46,351 nucleotides of DNA from a virus, in IMG/VR virus record IMGVR_UViG_3300042549_006803, positions 1 through 46,351 of that record. The stretch is one strand, 5' to 3'. The first letter of the stretch is position 1. Each line of letters starts with the position of its first letter. Below are positions 1 to 46,351 of this stretch, piece by piece. The translations under genes and the position numbers were made by a program. Below the pieces are notes generated by a model, which searched no databases, was not told the origin of the DNA, and worked only from the letters and a program-made list of their open reading frames with translations.

Positions 1-2
1 AT

Positions 3-1982
3 ACATTAGCAAAAGATCTTATAGATTCAATAAAAGATATAAAAATTGAACAAAAAACAACTAACATTAATAACGTTGATACAGGAACTTCGTCTACTTC
101 AAATGTCCTTCAATATACTTATATTTTTGAAAATGGTAAAACCTTTACTTATAACCCAACATCAACCTCTAATAATGACACAATTGATTTATTAAGTATC
201 TTCGGCCCTACCAACTCAGATGTATATGATGATTTATTTTTGTATGAATATAACACAAATGGAGAGATCACTAAGAATACTTCGCTACTTGGTTTTTTAA
301 AAAATGACGATCCTTTTGATACTGATTTTTTGGTACGAGAATTTCAAAATCCTACAAAACAGTGGGATAAACAGGGAGTTTTAAATCTTATTCAAAAAAA
401 GCTTTCTAAAGTATCTCTCGACAATAGACTCAAACAGATACTAACAACCCAAGCCCCAGAAGTAGCTAACCAAGTAGCGGCGGCGGCCGCAACTACTTCA
501 TCTAAAGATACATTACCTTTTTTAGAAGATAATAATGGTAGTTCAAAACAATTAGGATATATTTCAAATATATATGTTAATTTAAACTATTTGTACGAAC
601 AAGCAATTTCTAAAAATCATGCTTCTAATGATACTCAAAATAAAAATACTATTTCTATACGAGACTATATTCAAGGTATTATGCGAGATGTTCAAAATAG
701 TTTAGGAAATATAAATAATTTTGATATTCAAGTAGATAATCGAAATGCTATAGGTAGAATTATTGATATTAATTTTACTGGAGCTACTACAACTCAACTT
801 TTTCAATTAGAGATACATAACTTAAACTCAGTAGTCCGAGACTATAAATTTTCATCCAAAATATTCCCAGAAATGGGTTCTATTATAGCAATATCTGCTC
901 AAGATGCTACTGGTATAGGAAAGTTAGGATATGATAATGCTACTTTAGTTGCATGGAATGAAGGTATTTCTGATAGATTAATACCTAAAAAAGATTTTAA
1001 TTCTTCTATAGCGTTAAATGACCCTAATAAACCTAATAGTCCTGCCACATTTCTTTTACCTTTTCTAACCAAAATATATAATTATTTTCAATATATAAAT
1101 AACAAATCAGTTATTGATGATTTTAATTATGCTTATGGTGGGTTAGATTTTGCTTATAAAGATTTTTTATCTAATTTAGATAGATTTGACCCACAAAACA
1201 GATTTAAAACTATTATACCAACAGAATTAACTATTACTTTAGATGGTATTGGTGGTATAATTATAGGAAATTTATTTAAAATTAACCAAGACATTATACC
1301 TAAAGGATACAAAAACATAGGTAACCGAGAAATTGCATATATTGTAACTAGACTAGGACACCAACTTTCAGGAAATGACTGGACCACAGAATTAAGTGCT
1401 TATCCTGTGGTATTTGAAAACGCTAAAAGTGCAGCAGTCTGGAAACAATGGGATAATAACCAATACCCAGGAACAATATCTATTAATATTGGTAATCGAC
1501 GTGTTATTATTGGAGTAAATACTAGTGCTTTTGATCAAACTAATTTAAAAACAGCAATTAACTTTTTCCAAAGTAAAGGATATCAAGATTACCAAATAGC
1601 AGCTTTAGTTGGAGGATTTCTTCAAGAATCTCAACTTAACCCTGGTATTACAAATAGTATAGGAGCTATAGGTATAGCCCAGTGGTTAGGGGCTAGAAAA
1701 ACTAATCTTAAAGCTAAATCAAATTATAATACATTAGAAACTCAACTTAATTTTGTTCAATCTGAACTAATTAGTAGTGAAGAAGCTGCAGGAACTAAAT
1801 TAAAAAATTCAACAGACCTAGAATCCGCTATAGCAGCGGCTGCGGCTTATGAAAGGTTTGGTGGTATAACTAAAGGAGCTGCTACAACGTATGATGATGT
1901 ATTAAATGCTATTGAAGTTGGAGCAAGAGTAGAATTTGCTCAAGATTTGTTAACTCGTATAAAAGCTGGGGATTTTAAATAA
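3..1982 (+). CDS. Tail/baseplate protein with C-terminal tail-lysozyme domain (5' partial)
   Basis: The reading frame is open from the window edge (position 3) to the stop at 1982, so the gene begins upstream; the TTG at 240 is only an internal codon. The N-terminal and middle parts are Asn/Thr/Ile-rich and resemble phage structural proteins without a motif I can name. Roughly nt 1540-1950 encode a helical domain with GGFLQESQLNP, GIAQWLG and AYERFGG, the pattern of the phage tail lysozyme family (Phage_lysozyme2), where the Glu in LQES would be the catalytic acid. Such proteins sit in the tail hub or baseplate and open peptidoglycan during DNA entry. The next gene starts on the last base of this stop codon. 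The lysozyme domain is fairly sure; the exact virion position is inference. Confidence 0.8.
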   Translation, partial: TLAKDLIDSIKDIKIEQKTTNINNVDTGTSSTSNVLQYTYIFENGKTFTYNPTSTSNNDTIDLLSIFGPTNSDVYDDLFLYEYNTNGEITKNTSLLGFLKNDDPFDTDFLVREFQNPTKQWDKQGVLNLIQKKLSKVSLDNRLKQILTTQAPEVANQVAAAAATTSSKDTLPFLEDNNGSSKQLGYISNIYVNLNYLYEQAISKNHASNDTQNKNTISIRDYIQGIMRDVQNSLGNINNFDIQVDNRNAIGRIIDINFTGATTTQLFQLEIHNLNSVVRDYKFSSKIFPEMGSIIAISAQDATGIGKLGYDNATLVAWNEGISDRLIPKKDFNSSIALNDPNKPNSPATFLLPFLTKIYNYFQYINNKSVIDDFNYAYGGLDFAYKDFLSNLDRFDPQNRFKTIIPTELTITLDGIGGIIIGNLFKINQDIIPKGYKNIGNREIAYIVTRLGHQLSGNDWTTELSAYPVVFENAKSAAVWKQWDNNQYPGTISINIGNRRVIIGVNTSAFDQTNLKTAINFFQSKGYQDYQIAALVGGFLQESQLNPGITNSIGAIGIAQWLGARKTNLKAKSNYNTLETQLNFVQSELISSEEAAGTKLKNSTDLESAIAAAAAYERFGGITKGAATTYDDVLNAIEVGARVEFAQDLLTRIKAGDFK

Positions 1983-2443
1983 TGAGACCAATACCAAAAA
2001 GCCGAATTCAAGAAAATCTATATACTAATGGTACTGGTATAGGGCAAAACATTGCTTTACGTTATATAAGTGACCAAAAACCTTATACAGGGGTATATAA
2101 CATAGTTAACGGTACTAAATACTCTACAGGTAAAACATTTGATAATAATTCAAAATCATTAGAAACTTATAATGTTCTATCAACTTCTGCTTCCTCTATA
2201 GCTACTGCGGGTTCAATCCCTACTATGAGAAATTCTCTTATGAGTTCGGCATCAACTCGTTATTTTTATAAAGATTTAAGTACATCAAATATTTTAATTA
2301 AAGAGATAGATAAAAACGCTTACAATCAACTAGCCAATCAACCCTCATCTAACTACCAGGTAATATCTTACGACCCTAACACTCAAACTTTAGAGGAAGT
2401 TAATAACCAAATGCCTGGATTGGCTACTTTCTTGGTTTCCTAA
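1982..2443 (+). CDS. Hypothetical protein, probably structural
   Basis: A 153-residue protein I do not recognise. Its ATG overlaps the stop of the tail-lysozyme gene (ATAATG), which implies translational coupling and the same transcript. The sequence is polar, rich in Ser, Thr, Asn and Tyr, with no signal peptide, membrane segment or catalytic motif. Composition and position suggest a small tail or baseplate component. The gene ends just before a promoter-like element, so it probably closes the structural operon that enters the window from the left. Confidence 0.7.
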   Translation: MRPIPKSRIQENLYTNGTGIGQNIALRYISDQKPYTGVYNIVNGTKYSTGKTFDNNSKSLETYNVLSTSASSIATAGSIPTMRNSLMSSASTRYFYKDLSTSNILIKEIDKNAYNQLANQPSSNYQVISYDPNTQTLEEVNNQMPGLATFLVS

Positions 2444-2462
2444 AAATTTATTCGTACATTTA
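2432..2462 (+). promoter_or_regulatory. Bacteroidota-type promoter before the PolA-like gene
   Basis: TTG at 2432-2434, then exactly 20 nt, then TACATTTA at 2455-2462. This fits the Bacteroidota housekeeping promoter (-33 TTG, -7 TAnnTTTG). The -7 box sits in TTCGTACATTTA, a string that recurs before other genes in the window. The downstream start is at 2483. Confidence 0.65.
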
Positions 2463-2482
2463 GCGAATAAATAAATAAGGTT

Positions 2483-3757
2483 ATGTTTTACATTATAGAG
2501 AAAAAATCTCAATTACCATTCTTACCGCCTTTTGATAAATGTTTTGTTCATATAATATCGAACAATTATAATTATCATCCCGCTATATCTGAAGTATCAT
2601 TAGTTTATGTAAAGCCCTTTGATGATAAAGGATATATATTATGTATCAATCATAATGAATCATTAAGTTTAGAATGGTCATCAATTAAAAAATTCTTATC
2701 TGAAAAGGAACTATATGCTATTGATGCTAAATTTACTAAATATTTCTTAAATGGGGATATAAATGATATAACTTTAAATAGTATTATTAAAGGAGGTAAA
2801 TTTGATTTAGATAAATGTGAACCTACATTAATGTTTGATTTTTATCGTACTCATGGTTCATTGAAGAATATTAATGAATTGATTCCTATATCTAAACATT
2901 ATGAATACTGTGAAGCACTTTATGAGCTAATACAGCCTTATATTGTTAAAAACACTGATTATACAAACAAACAAATTGATGTATTCTTTAAAATTGAAAA
3001 AGAAGGCATTAAATTAGATCGCGAATGTTTTATTAAATATCATGAAAACCATCCTACGCCGCATTTTTCAATCCAACAAGGACGAGCTTATACTAATTAT
3101 AATTTATATACTCTTACTGGTCGCCCTTCTAATTCCTTCAATAATATAAACTATGCTGCCTTAAATAAAGAAAACGGGGAGCGAGAATGTTTTGTGCCGG
3201 GAAATGATTTATTTATGGAGTTTGATTTCAATGGGTATCATCCTCGATTATTAGGTAATATAGTTGGATACAATTTTAATAAAGATACTAATGTATATCT
3301 CCAAATAGCCCAAATACTTGACGAACCGGATATATCTAAGGTAAAAGAACTCACATTCCAGAATTTATATGGAGGTATACGAAAAGAACTTAGAGATAAA
3401 TCATTCTTTAAAGAAGTAAACATGTTTACAGATAGTCTTTGGGACCAAATCCAATATGAAGGCTCATTTACTACACCCTCAGGTAAAACATTCCATTTAA
3501 AAGATATTGAAAACCCAACCCCTCAAAAAATATTAAACTATTACATCCAGAATTTTGAAACATCGCAAAACGTAGAACAAATATATGCATTATTTAGCGA
3601 ATTTGCGCCATTAAAATCGCGTATAGTACTTTATACATATGACTCCGTGCTTATAGATGTATCGCGCGAAGAAACGCATAGAATCGGGGAAATAATGGAA
3701 AATTTAAAATATCCAACTAAAGTAAAAGCAGGAACAAACTATAATAATTTAAAATAA
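2483..3757 (+). CDS. Divergent family A DNA polymerase-like protein
   Basis: A 424-residue protein whose C-terminal half carries the DNA polymerase I palm/fingers landmarks. They are a TGRPS segment followed by an NxxNYAALN stretch (compare TGRLSS..PNLQNIP), motif A as FDFNGYHPRLL (compare DYSQIELR), an O-helix KELTFQNLYGG (compare KAINFGIIYG), and motif C as YTYDSVLIDV (compare VHDELVFEV). Both metal-binding Asp positions are kept, but the motif A Glu is His and the motif C Glu is Ser. The N-terminal ~190 residues look like a degenerate 3'-5' exonuclease region without clear DEDD residues. The phage also encodes a complete family B polymerase, so this may be an accessory, repair or repurposed polymerase. 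The family call is good; activity is uncertain. Confidence 0.75.
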   Translation: MFYIIEKKSQLPFLPPFDKCFVHIISNNYNYHPAISEVSLVYVKPFDDKGYILCINHNESLSLEWSSIKKFLSEKELYAIDAKFTKYFLNGDINDITLNSIIKGGKFDLDKCEPTLMFDFYRTHGSLKNINELIPISKHYEYCEALYELIQPYIVKNTDYTNKQIDVFFKIEKEGIKLDRECFIKYHENHPTPHFSIQQGRAYTNYNLYTLTGRPSNSFNNINYAALNKENGERECFVPGNDLFMEFDFNGYHPRLLGNIVGYNFNKDTNVYLQIAQILDEPDISKVKELTFQNLYGGIRKELRDKSFFKEVNMFTDSLWDQIQYEGSFTTPSGKTFHLKDIENPTPQKILNYYIQNFETSQNVEQIYALFSEFAPLKSRIVLYTYDSVLIDVSREETHRIGEIMENLKYPTKVKAGTNYNNLK

Positions 3758-3767
3758 AACAACGGTT

Positions 3768-4223
3768 ATGACACAAGATTACATATTTATGACTAGTTAT
3801 GAATTTAACGACATTGTTATTAATGACATGGTAGGAAATAAATTATTCTGCACATTTATTGCACACGATCGATTAGATGAAGTGCTAGGTGCCCTTATAA
3901 ATCGCTATTCTATTTTATATAATAAAATATTCGTTTTATCCTCTCCGGATACTGACGAGTTGATTTTGACCTACAATATTGATGTTATGAATACTACATC
4001 AAAAAATGCATTACCTAGTACAATATTACTACATAGAAAAAAAGAATCTAATACTTTATACACAATTAATGCATTAAACGCTCTAATTCGTGAACTAAAT
4101 CAAGGTGTACTTGATACTAACTACAAAGTAAACTGGCCTGACCATCGTAACGTTATCTTACTTACTCAAGAAGGCGGCTTAAGAAAAGTACATACAAAAA
4201 TCCACACTATTGTTGAAGTCTAA
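3768..4223 (+). CDS. Hypothetical protein in replication operon
   Basis: A 151-residue protein of unknown function, starting 10 nt after the PolA-like gene with the leader GGTTATG. It has mixed alpha/beta composition with no transmembrane segment, cysteine cluster or catalytic motif I can recognise. It lies between the PolA-like gene and the single-stranded DNA-binding protein, so a role in DNA metabolism is plausible, but that is inference from position only. Confidence 0.7.
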   Translation: MTQDYIFMTSYEFNDIVINDMVGNKLFCTFIAHDRLDEVLGALINRYSILYNKIFVLSSPDTDELILTYNIDVMNTTSKNALPSTILLHRKKESNTLYTINALNALIRELNQGVLDTNYKVNWPDHRNVILLTQEGGLRKVHTKIHTIVEV

Positions 4224-4255
4224 TTTGGCTTCCTAATTTTCCTTTCGTACATTTA
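4224..4255 (+). promoter_or_regulatory. Bacteroidota-type promoter before ssDNA-binding protein gene
   Basis: TTTG at 4224-4227, a 20-nt spacer, and TACATTTA at 4248-4255 inside TTCGTACATTTAT. The -33 box begins right at the end of the upstream gene. The start codon follows at 4289 after an A/T-only leader. Confidence 0.7.
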
Positions 4256-4288
4256 TATTACTTATAATTATTAAAATTAAAAAATGTT

Positions 4289-5104
4289 ATGGATTTATCT
4301 TTAATCAAATCAAAATTGGACTCTTTCCAAAGCAAAGGGCAAACCAAAGACAAAATTGACTATTCCAAAATTTTTTGGAAACCGAAAGTGGGAAAACACC
4401 AAGTTCGTATTATTCCGTCAAAATTTAACAAGTCAACACCATTCCGTGAAGTTTATTTTCACTATGGTTACACTAAAGGACCTATTTTGGCCTTAACTAA
4501 TTGGGGTGAAGCTGACCCAATCTTAGAAGCAGCACAAAAACTTCGTAAATCTGATAATCCGGATCATTGGCAAATGGCTAAAAAGATTACTCCTAAAATG
4601 AGAGTATTCGCACCTGTTATTGTTCGTGGTGAAGAAGCATCAGGAGCTCGTTTATGGGAATTTGGTAAAGAAATTTACACCCAATTAATGAATATTGCAA
4701 TGAACGAAGATTATGGTGATTTTACGGACATTCAAGATGGGCGTGATTTTATTGTTGAAGGAGTTGATGATGTTGTAGCAGGTCGTAAAGTAGTAAAATG
4801 TATTCTTACACCAAGAGTAAAAACTACACCTATTACAGATGATGCTGAAGCGTTACAACTTTATCTAGACGAACAACCAGATATTTTCGCAATTAATAGG
4901 AAACATACCTATGAAAGCTTAAATGAAATCTTCCAAAAATGGGTTAATCCTGAAGAAGATGATACTGACGAACCTATTGTTGCTAAAGATGAAGAAGAAG
5001 GACTTAATGATCTGCCTTGGGAGACTAAAGCAGAAACACCAGCGCCTAATTACACTTTAAGCACAAAACAACCAAAAGCAGATAAATTTAACGACTTATT
5101 TTAA
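4289..5104 (+). CDS. gp32: Single-stranded DNA-binding protein (T4 gp32-like)
   Basis: A 271-residue protein matching the gp32 layout. A short basic N-terminus precedes WKPKVGKHQVRIIPS and an FHYGYT segment typical of the OB-fold core, then RLWEFGKEIYTQL. A strongly acidic linker (PEEDDTDEP, KDEEEG) and a short C-terminal tip DKFNDLF follow, the tail that in gp32 recruits replication partners. The cysteines that hold the structural zinc in T4 gp32 are missing: the equivalent stretch reads ADPILEAAQKL. It should coat ssDNA during replication and recombination, and the recombinase gene follows within 3 nt, as expected for an operon. Confidence 0.9.
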   Translation: MDLSLIKSKLDSFQSKGQTKDKIDYSKIFWKPKVGKHQVRIIPSKFNKSTPFREVYFHYGYTKGPILALTNWGEADPILEAAQKLRKSDNPDHWQMAKKITPKMRVFAPVIVRGEEASGARLWEFGKEIYTQLMNIAMNEDYGDFTDIQDGRDFIVEGVDDVVAGRKVVKCILTPRVKTTPITDDAEALQLYLDEQPDIFAINRKHTYESLNEIFQKWVNPEEDDTDEPIVAKDEEEGLNDLPWETKAETPAPNYTLSTKQPKADKFNDLF

Positions 5105-5106
5105 TT

Positions 5107-6207
5107 ATGGCTAAAAGAACCTTAAACGATATGGCATCAGCTGCTATAAAATCGTCCCCTGGTAAGCCATTTGATTTAGATAGTTTTAAAAAATCAAAAT
5201 TTTTATCGGAATCATCTAAGTTTAAAAAACAACGATGGATCCCATTCTCCCCAGCCGTGCAAAGTGCACTCTCTATTCCAGGAATACCCATGGGCCATGT
5301 AACAATTGCTCGTGGGGGTTCGGATACAGGGAAAACTACATTAATGATTGAAGCTGCTGTGTCAGCTCAACAATTGGAAGTATTACCTGTGTTTATCATT
5401 ACTGAAATGAAATGGGATTTTGCTCACGCTAAAAAGATGGGATTAGAAGTTGAAGCTATTGCTGATGAAGTTACAGGTGATACTATGGATTATAAAGGAT
5501 TTTTCCTATATGTTGATAGATCATCGTTGAATACTATTGAAGATGTATCTGCATTTATTGCTGATATATTAGACGAACAAAAGAAAGGTAAGTTACCTTA
5601 TGATCTATTATTTCTCTGGGATTCAGTTGGATCTATTCCCTGTGATATGAGTGTTAAACAAGGTAATAATAACCCTATGTGGAATGCTGGTGCTATGGCT
5701 ACTCAATTTGGTAATTTTATCAATCAACAGTTTCCATTATCACGTAAAGAAAAATACCCATACACAAATACATTATTTGTAATTAATAAAACAGGAGTAC
5801 AACCGGCTTTAACACCGATGTCACAACCTAGAATGACAAACAAAGGTGGAAATGCAATGTATTGGGATGCTTCAATTGTAATTACATTTGGAAACGTAAC
5901 TAATAGCGGTACTTCCAAGATTAATGTACAGCATAAAGGTAAAAAGGTTGAATTCGCTAAACGTACTAAAATAGCAATCGACAAAATCCATGCTGATTGC
6001 GGCATAGCGACTTCTTCAACAGTGATTGTAACACCTCATGGATTTATACCAGATGATAATGATGCTGTAAAAGATTATAAGAAAACATATGCTCACGAAT
6101 GGTTTAGTGAAGTAACAAATGCTGAAGATCTACAAATTGTAGAAGATACCAGTGAATGGGACGAAAGTAGAAGCATATCTCCTATGATTGAAATAGATGA
6201 TAACTAA
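5107..6207 (+). CDS. uvsX: UvsX/RecA-like recombinase
   Basis: A 366-residue RecA-fold ATPase. The Walker A motif is ARGGSDTGKTTLM at about residues 68-80 and Walker B is around YDLLFLWDSVGS near residues 162-173. It lacks the long C-terminal domain of bacterial RecA and fits the T4 UvsX subgroup. It would form the presynaptic filament on ssDNA for recombination-dependent replication and repair, displacing the gp32-like protein encoded immediately upstream. The C-terminus is acidic. Its stop overlaps the start of the RNase H gene (TAATG). Confidence 0.92.
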   Translation: MAKRTLNDMASAAIKSSPGKPFDLDSFKKSKFLSESSKFKKQRWIPFSPAVQSALSIPGIPMGHVTIARGGSDTGKTTLMIEAAVSAQQLEVLPVFIITEMKWDFAHAKKMGLEVEAIADEVTGDTMDYKGFFLYVDRSSLNTIEDVSAFIADILDEQKKGKLPYDLLFLWDSVGSIPCDMSVKQGNNNPMWNAGAMATQFGNFINQQFPLSRKEKYPYTNTLFVINKTGVQPALTPMSQPRMTNKGGNAMYWDASIVITFGNVTNSGTSKINVQHKGKKVEFAKRTKIAIDKIHADCGIATSSTVIVTPHGFIPDDNDAVKDYKKTYAHEWFSEVTNAEDLQIVEDTSEWDESRSISPMIEIDDN

Positions 6208-7235
6208 TGTTTGATAAAAAATTTCTAAGTCAACTCATAAGCACATTAGGAGAAGACAAACCAACTAGAAACAGCAGAATACTTGTTGTAGATTCCATGA
6301 ATACTTTTATGAGAAACTTCTCAACAATAAATGCAATTAACCCAGCAGGCCACCATATAGGTGGTCTGGTTGGTTATCTACGAAGTGTTGGTTACGCTAT
6401 CAAAACATTTCGTCCTACTCGAGTAATACTTGTGTTTGATGGTACTGGTAGTACGCAAAATAAGAAGAATTTATACCCTGATTATAAAGGAAATAGAAAT
6501 ATTACCCGTATTATGAATTGGGATGTGTTTGACGATAAAGAAGATGAAAGTGATGCAATGGCCGGACAAATGTCCCGTTTAATTCATTATTTAAAACAAC
6601 TTCCTGTTAGTTTAATATCAATTGATAAGATTGAAGCAGATGATAGTATTGGACTTATAGCAAAACATTATGAAAATGATGAAACATGTAATGAAGTTAC
6701 TATTATGTCGGCAGATCAAGATTTTTATCAATTAATTAGCGAAAAAGTACACGTATATTCGCCAACTAAACGCAAAACTTATAAAGTTGATGACGTTTTA
6801 GCCGAATTTAATGTACATCCTAATAATTTTTTATTATACAAAGCACTATTAGGCGATAATTCAGATAATTTACCAGGGATACGAGGTTTAGGACCTAAAA
6901 AAATCCTTAAAATGTTTGATTTATCTGGAAAAGATGAATTAGATTTAGATGATATTTACGAGATAAGTGAGAATAATTTAGGAGCTAAAAATATGCATGG
7001 AAACGTACTAGAATCTAAACAGCAGTTAAATATTAACTATCAATTAATGAATATCCGCACACCTAACATATCAAATGAAAGTAAAGAGGATATAATCAAT
7101 TCATTAAATGAAGAAATCACTCCATTAAATGTTGGAGGATTTGTAATGCTTTATGAAGCAGATGGTTTGCGAAATTCTATTGGAAATACGCATGCTTGGC
7201 TTGCAGAAACCTTTGGATCCCTCATCTTAAGGTAG
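6207..7235 (+). CDS. rnh: RNase H / 5'-3' flap exonuclease (T4 Rnh-like)
   Basis: A 342-residue FEN-family nuclease. Acidic metal-binding motifs appear in order: VVDSMNTFMRNF, VFDGTGSTQNKKNLYPDYKG with the conserved basic helix, IEADDSIG and SADQDFYQL. A helix-three-turn DNA-binding motif, LLGDNSDNLPGIRGLGPKKI, follows. The enzyme removes RNA primers and flaps from lagging-strand fragments, working with gp32 and the polymerase in T4. It overlaps uvsX by the TAATG junction, so it is translationally coupled. A new promoter follows its stop codon. Confidence 0.93.
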   Translation: MFDKKFLSQLISTLGEDKPTRNSRILVVDSMNTFMRNFSTINAINPAGHHIGGLVGYLRSVGYAIKTFRPTRVILVFDGTGSTQNKKNLYPDYKGNRNITRIMNWDVFDDKEDESDAMAGQMSRLIHYLKQLPVSLISIDKIEADDSIGLIAKHYENDETCNEVTIMSADQDFYQLISEKVHVYSPTKRKTYKVDDVLAEFNVHPNNFLLYKALLGDNSDNLPGIRGLGPKKILKMFDLSGKDELDLDDIYEISENNLGAKNMHGNVLESKQQLNINYQLMNIRTPNISNESKEDIINSLNEEITPLNVGGFVMLYEADGLRNSIGNTHAWLAETFGSLILR

Positions 7236-7243
7236 TACATTTA
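7212..7243 (+). promoter_or_regulatory. Bacteroidota-type promoter before replicative helicase
   Basis: TTTG at 7212-7215, 20-nt spacer, TACATTTA at 7236-7243 within TAGTACATTTAT. The -33 box lies inside the end of the rnh gene. The helicase start is at 7267, preceded by AAAGTTATG. Confidence 0.7.
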
Positions 7244-7266
7244 TAAAAATAAAATAAATAAAAGTT

Positions 7267-8640
7267 ATGACAACATTGAGTAAACTGTCTCAGTACGGAC
7301 CTACTTTCCAAACAAAAGTAATTGGTGCTTTACTAACAGACCGAGATTTCCTTATTACAATTTCTGAATCATTAAGTGATGATTATTTTGAAAACACATC
7401 TCATCAATGGGTTATAAAAGAAATTTTAAAATACTTTAGTAAGTATCACACTGTTCCTTCAATGGAAGCTCTTAAGGTTGAAGTTCAAAAAATAGAAAAC
7501 GATGTACTAAAAATCGCTATTAAAGAACAATTAGTTCAAGCCTACAGAGAATCAGAACAAACAGATGTTCAATATGTTAAAGACGAATTTTTAGGGTTTT
7601 GCCGAAATCAACAAATGAAAAAAGCTATTATTGCTTCTACTGATTTGTTGAGTATCAATGACTTTGATTCTATTAGACAACTAATTCTTAATGCACTTAA
7701 AGTAGGTGAAGTAAGATCTATTGGCCACGAATATGAAAAAGATGTTGAAACTAGATATCGTGATGATAATAGATCGCCAATTCCATTTCCTTGGGCTGTT
7801 ATGAACAATATCACACAAGGTGGTTATGGTAAAGGTGAATTAGTTATCATATTCGGTAATCCTGGTGGTGGTAAATCATGGGCTATTATTGATATGGCTA
7901 CACATGCTGCCAAATTAGGATTTAATGTATTGTATTATACATTAGAATTAAGTGAAACCTATGTAGCAAGGCGTATGGATGCAAATTTATTAGGTATTCC
8001 TGTAGATAAAATTACAATGCACCGTGAAGAAGTAGAGAAAATGGCTAATGAAATACCGGGCAAAATCAAAATTAAAGAATTTCCCGCAGGTAAAACTACA
8101 TTAGACAATATTGAGCAACATATCGAACAACTTAGAACACAATATGAATTTGTTCCGGATGTAATTTATATTGATTATATTGATCTACTTAAAAATTCAT
8201 CACGAGATAGATTAGAAGGTACTGAAGACATATACACTAGTATTCGAGGACTAGCTACAGAATTAGGTTTACCTATTGTAACACCATCACAAGCAAATAG
8301 AACAGGTGCTAAAAGTGATATTATTGAAGGAGATAATATAGCGGGTTCATATTCTAAGTTGATGATTGGGGATATTGTATTATCTTTAGCTAGAAATAGA
8401 AAAGATAAACTAGAAAACACAGGACGTTGGCATATTATGAAAAACAGATTAGGTGGTGATGGTATGACCTTTGCATCAACTATAGATACTTCGATGGGTA
8501 AAATTGAAATATTTGAAGATTTTCTTGAAATAGAAACTCCTGCTATCAATAGTAAAGTTAGCGACTACAACGCAGTAGATAAAGATGAAAAAGATTTCTT
8601 AAGAAACTTCATCCTTAACAATGATCAACCTGTATTTTAG
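7267..8640 (+). CDS. gp41: Replicative DNA helicase (T4 gp41 / DnaB family)
   Basis: A 457-residue DnaB-type hexameric helicase. The N-terminal ~150 residues are helical, as in gp41/DnaB. The RecA-like motor begins near residue 170 (PFPWAVMNNITQGGYGKGEL), with Walker A GNPGGGKSWAI, Walker B VIYIDYIDLL, an H3-like TPSQANRTG and an arginine-finger region around MKNRLGGDG. It would unwind the fork 5'-3' and recruit a primase; no primase gene lies in this window. It has its own upstream promoter. NrdB follows after a 37-nt gap with a weaker promoter-like TGTATTTAT. Confidence 0.93.
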   Translation: MTTLSKLSQYGPTFQTKVIGALLTDRDFLITISESLSDDYFENTSHQWVIKEILKYFSKYHTVPSMEALKVEVQKIENDVLKIAIKEQLVQAYRESEQTDVQYVKDEFLGFCRNQQMKKAIIASTDLLSINDFDSIRQLILNALKVGEVRSIGHEYEKDVETRYRDDNRSPIPFPWAVMNNITQGGYGKGELVIIFGNPGGGKSWAIIDMATHAAKLGFNVLYYTLELSETYVARRMDANLLGIPVDKITMHREEVEKMANEIPGKIKIKEFPAGKTTLDNIEQHIEQLRTQYEFVPDVIYIDYIDLLKNSSRDRLEGTEDIYTSIRGLATELGLPIVTPSQANRTGAKSDIIEGDNIAGSYSKLMIGDIVLSLARNRKDKLENTGRWHIMKNRLGGDGMTFASTIDTSMGKIEIFEDFLEIETPAINSKVSDYNAVDKDEKDFLRNFILNNDQPVF

Positions 8641-8677
8641 TGTATTTATAATCCCGATTTAAAATTTAAAACAGTAT

Positions 8678-9658
8678 ATGAGAAATATTACCCAAGAGCG
8701 AGTAGTGTATAAGCCCTTCGAATACCCAGAAGCATTTGATTTCTGGATGAAACAACAACAAGCTCATTGGCTGCATACAGAAGTCCCTATGATGTCTGAT
8801 GTAAATGATTGGAAACAAAATTTAAGTGAATCCGAAAAAAATGTTATAGGTTCTATACTAAAAGGATTTGCTCAAACAGAAACAGTAGTAAACGATTACT
8901 GGTCTACATTAGTTACTAAATGGTTTAGAAAACCTGAAATTATAGCAATGGCTGTATGTTTTGCGAATATGGAAACGGTTCACGCCGAAGCTTATTCATT
9001 ATTGAATGAAGAATTAGGATTAGATAATTTTTCTGAATTTTTAGAAGACGAATCAACAATGGCTAAAATTCAAGCATTAATGAATGTAAGAGATAAAATC
9101 GAAGGTGAACCAGATTGGAGCGAACGAGCTAAATCATTAGCCATATTCTCAGCTTTTACTGAAGGTGTTAATTTATTTTCATCATTTGCTATTCTTTTGT
9201 CATTTAAACTAAGAAATTTATTAAAAGGTGTAGGTCAAATTGTAGAATGGTCAATTCGAGATGAATCTCTCCATTCTGAAGCAGGATGTTGGTTGTTTAG
9301 ACAATTATTAATTGAAAAACCTGAATTAGATACTCCCGAATTAAAAGAAGCAATTAAACAAGCTGCTTTATTATCATTAAAACTTGAATTAGATTTTATT
9401 GATAAAGTTTATGAAATGGGAGATTTAGATGGTTGTTCAAAATATGATTTAGTTAGCTTTATTAAATATAGAGTTAATACAAAAATGCAAGATTTAGGTT
9501 ATGAACCTGTTGTCAACGCAATAGATGATGCTTCAATTAAAAGAATGAAATGGTTTGATAGCTTATCAGCAGGAAAACAACATACTGATTTCTTTGCTAA
9601 TAGAGTAACTAATTATTCAAAAGGAGTCCAAAACTGGGACGCAAACGATTTATTTTAA
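8678..9658 (+). CDS. nrdB: Ribonucleotide reductase class I small (beta) subunit
   Basis: A 326-residue ferritin-like R2 protein that houses the dimetal radical centre. Visible ligands are METVHAEAYSLL (Glu99, His102 and candidate radical Tyr106), FTEGVN, and RDESLHSE with Glu and His. At the first-ligand position, usually Asp in classes Ia/Ib, I read Glu68 (FAQTETVVND, aligned with AASDGIVNE of eukaryotic R2). That change is known from class Ic enzymes, but here the Tyr is kept. It forms a complex with the NrdA encoded 6 nt downstream to make dNTPs for phage replication. Family identity is secure; the cofactor subclass is not. Confidence 0.93.
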   Translation: MRNITQERVVYKPFEYPEAFDFWMKQQQAHWLHTEVPMMSDVNDWKQNLSESEKNVIGSILKGFAQTETVVNDYWSTLVTKWFRKPEIIAMAVCFANMETVHAEAYSLLNEELGLDNFSEFLEDESTMAKIQALMNVRDKIEGEPDWSERAKSLAIFSAFTEGVNLFSSFAILLSFKLRNLLKGVGQIVEWSIRDESLHSEAGCWLFRQLLIEKPELDTPELKEAIKQAALLSLKLELDFIDKVYEMGDLDGCSKYDLVSFIKYRVNTKMQDLGYEPVVNAIDDASIKRMKWFDSLSAGKQHTDFFANRVTNYSKGVQNWDANDLF

Positions 9659-9664
9659 TTTTAT

Positions 9665-11377
9665 ATGGACAATAATTTAACTATCGACTACACACAGTGG
9701 GAGAGGGGTAAAGATTACCCTGAGTATTTCGACGAAATTTCATTAGCCACAATTAGCAAGGGATACTTGCTACCTGGGGAAACGCCTAAAAAAGCTTATC
9801 GAAGAGTAGCCGTAGCGGCTTCAACTAGATTAAATAGACCAGATTTAGAGAATAAATTCTTTAAAATTCTTTGGAATGGATGGTTAGGACTTGCTTCTCC
9901 TGTATTATCAAATATGGGTACTAGTAGAGGATTACCAATCTCATGCTTTGGAATCGATACTCCCGACTCAATCAGAGGTATTGGTTTAACTAATGCAGAA
10001 TTAATGAAACTAACCTCAGTAGGAGGTGGAGTTGGTATTAGTTTATCTCGAATTAGAGGTAGAGGTACAGAAATTAAAGGAAATGGTAAATCCGAGGGTG
10101 TAGTGCCATGGGCTAAAATTTACGATTCAACTATTATCGCTACAAATCAAGGATCTGTACGTAGAGGTGCTGCTTCTGTTAATTTAGATATTAATCACTT
10201 TGATATTGATGAATTTTTAGAAATTCGTCGTGCTAAAGGTGATCCTAATAGGCAGTGTTTAAATTTACATCAATGTGTTGTTGTAGATGATATCTTTATG
10301 AGAAAGTTAGAAGCAAGAGACCAAGTTGCTTTAGAGCGTTGGACTAAAATTCTAAAAGCAAGAATGGAAACTGGTGAACCTTACATTATGTTTAAAGACA
10401 ACGTAAACAAACAAAACCCAATTTCATATTTAATGAATAATCTTGATGTGTCTATGACAAACATATGCACTGAAATCACATTACATACAGATGAAGAACA
10501 TTCATTTATATGTTGTTTATCTTCATTAAATTTAGCAAAATATGATGAATGGAAAGATACAGATACTGTTCAACTATCTATTTACTTTTTAGATGGTGTG
10601 ATGCAAGAATTTATTGAAAAAACAAGTGGTAAAGAAAGTATGATTAGAACTAATAATCATGCTAAAAAAGGTAGAGCTTTAGGTTTAGGAGTAATGGGGT
10701 GGCACACATTCTTACAACAAAAACAAGTACCTTTTAACTCAATAGCCTCTACAGCATATACTCACAATGTATTTAGTAAAATTAAAATTGAAGCTGAAGC
10801 TGCGTCACGACAATTAGCAGTAGAATACGGAGAACCAGTATGGTGTCGTGGAACTGGTATGCGTAATACGCATTTACTTGCGATAGCTCCGACAGTCTCT
10901 AATAGTGTCATAACAGGCGGTATCTCTGCAGGAATCGAGCCGTTACCCGCAAATATTTACACATTTAACGGCGCTAAAGGTACATTTATTCGTAAGAATA
11001 AAGTATTAGAAGTTATGTTAGACTCTAAAGGTGAAAACAAAGATAAATGGTGGGATCAAATGCTGAGAGACAATGGTTCAGTACTAAACTTACCGGATAC
11101 TGTTTTAACTCCGGATGAAAAAGAATTATTCTTAACATTCCCTGAGATTAATCAATTAGAATTGGTTAGACAAGCCGCAATTAGACAAAGATATATAGAT
11201 CAAACACAATCTTTAAATTTATCATTCGATCCTCAAGATTCTCCTAAATGGATTAACCAAGTTCATATAGAAGCTTGGAAATTGGGAATAAAAACATTAT
11301 ATTATTTAAGAACAGATTCAGTAATTAAAGGTGATTTAGGATCACGCCAAGCAGATTGTGTATCTTGCGACGGATAA
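9665..11377 (+). CDS. nrdA: Ribonucleotide reductase class I large (alpha) subunit
   Basis: A 570-residue catalytic subunit, short for the family because the N-terminal ATP-cone is absent, so dATP activity regulation is probably lost. Catalytic landmarks are present: Cys in LPISCFG and FICCLSSLNL for the redox pair, NICTE with the radical Cys flanked by Asn and Glu, PLPANIYT near the active site, and a Tyr-Tyr pair in TLYYLRTDS for radical transfer. The C-terminus DCVSC is the swinging dithiol re-reduced by thioredoxin, and a thioredoxin gene lies 0.6 kb downstream. It is paired with nrdB directly upstream. Confidence 0.94.
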   Translation: MDNNLTIDYTQWERGKDYPEYFDEISLATISKGYLLPGETPKKAYRRVAVAASTRLNRPDLENKFFKILWNGWLGLASPVLSNMGTSRGLPISCFGIDTPDSIRGIGLTNAELMKLTSVGGGVGISLSRIRGRGTEIKGNGKSEGVVPWAKIYDSTIIATNQGSVRRGAASVNLDINHFDIDEFLEIRRAKGDPNRQCLNLHQCVVVDDIFMRKLEARDQVALERWTKILKARMETGEPYIMFKDNVNKQNPISYLMNNLDVSMTNICTEITLHTDEEHSFICCLSSLNLAKYDEWKDTDTVQLSIYFLDGVMQEFIEKTSGKESMIRTNNHAKKGRALGLGVMGWHTFLQQKQVPFNSIASTAYTHNVFSKIKIEAEAASRQLAVEYGEPVWCRGTGMRNTHLLAIAPTVSNSVITGGISAGIEPLPANIYTFNGAKGTFIRKNKVLEVMLDSKGENKDKWWDQMLRDNGSVLNLPDTVLTPDEKELFLTFPEINQLELVRQAAIRQRYIDQTQSLNLSFDPQDSPKWINQVHIEAWKLGIKTLYYLRTDSVIKGDLGSRQADCVSCDG

Positions 11378-11389
11378 AAATAAGTTATT

Positions 11390-11545
11390 ATGGAAGAAAT
11401 AGATGAATATCTTAAAACGGTTGAAAGTGAATTAAATGAAATTCAAGCTAAAGTAGAAGCAAATCCTGAAGTTGCATCTCAATATGAATCTCGTTTAATT
11501 GAACTAGTAGAAGAATTAGTATCTCAATTAACAAAAATAGAATAA
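11390..11545 (+). CDS. Small acidic coiled-coil protein
   Basis: A 51-codon reading frame with the typical leader TAAGTTATTATG, filling the gap between nrdA and the QueD-like gene. The product is highly charged, Glu-rich and almost entirely helical (for example MEEIDEYLKTVESELNEI), with heptad-like spacing that suggests a short coiled coil. No family recognised. Start context, tight spacing (4 nt to the next gene) and biased composition support it as a real gene. Confidence 0.6.
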   Translation: MEEIDEYLKTVESELNEIQAKVEANPEVASQYESRLIELVEELVSQLTKIE

Positions 11546-11549
11546 AGTT

Positions 11550-12011
11550 ATGAAATTTCAATCAACAAAAGTCTTCGATGGTTACTCCACAGTATTTCGT
11601 CAATGGAGAGCAGAAGGAACTCACTGTAGTTTTCTTCATGGTTATGGTATTTCTTTTAAAATTGTATTTGAGGGAGAACTTGATGAAAGAAACTGGGTGT
11701 GGGACTTTGGAGGAATGAAGAGAGCTAAAAACACTATTGATGGTATGGCTCCTAAAGTATGGATGGACTTTATGTTTGATCACACATACCTGATTGCATC
11801 TGATGATCCATTTCTAAGCATAGCACTTCAAATGTACGATGATGGAGTAGCCCAAGTAAGAATAGTACCTGCTACCGGAGCAGAACAATTTGCAAAATTT
11901 ATTTACGATAAAGTATCTAAATTTATTACAATTGAAACAGATAATAGAGTACGAGTAGTAAGCGTAGAATTTAAAGAACATAGTAAAAACTCAGCAATAT
12001 ATACAGAATAA
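11550..12011 (+). CDS. queD: QueD-like 6-carboxytetrahydropterin synthase family protein
   Basis: A 153-residue T-fold protein of the PTPS/QueD family. It contains FRQWRAEGTHCSFLHGYG followed by ELDERNWVWDFGGMK, FDHTYLI and a distal ATGAEQFA, in the order seen in the family. It belongs to the FRQWR/HGY subfamily, in which the canonical zinc HGH reads HGY and the usual upstream His is missing, so metal binding differs from textbook QueD. QueD turns dihydroneopterin triphosphate into 6-carboxytetrahydropterin, the second step to 7-deazaguanines. FolE, QueE, QueC-like and DpdA-like genes in this window complete the pathway, which supports the assignment. Confidence 0.82.
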   Translation: MKFQSTKVFDGYSTVFRQWRAEGTHCSFLHGYGISFKIVFEGELDERNWVWDFGGMKRAKNTIDGMAPKVWMDFMFDHTYLIASDDPFLSIALQMYDDGVAQVRIVPATGAEQFAKFIYDKVSKFITIETDNRVRVVSVEFKEHSKNSAIYTE

Positions 12012-12012
12012 T

Positions 12013-12264
12013 ATGAAAAAAGTAATTAGATACACAGCAACATGGTGTGGACCGTGTAAAGTATTTGCTCGTACATTTAATAAAGTAGCAGCAGAAACCC
12101 CAGGAATACAATTTGAAACAGTAGATGTGGATTCAGGACACCAATCAATTATGGAAAACGGAATTAGAAATGTTCCTACTACTGTAGTAATTGAGCCAAA
12201 TGGAACTATTAGAAAACAAAGTGGAAATATGAGTGCAGACGCATTAAAAACATTTATAGGATAA
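12013..12264 (+). CDS. trx: Thioredoxin / glutaredoxin-like redoxin
   Basis: An 83-residue single-domain thioredoxin. The active site TWCGPCK is at residues 10-16 near the N-terminus and the cis-Pro loop is at NVPTTVVIE. It lacks the first strand and helix of the ~105-residue host thioredoxins, as phage redoxins often do. Its likely client is the C-terminal CVSC dithiol of the NrdA encoded upstream. Its stop overlaps the DpdA-like start (TAATG). Confidence 0.92.
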   Translation: MKKVIRYTATWCGPCKVFARTFNKVAAETPGIQFETVDVDSGHQSIMENGIRNVPTTVVIEPNGTIRKQSGNMSADALKTFIG

Positions 12265-13052
12265 TGAAAATATCACATGAATTACCGTTATCGTTATTTC
12301 CATATAGTTTTGGATGGAATGATTATGAGTACTGTTTACCTCACTTATTAGATAAACATGCCGATTATAGACAATTTTTCTTAGATTCTAGAGAACGAGA
12401 CCGTTTTATCATAATGGATAACGGTTTATTTGAAGGTGTAACACACACTATCGAAGATTTAAAAGAAAAAATTAATTTAATTGAGCCTGATATATTCATT
12501 GTTCCTGATGAGTGGAATAACAAATCAGCAACCGCTAAAAATGCTAAACATTGGATTCAATACGAGCTACCTGAACGTACTAATTTAATGGTAGTAATGC
12601 AAGGTACTACAATGGGTGAAATACATCAATTATACCAACAATGTGTTGATATGGGTTATACTCACTTCGCATTTAACCATTCCTCAGTAGTATATCATGA
12701 ATTGTGCCCCACAGAAAATTTAATAGCTAATCAAGCTGTTGGCAGAGTACTACTTCTAGAGAATATGAAGCATGAGAATTTGATTAAACCCCACCACTAT
12801 ATCCATCTACTGGGCTGCTCAGTACCCCAAGAATTTACTCACTATAGAGACAATTGGGCACCTGGTTTGATTAATTCCGTAGATACTTCAAATCCTATTA
12901 TATGTGGTGCTTTAGGTATTAGATACAATGAAATTGGTTTATTGGAAAAACCAACAAACAAAATTGAAGAATTTATGGAATCTGATTTAGACGATAAATT
13001 AGAAGATATTAAATATAATATTCAACGTTTTAGAAATTTATGCAATAAATAG
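12264..13052 (+). CDS. dpdA: DpdA-like 7-deazaguanine DNA transglycosylase (TGT fold)
   Basis: A 262-residue protein with tRNA-guanine transglycosylase hallmarks: FIIMDNGLFEG (equivalent to the DSGGFQ substrate loop), PDIFIVPDEW, VVMQGTTMGE (VQG-like), HLLGCSVPQEF (HLLGIG-like) and INSVDTSNP, whose Asp is the likely nucleophile. It is shorter than tRNA TGT and lacks the TGT zinc cysteines, as in phage DpdA proteins that exchange guanine in DNA for a preQ0-type base. The surrounding queD, queC, queE and folE supply that base. The tRNA-versus-DNA target cannot be proven from sequence, but context favours DNA modification that blocks host restriction. Confidence 0.78.
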   Translation: MKISHELPLSLFPYSFGWNDYEYCLPHLLDKHADYRQFFLDSRERDRFIIMDNGLFEGVTHTIEDLKEKINLIEPDIFIVPDEWNNKSATAKNAKHWIQYELPERTNLMVVMQGTTMGEIHQLYQQCVDMGYTHFAFNHSSVVYHELCPTENLIANQAVGRVLLLENMKHENLIKPHHYIHLLGCSVPQEFTHYRDNWAPGLINSVDTSNPIICGALGIRYNEIGLLEKPTNKIEEFMESDLDDKLEDIKYNIQRFRNLCNK

Positions 13053-13083
13053 TTGGATTTGTAAAATATAATTCGTATATTTA
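13053..13083 (+). promoter_or_regulatory. Bacteroidota-type promoter before small-gene cluster
   Basis: TTG at 13053-13055 just after the dpdA stop, a 20-nt spacer, then TATATTTA at 13076-13083 within TTCGTATATTTAT. It leads to the small gene starting at 13108. Confidence 0.68.
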
Positions 13084-13107
13084 TAAAGTAAAACAAATAT
13101 AAAAGTT

Positions 13108-13251
13108 ATGAGTAAAACTTCATCAAAGAGCAAGTACGAGCAATTAATGGCTTGGTTACCAACACTAGGACAATCTAAAAAGTCTAAAGTAGAAAAATCA
13201 ACTACTAAATTCTCTAAAGGAGATTATTACAAACAACAAGGAGTAAAATAA
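13108..13251 (+). CDS. Small basic hypothetical protein
   Basis: A 47-codon frame starting at the ATG of AAAAGTTATG, 24 nt after a strong promoter-like element. The product is Lys/Ser-rich and basic (for example EQLMAWLPTLGQSKKSK), with no recognised domain. The strong upstream promoter and the phage's standard start context argue that it is expressed. Small basic proteins in this position are often early host-takeover factors, but nothing in the sequence proves it. Confidence 0.6.
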   Translation: MSKTSSKSKYEQLMAWLPTLGQSKKSKVEKSTTKFSKGDYYKQQGVK

Positions 13252-13253
13252 TC

Positions 13254-13400
13254 ATGATTGAAATCATAAAACATAGTTTAGGACTGTGTGGTGAAGGTCA
13301 TATTAGTCTTTTAAATTGTTCTCCATTTATAATTGGGGGAGTAGGATATTTTACGTATATTAAATCAAAATTAAAATTAAAGTTATGGAAAAAGAATTAA
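13254..13400 (+). CDS. Small single-span membrane protein
   Basis: A 48-codon frame beginning 2 nt after the preceding stop and overlapping the next gene by 16 nt in another frame. It encodes a hydrophobic stretch (LLNCSPFIIGGVGYFTYIK) flanked by a basic tail KSKLKLKLWKKN, which predicts one membrane span with the Lys-rich end in the cytoplasm. No family recognised. No strong ribosome signal is visible, so translation probably depends on coupling. Confidence 0.45.
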   Translation: MIEIIKHSLGLCGEGHISLLNCSPFIIGGVGYFTYIKSKLKLKLWKKN

Positions 13401-13609
13401 AACCGTACATGATGTCTCTTTATGAGTATCTAGGTAGAGCCGCAGGATCTGAATTAGGAAAAGAAGTAGCTGCTACAGCAGTAGCTTTAAGAGAAACTAT
13501 TAAAGAACAAGATGTTTCTAATCCTAAATATACAGGTAAAATAAAAATGTATCGTAGAGAATTTCTAGATGAGTATTTTGGGAATAAAGTATATGAAGGA
13601 GAAAAATAA
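13385..13609 (+). CDS. Hypothetical protein
   Basis: A 74-residue soluble protein with start context AAAGTTATG. It has mainly helical composition and ends in a Tyr/Glu-rich tail (EFLDEYFGNKVYEGEK). No recognised domain, signal or cysteine motif. It belongs to the run of small genes between dpdA and queC that share the same leader and are probably co-transcribed. Confidence 0.65.
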   Translation: MEKELKPYMMSLYEYLGRAAGSELGKEVAATAVALRETIKEQDVSNPKYTGKIKMYRREFLDEYFGNKVYEGEK

Positions 13610-13615
13610 AAAGTT

Positions 13616-13807
13616 ATGACAATATTACGAAAATACGAAACTGTAACTGATGTTAATGTTTATGAAGTAAAACTCACTGATGAACAATTAGCAATGTATC
13701 AAGAAGATGAAGATCTTTTCTGGGATAGATTTGATAGTGATTTAGATTGGGAATTTATTTACGACAAAGTAGGTGATCCTGATTTTGAATTTGAGTTAAG
13801 AAAATAA
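13616..13807 (+). CDS. Small acidic hypothetical protein
   Basis: A 63-residue, strongly acidic protein (QEDEDLFWDRFDSDLDWEF) following the previous gene by 6 nt with leader AAAAAGTTATG. High Asp/Glu and aromatic content resembles DNA-mimic or inhibitor proteins that phages use against host factors, but this is only a compositional resemblance. No family recognised. Confidence 0.65.
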   Translation: MTILRKYETVTDVNVYEVKLTDEQLAMYQEDEDLFWDRFDSDLDWEFIYDKVGDPDFEFELRK

Positions 13808-13858
13808 CAACGTTTGCCTATACGTTTCAAATACCTGGTACAAATTAAATTATAAATT

Positions 13859-14731
13859 ATGTCTAAAAAACATGTTGTAGTATCCTTAAGTGGAGGAATG
13901 GACTCAAGCACACTATTGCTTAGATGTCTAAAAGAGTATGATAGTGTAACAGCTATTTCATTTGACTATGGTCAAAAACACAGAGTAGAGTTAGAGAGAG
14001 CTCAAGCATTAGTAGATTATATTTGCAATAACGATATAGGAATTGCTAACAGTATCAAGTATCGCCAAATCAAACTAGACGGGTTAGTTGATTTATTAGA
14101 TTCAGCTTTGGTAACAGGAGGTAAAGATGTACCAGAAGGTCACTATGAGCAAGACAATATGAAAGAAACGGTTGTTCCTAACAGAAACAAGATGTTTGCT
14201 TCTATTTCTCAAGCAGTAGCTTTATCAATTGCAAATCGTACAGAAGAGACTTGTGATATTGCTTTAGGAATTCATGCTGGTGATCATGCTATCTATCCAG
14301 ACTGTCGTCAAGAATTTAGAGATGCAGATGATGCTGCTTTTAGAATCGGAAATTGGGATGCAGAAAGAGTAAATTATTTCTCACCTTATCTTCAAGGAGA
14401 TAAATTCGATATCTTAAAAGACGGAGAAGTATTATGTGAAGAGTTGGGATTAGATTTTGATGAAGTTTATTCAAGAACTAATACATCTTATAAACCAATT
14501 AAGATAGTAACTAACGGGTTTATACAGACATCTCCGGAAAATACAAAATTTACCTCACCAATAGTGACTTGGTATTCAGACTACAAATCAGCTTCATCAG
14601 TAGAACGTATTGAAGCATTTATTAAACTAGGAAGAAAAGATCCAGTTGCTTATGCAGACGAAACAGGACCAGTAACATGGGAAGTAGCTAGAGCTGCAGT
14701 AGAACAAGTGCTAGAAGCACATAACAATTAA
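13859..14731 (+). CDS. queC: QueC-like 7-deazaguanine synthase lacking zinc cysteines
   Basis: A 290-residue PP-loop ATPase with SLSGGMDSSTLL at residues 9-20, SFDYGQKHRVEL, and the QueC ending ERIEAFIKLGRKDPVAYAD. QueC converts 7-carboxy-7-deazaguanine to preQ0 through the 7-amido intermediate, using ATP and ammonia. The zinc site normally formed by SCY plus CGxCxxC is replaced here: the regions read TNTSYKP and WYSDYKSASSVER, so all four expected Cys positions are Ser, Tyr, Tyr and Ala. The protein may therefore stop at the amide, use another stabilisation, or have a new role. A weak promoter-like TTTG/TACAAATT pair lies upstream, with 22-nt spacing. Confidence 0.85.
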   Translation: MSKKHVVVSLSGGMDSSTLLLRCLKEYDSVTAISFDYGQKHRVELERAQALVDYICNNDIGIANSIKYRQIKLDGLVDLLDSALVTGGKDVPEGHYEQDNMKETVVPNRNKMFASISQAVALSIANRTEETCDIALGIHAGDHAIYPDCRQEFRDADDAAFRIGNWDAERVNYFSPYLQGDKFDILKDGEVLCEELGLDFDEVYSRTNTSYKPIKIVTNGFIQTSPENTKFTSPIVTWYSDYKSASSVERIEAFIKLGRKDPVAYADETGPVTWEVARAAVEQVLEAHNN

Positions 14732-14735
14732 TATT

Positions 14736-15152
14736 ATGAACGAAACAACAACAAACCTATCAGGATTATTCTCATCAGGGCTAGTAGCATCAGGAACTGG
14801 GACAGTATCAAATTTATACTCAGGTACCCCAGGCACCGTATACTCAGGAACACCTTATAACACTACAACCACAACCACACCAGGAAACGGATTAACATTA
14901 GTAGGAAATTCAACAATCCATTACGAACCAATACAAACAAATAGAATGACACCAAAACAAGTAAACGTAGCAGTATTCACAATCACAAGAGATAAGGATA
15001 CAAATGAAATTAATTCAACTAAATTCTTAAAAGAATTATGGATTGAACAAAAAAATGGAACATCAATTGATTTACTAGTTGCAAAACAATTAGGAAATGA
15101 TTTTGATCCAGAAACTACAGTTATTAAAGTTCTTTCTACAGTAAGTTTCTAA
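14736..15152 (+). CDS. Hypothetical protein with Thr/Gly-rich N-terminus
   Basis: A 138-residue protein in two parts. The first ~65 residues are low-complexity, rich in Thr, Ser and Gly with SGTP repeats (SGTPGTV, SGTPYNTTTTTT). The rest is a compact alpha/beta segment (KQVNVAVFTITRD, KFLKELWIEQKNG). No known family recognised. The disordered N-terminus followed by a small domain is compatible with a virion decoration or adaptor protein, but neighbours (queC and a conserved phage protein) give no clear clue. Its stop overlaps the next start (TAATG). Confidence 0.7.
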   Translation: MNETTTNLSGLFSSGLVASGTGTVSNLYSGTPGTVYSGTPYNTTTTTTPGNGLTLVGNSTIHYEPIQTNRMTPKQVNVAVFTITRDKDTNEINSTKFLKELWIEQKNGTSIDLLVAKQLGNDFDPETTVIKVLSTVSF

Positions 15153-15496
15153 TGGGATTAGATAACTTAGATCAGAATTATTATGATAGGAATTTCCCAG
15201 GAACTAACCATCCCTGGAATACTCCTAGTAGTAATCAAGTAGCAAAGTACAGAAAGAAACCAGTAGTGGTTGAAGCAGAACAATTTGTTATATGGGATCT
15301 AAAAAATATACCACCATTTGTAACAGTACAAGGAGTCACATTCCCAGTAACTAAAGAAGCTACTATTGTAGTACCAACCCTAGAAGGACAGCATATAGCA
15401 TCCAACTTAGATTGGATAATAAAAGGAGTCAATGGGGAGCTTTATCCATGCAAACCAGATATTTTTGAAAAAACTTACGAAGAAATTTGGGATTAA
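15152..15496 (+). CDS. Conserved phage protein of unknown function
   Basis: A 114-residue protein whose core matches a small protein common in many unrelated phages: KYRKKPVVVEAEQF near residue 32, a THLEG-like TLEGQHIASNLDWIIKG, and GELYPCKPDIFEKTYE at the C-terminus. The family's role is unknown to me. The N-terminal ~30 residues are Asn/Pro-rich and likely disordered. Translation is coupled to the previous gene by TAATG. It is the last protein gene before the RNA island. Confidence 0.8.
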   Translation: MGLDNLDQNYYDRNFPGTNHPWNTPSSNQVAKYRKKPVVVEAEQFVIWDLKNIPPFVTVQGVTFPVTKEATIVVPTLEGQHIASNLDWIIKGVNGELYPCKPDIFEKTYEEIWD

Positions 15497-15502
15497 TAAA
15501 AA

Positions 15503-15628
15503 AAGACCGCCAGTAATGACACGCACGGCAACCGAAATGTAAAAGCGCTCAATGATTAGGCAATGCGAACGATGAAGACCAGATACCTCACTGTGCGTAG
15601 GTAAGTTTCAAAGCTGGTCGGCGGTCTT
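15503..15628 (+). ncRNA. Unidentified structured RNA, module 1 (pseudoknotted)
   Basis: There is no credible protein gene here. A perfect 9-bp closing stem joins 15503-15511 (AAGACCGCC) and 15620-15628. Directly stacked on it is a 6-bp stem, GACCAG 15577-15582 with CTGGTC 15614-15619, enclosing a hairpin TACCT 15584-15588/AGGTA 15599-15603. The loop of that hairpin holds GTGCGT (15593-15598), perfectly complementary to ACGCAC at 15521-15526, so a 6-bp pseudoknot is possible. Such nested complementarity in 126 nt is unlikely by chance. I cannot match it to RNase P, SRP, 6S or a group I intron core. Class unknown. Confidence 0.65.
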
Positions 15629-15640
15629 AGAATAGTAAAA

Positions 15641-15844
15641 CACACCCCAGTAGATAGGTCCGCCAAGAAAGTCTTTAAACAACGTGGGAACTGCGGCTCT
15701 CCCAATGTGGCTGGAATGTTTTATAAAATATCAATGCTTGCTGTTAGGCTGATGACATAAGAAAAAGGGTTTATAGTACGATCAGCAAACCAGAAACCCT
15801 GCTCTTGTACAAGCCCCGTAACTGATAACTCGGTAGGCTACAAG
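15641..15844 (+). ncRNA. Unidentified structured RNA, module 2
   Basis: This continues the non-coding island. Stem TGGGA 15685-15689/TCCCA 15700-15704 has a loop containing GCGG (15693-15696) that can pair with CCGC at 15660-15663. Stem GCTGAT 15748-15753/ATCAGC 15781-15786 has a loop containing AGGGTTT (15766-15772), complementary to AAACCCT at 15794-15800 outside the stem. A third hairpin pairs CTTGTA 15804-15809 with TACAAG 15839-15844 and inside it GCCCCG 15813-15818 with CGG 15831-15833 and GGC 15836-15838. The recurring loop-to-outside pairing suggests one large pseudoknotted RNA shared with module 1. Identity and boundaries unknown. Confidence 0.55.
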
Positions 15845-15866
15845 AAAGACCCAGATTGGTAAAAAA

Positions 15867-15952
15867 GAATCGGTTGATGTAACTGGATATACCAGCTAGG
15901 GTTAACATCGAGGCTGCCTCGAAATGAGGGTTCGAATCCCTCACCGATTCCA
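15867..15952 (+). ncRNA. tRNA-like element with no assignable anticodon
   Basis: The 3' half is textbook tRNA: T arm GAGGG-TTCGAAT-CCCTC at 15926-15942 followed by ACCGATTC, which pairs over 8 bp with GAATCGGT at 15867-15874. The middle is not a normal cloverleaf: GATGT 15876-15880 pairs with ACATC 15905-15909 as one long arm, and CGAGG 15909-15913/CCTCG 15917-15921 forms a short hairpin with a 3-nt loop. No 7-nt anticodon loop with U33 can be placed. The G-1:C73-like end resembles tRNA-His, but no GTG anticodon is present. It could be a degenerate class II tRNA or the 3' domain of the upstream structured RNA. Confidence 0.5.
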
Positions 15953-15978
15953 AAATAAATTATTATTTATTACAAAAC

Positions 15979-16335
15979 GGGGGTGCCTGGTTTTGACAGA
16001 TTACAACTAATTAATACAATCAGCCAGAGAGATAACTGTAAACTAAGGTGAATTTAATTAAATGGCAAAAACACAAACGGTGTAGTATCTCAAGGAGACA
16101 ACGCACAAATCGAAGCTAACATGAACACAGTATTCTCTTTATTGAGAAACGAAGTATTGGCAGCAGCCTAAATTACCCAAGATTTCTCTGTTAGATTAAA
16201 CAGAGTGGTGGTTTCGTCAACTTAACAGTTGACCCCAGTTGAATGATACTCCAACTTTAAAACCGTATCAAATAAGCTGTATAAATTGTATTAACTAACG
16301 CAGTCTGGACGGGGGTTCGATTCCCCCCACCTCCA
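15979..16335 (+). ncRNA. ssrA: tmRNA (transfer-messenger RNA)
   Basis: The 5' end GGGGGTGCCTGGTTTTGACAG and the 3' end, with T arm GGGGG-TTCGATT-CCCCC (16311-16327) and acceptor CACCTCC plus A, are diagnostic of tmRNA. The acceptor stem (15979-15985 with 16328-16334) keeps the G3:U70 pair used by alanyl-tRNA synthetase; the 3' CCA is not encoded. Downstream hairpins include CTCTGTT/AACAGAG and GTCAAC/GTTGAC. The tag frame ends with GCA GCA GCC TAA at 16163-16171. If resume is at GGA 16094, the tag is GDNAQIEANM...EVLAAA, 25 residues, against about 9 in Bacteroidota hosts. A T6 run follows the 3' end and may terminate transcription. Confidence 0.93.
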
Positions 16336-16363
16336 CTAATTTTTTAACTCTAAATTAATCGTT

Positions 16364-16582
16364 ATGGCAAAAACCAAACTAAATCGCACAGCAAAGCTAG
16401 CATTTTACAATGCTCGCGAGCGTAAAGATGACACTGTTCGTCTAGCAGAAACTACAGGTTTCACGACTCGTTTCATCAACTATGTAAAAAAAGGTGAAAG
16501 AAAAGTAAACGATACATTAGCTGATGCTATGTATAAACTTGCTCAAAGACGTGCGAAAAACAGCGCAATATCTGCGAATTAA
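16364..16582 (+). CDS. Small HTH (Cro/XRE-like) DNA-binding protein
   Basis: A 72-residue basic protein with a helix-turn-helix-like segment VRLAETTGFTTRFINYVKKG followed by ERKVNDTLADAMYKLAQRR. This resembles the XRE/Cro pattern (AexTGxsxxxVxxxxxGxR). It starts 28 nt after the tmRNA end with the leader ATCGTTATG and is followed by a terminator-like hairpin, so it may form a short transcript with the tmRNA. It could regulate the adjoining lysis genes; that is inference from position. Confidence 0.7.
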   Translation: MAKTKLNRTAKLAFYNARERKDDTVRLAETTGFTTRFINYVKKGERKVNDTLADAMYKLAQRRAKNSAISAN

Positions 16583-16595
16583 TCAATTCAAATAT

Positions 16596-16613
16596 ACCCC
16601 TCGCAAGAGGGGT
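16596..16613 (+). terminator. Hairpin with GCAA tetraloop, likely terminator
   Basis: ACCCCTC (16596-16602), GCAA loop, GAGGGGT (16607-16613): a perfect 7-bp GC-rich stem with a stable GNRA loop 14 nt after the HTH gene stop. It is followed by TATATTTAC instead of a pure T run, so it may both end the HTH transcript and sit next to a -7-like box for the next gene. Confidence 0.6.
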
Positions 16614-16637
16614 TATATTTACTAAAACTATTAAAGT

Positions 16638-16874
16638 ATGGATGAATTCTTAGAGTTCCCAGGATTAACAGATGATGAAATAAATCAAGTAATGACTGAA
16701 TTTTTTGAATGGGATAGGTTGCAAGATTATGATTTTGTAAATAAATTTGACGATTTTATTTATGTTTCATATGATGAAGTTTTAAATAACCCCAACGATA
16801 TAGAATTAGGCTCTTTAGTCCGGAGAAGATATACAGAAGCTCAAAATAAATTAAAAGAAAGTCCCTCATTGTAG
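16638..16874 (+). CDS. Small acidic hypothetical protein
   Basis: A 78-residue very acidic, aromatic-rich protein (MDEFLEFPGLTDDEINQVMTE) with no recognised family. It follows a TATATTTAC box by about 16 nt and starts in the context AAAGTATG. The stop codon lies inside the loop side of the next terminator hairpin, so this is probably a single-gene transcript. Composition is similar to the acidic protein at 13616-13807. Confidence 0.6.
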   Translation: MDEFLEFPGLTDDEINQVMTEFFEWDRLQDYDFVNKFDDFIYVSYDEVLNNPNDIELGSLVRRRYTEAQNKLKESPSL

Positions 16875-16882
16875 GGACTTTT
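16858..16882 (+). terminator. Rho-independent terminator overlapping a stop codon
   Basis: AAAGTCCCT (16858-16866) pairs with AGGGACTTT (16873-16881) around a 6-nt loop, followed by Ts. The 3' end of the preceding gene is encoded within the stem. It separates the small acidic gene from the lysis cassette. The 78 nt that follow, up to 16960, are A/T-rich leader without another gene. Confidence 0.75.
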
Positions 16883-16960
16883 AATATTTATACTAAATAG
16901 GTTCTTTAATTAATGTTTTATAATTAGGTTGTATTTTAATTAATTTAAAAACATATTATT

Positions 16961-17209
16961 ATGGGATTTTTTAGCATTTTCAAAAAATCAAATGACTACA
17001 ATGAAAAAGTTATCATTGGTTTTTTATCGTTCACAGTAATGGTTGCTGCAATTGTAGTTGATCTACTTACAGGTTACATGGGTAAGGCACTAGAGTTAAA
17101 TGAATACATCTTCGATGCATTTATGTATATAACTTTAGGGAGTTTTCTTCCTGATGTAATTGAAAAATTTGCTAATCTTAAAGGAGGTAATAAATCTAGC
17201 GACGAGTAG
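16961..17209 (+). CDS. Two-TM small membrane protein, holin-like
   Basis: An 82-residue protein with two predicted membrane spans, roughly residues 21-41 (IIGFLSFTVMVAAIVVDLLTG) and 50-68 (IFDAFMYITLGSFLPDVIE). They are separated by a short loop, with a charged cytoplasmic-type tail GGNKSSDE. Size, two spans and the location at the head of a cassette with endolysin, holin and spanin-like genes suggest a holin or antiholin. It ends one base before the PAS-protein start. The C-terminal module of that PAS protein has the same span-loop-span layout. Confidence 0.65.
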   Translation: MGFFSIFKKSNDYNEKVIIGFLSFTVMVAAIVVDLLTGYMGKALELNEYIFDAFMYITLGSFLPDVIEKFANLKGGNKSSDE

Positions 17210-17210
17210 C

Positions 17211-18317
17211 ATGAAAAACTTATCAAAAGAAGAGTTATTAAGTAGACTTGAAGCAATTAATAGAAGCAATGCTATTATATACTTTGATCTTAATGGTACC
17301 ATACTAGGAGTTAATGACATTTTTTTGCAAGCAATGGGCTATGGTGCTGGTAATCATGAAGAGCTTATTGGTAAGCATCATAGAACTTTTGTATGTGAAG
17401 AGTACTCAAGATCACTTGAATATGAAAAATTTTGGGATATACTAAGAAGTGGTAAGTACTATCAAGGAGAGTTTGAGAGAAGAAAAAAAGACGGAAGTCT
17501 TATAAATCTTCAAGCAACTTATAATCCTATTTTTAATGAGGATAATAAGATTACTAAGATAATGAAAATTGCTACTGACATTACAGAAATTGTCAATAGC
17601 AAGAAACAAATAGAAGCAATCAACCGAAGCACTGCCTTTATTAGTTTTAATACTGATGGATTTATATTAGATGTAAATTCTGTATTTCTAAAAACTATGG
17701 GGTATAAGGCTAATGAAAAAGGTAAACTCGTTGGAAAACATCACAGTATTTTTGTGAGTTATGAGTATTCAAAGTCTGACGAATATACTAAGTTTTGGGA
17801 AGATTTAAAAAAAGGTGAGTTTTTTGATGGAATATTTGAAAGGAAAAAAGTAGATGGTTCTACTGTGTATTTACAAGCATCTTACAATCCAGTAGTTGAT
17901 AGTAAAGGAAACATTACTGAAGTAGTTAAAATTGCAACTGATGTAACTGAGTCTGTAAATAATAAGGAAAAGATAGATGAGCTTACAAAAAATTTAACAG
18001 TTGAATTAGCAAACTCTCAAAAACTTAAAAACTCAATAGAATTAGAAAAGGATGCTGCTTTGAATGATTTAGATGTAGTATTAAAAAAGAGTCAAAATGA
18101 GTTAATAAAAATAATTGTTAAGTGTGCGTTAGGTGTTATAGTAGGAGTTGGTATTGTAACAACTATGCTATACTGGGCAGCCATTATAACAGATCAAGAT
18201 ACACAAATAATTGGATCCACTTGGAGTAATATGTTTAGTGTTTTATTAACTAATGCATTTTCAATAGTTGGTACAATTATGGGTATTAAGTACGCCACAC
18301 AAGATAGTAATAAATAA
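17211..18317 (+). CDS. Tandem PAS sensor with C-terminal two-TM module
   Basis: A 368-residue protein. I chose the ATG at 17211, 1 nt after the previous stop; an in-frame TTG at 17160 would overlap that gene. PAS1 spans about residues 15-127 and PAS2 about 137-250. Both have the Aer/BdlA-type signature: NGTILGVNDIFLQAMGY / DGFILDVNSVFLKTMGY, VGKHH(R/S)xFV, FWExLxxGxFxxGxFER, LQA(T/S)YNP and KIATD(I/V)TE. A coiled coil follows (about 251-300), then two membrane spans (about 301-325 and 340-360). Bacterial relatives carry a chemoreceptor signalling domain at the end; here a holin-like membrane module replaces it. Flanked by lysis genes, it may sense redox or energy state and gate lysis. The ligand is unknown. 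Confidence 0.85.
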   Translation: MKNLSKEELLSRLEAINRSNAIIYFDLNGTILGVNDIFLQAMGYGAGNHEELIGKHHRTFVCEEYSRSLEYEKFWDILRSGKYYQGEFERRKKDGSLINLQATYNPIFNEDNKITKIMKIATDITEIVNSKKQIEAINRSTAFISFNTDGFILDVNSVFLKTMGYKANEKGKLVGKHHSIFVSYEYSKSDEYTKFWEDLKKGEFFDGIFERKKVDGSTVYLQASYNPVVDSKGNITEVVKIATDVTESVNNKEKIDELTKNLTVELANSQKLKNSIELEKDAALNDLDVVLKKSQNELIKIIVKCALGVIVGVGIVTTMLYWAAIITDQDTQIIGSTWSNMFSVLLTNAFSIVGTIMGIKYATQDSNK

Positions 18318-18327
18318 AAATTAAATT

Positions 18328-18939
18328 ATGAGTTTAAAATCACTACAAACAAAAATTGGAATAACAGCAGATGGTGCTTTTGGTCCGGGTACAATGAAAA
18401 AAGCAATGGAGTTCTATAAACTAACCCCAGTTAGAGCAGCTCATTTTTTTGCACAAACAGCACATGAGTCAGGTAATTTTAAAGCATTTTCAGAAAACCT
18501 AAACTATTCAGCCCAAGGGCTTCAAGGAATTTTTGGAAAATATTTCCCAGGCACTTTAGAAGAGTCTTATGCTCGCAACCCTGAAAAAATTGCAAACAGA
18601 GTGTATGCTTCTAGAATGGGTAATGGTGATGAGAAATCAGGAGACGGATTCAAATTCCGTGGAAGGGGTGCTCTTCAATTAACAGGCAAAGATAATTACG
18701 CAGCATTTGCAAAATATCTAAACAAACCAGAGATTATGACACATCCTGATTTAGTAGCTACAGAATATTCTTTTGAATCAGCAATGTTCTTTTTTGACAA
18801 AAATAAATTATGGTCAATTTGTGACCAAGGAATTAATGATGCTTCAATTTTAGCTCTTACAAAAAGAATTAATGGTGGTACTCATGGATTAGCTGATCGC
18901 TCAGAGAAAACTAAAAAGTATTACGAATACGTAAAGTAA
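18328..18939 (+). CDS. Endolysin, GH19-family lysozyme/chitinase-like
   Basis: A 203-residue protein. Residues 1-30 are a remnant of a peptidoglycan-binding motif (LQTKIGITADGAFGPGTMKK). The GH19 catalytic domain follows: FFAQTAHESGNF with the catalytic Glu, YASRMGNG, the FRGRGALQLTG motif and TKRINGG. Phage GH19 enzymes cut the glycan strands of murein at lysis. It has no signal peptide, so it needs a holin for export, and holin-like genes flank it on both sides. Confidence 0.92.
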   Translation: MSLKSLQTKIGITADGAFGPGTMKKAMEFYKLTPVRAAHFFAQTAHESGNFKAFSENLNYSAQGLQGIFGKYFPGTLEESYARNPEKIANRVYASRMGNGDEKSGDGFKFRGRGALQLTGKDNYAAFAKYLNKPEIMTHPDLVATEYSFESAMFFFDKNKLWSICDQGINDASILALTKRINGGTHGLADRSEKTKKYYEYVK

Positions 18940-18950
18940 GTTACTATAAG

Positions 18951-19376
18951 ATGAAAACATCACTTTTAATTACATTATCATTGACAACAGCATGCGCCTT
19001 TATAGGTTCATATTTTATGAATCTAACAGCAAATAACATCGAACAATATCTTTCAATAGCTTTTGTAATATTTGCTGATGGGTTCTTTGGTGTATGGGCA
19101 GGGATTAAAAGAGAAGGATTTCAAACTTGTAAAGCATTAAGTGTACTAAAAACCTTTTTATTTTGGGTAATAATGCTCTCTGCTATATTAACAATAGAAA
19201 AAGGATTTGCTGGAACAAGCTGGTTAAGTGAAACTATCATAGCTCCCTTTTTAGTATTTCAACTGATTTCGATTTTAAAAAATGCATCAATGGTCGGCAT
19301 AGTAAAAAACGAACTTCTTACTCAAATATTAGATAAATTAGATAAACATAAAGGTGAAAGAAATATTACAAAATAA
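18951..19376 (+). CDS. Holin (phage_holin_4-like)
   Basis: A 141-residue protein with a hydrophobic N-terminus and three or four predicted spans: LLITLSLTTACAFIGSYFM, YLSIAFVIFADGFFGVWAG, FLFWVIMLSAILTI and IIAPFLVFQLISIL. The signature DGFFGVWAGIKREGF, followed by KALSVLKTF, and the C-terminal basic helix ILDKLDKHKGERN fit the toxin-secretion/phage-lysis holin family (phage_holin_4). It would permeabilise the inner membrane to release the endolysin encoded 11 nt upstream. It overlaps the spanin-like gene by 23 nt. Confidence 0.85.
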   Translation: MKTSLLITLSLTTACAFIGSYFMNLTANNIEQYLSIAFVIFADGFFGVWAGIKREGFQTCKALSVLKTFLFWVIMLSAILTIEKGFAGTSWLSETIIAPFLVFQLISILKNASMVGIVKNELLTQILDKLDKHKGERNITK

Positions 19377-19716
19377 ACAAAATTTATTATTAATTTTAGT
19401 AGTTATATTAATTGGGTATAATATTTTTACTACAAATAGTGTAAGAACAGATGTAAAGGGTTACAAAGCTAAAATTGAATCAATACAAACCAAGATAGAT
19501 TCAGCTAAAGTAGTTAACACAAAGATCGATACTAAGATAGATTCAGTAAAACAAAATGTAGTTTCTATTACAAAACAAATAAACCACATAGATAACACAA
19601 TAACAATCGTAAAAAATCAAACAAATGAAAAAGCTAATAATGCTGGTAAGTTTTCTAATGTTGAGCTTGAGCAGTTTTTCGCAAGTAGATACAACAAAAG
19701 TTTTACTATCAACTAA
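19354..19716 (+). CDS. i-spanin-like membrane-anchored coiled-coil protein
   Basis: A 120-residue protein starting at GTG 19354 inside the end of the holin gene. An N-terminal span (LLLILVVILIGYNIF, about residues 11-25) is followed by a long periplasmic coiled coil with repeated KIDS/KIDT motifs. This is the layout of an inner-membrane spanin (Rz type), which links inner and outer membrane and destroys the outer membrane at lysis. The next gene is nested in its 3' end in another frame, as Rz1 is in Rz. Assigned from architecture and position only. Confidence 0.65.
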   Translation: MKEILQNKQNLLLILVVILIGYNIFTTNSVRTDVKGYKAKIESIQTKIDSAKVVNTKIDTKIDSVKQNVVSITKQINHIDNTITIVKNQTNEKANNAGKFSNVELEQFFASRYNKSFTIN

Positions 19717-20026
19717 AATTGCTCGACAAGTTGCACAAGACCTTATTAGATATGATGGTTGCAAACAAGAACTAAAACTTACTCAAGACAAAGTTTTAAA
19801 ACTAGAAGCAAGAGAGATACAAAAAGATACTATTATTAAACTTCTAAATGATAAGGATGAAAATAATAAGTACATTATTCATCAATATGAACTCCAAATT
19901 GGTCAATACGAACATATGACTTACGATCTACAAAAAGAAATAAGAAGATCAAGAACAAAGACATTCCTTTATAAAGTAGGAACATTTATAGGGATAGCCA
20001 CATCAGGATACCTTTTTATAAAATAA
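19625..20026 (+). CDS. Spanin-partner-like protein, signal peptide and C-terminal TM
   Basis: A 133-residue protein whose first 92 nt overlap the i-spanin-like gene in a different frame. An N-terminal signal peptide (MKKLIMLVSFLMLSLSSFSQ) of Bacteroidota style, with no lipobox Cys, is followed by a coiled coil (LTQDKVLKLEAREIQKDT...) and a C-terminal hydrophobic segment KVGTFIGIATSGYLFIK. The nested arrangement recalls Rz/Rz1, but the absence of a lipoprotein signal and the C-terminal membrane segment make it different: either a unimolecular-spanin-like protein or another lysis factor. Confidence 0.65.
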   Translation: MKKLIMLVSFLMLSLSSFSQVDTTKVLLSTKIARQVAQDLIRYDGCKQELKLTQDKVLKLEAREIQKDTIIKLLNDKDENNKYIIHQYELQIGQYEHMTYDLQKEIRRSRTKTFLYKVGTFIGIATSGYLFIK

Positions 20027-20049
20027 ATTTTAAAAACTTCATTAAAATT

Positions 20050-20072
20050 GGTTGGACATCGTCCAACCTTTT
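20050..20072 (+). terminator. Perfect inverted repeat, terminator of lysis operon and possible operator
   Basis: GGTTGGAC-ATC-GTCCAACC (20050-20068), an uninterrupted 8-bp stem with a 3-nt loop, followed by TTTTATT. It lies 23 nt after the last lysis gene and works as a rho-independent terminator on paper. The same palindrome covers the -33 TTG and half the spacer of the queE promoter, so a protein operator is an alternative. Confidence 0.75.
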
Positions 20073-20082
20073 ATTATCTTTA
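20052..20082 (+). promoter_or_regulatory. Bacteroidota-type promoter before queE
   Basis: TTG at 20052-20054, 20-nt spacer, TATCTTTA at 20075-20082 (followed by G). The -33 box is inside the inverted repeat at 20050-20068. It gives a short leader to the ATG at 20097. Confidence 0.6.
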
Positions 20083-20096
20083 GAAAAAATTATCTT

Positions 20097-20885
20097 ATGC
20101 AAAAAATCCCAAGAATGACTGAAGCTGAAAAGAACAAATTATCAGCTGTTAATGAACTTTATACTGCTGTCCAAAGTGAAGGAAGTAGAGCAGGATACCC
20201 TACAGTAGTAATAAGAACTACTGGCTGTACTCATCGCTGCTTTTTTGGTGATGGAGGGTGGTGCGATAGCTGGTATACATCAATTCACCCAGAAAAAGCC
20301 AAATATAGTTTTGATGATATTATCAAAATGTATGATGACAATCCCCACATCACAGAGATGATGCTTACGGGAGGAAGCCCTACTATGTGGCCTAAATTAG
20401 TAAACGAATTAACACATTTTGCACATGAAAGAAAAATATTTATCACTATTGAAACTGAAGGAAGTCATTTTCTGGAGACTGACTATCCTATTAATTTACT
20501 TTCCATATCACCTAAATTTAGCAATTCAGTTCCTAAAATCGGAGTACTCACACCTCAAGGAGCGGTTACGGATGAAAAAATGATCACTCAGCATAACAAG
20601 TTAAGATTAAACTATGATGCAATCTCTAAATCAATTAGATACCATTCTGACTACCATTTAAAACCAGTATGGGATGGAGAAGATGAAGATACTTTAGGAG
20701 AAATTCTCAGCTTTATCCACATGATGGATATCCCAGAAGACAAAGTATACTTTATGCCAGCTGGAGATACGAGAGAAGCTTTATTCAAATCATATCCTAA
20801 AATGTTTGATTGGGTGAGAGATAATGGATTTAGATTGACCTGGAGGCCTCACATTATTGCATTTGAAGACCAAAGAGAAGTATAA
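20097..20885 (+). CDS. queE: 7-carboxy-7-deazaguanine synthase (radical SAM)
   Basis: A 262-residue radical-SAM enzyme. I use ATG 20097, after the promoter; the TTG at 20052 lies inside the terminator/-33 region. AVQSEGSRAGYPTVVIRTTG precedes the cluster cysteines C44, C48 and C56 in the pattern CTHRC-x7-C, a spacing typical of the phage QueE type with GGWCDSWYTS. MLTGGSPTMW (SAM-binding GGE-like) and the C-terminal ending TWRPHIIAF, similar to QueE ends, are also visible. It converts 6-carboxytetrahydropterin to 7-carboxy-7-deazaguanine for the DNA-modification pathway. FolE follows with its own promoter. Confidence 0.9.
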   Translation: MQKIPRMTEAEKNKLSAVNELYTAVQSEGSRAGYPTVVIRTTGCTHRCFFGDGGWCDSWYTSIHPEKAKYSFDDIIKMYDDNPHITEMMLTGGSPTMWPKLVNELTHFAHERKIFITIETEGSHFLETDYPINLLSISPKFSNSVPKIGVLTPQGAVTDEKMITQHNKLRLNYDAISKSIRYHSDYHLKPVWDGEDEDTLGEILSFIHMMDIPEDKVYFMPAGDTREALFKSYPKMFDWVRDNGFRLTWRPHIIAFEDQREV

Positions 20886-20890
20886 TATTA

Positions 20891-20922
20891 TTTGGATATT
20901 AAAATAGAATTTATTACATTTA
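20891..20922 (+). promoter_or_regulatory. Bacteroidota-type promoter before folE
   Basis: TTTG at 20891-20894, 20-nt spacer, TACATTTA at 20915-20922; gene start at 20941. The element lies entirely in the short queE-folE gap. Confidence 0.72.
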
Positions 20923-20940
20923 CCTATTAAAAAATTATAA

Positions 20941-21636
20941 ATGGAAAACAATAGAAAAAAAATCCACAACGATTTAGAAGTGGTACAAGAAGGATTTGCT
21001 AATGGTGTCGCACCTGGTTTTCCTTTAGATGACAAAGCTAAAGCTAAAATGATTGAGAAAGCAGCTAAAGCTTATGGTCAATTTTTAACAGCATTAGGTT
21101 GTGATTGGGAAAATGATCCTAATAGCGACAACACTCCAAATAGAGTAGCTAAAGCTTATGTTAATGATTTATGGAAAGGCCGATATACAGCAATGTCTGA
21201 AATCACTTCATTCCCTTCTGATGGTTACGATGGTATTGTAATTGAAAGAAATATTCCATTAACTTCAATGTGTTCACATCACCACCAAACAATTGGAGGA
21301 GTAGTTCATATTGGTTATGTAGTAGGTGAAAATGGTAGAGTAATTGGTTTATCTAAATTAAACAGAATTGTTGAACTATTCGGTAGAAGAGGAGCAATAC
21401 AAGAACAATTAACATCAGCTATTCATAATGCCGTAAATAAAATTTGTGAAAATAATAGAGGTGTAATTGTAACTGTAGTAGGTACTCACAACTGTGTTTC
21501 ATGTAGAGGAGTTAGACATCAAGGTGCCTCTATGGTTACAACTAAAGCAACAGGTGTATTTATAGAAAATGGAAATTTAGCTCGTGAAGAATTTTTCGAT
21601 TCAATCAAAATCAATAACGGAACCCACCCAGTATAA
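20941..21636 (+). CDS. folE: GTP cyclohydrolase I
   Basis: A 231-residue enzyme that opens GTP to dihydroneopterin triphosphate, the first step to 7-deazaguanines. The zinc site is intact: SMCSHHHQ (Cys111, His114) and HNCVSCRGV (Cys185). GLSKLNRIVELF and QEQLT are the usual substrate-binding segments. Length and motifs are normal for type I. Beyond cofactor supply, the presence of queD, queE, queC and a dpdA-like gene indicates a role in making a modified DNA base. It overlaps the PRTase start (TAATG). Confidence 0.95.
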   Translation: MENNRKKIHNDLEVVQEGFANGVAPGFPLDDKAKAKMIEKAAKAYGQFLTALGCDWENDPNSDNTPNRVAKAYVNDLWKGRYTAMSEITSFPSDGYDGIVIERNIPLTSMCSHHHQTIGGVVHIGYVVGENGRVIGLSKLNRIVELFGRRGAIQEQLTSAIHNAVNKICENNRGVIVTVVGTHNCVSCRGVRHQGASMVTTKATGVFIENGNLAREEFFDSIKINNGTHPV

Positions 21637-22043
21637 TGGCTTTAAAAGTAGGAAACAAAATTTATTTAAGTTGGGATGATACTGCTGATTTAGTTGATAA
21701 GTTATGCACCAAAATTATTACGGAACTCCCTAACATTGATTCAATTTATGGTATTAAACGCGGCGGATTAATTCCCGCCGTAATGATATCGCATAAATTA
21801 AGTTTACCTTGGTCTGATGTAATGTTACCTAATACATTAGTTATAGATGACATTGCCGATACCGGAGAAACATTAAAAAGCTGTATAGGAGGATACACAG
21901 CCGTATTACATTATAAACCTCATACGTCATGTCATATACCTAATTTATGGGCATACATGCATGAGGGAGATGAATGGATTATTTATCCATGGGAGCGAAA
22001 TGACAGTGCACCTATTCAAGATTATCTAGTTGATAAAAAGTAG
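21636..22043 (+). CDS. Phosphoribosyltransferase-like protein
   Basis: A 135-residue type I PRTase-fold protein. The PRPP-binding loop TLVIDDIADTGETL is complete and SIYGIKRGGLIPAVMIS precedes it. It is shorter than typical hypoxanthine/xanthine PRTases, and the hood region differs (HIPNLWAYMHEGDEWIIYPWE, with the W-YPWE end common in xanthine-type PRTases). It may salvage a purine or a 7-deazapurine base. Coupling to folE makes a link with the deazaguanine pathway possible, but this is inference. Confidence 0.82.
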   Translation: MALKVGNKIYLSWDDTADLVDKLCTKIITELPNIDSIYGIKRGGLIPAVMISHKLSLPWSDVMLPNTLVIDDIADTGETLKSCIGGYTAVLHYKPHTSCHIPNLWAYMHEGDEWIIYPWERNDSAPIQDYLVDKK

Positions 22044-22102
22044 TATTTCTCCCAAGGGCACGGTTTACCATAATTATTTAATATTTATAACAAAATATTA
22101 TT

Positions 22103-22594
22103 ATGGCATTTAGTAGAAAAGAATATAACGCCCAACGTTATTTAGAAAAAAAAGAAGAGATACAATCCCGAAGTAAATCTTGGAATGAAGATAATAAAGA
22201 TAAGGCTAAAAAAAATTGGGAAAATTATTATCAAAAAAATAGAGAAACTTTAATCGAAAAGTCTTCTAATTGGAATAAAGAAAATCGTGAAAGATTTAAC
22301 AAAAACCAAAGAGAAAACCGAGATAAAATATTAAATTCTATTAGAGTTAGGTTAAATAGATGTTTAACTAAAAAAAAAGATTATAAAAGTATTGAGTATT
22401 TAGGTTGTCCTATCCAAGAATATATTGTATATTTAGAACAGCAATTTAATGAAAATATGAATTGGGGAAATTATGGGTCATATTGGGAGATAGATCATAT
22501 AATTCCTTTAAGTAAAGGAGGGAGTTTTCATTATACTAATACTCAACCCTTAACAGTTATAGAAAACAGAAGAAAATCAAATAAGTTATTTTAG
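22103..22594 (+). CDS. HNH endonuclease (free-standing, homing type)
   Basis: A 163-residue protein. The N-terminal ~90 residues are highly charged, with repeated aromatic/Asn segments (YQKNRETLIEKSSNWNKENRE) typical of DNA-binding spacers in phage HNH proteins. The C-terminus carries the HNH core WEIDHIIPLSKGG, then TQPLTVIENRRKSNK. Such enzymes are usually mobile genes inserted between phage genes. It lies between the PRTase and MazG-like genes with a weak AATATTTAT box upstream. It could instead contribute to nicking in packaging, but the architecture favours homing. Confidence 0.88.
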   Translation: MAFSRKEYNAQRYLEKKEEIQSRSKSWNEDNKDKAKKNWENYYQKNRETLIEKSSNWNKENRERFNKNQRENRDKILNSIRVRLNRCLTKKKDYKSIEYLGCPIQEYIVYLEQQFNENMNWGNYGSYWEIDHIIPLSKGGSFHYTNTQPLTVIENRRKSNKLF

Positions 22595-22598
22595 AATT

Positions 22599-23111
22599 AT
22601 GAAACAAGAAAATTATGTCCAATTCATTAGTGAAGTTGAAGAATTTAATGCTACAATGGGTAAACCTAATAACTACAGTCCAACAATCCCCGAAGAACAC
22701 GAATGGATGTTTGTCTACAATTTCATCCTTGAGGAACTTGAAGAATATAGAGAGGCTTGCGAAAGAGGAGACATCGTTGAGATTTTGGATGCTTTGTGTG
22801 ATATTACTTATGTTTCCCTTGGGAACGGTGCTATGTTACATGGCCTTAAGGATAAGATATGGCCAGCATATCAAGAAGTACAGGCTTCAAATATGTCGAA
22901 AGCTTGTAAAACAGAAGAAGATGCTAAAGCAACTGTCATTAAGAGAGCGAGCGAACAAGGTGAAGAGTGCCATTACGAAAAAGTTGGAGAGTATTATATC
23001 GTCTATAGAAGTAGAGATAGAAAAGTAATGAAAAATATTAATTACTTTAGACCTGACCTTTCACAATTCTTTACCGAAGAACAATTAAGTAAATTTAACA
23101 GAATTAAATAA
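22599..23111 (+). CDS. MazG/PRA-PH-like nucleotide pyrophosphohydrolase
   Basis: A 170-residue all-alpha NTP pyrophosphohydrolase. The metal-binding pattern is LEELEEYREACERGD with EILDALCDITYV, followed by a conserved SNMSKACKTEEDA segment and a small C-terminal beta unit. Phage members of this group hydrolyse (d)NTPs or alarmone-type nucleotides and may adjust the nucleotide pool or host stress response. It starts 4 nt after the HNH gene. Family assignment is firm; the substrate is unknown. Confidence 0.85.
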   Translation: MKQENYVQFISEVEEFNATMGKPNNYSPTIPEEHEWMFVYNFILEELEEYREACERGDIVEILDALCDITYVSLGNGAMLHGLKDKIWPAYQEVQASNMSKACKTEEDAKATVIKRASEQGEECHYEKVGEYYIVYRSRDRKVMKNINYFRPDLSQFFTEEQLSKFNRIK

Positions 23112-23132
23112 TTATTAACCAAAACAAAAACA

Positions 23133-23636
23133 ATGACAATTTTAACATCAATTATTTTAGTAGCCGCTATATGTGCCATAGCATTAACTATTGCCTATCA
23201 GGTACAAAAAGGAACAAAAACTTTACAAGAGTTTAAAGATGATTATTACAACAATGAGGAAGTCCAAGAAGTAGAGGAGGAATTACCCAATCAGAACTTA
23301 CGCCCCAGCATAACCTTATCAGTGTCAAATGATAGTGCTGCACAGGCATGTGCATTATATGGCGACCCAGGTTCTGAAGTAACTTATTATGCAGATGATA
23401 TCTGGTTTATAGCTTATGGTTTATTCCAAGATCCTGCTCTAACTCTTTCAGCACCAGCGAACTTTTGGTATTGCGATGGTCAATACGCAAGACTATGGAA
23501 TGGAATAGAATTTGTTGGATCCCCAGTACCATCAGTAGCAAATAAAGCTATTGAAGAGGTACAACCCGAAATTATAGAAGCTCCTAAATTAGCTAAGAAA
23601 AAAAGAAAATATTACCCTAAAAAGAAAAAAGAGTAG
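23133..23636 (+). CDS. Membrane-anchored protein with Lys-rich C-terminus
   Basis: A 167-residue protein of unknown function. The N-terminal span is about residues 3-22 (ILTSIILVAAICAIALTIAY). An acidic linker (EEVQEVEEELPNQ) and a compact central domain (ALYGDPGSEVTYYADDIWF ... FWYCDGQYARLWNG) follow. It ends in a strongly basic tail (KKKRKYYPKKKKE). The central domain looks like a small repeat unit found in phage appendage proteins, but I am not sure of this. It could anchor something at the host membrane. Confidence 0.65.
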   Translation: MTILTSIILVAAICAIALTIAYQVQKGTKTLQEFKDDYYNNEEVQEVEEELPNQNLRPSITLSVSNDSAAQACALYGDPGSEVTYYADDIWFIAYGLFQDPALTLSAPANFWYCDGQYARLWNGIEFVGSPVPSVANKAIEEVQPEIIEAPKLAKKKRKYYPKKKKE

Positions 23637-23644
23637 TATATTTA
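23633..23644 (+). promoter_or_regulatory. -7-like box before glycosyltransferase cluster
   Basis: TAGTATATTTAT contains TATATTTA at 23637-23644, the same string as in the stronger promoters, 18 nt before the next start. No TTG is found 20 nt upstream, so the promoter is weaker or uses another factor. Confidence 0.4.
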
Positions 23645-23661
23645 TCGAAAAATAAATAGTT

Positions 23662-24942
23662 ATGTCAAAACAAAAGGTTTCGAATGAAACAATATTTGTA
23701 CAAATCGCTTCGTACAGAGATCCCGAATTACTACCTACTATTAAAGATTGTTTAGCTAATGCTAAATATCCTAAAAATCTACGTATTTGTATTGCTTGGC
23801 AACACGCTGAAGAAGACGAATGGGATAATTTAGATGAATACAAAAATGATCCACGTTTTAAAATAATGGATATTCATTATAAAGACGCTAAAGGAGTATG
23901 TTGGGCTAGAAACAGATTACAAAGACATTATAACGGAGAAAAATACACATTACATTTAGATTCTCATCACCGGTTCTCTAAGAACTGGGATGAGACACTA
24001 ATTAATATGTTAAAAGGTCTCCAAAATAAAGGTCATAAAAAACCATTACTTACAGCCTACCTACCAGGATATTTTCCTAATGATGATCCTAAAGGACGTA
24101 ATAATGAAGTTTGGTTTACTAATTGTGATAGATATATGCCCGAAGGACCTATTTTTATCGCTCCTGGTCATGTACCAAATTGGGAAACTCTTACCGAACC
24201 AATACCCGCTAGATTTTACTCTGGACATTTTGGATTTACCTTAGGTGAATTTACTCATGACGTACCTCATGATCCTGAACTTTATTTTCATGGTGAAGAA
24301 ACATCTATATCTGCTCGAGCATTTACTCACGGGTATGATCTATTTCATCCTCATATTCCTGTTATTTGGCATGAATATACTAGAGAAGGAAAAAAACGTC
24401 ATTGGGATGATCATCAATTTTCCCCATTAGATAAAGCTTCATTTAAAAAATATAGAGCATTATTTGGTATAGATAACGAAAGCAGAGAAGATATGGATTT
24501 TGTCGGGCTTGACTTAGGAAAAGAACGTACATTGGCCGAATTCGAGCGTTATATTGGGGTAGATTTTAAAGGTAAACGAATCCAAAAACATACATCCGAC
24601 CAAAAAATGCTTCCTATACCTGAAATGACAGAGGAAGAATGGGAATCAAATTTTGTAAACCGTTTTAAATATTGCATTGATCTCTATAAACCATCTGTAC
24701 CTGATGAGGATTATGATTGTTGGGTAATAGCATTTAAAGACAAAGATGGTGTTGAAATAGCCAGAATGGATGCTGATAAAGCAGAAATTACTAGAATCAA
24801 ACAATCTAACCCTACAGGTCATTTCTACAATATATGGAGAGAATTTGACTGTTTAGAATACCCTAAAAGCTGGCTATTATGGCCTCACAGTCCATCTAAA
24901 GAATGGGATCATGAAATTATAAAAAACGAAATACCTTACTAA
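23662..24942 (+). CDS. GlcNAc-transferase-family glycosyltransferase (copy 1)
   Basis: A 426-residue GT-A enzyme resembling the Skp1-type GlcNAc transferase family. It opens with IFVQIASYRDPELLPTIKDC, a nucleotide-sugar-binding segment, followed by CWARNRLQ, the metal motif LHLDSHHRF, ARFYSGHFGFT and FHGEETSISARAFTHGYDLF with the catalytic acidic pair. The C-terminal ~110 residues form a separate small domain. It begins a run of sugar-modifying genes. The next gene is a clear paralog starting on its stop codon (TAATG). Confidence 0.87.
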   Translation: MSKQKVSNETIFVQIASYRDPELLPTIKDCLANAKYPKNLRICIAWQHAEEDEWDNLDEYKNDPRFKIMDIHYKDAKGVCWARNRLQRHYNGEKYTLHLDSHHRFSKNWDETLINMLKGLQNKGHKKPLLTAYLPGYFPNDDPKGRNNEVWFTNCDRYMPEGPIFIAPGHVPNWETLTEPIPARFYSGHFGFTLGEFTHDVPHDPELYFHGEETSISARAFTHGYDLFHPHIPVIWHEYTREGKKRHWDDHQFSPLDKASFKKYRALFGIDNESREDMDFVGLDLGKERTLAEFERYIGVDFKGKRIQKHTSDQKMLPIPEMTEEEWESNFVNRFKYCIDLYKPSVPDEDYDCWVIAFKDKDGVEIARMDADKAEITRIKQSNPTGHFYNIWREFDCLEYPKSWLLWPHSPSKEWDHEIIKNEIPY

Positions 24943-26228
24943 TGAAAAAACCAAATAGCAGAAAAATATTCATCCACCTACCAGCATATAGAGAACCAGA
25001 ATTAATTCCCACAATTAAATCTGCTTTAGAAAATGCTAAATATCCAAAACGTTTAGTATTTGGTATTTGTAGACAATTTAATCCTGAAGACGGATTTGAT
25101 AATATTGATGAGTATAGAAACGATAAACGTTTCAAAATTATAGATATACCATATGAACAAGCCAAAGGATTACCTTATGCCCGCCATCAGATTAATACAT
25201 TATTAACTAATGAGGAATACATTTGCCAATTAGATTCACACCATAGATTTGCACAAGACTGGGATGTTACATTAATTGAAATGCACGATCAGCTAAAAAC
25301 GAAAGGTCATAAAAAACCAATATTAGCTGCTTATTTACCTTATTACAACCCATTTAACGATCCTGCTGAACGTACTATGGAACCATGGCAACAAACATTC
25401 GCTTGTTTTTATCCTCACGGTACTATATTCATACGTCCTTCATTACTGCATGGGTGGCAAAACATGACTGAACCACCTCCATCAAGATTTCTATCCGGGC
25501 ATTTCTGCTTTGCTGATGGGCATTGGGCTAAAACAGTTTTACACGATGCTGATATCTTTTTTAGTGGTGAAGAATTAAATTTAACTGTACGTTCTTATAC
25601 TCACGGTTATGATCTGTTTCACCCTCATAAATTAGTAATTTGGCACGCTACTATGAGAGAAGAGCGTAGTGGTAAATTAGTATGGGATGATCAAAGTAAA
25701 CGAGGTGAAGATTGGTGGTCTCAACAAGATATTGCTAGAGCTAAAATTAGACAATTACTTCAAACCGAAGATAATGGTTATGATTTAACAGGCTATGATT
25801 TAGGAACTGAACGTACTTTAAAAGATTATGAAAAGTACGCTGGTATTAACTTTAAAAAACGATCAGTACAGAAATATACTTTAGATAATAATTATCCTCC
25901 TAATCCATATTATTTAGATGATCAAGAATGGGAAAATTCATTTATGTTTTCATTCTATCATTTAATTCAATTTAGCAAAGCTACATTTAAACATGATGAT
26001 TATGATTTTTGGGTTTGTGCTTTTGACGATGAAAATGGAAAAGAAGTATGGAGAGAAGATTATCAAGAACATCAAATTAAAGGAATACTTAATTCCCCTG
26101 GTGATTGGTATAATGAAGAAAAATTCTTCTTAACTGAAACTATTCCAACTCGTTGGGTAATTTGGGCACATAGTAAGTCTCAAGGATGGGTAGAACGAAT
26201 TGAAGAACAAGTTAATTATAAAAAATGA
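24942..26228 (+). CDS. GlcNAc-transferase-family glycosyltransferase (copy 2)
   Basis: A 428-residue paralog of the preceding protein, collinear throughout: IFIHLPAYREPELIPTIKSA, YARHQINTL, CQLDSHHRF, RFLSGHFCFA, FSGEELNLTVRSYTHGYDLF. A C-terminal domain is equivalent to that of copy 1 (DDYDFWVCAFDDENGKEVW versus DDYDCWVIAFKDKDGVEIA-like). This is a tandem duplication followed by divergence, suggesting successive sugar transfers with different specificity. It overlaps the next gene by ATGA. Confidence 0.87.
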   Translation: MKKPNSRKIFIHLPAYREPELIPTIKSALENAKYPKRLVFGICRQFNPEDGFDNIDEYRNDKRFKIIDIPYEQAKGLPYARHQINTLLTNEEYICQLDSHHRFAQDWDVTLIEMHDQLKTKGHKKPILAAYLPYYNPFNDPAERTMEPWQQTFACFYPHGTIFIRPSLLHGWQNMTEPPPSRFLSGHFCFADGHWAKTVLHDADIFFSGEELNLTVRSYTHGYDLFHPHKLVIWHATMREERSGKLVWDDQSKRGEDWWSQQDIARAKIRQLLQTEDNGYDLTGYDLGTERTLKDYEKYAGINFKKRSVQKYTLDNNYPPNPYYLDDQEWENSFMFSFYHLIQFSKATFKHDDYDFWVCAFDDENGKEVWREDYQEHQIKGILNSPGDWYNEEKFFLTETIPTRWVIWAHSKSQGWVERIEEQVNYKK

Positions 26229-27181
26229 GAATATACTATTTTGAGAATGTAAGTTATATCCATAAAGGATGGGATGCTGTATTTAAACAGTTAACTCAAT
26301 ATTTACAAAAAACCTATAATGCTGAGATTAGATACAAATCAAATTTTAATGCCGAAGAAGGAACTTACTTTTATATCGAAGAATTTGATTATAAGATGAA
26401 AGATTGTGAACTTATAATATATGATGAAGAAAACGACATATTAAAAGCCATCAGTTTTAGTGAGTTCCATACAGGTTTATGGTTTGTATTTACAAAAAGA
26501 AATAAAAAAGAAGATTTAGCACTTATAACGCAATTTGATGATTGGTATAATAGAGAAATATATACCGGGGAAGTAAGAATGGATGTGTCTCAATTTGATT
26601 TTACATTAGGTTCAACCGTTTTTTATACTTTAATGGATAGTGTTGATTATGAAACTCTTTATGCTCAACGAAAATATAAATCCTTTACTGATTTAAAGGA
26701 TAAACTTTTTATGCTTTTTACTACTCAAAGGGCTGATCCTTATACTTTATCCCAACTAGGATATCTTAATGATGACATGACCCCAGTACATACGGAAGAA
26801 TATTTTCAAAAAGTTATTGATCACAAAATAGGATTAGCTATGGCTACTACAGCTGAGTATTGCTATAGAGAAATTGAATATATGGCGGTAGGGGTTCCAT
26901 TTATGCGACTAGAATATTTGAGACAATTAGACCCACCATTAATTCCTAATTTTCATTATATAGCAGTTGATAGAGCAAAAAATGAACTTCCTTATAATAC
27001 GGGATTAGATCGACAAGGTGGAGAAAAATTTGTAAAAGCTTATATAGATAGATTTTTAGAAGTTAAAGATGATCAAGAATTTTTAGATTTTATAGCTAAA
27101 AACGCACGAGAATACTATTTAGCCTATTGTAGCCCTCAAAATAGAATACAACATGTATTAAATTTATTAAAAATCGATTAA
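26225..27181 (+). CDS. Probable glycosyltransferase, unknown family
   Basis: A 318-residue protein overlapping the previous stop (ATGA). No firm family match. The C-terminal third has the feel of a GT-B nucleotide-sugar site: AMATTAEYCYREIEYMAVGVPFMR with the E-x-MA-G-P pattern, then LIPNFHYIAVD and a helical ending with the common FLDFIAKNAREYY segment. The N-terminus is alpha/beta with many aromatic residues. Its place between glycosyltransferases and methyltransferases supports a role in glycan assembly. Confidence 0.65.
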   Translation: MRIYYFENVSYIHKGWDAVFKQLTQYLQKTYNAEIRYKSNFNAEEGTYFYIEEFDYKMKDCELIIYDEENDILKAISFSEFHTGLWFVFTKRNKKEDLALITQFDDWYNREIYTGEVRMDVSQFDFTLGSTVFYTLMDSVDYETLYAQRKYKSFTDLKDKLFMLFTTQRADPYTLSQLGYLNDDMTPVHTEEYFQKVIDHKIGLAMATTAEYCYREIEYMAVGVPFMRLEYLRQLDPPLIPNFHYIAVDRAKNELPYNTGLDRQGGEKFVKAYIDRFLEVKDDQEFLDFIAKNAREYYLAYCSPQNRIQHVLNLLKID

Positions 27182-27200
27182 AAAATAACAATTTTATAAT

Positions 27201-27830
27201 ATGAATTACGAAAATAAAATAACTAAAGAGAATGATCTATCAACTAATGATAGTATATCTAGTTTTAACACTTGGATAGCACAACAAAATCACAATGCTT
27301 TTGAAGTATTCCATAATTTTCTTAAAGATACATCTCCGAAAAGAATAATTGAAATAGGAACTGCTTTTGGTGGGTTTACTCGATTTTTAAAATATACAAC
27401 AGATAAATTAAATTTAGATTGTGATGTATTTTCTTATGAAGTCCACCATCAACCTTGGTATGACGAAATTCGAGATATGGGAGTCGATGTACGAATCGAA
27501 AATATATTCTCCAGCGACTATACCTCAGTAGAGCAACACATGATTGATTTAATCCAATTAGAGGGTACTACTATTGTGATATGTGATGGAGGTTCGAAAG
27601 TTGGGGAATTTAACATTCTTTCAAATTATTTAAAACCTGGGGATTATATATTAGCTCATGATTATGCTTTTGATGGAGAATTTTTTCTTAACCATATTAA
27701 TGAAAAAATCTGGAACTGGCATGAAATTTCAGAAGAGCAAATTATTGAAGCTTGCAGAAGAAACAACTTAGAAGATTATCAAAGAGATATATTCCAATCA
27801 GTAGCTTGGGTTTCTAAAATTAAAAAATAA
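27201..27830 (+). CDS. SAM-dependent methyltransferase-like protein
   Basis: A 209-residue class I methyltransferase fold, similar to CmcI-type cephalosporin hydroxylase/sugar methyltransferases. Motif I is RIIEIGTAFGGFTRFL, VFSYEVHHQPW corresponds to the acidic strand 2 end, TTIVICDGGSKVGEFNIL is the motif IV region and GDYILAHDYAFDG follows. In this context the likely substrate is a sugar hydroxyl of the phage-made glycan. It is followed after 3 nt by a larger protein with another methyltransferase domain. Confidence 0.78.
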   Translation: MNYENKITKENDLSTNDSISSFNTWIAQQNHNAFEVFHNFLKDTSPKRIIEIGTAFGGFTRFLKYTTDKLNLDCDVFSYEVHHQPWYDEIRDMGVDVRIENIFSSDYTSVEQHMIDLIQLEGTTIVICDGGSKVGEFNILSNYLKPGDYILAHDYAFDGEFFLNHINEKIWNWHEISEEQIIEACRRNNLEDYQRDIFQSVAWVSKIKK

Positions 27831-27833
27831 AAA

Positions 27834-30332
27834 ATGGATTTAATTTCACAAACATTACATTATATAGGAAAAAATTATCCTAACGCTTCAGTAATTCAAA
27901 TAGGAGCAATGGATGATATTAATTTTGACGATACTAGAGGATTTCTAGACATGTACAAATGGGACTCTCTTTTAATAGAACCCATACCAGACATATTTAA
28001 TGAATTAAAAGAAAATTTTAAAGATAGAACTAATTATATTTTTGAGCAATGCGCTATCACTGAACAAGATGGAGAAGTAGAAATGCTTACTGTATCCGCG
28101 GAAACTATTGAAAAAGAAGGATTGCATCCTGGTTATAAAGGTATGAGTGCTTTATATCCTTTAAAAAATGGATTTGGAAGTGATTATCAACGAGATATAG
28201 ATGTTAAAGCTCAATTTGGAATTAATTTAACAGTACCTGCTTTAACTTTTAATTCACTTCTTAAAAAACATAATATTGAACATTTTGATATATTAATATG
28301 TGATGCTGAAGGGTATGATTGGAATATATTTAAGCAAATTGATTTAGATAAGTATCGACCTAAATTTATTAGATTAGAATATATTAATTTAACAGATGAA
28401 GAAAAACAATTAACTCAAGAAAAACTAAAAAAAGCCGGGTATGTTGTATCAATAGCTCAAGATATAGATGCTGTTGATTCTTTAATATGGGATAAAATAC
28501 AAGTTAACACTCCTATTCCTATTAATGTTGCTCCTAAAGTTTTAGATAATATTAAATCTCAAGTAAATGATTTAAGTTCTGAAGAAAGAGCTAAACTTTT
28601 AGAATACCTATCTACTACCCCACAACCAGACATAACTAATAATGATATAACATTAGTTACTGGTTTATGGAATATAAGTCGAGTAGGTAGAGATTTTGAT
28701 CATTATATTGAACATTTTAAAAACTTTTTAGACATCCCTATGAAGATGTTTATTTATGTTCCTAAAGAATTAGAATACTTAGTTTGGGAAAAACGTTCTA
28801 AAGAAAATACTCATGTTAGATTATATGAGTTAGAAGATATTAAAAATAGTCTTTATGCTCCATTCTGGGACAAAACCCAAGAAATTAGAACTAATCCTGA
28901 ATGGTTAAATCAAACTGGAGAACACGGATGGTTATCTAATAGTCCCCAAGCATCAAATGAATGGTATAATCCAATTGTGCAATCAAAAATGTTTATGCTT
29001 CATGATGCTAAAATCTTAGATATATTTAATACAGACTATTTCCTCTGGCTAGACGCTGGGATTAGTAATACAGTATATGACAAATATTTTAGTGATGATA
29101 GATGTTTAGATAAAATTACTCCATATTTAAGTACATTTCTATTTTTAAGTTATCCATATGAAGCAACTGATGAAATTCATGGGTTTGATTTTAAAGCAAT
29201 AAACAAATATGCTAGAGAAGAAGTAAAATATGTTTGTAGAGGTGGATTATTTGGAGGACATAAAGATTTCCTTTCTCAAGCTAATGGAACCTACTATGCT
29301 CTACTCTCTGACACTTTAAATTCAGGCTATATGGGTACTGAAGAAAGTGTCTTTAGTATAATGGCACATTTAGAACCTCACATTTATAGACGTTATGCTT
29401 TAGATGATAATGGATTGGTTGTAAAATTTATTCAAGCATTATTAGATGATGAAGTGAAATTAGAAAATAATAGCACTCGTGCTCATGTTTTACCTAAAGG
29501 AACCTATACTCCACATAAAACTAAAACATCACTTTATATGCTTACGTTTAACTTCCCAGAGCAAATAGAGCATACCCTAGCTACTTGGGAAGAAAATTCA
29601 TCTGATTGGCTTTCTAAACCTAGAAAAATATTATTAGATAATTCAACTGATGAAGCTGCAAAAGAAGATAATAAATTAGTTGCTCACCAATATGGGTTTG
29701 AATACATTTCATTAGAAGGAAATACAGGAATAAATGGTGGACGATTATTTGCTGCTAAACATTTTGATGAATCTGATAGTGATTATTATTTCTTCTTTGA
29801 AGACGATATGGGGTTAAACCCGGCAAGTGATACTGGTTCTTGTAGAAACGGATTTAAAAATCATATTCCTAATCTATATAGAACTGTTCATGAAATAATG
29901 GCTCGAGAAGAATTTGATTTTTTAAAATTATCATTTACAGAAGTATACATGGATAACAATATTCAAGTATCCTGGTATAATGTACCTCAAGCATTTAGAA
30001 GTTTCCTATGGCCTGACTATGACCAACTGCCCGTCTCTGGTTTAGATCCATATGCTCCAAGAACCAAATTTGATAAGGTAGAAGTCCACAATGGGGTATC
30101 GTATATTTCGGGAGAAATTTATTATTGCAACTGGCCTATGATTGTTAGTAGAGTAGGAAATAAGAAAATGTTTTTAGATGTAGAATGGGCACATCCATAT
30201 GAACAAACTTGGATGAGTTATATGTTTCAAGAAACAGTTAAAGAAAATATCAAACCAGCAGTATTATTAGCTTCCCCTGTATGGCACAATAGAATAGTGT
30301 ATTATAAGCCTGAAGAAAGGCGTGAAAATTAA
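27834..30332 (+). CDS. Three-domain FkbM methyltransferase / HtrL-like GT / GT-A fusion
   Basis: An 832-residue multidomain protein. Residues about 1-225 form an FkbM-type methyltransferase (VIQIGAMDDINFDD, LLIEPIPDIF, FDILICDAEGYDW, FIRLEYINL). Residues about 260-535 resemble the HtrL/WlaTC glycosyltransferase family (ITLVTGLWNISRVGRD, KMFIYVPKEL, FLWLDAGISN, VCRGGLFGGHKDF, GTEESVFS). Residues about 560-832 are a GT-A domain with YMLTFNFPEQIEHTLATW, an NTGINGGRLFAAKHF segment and the metal motif FFFEDDMG. One polypeptide would thus add and methylate sugars. The domain calls are from motif reading; order of action is unknown. Confidence 0.8.
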   Translation: MDLISQTLHYIGKNYPNASVIQIGAMDDINFDDTRGFLDMYKWDSLLIEPIPDIFNELKENFKDRTNYIFEQCAITEQDGEVEMLTVSAETIEKEGLHPGYKGMSALYPLKNGFGSDYQRDIDVKAQFGINLTVPALTFNSLLKKHNIEHFDILICDAEGYDWNIFKQIDLDKYRPKFIRLEYINLTDEEKQLTQEKLKKAGYVVSIAQDIDAVDSLIWDKIQVNTPIPINVAPKVLDNIKSQVNDLSSEERAKLLEYLSTTPQPDITNNDITLVTGLWNISRVGRDFDHYIEHFKNFLDIPMKMFIYVPKELEYLVWEKRSKENTHVRLYELEDIKNSLYAPFWDKTQEIRTNPEWLNQTGEHGWLSNSPQASNEWYNPIVQSKMFMLHDAKILDIFNTDYFLWLDAGISNTVYDKYFSDDRCLDKITPYLSTFLFLSYPYEATDEIHGFDFKAINKYAREEVKYVCRGGLFGGHKDFLSQANGTYYALLSDTLNSGYMGTEESVFSIMAHLEPHIYRRYALDDNGLVVKFIQALLDDEVKLENNSTRAHVLPKGTYTPHKTKTSLYMLTFNFPEQIEHTLATWEENSSDWLSKPRKILLDNSTDEAAKEDNKLVAHQYGFEYISLEGNTGINGGRLFAAKHFDESDSDYYFFFEDDMGLNPASDTGSCRNGFKNHIPNLYRTVHEIMAREEFDFLKLSFTEVYMDNNIQVSWYNVPQAFRSFLWPDYDQLPVSGLDPYAPRTKFDKVEVHNGVSYISGEIYYCNWPMIVSRVGNKKMFLDVEWAHPYEQTWMSYMFQETVKENIKPAVLLASPVWHNRIVYYKPEERREN

Positions 30333-30339
30333 AAAATAA

Positions 30340-30351
30340 TTCGTATATTTA
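30340..30351 (+). promoter_or_regulatory. -7-like box before family B polymerase
   Basis: TTCGTATATTTA, identical in form to the box at 13072, ending 7 nt before the ATG at 30359. No TTG at the expected -33 distance. If used, the transcript would be nearly leaderless. Confidence 0.5.
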
Positions 30352-30358
30352 AAAGGTT

Positions 30359-32944
30359 ATGTATCAAGCAATTTATTACAATAGAAGCGCAAAGCAATAT
30401 CATTTAAGAGATGACAAGAAAGGATGGGTTGAATTTCAATACCGTCCTACTTGTTATGTTGCTAGCGAAAGAGGAGAATATGAAACCCTAGAAGGACATA
30501 GAGTAACTCCAACCAAACAATACACCTACAAAGACACCAGCGCTTATGAAAGCGATGTAGATAAATTTACTCGTATCTTAGTAGACACCTACTATGAATC
30601 AGATGATACACCATCATATCAAAATATAGTTTATTTAGATATTGAGTGTGAAATAGCAGGAGCACTTACTCAAGACAGTGTTCGAAATCCTCAAGGTAAA
30701 ATAACTGCAATTGCCTTGTATGATAATAATTCTACAACTTATTTCTGTTATATATTAGATGAAGCACAAGCTATGACTTTATCTGAAACAGAAGGCAGAA
30801 GTATCATACCTTGCCAATCAGAAAAAGATTTATTAGCACGATTTCTTAATAAATGGGAAGAACTAGATCCAACTATTATATCCGGTTGGAACAGCGAATT
30901 CTTTGATATACCGTACTTATATCACCGAATGGCCAAGGTATTGGGAAAAGAAGAGGCCGTGCGTATATCGCCGTTAAATCAAGTAGATGACACCGAATTT
31001 TTGGGAGTTAAAACCACTACTATAGCAGGTTTAAACCATCTTGATTATATGTTATTATTTAAAAAATATGTAACAACTCAAGAACCATCTTATGCTTTAG
31101 GAAATGTAGGTGAAAAATATGTTAAATTAGGTAAACTTGAATATTTAGGATCTTTAGATAAATTATTTAAAGACGATATTCAAAAGTTTATAGATTACAA
31201 CATTCGAGATGTTGAAATCATTATTGAATTAGAGAAGAAACTTAAATTTATCGACTTAACAGTTACAGTATGTCATTTATGTCATGTACCATATAATCAA
31301 ATTTATATGTCTACTATGTTAAATGAAGGTGCTATTTTAACTTATCTAAAGCGTAAAGGTATAGTTTCACCAAATAAACCTACAACATACAATCCTTCAT
31401 TACGAGACATTAAAGAAGAATATGCTGGTGGTTATTTAAAAGATCCAGTACCGGGATTGTATGAATGGGTTATTGATTTAGATTTTACCTCATTATACCC
31501 ATCAATCATTCGCTCATTAAACATAGGTATCGAAACCTTAATAGGACGTATAGTAAATAAAGACAAATACGATAATCAATGGTCACTTAAAGAATTAAAA
31601 TTGCTTAATCCCGATATGGATGTTACTATTGAACGAATCACTGCTAATAGAGGAGTAGTTCGCTCTACTGTAAAAGTAGGTAAAATTATTAGTTTAATTG
31701 AACAAGAAAATTGGATTATATCAGCTCCTGGTGTTATATTTAGTAAAACTAAGGAAAGTGTAGTATGCGAAATATTAACTGACTGGTTTAATAAAAGAAG
31801 TGAATACAAAGTGTTAATGAAAGATGCTTTTAAAATTAAAAAAGATCCAATATTAGGAGACTTTTATAATAGAAGACAACACGCCTACAAAATTAAATTA
31901 AATGATGTTTATGGATGTTATGCTATTAATGGTTGGAGATATACGGACGGACATAAATTTATATCTAAAGCAATTACCCTAACAGGACAACGCTTAATCC
32001 AAGAATCTATCAAGCATGTAAATAACTGGATGAACCAGCAAATCAATACGGAAGGTATAGATTACATTGTAACATCAGATACTGATTCGCTTTTTATTCA
32101 AGTTAAAGATTTACTTAGACAAAGATATCCTGATTTAGATTTAAACAATAGAGAAGAAACAGTTAAATATGTTTTAGAGATTGCTACTGAAGTGCAACAA
32201 ATTGCAAATGATAATTTACATGGTTTAGTAGTTGAATTATTTAATCTTCACGATAGAGAACATTACTTTGATTTAAAACAAGAGGTTGTACTTGAACGAG
32301 GTTATTTTGCAGGTAAAAGACGTTATGCTCAATTTATTGTAAATAAAGAAGGTGTTCCTGTTGAGGAGTTAGATATTAAAGGGTTAGATATGATGAAATC
32401 AAATTTTCCTCCTTACTTTAGAAACTTTGCAAAACAGTTACTTCAAGACATTATGTTTGGTAAACCTAAACCTGAAATAGATAAACAAATACTAGCATTT
32501 AGAGAAAGTATAGACACTGTAGATTGGAGATCACTATTAAAACCCACAGGATTAAAGAATGTAAGCGGGTATATAGCATCTTCTCCTAGATCTGGTGAGA
32601 TATTCTCCAAACTTGAAACAAAATGTCCAATCAATACAAAATCTGCTATATATTATAACGATTTACTTAGATTTAAAAAATTAGACAAACAATTCAACAC
32701 ATTCCAGATTGGGGATAAAATGTTTATTGCTTATTTAAAAGATAATCCTTATAAAATAGAAGTAATAGGATTTAACGGATATAACGATCCTCCATTCATT
32801 ACAGAATTTATAGAAAAGTATTTAGATAAAACTAAAATTTTTGATTCTATTTTAAAAAATAAATTAGAAACTATTTACGATGATTTAAAGTGGGGAAAAC
32901 CTATATTCAATAATAACATAAACAAATTCTTTAAATTTGGATAA
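30359..32944 (+). CDS. gp43: Family B DNA polymerase (T4 gp43-like)
   Basis: An 861-residue replicative polymerase. The exonuclease domain has Exo I YLDIECE near residue 95, Exo II SGWNSEFFDIPYL near 180 and Exo III YNIRDVEII near 282. Polymerase motif A is LDFTSLYPSIIRSLNIG near 375, motif B KLNDVYGCYAING near 512 and motif C TSDTDSLFI near 573. All catalytic acids are present. The C-terminus ends in a basic/aromatic tip, NKFFKFG, that could bind the sliding clamp encoded directly downstream. It heads the second replication operon. Confidence 0.95.
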   Translation: MYQAIYYNRSAKQYHLRDDKKGWVEFQYRPTCYVASERGEYETLEGHRVTPTKQYTYKDTSAYESDVDKFTRILVDTYYESDDTPSYQNIVYLDIECEIAGALTQDSVRNPQGKITAIALYDNNSTTYFCYILDEAQAMTLSETEGRSIIPCQSEKDLLARFLNKWEELDPTIISGWNSEFFDIPYLYHRMAKVLGKEEAVRISPLNQVDDTEFLGVKTTTIAGLNHLDYMLLFKKYVTTQEPSYALGNVGEKYVKLGKLEYLGSLDKLFKDDIQKFIDYNIRDVEIIIELEKKLKFIDLTVTVCHLCHVPYNQIYMSTMLNEGAILTYLKRKGIVSPNKPTTYNPSLRDIKEEYAGGYLKDPVPGLYEWVIDLDFTSLYPSIIRSLNIGIETLIGRIVNKDKYDNQWSLKELKLLNPDMDVTIERITANRGVVRSTVKVGKIISLIEQENWIISAPGVIFSKTKESVVCEILTDWFNKRSEYKVLMKDAFKIKKDPILGDFYNRRQHAYKIKLNDVYGCYAINGWRYTDGHKFISKAITLTGQRLIQESIKHVNNWMNQQINTEGIDYIVTSDTDSLFIQVKDLLRQRYPDLDLNNREETVKYVLEIATEVQQIANDNLHGLVVELFNLHDREHYFDLKQEVVLERGYFAGKRRYAQFIVNKEGVPVEELDIKGLDMMKSNFPPYFRNFAKQLLQDIMFGKPKPEIDKQILAFRESIDTVDWRSLLKPTGLKNVSGYIASSPRSGEIFSKLETKCPINTKSAIYYNDLLRFKKLDKQFNTFQIGDKMFIAYLKDNPYKIEVIGFNGYNDPPFITEFIEKYLDKTKIFDSILKNKLETIYDDLKWGKPIFNNNINKFFKFG

Positions 32945-32967
32945 CCAGAAAATAATTATTATATTTA
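32936..32967 (+). promoter_or_regulatory. Bacteroidota-type promoter before sliding clamp
   Basis: TTTG at 32936-32939 (inside the polymerase 3' end), 20-nt spacer, TATATTTA at 32960-32967. The ATG at 32972 is only 4 nt beyond the -7 box, so a transcript from here would start at or next to the start codon (leaderless). Confidence 0.6.
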
Positions 32968-32971
32968 CCTT

Positions 32972-33712
32972 ATGATTCAAAAATTAGACTTAGTAGAAAA
33001 TATTGAAAAATACTACCTCGGTGGTGTTGTTGAAAGTGTTAAATGGAAGATATCTAATAAAAAACTTCACATCGATTTTGTATCCCCTCATCAAGACTTA
33101 GTAGGTCATATTGAGTGTGATGTTGAATTAGCTGATGGTATTTTAGGTATATTCAACACTAGTAGTTTATTAAAATTGTTAAGTATTTTAGATATGGATA
33201 TTCTAATTACTATTGAACAACAATTTAAAACACCTGTAAAATTATTGATTGAAGATTCTAATTTTTCACTTCAATACTCATTAGCCGATCCTTACGTCAT
33301 TGCACCTTCACCTTCAATAGATGAACCAGAGTACGAAACTACATTTGCTATTGATGCTGAATTTATAACTAGATTCTCTAAAGCAAAGAGTGCATTAGGA
33401 GCAAATACAAAAGATATTTGCAGAGTATCTAATACAGTGCATGAAGATGGAAATAAGCAAGTAAAGTTTATATTAGGTGAACCAACATCACATTCTAATA
33501 AAATAGAATTTACATGTGATGCAATATATGATGAATCTTTTTCAAACGTCCTCCCATTTAATTCCGCTCATATTAAAGAAATTCTTAATGCTAATAAAAA
33601 TGATATTACAGAAGCTAAAGGATATATTAGTATGAAAGGATTACTTAAACTAGAGTTTACTACAGAAACAGGAAAATCAACTTATTACTTACCCGAACTA
33701 AGAACAACGTAA
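32972..33712 (+). CDS. gp45: DNA polymerase sliding clamp (T4 gp45-like)
   Basis: A 246-residue protein fitting the gp45/PCNA-type ring: two repeated alpha/beta halves, SLLKLLSILDMDILITIE in the first, an interdomain linker with PSPSIDEPEYETTFAID, and FITRFSKAKSALGA plus the C-terminal YISMKGLLKLEFTTETGKSTYYLPEL in the second. It would encircle DNA and tether the family B polymerase. Its neighbours are the polymerase upstream and the clamp-loader genes downstream, the T4 order interrupted by chaperonin genes. TAATG overlaps the next gene. Confidence 0.88.
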   Translation: MIQKLDLVENIEKYYLGGVVESVKWKISNKKLHIDFVSPHQDLVGHIECDVELADGILGIFNTSSLLKLLSILDMDILITIEQQFKTPVKLLIEDSNFSLQYSLADPYVIAPSPSIDEPEYETTFAIDAEFITRFSKAKSALGANTKDICRVSNTVHEDGNKQVKFILGEPTSHSNKIEFTCDAIYDESFSNVLPFNSAHIKEILNANKNDITEAKGYISMKGLLKLEFTTETGKSTYYLPELRTT

Positions 33713-33921
33713 TGGAACAAATGATTAAAGTAAATGACGAATTATTCTTGATAAAAAGAACAACTAACGAATTATATGAACGTTTTGCAAGTTTATGGAA
33801 TAAAATATCTATAAACCACAAAACATTTAAAAAAGATGGCCGAATGTACTTCTGTGAACTTATAGAAGAAGCCCAAATTATAGAAGATAATATTAACCAA
33901 AAACAAGAAGAAAATGATTAA
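33712..33921 (+). CDS. Small hypothetical protein between clamp and GroES
   Basis: A 69-residue mainly helical protein, coupled to the clamp stop (TAATG) and overlapping the GroES start by 8 nt. It contains a basic middle (NHKTFKKDGR) and an acidic C-terminus (EEAQIIEDNINQKQEEND). No family recognised. The tight overlaps on both sides indicate a genuine gene in the replication operon. Confidence 0.65.
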   Translation: MEQMIKVNDELFLIKRTTNELYERFASLWNKISINHKTFKKDGRMYFCELIEEAQIIEDNINQKQEEND

Positions 33922-34210
33922 AGCAGTATGGGATGCCATAATTGTAAAGGCAGACGAAAAAAATGATCGTATGCATGGGAAATTTATTATTCCCGACTTA
34001 AGCCAAGAAAAAGCCATAATTGGAACCGTCATTGACGTTGGACCAGGAAAATGGAACGCAGAAGGAACTGCAAGAGTCCCTATGTCCTTTAAAGTAGGAG
34101 ATAGAGTGTTATTACCTCAAGTAGGATTAACCAAATTAGAATGGGATGGAATAGAATACTTAGCAACATCAGAAGCTACAGTATTAGGATTAATTGAAGA
34201 ACAAAACTAA
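33914..34210 (+). CDS. groES: GroES-like co-chaperonin
   Basis: A 98-residue Cpn10-fold protein: VWDAIIVKADEKND, a mobile-loop region around MHGKFIIPDLSQEKAI with the hydrophobic IIP edge that docks to GroEL, GTVIDVGPGKW, FKVGDRVLLPQVGLTKLEWDG and EATVLGLIE. It is close to bacterial GroES in sequence, unlike T4 gp31, so it probably works with the phage GroEL encoded 2 nt downstream and possibly with host GroEL. It caps the folding chamber. Confidence 0.92.
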   Translation: MIKAVWDAIIVKADEKNDRMHGKFIIPDLSQEKAIIGTVIDVGPGKWNAEGTARVPMSFKVGDRVLLPQVGLTKLEWDGIEYLATSEATVLGLIEEQN

Positions 34211-34212
34211 AT

Positions 34213-35844
34213 ATGAAAACAGCCTTTAATCAAGACGCTAAAGAGAAATTAGCAAAGGGTATTAAAACCGTAGCAGATGCTGTTGGTTCTACCTTAGGTC
34301 CATACGGACGAAATGTATTATTCCTTGACGAATATGGAAGTGTACGTAGTACAAAAGATGGTGTAACTGTAGCTAAAGAGCTTAAAAAGCTTGAAGATCC
34401 TATTGAAAACATGGGAGCACAAACAGTAAAACAAGCATCTATCAAAACTGCTGATAAAGCAGGAGATGGTACTACTACATCAACTGTATTAGCTAATGAA
34501 TTAATTCAAAAAGCATTTAGCAGTATCAACACCAATACTAATGTTGTATTAGTAAAAAAAGGTATTGAAGCGGGAGCTGCTGAAGTGTTAGCAGGTCTAA
34601 AACAAATTAAACGTGAAATTACTTCTCCTGAACAAATTAAACAAGTAGCTACTATTTCTGCTAATAATGATGAAGAAATTGGAGCATTAGTTGCTGAAGC
34701 GATGGAATTAGTAGGGCAAGATGGTGTTGTAACAGTTGAAGAATCTAAAACGGGAGAAACATCATTAGAAACTGTTGAAGGTATCCAATTTGATAGAGGA
34801 TACAAATCAATGTATTTCGTAACTGATAACAACTCAATGTCAGCCACATTACAAGACCCAGTAATTTTAATCTACAACGGACGTTTGGTATCAGTTAAAG
34901 AATTACTTCCAATTCTTGAAGGTGCTTCTCAAACTGATAGTTCATTATTGATTATCGCTGAAGATATTGATGGTGAAGCATTATCTACGTTAATAGTAAA
35001 CAAAATGAGAGGTATGTTAAAAGTAGTAGCGGTTAAAGCTCCTGATTTTGGAGATAGACGTGCTGCTGTTTTAGAAGATATTGCTACTGTAACTGGTGGA
35101 ACTGTAGTAACACCTGAAAAAGGTATGAAATTAGATAGATTTAATTCTGAATGGTTTGGTACTTCTAGAGTTGTAACTGTAACTAAAGATACTACTACAA
35201 TTGTAGATGGTAGAGGTGAAGAAACAGCAGTTCAAGAACGTGTAGCTGAACTTAAAGAACAAATTAATAAGGCAACATCAGCGTTTGAAAAAGAACATTT
35301 ACAAGAACGTTTAGGTAAATTAGTAGGTGGTGTAGCTGTAATCAATATTGGTGGTGCTACTGAAACTGAAATTAAAGAGAAAAAAGACCGTATCGATGAT
35401 GCTTTACAAGCAACAAAAGCTGCTCTAGAAGAAGGTTTATTACCTGGTGGTGGTATTGCTTTATTAGAAGCTAGAGAAGGAATTACTCAAAACAAAACAG
35501 ACGGTGGTGATTTTAACTTAGGTAAAAGAATTGCTTATACTGCTTGTGGTGCTCCATTCTTAAAAATCCTTACAAATGCTGGTATTGAAACTACAAATGA
35601 AATAGTTTTTGCTCTTCGCAAGGCTAGAGAGGACAACCCAGAAAAAGGTCGTACATTTGGATATGATATAAAAACAGAAACAGTAACAGATATGTTTGAA
35701 GCTGGTATTATAGATCCAATGAAAGTAGTACGTACAGCGTTAGCAAATGCTGTGTCTGTTGCTGGAACTATACTGTTAACAGAGTGTGTACTTTATGATG
35801 AACCTAAAAAAGATAAAGATGATCAACAACAGCTTATGGGTTGA
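34213..35844 (+). CDS. groEL: GroEL-like chaperonin
   Basis: A full-length 543-residue group I chaperonin. Nucleotide-binding motifs are intact (TLGPYGRNV, KDGVTVAKEL with the Asp52 equivalent, AGDGTTTSTVLANEL). The apical-domain substrate-binding region and KAPDFGDRR are present, as are KKDRIDDALQATKAALEEG with the ATPase Asp398 equivalent, LLPGGG and the closing NAVSVAGTILLTE. The usual flexible GGM tail is replaced by a charged tail, KKDKDDQQQLMG. Complete GroEL/GroES pairs are uncommon in phages. It probably folds large or abundant phage proteins. Its 3' end overlaps the clamp-loader gene. Confidence 0.96.
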   Translation: MKTAFNQDAKEKLAKGIKTVADAVGSTLGPYGRNVLFLDEYGSVRSTKDGVTVAKELKKLEDPIENMGAQTVKQASIKTADKAGDGTTTSTVLANELIQKAFSSINTNTNVVLVKKGIEAGAAEVLAGLKQIKREITSPEQIKQVATISANNDEEIGALVAEAMELVGQDGVVTVEESKTGETSLETVEGIQFDRGYKSMYFVTDNNSMSATLQDPVILIYNGRLVSVKELLPILEGASQTDSSLLIIAEDIDGEALSTLIVNKMRGMLKVVAVKAPDFGDRRAAVLEDIATVTGGTVVTPEKGMKLDRFNSEWFGTSRVVTVTKDTTTIVDGRGEETAVQERVAELKEQINKATSAFEKEHLQERLGKLVGGVAVINIGGATETEIKEKKDRIDDALQATKAALEEGLLPGGGIALLEAREGITQNKTDGGDFNLGKRIAYTACGAPFLKILTNAGIETTNEIVFALRKAREDNPEKGRTFGYDIKTETVTDMFEAGIIDPMKVVRTALANAVSVAGTILLTECVLYDEPKKDKDDQQQLMG

Positions 35845-36730
35845 GAAATATAGATCACAAACTTTAGAACAATACGTTGGAAATGAGGGTATAAAAGCCT
35901 TCATTTCTAAATGTATTACTAATAATGATATTCCTCACCTATTATTCTACGGTAAAGCAGGTACAGGTAAAACTACCTTAGCTAAATTAATTACTAGAAA
36001 TATTAAATGTGATTTGATGTATATAAATGCATCGGATGAAAGAGGTATAGATACTATTAGAGAGAAGATTGTTGATTTTGCTTCTGTAAATAGTTTTAAC
36101 CCTATAAAGGTTGTTATTCTAGATGAAGCTGATTACATTACACCTCAAGCACAAGCTGCTTTACGTAATGTTATGGAAACATATTCTGCTAAAACTAGAT
36201 TTATACTAACAGCAAATTATGCTGAACGTATAATTGATCCGTTAAAAAGTAGATGTCAAACATTCCATATTGAACCACCAACAAAAGGAGAGGTAGCTAA
36301 ACACACAGCAGGAATTCTAGACCAAGAAGGAGTAACATATGAATTGCCAGCATTAGCAGGAATCATTAAAACATACTATCCTGATATTAGAAAAATTATT
36401 AATGTTGCCCAACAGTCTATAGACGATACAAATACATTAAATCCGGGTGCATTAATTGCCAATGTTGAAGACGTATTAAATACCATTATACTGCTGTTAA
36501 AAGCGCGACCTAAGAGTGTTTGGGCAGACATACGACAAGCAGTAGTCGATGAAGATATCAACGATTTTATACCGCTATTTACGGGATTATATGAACGAGC
36601 AACAGAATACACTTCATCTCCCCCTGATGTAGCAATACATTCAGCTCAGTATATGTGGCAGAACAATTCAATAGCTGATAAAGAATTAAACTTTATGGCT
36701 TTTATATCTCAAATATTAAAAATTAAATAA
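35819..36730 (+). CDS. gp44: Clamp loader large subunit (T4 gp44-like AAA+)
   Basis: A 303-residue AAA+ ATPase. I take ATG 35819 (MINNSLWVEKYR), which aligns with RFC/gp44 starts; the in-frame GTG at 35786 would add residues read from the GroEL gene. WVEKYRSQTLEQYVG is the usual N-terminus, followed by Walker A FYGKAGTGKTTLAK, Walker B VVILDEADYI, sensor 1 FILTANY and the SRC motif LKSRCQTF. It forms the ATP-driven clamp loader with the gp62-like protein. It overlaps groEL by 26 nt. Confidence 0.92.
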   Translation: MINNSLWVEKYRSQTLEQYVGNEGIKAFISKCITNNDIPHLLFYGKAGTGKTTLAKLITRNIKCDLMYINASDERGIDTIREKIVDFASVNSFNPIKVVILDEADYITPQAQAALRNVMETYSAKTRFILTANYAERIIDPLKSRCQTFHIEPPTKGEVAKHTAGILDQEGVTYELPALAGIIKTYYPDIRKIINVAQQSIDDTNTLNPGALIANVEDVLNTIILLLKARPKSVWADIRQAVVDEDINDFIPLFTGLYERATEYTSSPPDVAIHSAQYMWQNNSIADKELNFMAFISQILKIK

Positions 36731-36731
36731 A

Positions 36732-36950
36732 ATGGACCAAAAAGAATTAAACATGAATGTGGCTTTAAAAGACACAACTGCTATTAGCTGTGAAGAATGT
36801 GGACATAGTGTATTTCAAGAAGGAGTATTACTTCGCAAAATATCTCGCTTTGTAACAGGAACTTCACAAGATGCCCTCATGCCCATACCAGTATTTACTT
36901 GTGCTAAATGTGGACACGTGAATGTAGAATTTATGCCTAAAGATAAATAA
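36732..36950 (+). CDS. Small zinc-ribbon protein
   Basis: A 72-residue protein with two CxxC knuckles, ISCEECGH and FTCAKCGHVN, spaced about 37 residues apart, typical of a single zinc ribbon. It is encoded between the two clamp-loader subunit genes with 1-2 nt gaps. Possible roles are nucleic-acid or replisome binding, or modulation of transcription as small zinc ribbons in large phages do; nothing more specific can be read. Confidence 0.75.
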   Translation: MDQKELNMNVALKDTTAISCEECGHSVFQEGVLLRKISRFVTGTSQDALMPIPVFTCAKCGHVNVEFMPKDK

Positions 36951-36952
36951 CA

Positions 36953-37402
36953 ATGACTATATTTGATTGGATGAAACAAGTAACCTATATACGGGATCCT
37001 TGGCATACCTTTAGTGATGAAGACAAAGAAAGTTTTAATGTCTATATGCTTCACAAAGTTATATCAATGCATGAACCTTATATTGAGTTAGCTAATTATC
37101 TACAGAAATTCTGGTTATTAACCCCTGAGCAGATTTATACTATCTATTGTGGTTACTTACCAGAAAATAAAATATTTGCTAAATACATTAAATCAAATAA
37201 AGTTAAAGTAAACAATGAATTAGTTACTATATTAGCTAACCATTATCAAGTATCGACAAGAGAGATAAAATCTTATCTACACATACTAAGTGAAGATGAA
37301 TTAAAAAATGTTTTAACTAGTCGAGGAATAAATGAGGATGAAATACAAAAACTATTAAATGAAAAAAGTACCAAAACATCTAAAACCTCTATTACAACAT
37401 AA
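36953..37402 (+). CDS. gp62: Clamp loader small subunit (T4 gp62-like)
   Basis: A 149-residue helical protein with FDWMKQVTYIRDPW at the N-terminus and SFNVYMLHKVISMHEPYIELANYLQ, as in gp62-type clamp-loader subunits, then a second helical part (EIKSYLHILSEDELKNVL). It contains no ATPase motif, as expected. Position next to the gp44-like gene matches T4 gene order. It overlaps the nuclease gene by 44 nt. Confidence 0.82.
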   Translation: MTIFDWMKQVTYIRDPWHTFSDEDKESFNVYMLHKVISMHEPYIELANYLQKFWLLTPEQIYTIYCGYLPENKIFAKYIKSNKVKVNNELVTILANHYQVSTREIKSYLHILSEDELKNVLTSRGINEDEIQKLLNEKSTKTSKTSITT

Positions 37403-38300
37403 AGCTGAAGAAATTAATTGGGAAACTGATAAAATTGTATCTTATTCCCAATTTTCAACTTGGAAACAATGTCCCCATAAGTGGAAACTTCAAAACGTAG
37501 ACAAACTTAAAAACCCACCAAGCATACATCTTATATTTGGTACCTCAATACACACAGCTCTGCAATATTATTTAAAAGTAATGTATGAACAAAGTGGAGC
37601 TGCTGCTGATAGAGAAGATATAGTTCAACTATTTGAAGATAATCTTAGAGAGGAATATAAAAAAGGTTTTGAACAAAATAAACAAGTTCATTTTTCAAAT
37701 GCTGAAGAAATGGCTGAGTTCTTTGAAGATGGTAAAACTATACTAGAGTACTTTAAAAAGAAAAAAGGTGGATACTTTTCAACTCGTAAAACACATCTTG
37801 TAGGAATAGAATTTCCTTTATCTCATGCACCACATGAAAATTATCCTAATGTTAAATTTAAAGGATTTATTGATCTTATCTTTTACAACGAAAATACAGA
37901 AAAATTATACATATATGATATAAAAACATCAACTCGTGGTTGGAAAGATAAAGATAAAAAAGATGAAACTAAAACATCTCAAATCCTACTTTATAAATCA
38001 TACTTTAGTAAAATATTTGATTGGGATATAGATAAAATAGATGTTGAATTCTTTATTGTAAAGCGAAAAGTCTGGGAAGAAAGTGACTACCCTATTTCCC
38101 GAATCCAAGAATTTATACCCCCATCAGGAACAAGAAAACGTTTGAATGCTACAGAAGCTTTCCGTACATTTATTGAAGATTGTTTTACTACAGAAGGTAA
38201 ACCACAAAAAAAAGAATTTACAAAAATTGTAAGTCCATTATGTGGATGGTGTCAATTTAATAATAATCCTTCTCTCTGCAGTAAAATTAATTCTTTATAA
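37359..38300 (+). CDS. PD-(D/E)XK nuclease, RecB/Cas4-like
   Basis: A 313-residue nuclease of the RecB/Cas4-type group. It begins ISYSQFSTWKQCPHKWK-like (here VSYSQFSTWKQCPHKWKLQ), FGTSIHTALQYYL is the conserved His region, and the active site is FKGFIDLIF with YIYDIKTSTRGW, followed by QILLYKSYF. One Cys is near the N-terminus and CGWCQFNNNPSLC near the end, compatible with an Fe-S cluster of the Cas4/AddB type. It may process recombination intermediates or degrade host DNA. There is no CRISPR array or other cas gene nearby. Confidence 0.87.
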   Translation: MKKVPKHLKPLLQHKAEEINWETDKIVSYSQFSTWKQCPHKWKLQNVDKLKNPPSIHLIFGTSIHTALQYYLKVMYEQSGAAADREDIVQLFEDNLREEYKKGFEQNKQVHFSNAEEMAEFFEDGKTILEYFKKKKGGYFSTRKTHLVGIEFPLSHAPHENYPNVKFKGFIDLIFYNENTEKLYIYDIKTSTRGWKDKDKKDETKTSQILLYKSYFSKIFDWDIDKIDVEFFIVKRKVWEESDYPISRIQEFIPPSGTRKRLNATEAFRTFIEDCFTTEGKPQKKEFTKIVSPLCGWCQFNNNPSLCSKINSL

Positions 38301-38332
38301 ATTCACATATATTTATATCCAAATATATAATT

Positions 38333-38536
38333 ATGGCAAGTAAAAATGACAAACTAATTCTTACAAGTGTTAAAGTACACGAAGAGTTATTCGACGACTT
38401 TAAAGTCGCTAGTATTAAAAACAAATTTAATCTACAAAAACTTACAAACCGCGCAATGCATCTTTATTTAAACAATGATGAATTTCGCAAACAATTACAC
38501 AATCACACTGAGTTAGTGTTGAGTGGTAGTCTTTAA
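38333..38536 (+). CDS. Small ribbon-helix-helix-like protein
   Basis: A 67-residue protein with SVKVHEELFDDFKVASIKNK followed by FNLQKLTNRAMHLYLNNDEF. This resembles ribbon-helix-helix proteins (short strand, two helices) found as transcription factors in T4-like phages. A CATATATTTAT box lies just upstream. It might regulate the replication or glycan operon. Moderate certainty. Confidence 0.65.
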   Translation: MASKNDKLILTSVKVHEELFDDFKVASIKNKFNLQKLTNRAMHLYLNNDEFRKQLHNHTELVLSGSL

Positions 38537-38554
38537 TATCCTTTAAAATTTGTT

Positions 38555-39997
38555 ATGAAAGAAAATTACATCCCGCAAGAGAAGCGGAAAAAGATCCTGC
38601 TATTATCCGATGACATTAGAACAACATCGGGAATAGCTACTATGGCTCGAGAAATCGTATTAGAAACGTGCCATCACTACAACTGGGTGAATTTAGGAGC
38701 AACAATCCAAAACCCTGATGAAGGTAAAAAATTAGATCTAAGTGGAGATTCTAATAATTTTGCTCAAATTACAGATGCTAATGTTATGTTATATCCATCT
38801 TCGGGATATGGTACTATTGAAAAAATTAGAGATCTTCTTAAAACAGAAAAACCCGATGCTATTATGTTATTTACCGACCCTCGTTATTGGGAGTGGTTGT
38901 GGATGCATGAAAGAGAAATTCGTTCACAAGTTCCTATTTTATATCTTAATATTTGGGATTCATTACCTTACCCCTTATATAATAAAGGATACTATGAATC
39001 TTGTGATTTACTGATGGCTATTTCTAAACAAACCGAAAATATTAACAGATCAGTATTAGGAGATGCAGCTAAAGATAAAGTAATAGGATATGTCCCTCAT
39101 GGTATTAATAAAAATGTATTTTTCCCTATCAATGATGGTGATGAAAAATGGAGTGAACTTCAAGAATTTAAGAAAAATTTATTTGGAGGAAAAGAATATG
39201 AGTTTGTGTTAATGTTTAACTCAAGAAACATTAGACGTAAATCATTTCCTGATACATTATTAGCTTGGAAATTATTTGTTGATGGTCTTCCCGAAGATAA
39301 AAAAGATAAAGTAGCTTTCTTAGCCCATACTCAACCAGTAGACGAAAATGGAACAGACTTACCAGCAGTAATCGAAATGATCTGGGGTAAAACGCCACCA
39401 AATGTATTCCTTACAGGATTAAACAGATTCATCCCAGAACAAATGAATTTATTATTTAATTGTGCTGATGCTGGGATTTTAATTTCATCAAATGAAGGTT
39501 GGGGATTATCTTTAACTGAAGCAATGATGTGTGGTAAACCTATTATCGCTAATGTTACTGGGGGTATGCAAGACCAAATGCGTTTTGAAGACGAAAATGG
39601 TGATTGGATTAAATTTACAGAAGAATTTGGTTCAAATCATTTTGGAAAATATAAAAAATGTGGAGAATGGGCCTTTCCTGTATTCCCTAGTAATATGAGT
39701 CTAATTGGTTCAGTACCAACGCCTTATATATTTGATGACAGAGCAGATTTTAGAGATGCTGCTAATCAAATCAAAGCAATATACGATTTAGGCTCAGAAG
39801 AACGTAAACGTTTAGGAGAATCAGCACGTAAGTGGACATTATCCGATGAAGCTATGATGACTTCAACTAATATGGGTAAAAATGTTATCAAATATATTGA
39901 TCAAACATTTGACACTTGGATACCAAGAAAATCACATGATTTTATCCGAATAAAAGAATTATCTGCAAAACAAAATAAAACTGTAATTTCATTATGA
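38555..39997 (+). CDS. Glycosyltransferase family 4 protein
   Basis: A 480-residue GT-B enzyme. The N-terminal domain starts KKILLLSDDIRTTSGIATMA. The C-terminal nucleotide-sugar domain contains VLMFNSRNIRRKSFPDTLLAW, VFLTGLNRFIPEQMNLLFN and the GT4 EX7E region SSNEGWGLSLTEAMMCGKP, then GGMQDQM. GT4 enzymes transfer sugars with retention from NDP-sugars. It begins the third glycan block and overlaps the next GT4 gene by ATGA. Confidence 0.9.
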   Translation: MKENYIPQEKRKKILLLSDDIRTTSGIATMAREIVLETCHHYNWVNLGATIQNPDEGKKLDLSGDSNNFAQITDANVMLYPSSGYGTIEKIRDLLKTEKPDAIMLFTDPRYWEWLWMHEREIRSQVPILYLNIWDSLPYPLYNKGYYESCDLLMAISKQTENINRSVLGDAAKDKVIGYVPHGINKNVFFPINDGDEKWSELQEFKKNLFGGKEYEFVLMFNSRNIRRKSFPDTLLAWKLFVDGLPEDKKDKVAFLAHTQPVDENGTDLPAVIEMIWGKTPPNVFLTGLNRFIPEQMNLLFNCADAGILISSNEGWGLSLTEAMMCGKPIIANVTGGMQDQMRFEDENGDWIKFTEEFGSNHFGKYKKCGEWAFPVFPSNMSLIGSVPTPYIFDDRADFRDAANQIKAIYDLGSEERKRLGESARKWTLSDEAMMTSTNMGKNVIKYIDQTFDTWIPRKSHDFIRIKELSAKQNKTVISL

Positions 39998-41292
39998 GTA
40001 AACCAATTTGTATAGTAAGCTGTCCTATTGACACATTTAGTGGATATGGAGCTAGATCACGTGATTTCGTAAGATCACTTATTGCCTCTAAAGGTGAAGA
40101 ATGGGATATTAAAATTTTATCTCAAAGGTGGGGACAAACCCCATTTGGAGCATTAAATGAAAACATTCCTGAGGAAAAAGATTTAAAAGATAGAATAGCA
40201 GGAGCTTTAACTATGAATTTAAACTCGCAACCTGAAATATGGATTCAAATAACAGTACCAAATGAATTCCAACCAATAGGTAAATACAATATTGGAGTGA
40301 CCGCAGGAATTGAAACTACACTTTGTGATCCTTCTTGGATTGAAGGATGTAACCGAATGAATCTAGTACTTACATCATCCGAACATTCTAAAAAAGTATT
40401 TCAAGCTAGTAAATTTGAACAAAGAAATCAAGCTGGACAACAAACAGGAGTCAATGAATTAAAAACCCCAGTTGAAATTCTATTTGAGGGTGCCGATTTA
40501 AGTAAATATTTTAAAGCAACTGAAAAGTTAGATTATGATGTGTGTAAAGATTTAGATACAATTCCTGAAAATTTCTGTTACTTATTTGTTGGTCACTGGC
40601 TTCAAGGTGATTTTGGAGAAGATAGAAAAAATATTGGATACACAATTAAAGCATTCTTAGAAGTATTTAAAAATAAGAAAACTAAACCCGCTTTAATATT
40701 AAAAGTATCTCAAGGTGCTACTTCTATTTTAGATAGAGATAAAATTCTAAAAAAGATAGATGATGTTAGAAGAACAGTATCCGGTAGTAACTTACCCAAT
40801 ATTTACCTAATACACGGCGATTTAAGCGACAGTGAAATAAATGCCATATACAATCATACAAAAGTAAAGGCAATGGTTAATCTCACAAAAGGTGAAGGAT
40901 TTGGACGACCTTTATTAGAATTTAGTGTTGTTGGAAAACCTATTATTGCTTCTGGTTGGAGTGGTCATATTGATTTCTTACCTTCAGAATTCGCAGGTTT
41001 AGTGGGAGGTTCATTACAACAAATTCACCCAAGTGCTCATGTCCCTAATGTATTGTTACAAAATAGTCAATGGTTTAAACCAGATGATAATCAAGTAGGA
41101 CACGCGTTTAATGATGTATTTGAAAAGTATAAAGATTATCAAGAAAAAGCAAAACGTCTTGCCTTTAGAAATAAACAAAATTTCTCATTAGATAAAATGA
41201 CGGAGGTCTTAAATGCGACATTAGTTAAATATGTACCGGAATTTCCTAAACATATTGAACTTAAATTACCAAAATTGACAAAAATAAAATAA
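39994..41292 (+). CDS. Glycosyltransferase family 4 protein
   Basis: A 432-residue GT-B enzyme. PIDTFSGYGARSRDFVRSL forms the acceptor-side glycine loop, TAGIETTLCDPSWIEGCNRM follows, and the donor domain has LFVGHWLQGDFGEDRKNIGY, LIHGDLSDSEINAIYNH and the EX7E motif TKGEGFGRPLLEFSVVGKP. It overlaps the previous gene (ATGA), so both are made together, perhaps adding successive residues. The acceptor is unknown. Confidence 0.9.
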   Translation: MSKPICIVSCPIDTFSGYGARSRDFVRSLIASKGEEWDIKILSQRWGQTPFGALNENIPEEKDLKDRIAGALTMNLNSQPEIWIQITVPNEFQPIGKYNIGVTAGIETTLCDPSWIEGCNRMNLVLTSSEHSKKVFQASKFEQRNQAGQQTGVNELKTPVEILFEGADLSKYFKATEKLDYDVCKDLDTIPENFCYLFVGHWLQGDFGEDRKNIGYTIKAFLEVFKNKKTKPALILKVSQGATSILDRDKILKKIDDVRRTVSGSNLPNIYLIHGDLSDSEINAIYNHTKVKAMVNLTKGEGFGRPLLEFSVVGKPIIASGWSGHIDFLPSEFAGLVGGSLQQIHPSAHVPNVLLQNSQWFKPDDNQVGHAFNDVFEKYKDYQEKAKRLAFRNKQNFSLDKMTEVLNATLVKYVPEFPKHIELKLPKLTKIK

Positions 41293-41293
41293 A

Positions 41294-41725
41294 ATGGAAG
41301 ATAATTTAGTAAAATGTAATCATTGTGGTGCTGAAATGTGTTATGAATATCATAACCCTCAATTTATTCAATGGATGTGTTTTAATTGTGGGTACGGAAG
41401 TACATCACATATGGTTAAAGATAGCGATTTTGTAAAATCATCTAGAGAAGTACTACCTGAATTAATTAAAGATTTAGAATTTACTGATGAAGATGGATTT
41501 GTTTGGTATCCTAGTACAATTAATGTACCCGAAAAAGGAATATTATTTCCTAATGGAACAAGTAAAGATAATTGGCAATGGTCAGTAGCACCTTTAACAC
41601 TGATTAAAGATGAGGAAAAAGCTAAATTCCCTAAAAATCAAACACACAAAGTTGATTTATCTGGTATGGAATATTTTCCAAAAGAATCATATGCTTTAGC
41701 AGTTACAAGATTAAACGCATTGTAA
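41294..41725 (+). CDS. Zinc-ribbon protein in glycan operon
   Basis: A 143-residue protein with an N-terminal zinc ribbon: KCNHCGAEMCYEY and MCFNCGYGS, two CxxC pairs about 24 residues apart. The C-terminal ~100 residues form an alpha/beta domain of unknown type (GFVWYPSTINVPEKGILFPNG) with aromatic residues. It is encoded 1 nt after the GT4 gene and 4 nt before a GT2 gene. Function unknown. Confidence 0.72.
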   Translation: MEDNLVKCNHCGAEMCYEYHNPQFIQWMCFNCGYGSTSHMVKDSDFVKSSREVLPELIKDLEFTDEDGFVWYPSTINVPEKGILFPNGTSKDNWQWSVAPLTLIKDEEKAKFPKNQTHKVDLSGMEYFPKESYALAVTRLNAL

Positions 41726-41729
41726 AATA

Positions 41730-42371
41730 ATGAAAATAAGTTATGCAATAACAGTTTGTAATGAATTGGAGGAAGTAAAAAGACTAGTCAACTTCCTCCT
41801 TTCTAACAAACGAGAACAAGACGAGATAGTAGTCTTAGTTGATATATCAAAAGAGGATAATGGAGAACTAAGAGGTTGGTTAAACGAAACTAAACAATCT
41901 CTAATCCTAAAAAGCGATCCAATAAAGATTCACGAAGATAAGTTCCAAGGACACTTTGCTGATTGGAAGAATAAATTCTTTAAGATATGCTCAGGAGACT
42001 TTATCTTTCAGATAGATGCCGATGAAATTCCACATACTAATTTAATCCAGAACCTACCAGAAGTATTAGAGCACAACAAAGTTGCTGATATGATTAGAGT
42101 ACCTAGAGTTAATACTGTAGAAGGGCTAACTCAGGAGCATATTCAGAAGTGGGGATGGAATGTAAATGAAAAAGGATGGGTTAATTGGGCTGATTGGCAA
42201 ATGAGAATTTATAAGAACGCTCCTCATATAAAATGGATTAATAAAGTACACGAAGTATTAGAAGGATTTAAGATACATGGCATGCTCCCAGTAGAAGAAG
42301 AATGGGCTCTATACCACCCAAAGACAATTAATAGACAAGAAAAACAAAACAACTACTATAATACTTTATAA
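41730..42371 (+). CDS. Glycosyltransferase family 2 protein
   Basis: A 213-residue GT-A enzyme: ISYAITVCNELEEVKRLVNFL at the start and the metal-binding DxD as FQIDADEIPHTNLI near residue 95. MRIYKNAPHIKWINKVHEVL is the conserved acceptor-side segment seen in small GT2 proteins. It is short for the family but complete, including the final YHPKTINRQEKQNNYY typical of its subgroup. It lies in the same operon as two GT4 genes and the RfbH-like gene. Confidence 0.88.
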   Translation: MKISYAITVCNELEEVKRLVNFLLSNKREQDEIVVLVDISKEDNGELRGWLNETKQSLILKSDPIKIHEDKFQGHFADWKNKFFKICSGDFIFQIDADEIPHTNLIQNLPEVLEHNKVADMIRVPRVNTVEGLTQEHIQKWGWNVNEKGWVNWADWQMRIYKNAPHIKWINKVHEVLEGFKIHGMLPVEEEWALYHPKTINRQEKQNNYYNTL

Positions 42372-42380
42372 AAATCAGTT

Positions 42381-43691
42381 ATGGATAATATTTTAAATTT
42401 AGTACAAGATTACATTACAACTAAGAACAGTGAGAAGAAATGGGTTGCTGGTAAAGATTTAGTCCAATATGCCGGACCTTATTTTGATGGTCAAGAAGCA
42501 CAAGCAGTTGTTAGAACTATGCTTGAGGGTTGGTTAGTTTTAGGTAAAGAAGGAGCAATGTTTGAAAGACGTTTCCCTAAAAAATTAGGACAGAAGACTG
42601 GAGTTATTGTTAATAGTGGTTCAAGTGCAAACTTACTAATGATGTTAGCTTTAACATCTAAAAGAGGATTAAATTTACCAAAAGGTACAAAAGTAATTAC
42701 TCCAATAGCAGGATTTCCTGCAACATTAAGCCCTACTATTCAAGTAGGATTTACACCAATATTTGTTGATATTGAATTAGAATCACTTAATCTAGATTTA
42801 GATCAAGTTGAACAAGCATGTATCGATCATCCTGATGCAAAGATAATTACATTTGCTCACGTATTAGGTAATCCACCTAACATGGATCGATTAATGGAAA
42901 TTGTAAACAAATACGACCTAATCCTATTAGAAGACTGTTGTGATGCCTTGGGGACAACATATGACGGTAAGATGCTAGGATCATTCGGCAAAATGGCTTC
43001 CTGCTCATTCTACCCAGCACATCATATTACAATGGGTGAAGGAGGATTTGTAGCATGTAGTGATCCTCAATTAGAAAAGATATTAAGAAGTTTTAGAGAT
43101 TGGGGAAGAGGTTGTTTCTGCCAGGGTAAAGCAAATGCTTTGGAATGTGGTTCATGTGGGGTTAGATTTAGTAACTGGTTACCAAGTCTTCCTAATGAGA
43201 TATTTGATCATAAGTACACTTATGAAGAGATTGGATACAATCTAAAACCTACAGAATTGCAAGCAGCAATGGGTAATGTTCAATTGAAAAAATTAGAAGA
43301 GATTGGAGTACTAAGAAGAAGAAATCATAAAGCGGTTGTTGATATCTTTAAAAAGTATGAGGACAAATTTATACTACCAAAAGCTACAGCTAAGTCAGAC
43401 CCAGATTGGTTTGCGGTTGCATTAACAGTTAAGGATGGAATGGATTTTACAAGAGCTGAGTTCTGTCAATTCCTAGAAGCAAATAAGATTCAAACTAGAC
43501 CATACTTCGCAGGTAACATTATGTTACAACCAGGATACTCTCACTTAATTGATTCAAAAGAAGTAATTGAAAAATACCCAGTATCAAGAAAAGTAACAAC
43601 AGATACTTTCTTCTTAGGATGTTCTCCAATTATTACATTAGAACAAATAGAGTACATAGAAACAATCGTAGATAAATTCTTTAATAAATAA
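42381..43691 (+). CDS. rfbH: RfbH/DdhC-like 3-dehydratase (PMP, 2Fe-2S, DegT fold)
   Basis: A 436-residue DegT-fold protein. The lysine that binds PLP in aminotransferases is replaced by His215 in SFYPAHHITMGEGG, exactly as in CDP-4-keto-6-deoxyglucose 3-dehydratase (E1). Cysteines at 245, 247, 256 and 259 (GCFCQGKAN, ECGSCGVRF) match its 2Fe-2S ligands. Such enzymes remove the C3 hydroxyl during 3,6-dideoxyhexose synthesis, with a separate reductase (E3) not seen here. With the RmlB-like and ThDP-dependent genes downstream it suggests a phage-made deoxy or branched sugar. Confidence 0.92.
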   Translation: MDNILNLVQDYITTKNSEKKWVAGKDLVQYAGPYFDGQEAQAVVRTMLEGWLVLGKEGAMFERRFPKKLGQKTGVIVNSGSSANLLMMLALTSKRGLNLPKGTKVITPIAGFPATLSPTIQVGFTPIFVDIELESLNLDLDQVEQACIDHPDAKIITFAHVLGNPPNMDRLMEIVNKYDLILLEDCCDALGTTYDGKMLGSFGKMASCSFYPAHHITMGEGGFVACSDPQLEKILRSFRDWGRGCFCQGKANALECGSCGVRFSNWLPSLPNEIFDHKYTYEEIGYNLKPTELQAAMGNVQLKKLEEIGVLRRRNHKAVVDIFKKYEDKFILPKATAKSDPDWFAVALTVKDGMDFTRAEFCQFLEANKIQTRPYFAGNIMLQPGYSHLIDSKEVIEKYPVSRKVTTDTFFLGCSPIITLEQIEYIETIVDKFFNK

Positions 43692-43692
43692 T

Positions 43693-44394
43693 ATGAAGAA
43701 AAAAAATCTAGTACTAACGTACTCAACCAATCAAACCGAACTTACCTCATTAACATATCCTTTCTTAGAAAGATATTGTGAAAATCATAATCTTGATCTC
43801 TTAATAATGAGAGAATCAACTCAAAAAATTATAGATAAATTTGATGACGATGAGGCAACATGGTTCCCAAGTTGTGATAGATGGTATGCTCATGATCTAT
43901 TTCAATTATATGATAGAATCCTTTGGATAGGCTCAGATGTATTAGTTCAACCGTACGCGCCTAATATCTTTGATGTTGTTCCTGAAGGCCAAATTGGAGT
44001 TTTTATTGATCAACCTAAAGATGGAGGTCACCATGCTGGTGATTTAATGGGTGATTGTTATAATGCATTTGGTGTAAGACCTGATGGGTATTATAATATA
44101 GATGTAATGTTAGTTGATAATACTGAAAAGGAAATATTCAACTATAATGATCTTGATATGAAGCTAATTAACAAAGGAAAATGGGCAGAACAAGATTATT
44201 TTAATTATTATACAAAAGTCAATAATGTTCCTATATTTGATATAGGATATCGTTGGAATTGCATGGTTTCTAATTATCTTTACACCGGAAGACCGATTCC
44301 TGAAGACTGGTATTTTATGCATGTAACAGGAATACCTAGAGAAGCTAGAATACAACTTATCCAAGATTATTTAACTAGAAATGGAATGATTTAA
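43693..44394 (+). CDS. GT8-like glycosyltransferase
   Basis: A 233-residue protein with the look of a family 8 GT-A enzyme: LVLTYSTNQTELTSLTYPFLERYC opens, and the acidic motif RILWIGSDVLVQ follows at about residues 74-85. GYYNIDVMLVDN is analogous to the GxxNxGVxL segment of GT8, then WAEQDYFNYY and FMHVTGIPR with the metal-binding His. Its stop overlaps the next gene (TAATG). Family certainty moderate. Confidence 0.75.
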   Translation: MKKKNLVLTYSTNQTELTSLTYPFLERYCENHNLDLLIMRESTQKIIDKFDDDEATWFPSCDRWYAHDLFQLYDRILWIGSDVLVQPYAPNIFDVVPEGQIGVFIDQPKDGGHHAGDLMGDCYNAFGVRPDGYYNIDVMLVDNTEKEIFNYNDLDMKLINKGKWAEQDYFNYYTKVNNVPIFDIGYRWNCMVSNYLYTGRPIPEDWYFMHVTGIPREARIQLIQDYLTRNGMI

Positions 44395-45341
44395 TGAAAG
44401 TAGTTTACGTAACCGGTTGCTTAGGGTTTATAGGATCCTATGTAACAAGAGCATGTCTCGATAAAGGATGGTATGTAAAAGGAGTGGATAAAATAACATA
44501 CGCCGCTAATGGAAGTTTACTAGCAGAGTTTAACGAATATGATAATTTTTCATTCGTTTGCTGCGATATAAACGATTTAAAGTTCTTATATGATTGTGAT
44601 TATATAATTAACACGGCCGCCGAAACTCACGTAGGTAATTCGATAACTAATAGCGATGAATTTGTATCTTCAAATATAAATGGAGTACATAATTTATTAG
44701 AATTAATTAAAAACCATAGAGGGGAACACTCAGACAAACCTATACTTTTACATTTTAGTACAGATGAAGTATATGGAGATATTAAAGAGGGAGAACACAT
44801 CGAAACAGATTTACTTAAACCCTCCAACCCATACTCAGCCACTAAAGCAGCAGCGGATATGCTTGTAACAGCCTGGGGGCGTACATATAGTCTTCCTTAT
44901 ATTATAGTTAGACCAACTAACAATTATGGGATAGGACAATATGTCGAAAAACTTATACCTAAATCTTGTAAATATTTAAAGTTAGATAAAAAAATACCAT
45001 TACATAATGATGGTACCCCAATTAGAACTTGGCTCCATGCTCGAGATACAGCTAATGCTGTAATAACCATCATTGAATCTGGGGTTAAAAATGAAATATT
45101 TAATATTTGTGGAGGTTTTGAACAAAGCAATAAAGAAACAGTTGAAAAAATACTTAAAGAATACCTTGGAGATGTAAATCCTTATCATTATATTGATGTC
45201 TCATATTCAAGACAAGGACAAGATGTTCGTTATGCTTTGAATGATGATAAATTAAGAAAATTAGGATGGAACCCTACAGTGGATTTTAATACAGAATTAA
45301 AATATATAATCCATTATTATAAAAATAAATTTATATGGTAA
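44394..45341 (+). CDS. NAD-dependent sugar epimerase/4,6-dehydratase (RmlB-like)
   Basis: A 315-residue extended SDR. The nucleotide motif is VTGCLGFIGSYV, NTAAETHVGNSI and HFSTDEVYGD are characteristic of dTDP/CDP-glucose 4,6-dehydratases, and the catalytic YxxxK is PYSATKAAAD. PTNNYGIGQY, RTWLHARDTANA and FNICGGFEQSN follow the RmlB pattern. The product, a 4-keto-6-deoxy sugar, is the class of substrate used by RfbH. It is a little shorter than RmlB (about 350), and the nucleotide specificity is unclear. It overlaps the E1-alpha-like gene. Confidence 0.88.
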   Translation: MKVVYVTGCLGFIGSYVTRACLDKGWYVKGVDKITYAANGSLLAEFNEYDNFSFVCCDINDLKFLYDCDYIINTAAETHVGNSITNSDEFVSSNINGVHNLLELIKNHRGEHSDKPILLHFSTDEVYGDIKEGEHIETDLLKPSNPYSATKAAADMLVTAWGRTYSLPYIIVRPTNNYGIGQYVEKLIPKSCKYLKLDKKIPLHNDGTPIRTWLHARDTANAVITIIESGVKNEIFNICGGFEQSNKETVEKILKEYLGDVNPYHYIDVSYSRQGQDVRYALNDDKLRKLGWNPTVDFNTELKYIIHYYKNKFIW

Positions 45342-45961
45342 AAGAAGAACTAATTCAATTTGAAACAAAAATTGGAGATTCATTTAATAGGGGCGAAATA
45401 AAAGCCCCTATCCATTTATATCATGGAAATGAAGAATTAATGATCTCCTTATTCAATCATATCGATATAGAGAATGATTGGGTGTGTTGTACCTGGAGAA
45501 ATCACTATCAAGGATTATTAAAAGGTATACCTCCTGAAGTATTAGAAGATAATATTATGCAAGGTAAATCTATGGTAGTTAACTTACCCGAATATAAGTT
45601 TATATGTAGCTCAATAGTTGGAGGGATACCCTCAATAGCAGCTGGGATTGCTTTAGCAAACAAACTTCAAGGTAATCATAGCTGGGTTTGGTGTTGGGTA
45701 GGAGATATGTCTGCTGAGACTGGAGCATTTCATGAAGCATACAAATATAGTTCAAATCATGATTTACCTATTACATTTATCATAGAAGATAACCAAAAAT
45801 CAGTATGCACCCCAACACCAGATATTTGGAAACGAGATCAACCTTATTACCTTACCTCAAAATATCAAGGAGGTTTGCATTTCCAGAAAAGTTTAGTATA
45901 TTATCAATATACAAATGATAAATACCCACATGCTGGTGCTGGTATGCGAGTTCAATTTTAA
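45335..45961 (+). CDS. ThDP-dependent E1-alpha-like subunit
   Basis: A 208-residue protein related to the alpha subunit of 2-oxoacid dehydrogenase/transketolase-type enzymes. Thiamin-diphosphate motif WVGDMSAETGAFHEA then FIIEDNQ gives the GDx...N pattern. CCTWRNHYQGLLKGI, SSIVGGIPSIAAGIALA and LPITFIIEDN are typical of E1 alpha. It is much shorter than PDH E1 alpha (about 350) and sits in a sugar operon, so a 2-carbon or acyl transfer to a keto sugar is more likely than central metabolism. The beta-like subunit follows. Confidence 0.83.
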   Translation: MVKEELIQFETKIGDSFNRGEIKAPIHLYHGNEELMISLFNHIDIENDWVCCTWRNHYQGLLKGIPPEVLEDNIMQGKSMVVNLPEYKFICSSIVGGIPSIAAGIALANKLQGNHSWVWCWVGDMSAETGAFHEAYKYSSNHDLPITFIIEDNQKSVCTPTPDIWKRDQPYYLTSKYQGGLHFQKSLVYYQYTNDKYPHAGAGMRVQF

Positions 45962-45970
45962 AACATAGTT

Positions 45971-46351
45971 ATGAAATACTTTGAAGAATTAAAAAAAGCA
46001 ATGAGCTTATTAGCTGAACATCCTAAAACATTGTTTATAGGACAAGCTGTTGAGTATGAAGGAACAGGACTGTTTGATACTATGTCTCATCTACCAGCAA
46101 ATAAAAAATTAGAATTACCTGTAGCTGAATACTTACAATCAGGGTTAGCAAATGGAATGGCTATAGCAGGTATGATACCTGTTTCAACATACCCTAGATG
46201 GAATTTTATATTAATGGGAGTTGATCAAATAGTTAATCACTTAGATAAATTTATTGAAATGTCTAATGGTAAATTAGATCCCAAAGTTATTATTAGAGTA
46301 GCAGTAGGAAGCGAAAAACCAGTTGATCCCCAATGCCAACATAAGGGTAAC
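45971..46351 (+). CDS. ThDP-dependent E1-beta-like subunit (3' partial)
   Basis: The reading frame starts at the ATG of AGTTATG and is open to the window end (127 codons seen). Residues such as FIGQAVEYEGTGLFDTM, ELPVAEYLQSGLANGMAIAG and FILMGVDQIVNHLDKFIEM, then KVIIRVAVGSEKP and QCQHKGN, follow the pyrimidine-binding half of E1-beta/transketolase enzymes, with the Glu of ELPVAEY as the likely ThDP-activating acid. It should pair with the alpha-like subunit encoded 9 nt upstream. Confidence 0.82.
   Translation, partial: MKYFEELKKAMSLLAEHPKTLFIGQAVEYEGTGLFDTMSHLPANKKLELPVAEYLQSGLANGMAIAGMIPVSTYPRWNFILMGVDQIVNHLDKFIEMSNGKLDPKVIIRVAVGSEKPVDPQCQHKGN

Follow-up and report, generated by a model that had tools for sequence, protein, structure and literature searches.

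A tandem PAS sensor protein with a conserved two-span membrane hairpin encoded beside endolysins in phage lysis cassettes

Introduction

In the usual view, the timing of phage lysis is set by a holin clock, and superinfection-driven lysis inhibition is the known form of sensing. We know of no PAS, kinase or receiver domain in T4 lysis inhibition. In the lysis inhibition by the antiholin RI of T4 and by ArrA/TeaA of ICP1, phage proteins sense conditions and adjust the timing of lysis at the membrane (PMC7182436). Both systems respond to superinfection, and PAS, kinase and receiver are not involved in the same account. A collapsing proton motive force can trigger holins (PMC7182436).

The closest described systems on the sensory side are the PAS-PAS chemoreceptors of the BdlA/AerC/McpS type, which carry a methyl-accepting signalling domain. 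The PAS domains of BdlA are predicted to bind FAD (PMC8694187), and the rule for an FAD-binding PAS domain is a Trp on Fα with a His and/or an Asn (PMC10468136). Here we analyse a gene in a 46,351-nucleotide stretch of viral DNA (IMG/VR record IMGVR_UViG_3300042549_006803; hereafter the window), whose product resembles these chemoreceptors in having two FAD-type PAS domains in tandem, but has a two-span hairpin instead of the methyl-accepting domain and is encoded in a phage lysis operon. An earlier note, made from the sequence of the window, knew of no described phage system of this design. In agreement, none of the open-access papers searched described a phage lysis cassette that contains a PAS domain or a two-component system, and the hairpin (hereafter the tail), together with the coiled-coil protein and receiver described below, had no match among 50,697 phage records.

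Results

Lysis operon of the window

The sensor gene lies in a compact block of genes with the following features.

16857..16882, + strand: terminator-like hairpin just upstream of the operon (stem prediction)
16961..17209, + strand: 82-aa membrane protein, a holin candidate of no curated family; homologues beside the sensor gene in most relatives
17211..18317, + strand: gene of the PAS-PAS-coiled coil-two-span protein (368 aa, ATG to TAA, intact ORF)
17247..17600, + strand: PAS domain 1 (residues 13-130; W75, H57), from Pfam
17601..17966, + strand: PAS domain 2 (residues 131-252; W196, H178), from Pfam and the Aer alignment
17967..18101, + strand: helical coiled-coil linker (residues 253-297), one helix continuing into span 1 in the AlphaFold2 model
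18102..18308, + strand: two-span output module (residues 298-366), from hydropathy and the alignment of relatives; residues 331-363 nearly all invariant in 61 distinct relatives
18328..18939, + strand: GH19-type endolysin, 203 aa (Pfam GH19 4e-6, PHROG endolysin 5e-62), no predicted span
18951..19376, + strand: holin of the Phage_holin_4_1 family, about four spans (Pfam 2e-6, hydropathy)
19354..19716, + strand: probable inner-membrane spanin, N-terminal span and coiled coil (overlap, topology, weak Rz-like PHROG matches)
19625..20026, + strand: probable second spanin subunit (out-of-frame overlap with 19354..19716, signal-like N-terminus)
20050..20068, + strand: terminator-like hairpin just downstream of the operon (stem prediction)

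The upstream stop codon ends at 17209, 1 nt before the sensor gene, and the ATG of the endolysin is at 18328, 10 nt after it; the coordinates thus confirm the spacing given in the earlier note. Since terminator-like stems flank the block, with no further one on the + strand between 16857-16882 and 20050-20068, the six genes at 16961-20026 look like one transcription unit. The 82-aa product, which had been read as a two-span holin-like protein, has one clear span and a weaker second segment by hydropathy. Its homologues occur in 63 of about 80 relatives' loci, where 58 copies directly adjoin the sensor gene. As for the holin and spanin-like genes proposed downstream, the Phage_holin_4_1 holin and the GH19 endolysin stand, and the two spanins are probable from their overlap, topology and weak Rz-like matches.

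Anatomy and conservation of the sensor protein

The protein start MKNL[SP]KEE is kept in relatives, which supports the ATG at 17211; an alternative TTG start at 17160 would lengthen the ORF. Pfam assigned PAS_3 (4e-25) and PAS_9 (2e-24), both far over the cut-off, and NCBIfam assigned sensory_box twice. No kinase, cyclase or MCP domain was found by Pfam, nor an MCP domain by NCBIfam. Hydropathy placed the two spans at residues 298-316 and 341-359. The AlphaFold2 model of the full protein, predicted alone, has two PAS folds, a single long helix (residues 246-327) and a second tail helix (residues 332-362), with low confidence over the tail; the tail predicted alone with 80 relatives reached a pLDDT of 82 and adopted the same shape as in the full-length model. 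Taken together, Pfam, NCBIfam, hydropathy and AlphaFold2 bear out the previously proposed order of two PAS domains, a coiled coil and two spans, with no chemoreceptor, kinase or cyclase domain.

The fusion is not a one-off: a viral scan revealed 269 relatives of the sensor protein in viral contigs, all of them metagenomic. The best 80 of these 269 are 81-100% identical and lie in many differing gene neighbourhoods, on contigs of up to 272 kb, and the sensor protein is frequently more conserved than the products of neighbouring genes. The dN/dS of the gene is ~0.08 over 61 distinct proteins which, together with the 269 viral relatives, argues that the ORF is not a chance one.

PAS domains

The two PAS domains of the window protein share 54% identity. 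The bacterial kin of the pair are PAS-PAS chemoreceptors of the BdlA/AerC type, with ~43-46% identity over the pair, and the two-span hairpin replaces the chemoreceptor output. These results support the earlier reading of a BdlA/Aer-type PAS pair whose signalling output has been swapped for a membrane module. Alignment to Aer showed that W196 and H178 correspond to Aer W70 and H53 (Aer numbering counted by hand), with W75 and H57 as their counterparts in PAS1, whereas the third FAD-contact residue, Aer Asn85, is replaced by Glu. All four residues are invariant among 14 diverse relatives, and the Trp was found in 207 of 207 PAS copies that carry the motif, the His being part of the motif searched. 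Judged by residues, both PAS domains thus combine the Trp on Fα with at least one of His and Asn, and they are likely to bind FAD and to sense redox state.

Structural similarity search with the full model returned PAS folds only, the top match being the redox PAS pair of MmoS. A search of bacterial genome contigs with two patterns for full-length relatives likewise gave PAS matches only. The PAS-domain tree groups the single and tandem PAS domains of phages together and does not separate a kinase origin from a chemoreceptor origin. One single-PAS form (locus L096, 1222-1971, reverse complement) is PAS1-like at its start and PAS2-like in the middle, as if it had arisen by recombination between PAS repeats, or as if the tandem form had arisen by duplication.

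Two-span hairpin

The second span is highly conserved. Most of residues 331-363 are invariant over 61 distinct proteins, and synonymous codons there vary as elsewhere, although the invariance of the last residues is partly due to search patterns containing MGIKYATQ or GTIMGIKY (357-364), with residues 331-352 lying outside the patterns. Over span 2, dN/dS is ~0 and silent sites are near saturation. A second scan, using a DNA pattern for VGTIMGIKY only and therefore blind to the PAS part, regained span 2 together with the variant QVIS(A/T)(A/T)W(S/A)N(I/M)FGILLTNAFSIVGTIMGIKYA. Span 2 displays a small/polar face (N340-S343-T347-S351-G354-G358), a weak signal obtained with the second scale tried (p ~0.01-0.02); its hydrophobic moment from hydropathy alone is not significant. 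Positive residues precede span 1, which by the positive-inside rule predicts an N-in, C-in topology.

The sensor protein possesses at least one span and its gene sits beside an endolysin, as expected of a holin, but the tail does not belong to any holin family by sequence. It had no match to holin families in Pfam or NCBIfam and no convincing PHROG match, leaving the proposed holin-like nature of the module with no basis in homology. Attempts to place the tail in a holin family through Pfam, NCBIfam, PHROGs and profile comparison with the 82-aa partner or members of PHROG 1544 yielded nothing firm. Against PHROG 1544 itself, the best value was 3e-5, usually 0.01 or worse, and the hhalign probability was <1%. 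The proteins of this family of unknown function, from Bacteroidota genomes, possess a coiled coil followed by a hairpin like the window tail, and a lysozyme is adjacent in one case; however, they lack a sensor, and their similarity to the tail is weak and not confirmed by profile comparison. Examples at L291 (599-1054), L288 and L290 have a coiled coil and a hairpin with a GSS end, and the L291 gene and the lysozyme gene overlap at the start of the latter. PHROG 1544 is possibly a related, lysis-linked hairpin family.

A search by structure found one UniProt entry with the tail, A0A6J5PRT3, an unannotated, uncharacterised protein of 218 aa from an uncultured Caudovirales phage, the tail of which is 54% identical to that of the window protein, with a TM-score of 0.82 over the tail model. 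The tail is absent from 396 Bacteroidota genomes, and the identical profile finds it in 6/6 phage records.

One tail with three inputs

The same tail is joined to three kinds of input: two PAS domains, one PAS domain (~250 aa), or a PAS-less coiled coil (224-228 aa). In the third version, a 145-aa receiver (Response_reg 1e-9) is encoded directly upstream of the coiled-coil gene, and a histidine kinase gene lies upstream of the receiver. In each of the 44 loci measured, the receiver stop and the start of the coiled-coil gene overlap by 4 nt. The kinase is present in 52 of 56 receiver-bearing loci (those from the coiled-coil query plus L101), on contigs that reach 304 kb. One example of a first kinase type has HATPase_c (3e-16) and two PAS domains, and a second type has HATPase_c (1e-8) and no recognised PAS domain. 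The acidic, Asp, Ser and Lys sites are retained in the receivers, as are the His and ATPase motifs in the kinases, so that, by sequence motifs, the giant-phage version encodes a kinase and a receiver together as a two-component system. With the window protein's PAS domains, the last PAS domain of the kinase shares 47-55% identity, compared to ~43-46% for the chemoreceptors.

One-component and two-component forms of one pathway are a familiar relation, and with both kinase-receiver and PAS-fused forms of the same tail present, the simplest reading is that signalling controls what the tail does. Further input types were sought with TNAFSIVG followed by a residue without A-initial codons; ten stretches were returned, and the five that were translated represent one unrelated repeated frame. 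Some giant-phage operons (L202, L211, L220, L252) encode two histidine kinases before the receiver. A conserved protein of ~202 aa with one N-terminal span is encoded 3' of the kinase-receiver-hairpin-endolysin operon (~8471-9078 in L202, and equivalents in other kinase-type loci); it appears GAF-like by eye, and no convincing Pfam match was found.

Association with endolysins and holins

The tail gene is strongly associated with endolysins. An endolysin lies within 1 kb of it in 48 of 55 distinct loci flanked by 3 kb or more on either side, compared to 24 of 132 other long genes in the same loci (Fisher p ~4e-19), where the PAS-PAS part of the 48 is not fully independent because some endolysin profiles were built from sensor-gene neighbours. 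The receiver-type (15/17) and single-PAS (5/5) loci both support the association; among loci with sufficient flank, about one in eight lacks a recognised endolysin within 1 kb. All three input versions adjoin endolysins, and the endolysin kinds (GH19, GH24, M15 and PG-binding) are mutually non-homologous.

The other membrane proteins of the cassettes vary. The 82-aa partner is encoded within 600 nt in 24 of 32 PAS-PAS loci, and on the same strand in none of 17 kinase-form loci. The nearby holin families also differ, with Phage_holin_4_1 accompanying some PAS forms and Phage_holin_10 the kinase form (10/17 loci), the Phage_holin_10 members there being ~55 aa with 1-2 predicted spans. Many cassettes, including that of the window, already carry a recognisable holin from another family. 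Although holins of these two families share cassettes with the hairpin, no sequence kinship to it was detected, and the hairpin differs in being near-invariant and attached to a sensor. Altogether, there is strong indirect evidence from sequence comparison that the tail is a signal-controlled part of lysis cassettes, fed by alternative inputs beside endolysins.

Comparison with phage immuto

The window has a GC content of 32%, and Flavobacterium phage immuto, the closest cultured phage, has matches to many of its genes, which makes Flavobacterium or a related host likely. The immuto cassette encodes an 82-aa protein, an endolysin and a holin that are 74%, 82% and 88% identical to those of the window; these genes are neighbours, 10 nt separate the first from the second, and the sensor gene is lacking. 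A search of the complete 160-kb genome of immuto with the tail profile, which detects the tail in 6/6 metagenomic viruses, gave no match. The sensor gene therefore represents a single-gene gain or loss in an otherwise conserved cassette, and is an accessory rather than a required holin.

Elsewhere in the window, QueD-, QueC- and QueE-like genes, FolE and a 262-aa protein 33% identical to the annotated DpdA (DNA guanine transglycosylase) of immuto are located at 11550-14731 and 20100-21636, a set that probably serves 7-deazaguanine modification of the phage DNA. GroES- and GroEL-like genes (33914-35844) are present in immuto too. Blocks of glycosyltransferase-like and sugar-modifying genes (23662-26228 and 38555-45341) are mostly unmatched in the first 50 kb of immuto.

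Discussion

A sensor fused to the hairpin, and the hairpin wired to a two-component pair in giant phages, suggest that the state of the host cell influences the time of lysis. We consider it fairly probable that the sensor protein is a sensor-controlled regulator of phage lysis timing. The fuller model, in which one-component (PAS-effector) and two-component phage systems use a common two-span channel or trigger to set the time of lysis by host redox or energy state, seems to us evenly balanced. In this model, the PAS domains would carry FAD and monitor host respiration or redox state, and the signal would run from the PAS domains down the helix into the hairpin, a path suggested by the anatomy of the protein. 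In giant phages, the phosphorylated receiver would act on the coiled coil instead. The hairpin would then alter the membrane or the holin, and lysis would be advanced or delayed. The output we favour is a small channel or leak built from a homo-oligomer; it would lower the membrane potential and so trip any holin. Because the hairpin stays constant while the adjacent holins and endolysins belong to unrelated families, an output independent of a particular holin is favoured; by the same token, with a holin partner that varies and a span 2 that does not, self-assembly, lipid or a conserved host protein is a likelier partner than the holin. Nearly as likely, and the main alternative within the lysis-timing explanation, is that the hairpin contacts the holin directly and acts as its activator or antiholin.

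A stricter form of the sensor-holin fusion proposed in the earlier note is that the hairpin itself is a holin or pinholin, with the PAS domains gating its assembly. A hairpin of two spans preceded by positive residues, the small/polar face on span 2 and the location in a lysis operon all suit this idea, as do the 25 of 32 full-flank PAS-PAS loci with no Phage_holin_4_1 gene seen within 3 kb, 8 of the 32 having no recognised holin and no 82-aa partner. We nevertheless regard it as unlikely, given the separate holin in the window, the Phage_holin_10 gene in 10 of 17 kinase-type loci, the immuto cassette that is complete without the gene, and a tail with no sequence similarity to holin families. 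The dispensability of the gene in immuto would fit an accessory that does not act on lysis but sends a late signal to a membrane target of the host, for instance to exclude superinfecting phages or to control respiration, and is just expressed together with the lysis genes. A conserved host target would suit a span 2 that is invariant across phages with differing holins; yet adjacency to four unrelated endolysin kinds in three architectures is hard to explain through late expression alone, and no match to catalogued defence-related proteins was found, which leaves this reading improbable as well. That the gene is a degraded or neutral derivative of a host chemoreceptor, unimportant to the phage, might be suggested by the kinship of its PAS part to bacterial chemoreceptors, but is scarcely credible: the selection data contradict it (dN/dS ~0.08 over the gene and ~0 over span 2), relatives number in the hundreds, and the tail, absent from the 396 Bacteroidota genomes, is matched by its profile in 6/6 phage records.

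If regulation of lysis timing by the sensor is true, many aquatic phages, giant ones included, would link lysis either to redox sensing inside the cell or to a full phosphorelay. The cultured immuto without the sensor gene and its metagenomic relatives with the gene form a natural pair, and the tuning of lysis to host physiology by phages, an old question, would become directly testable.
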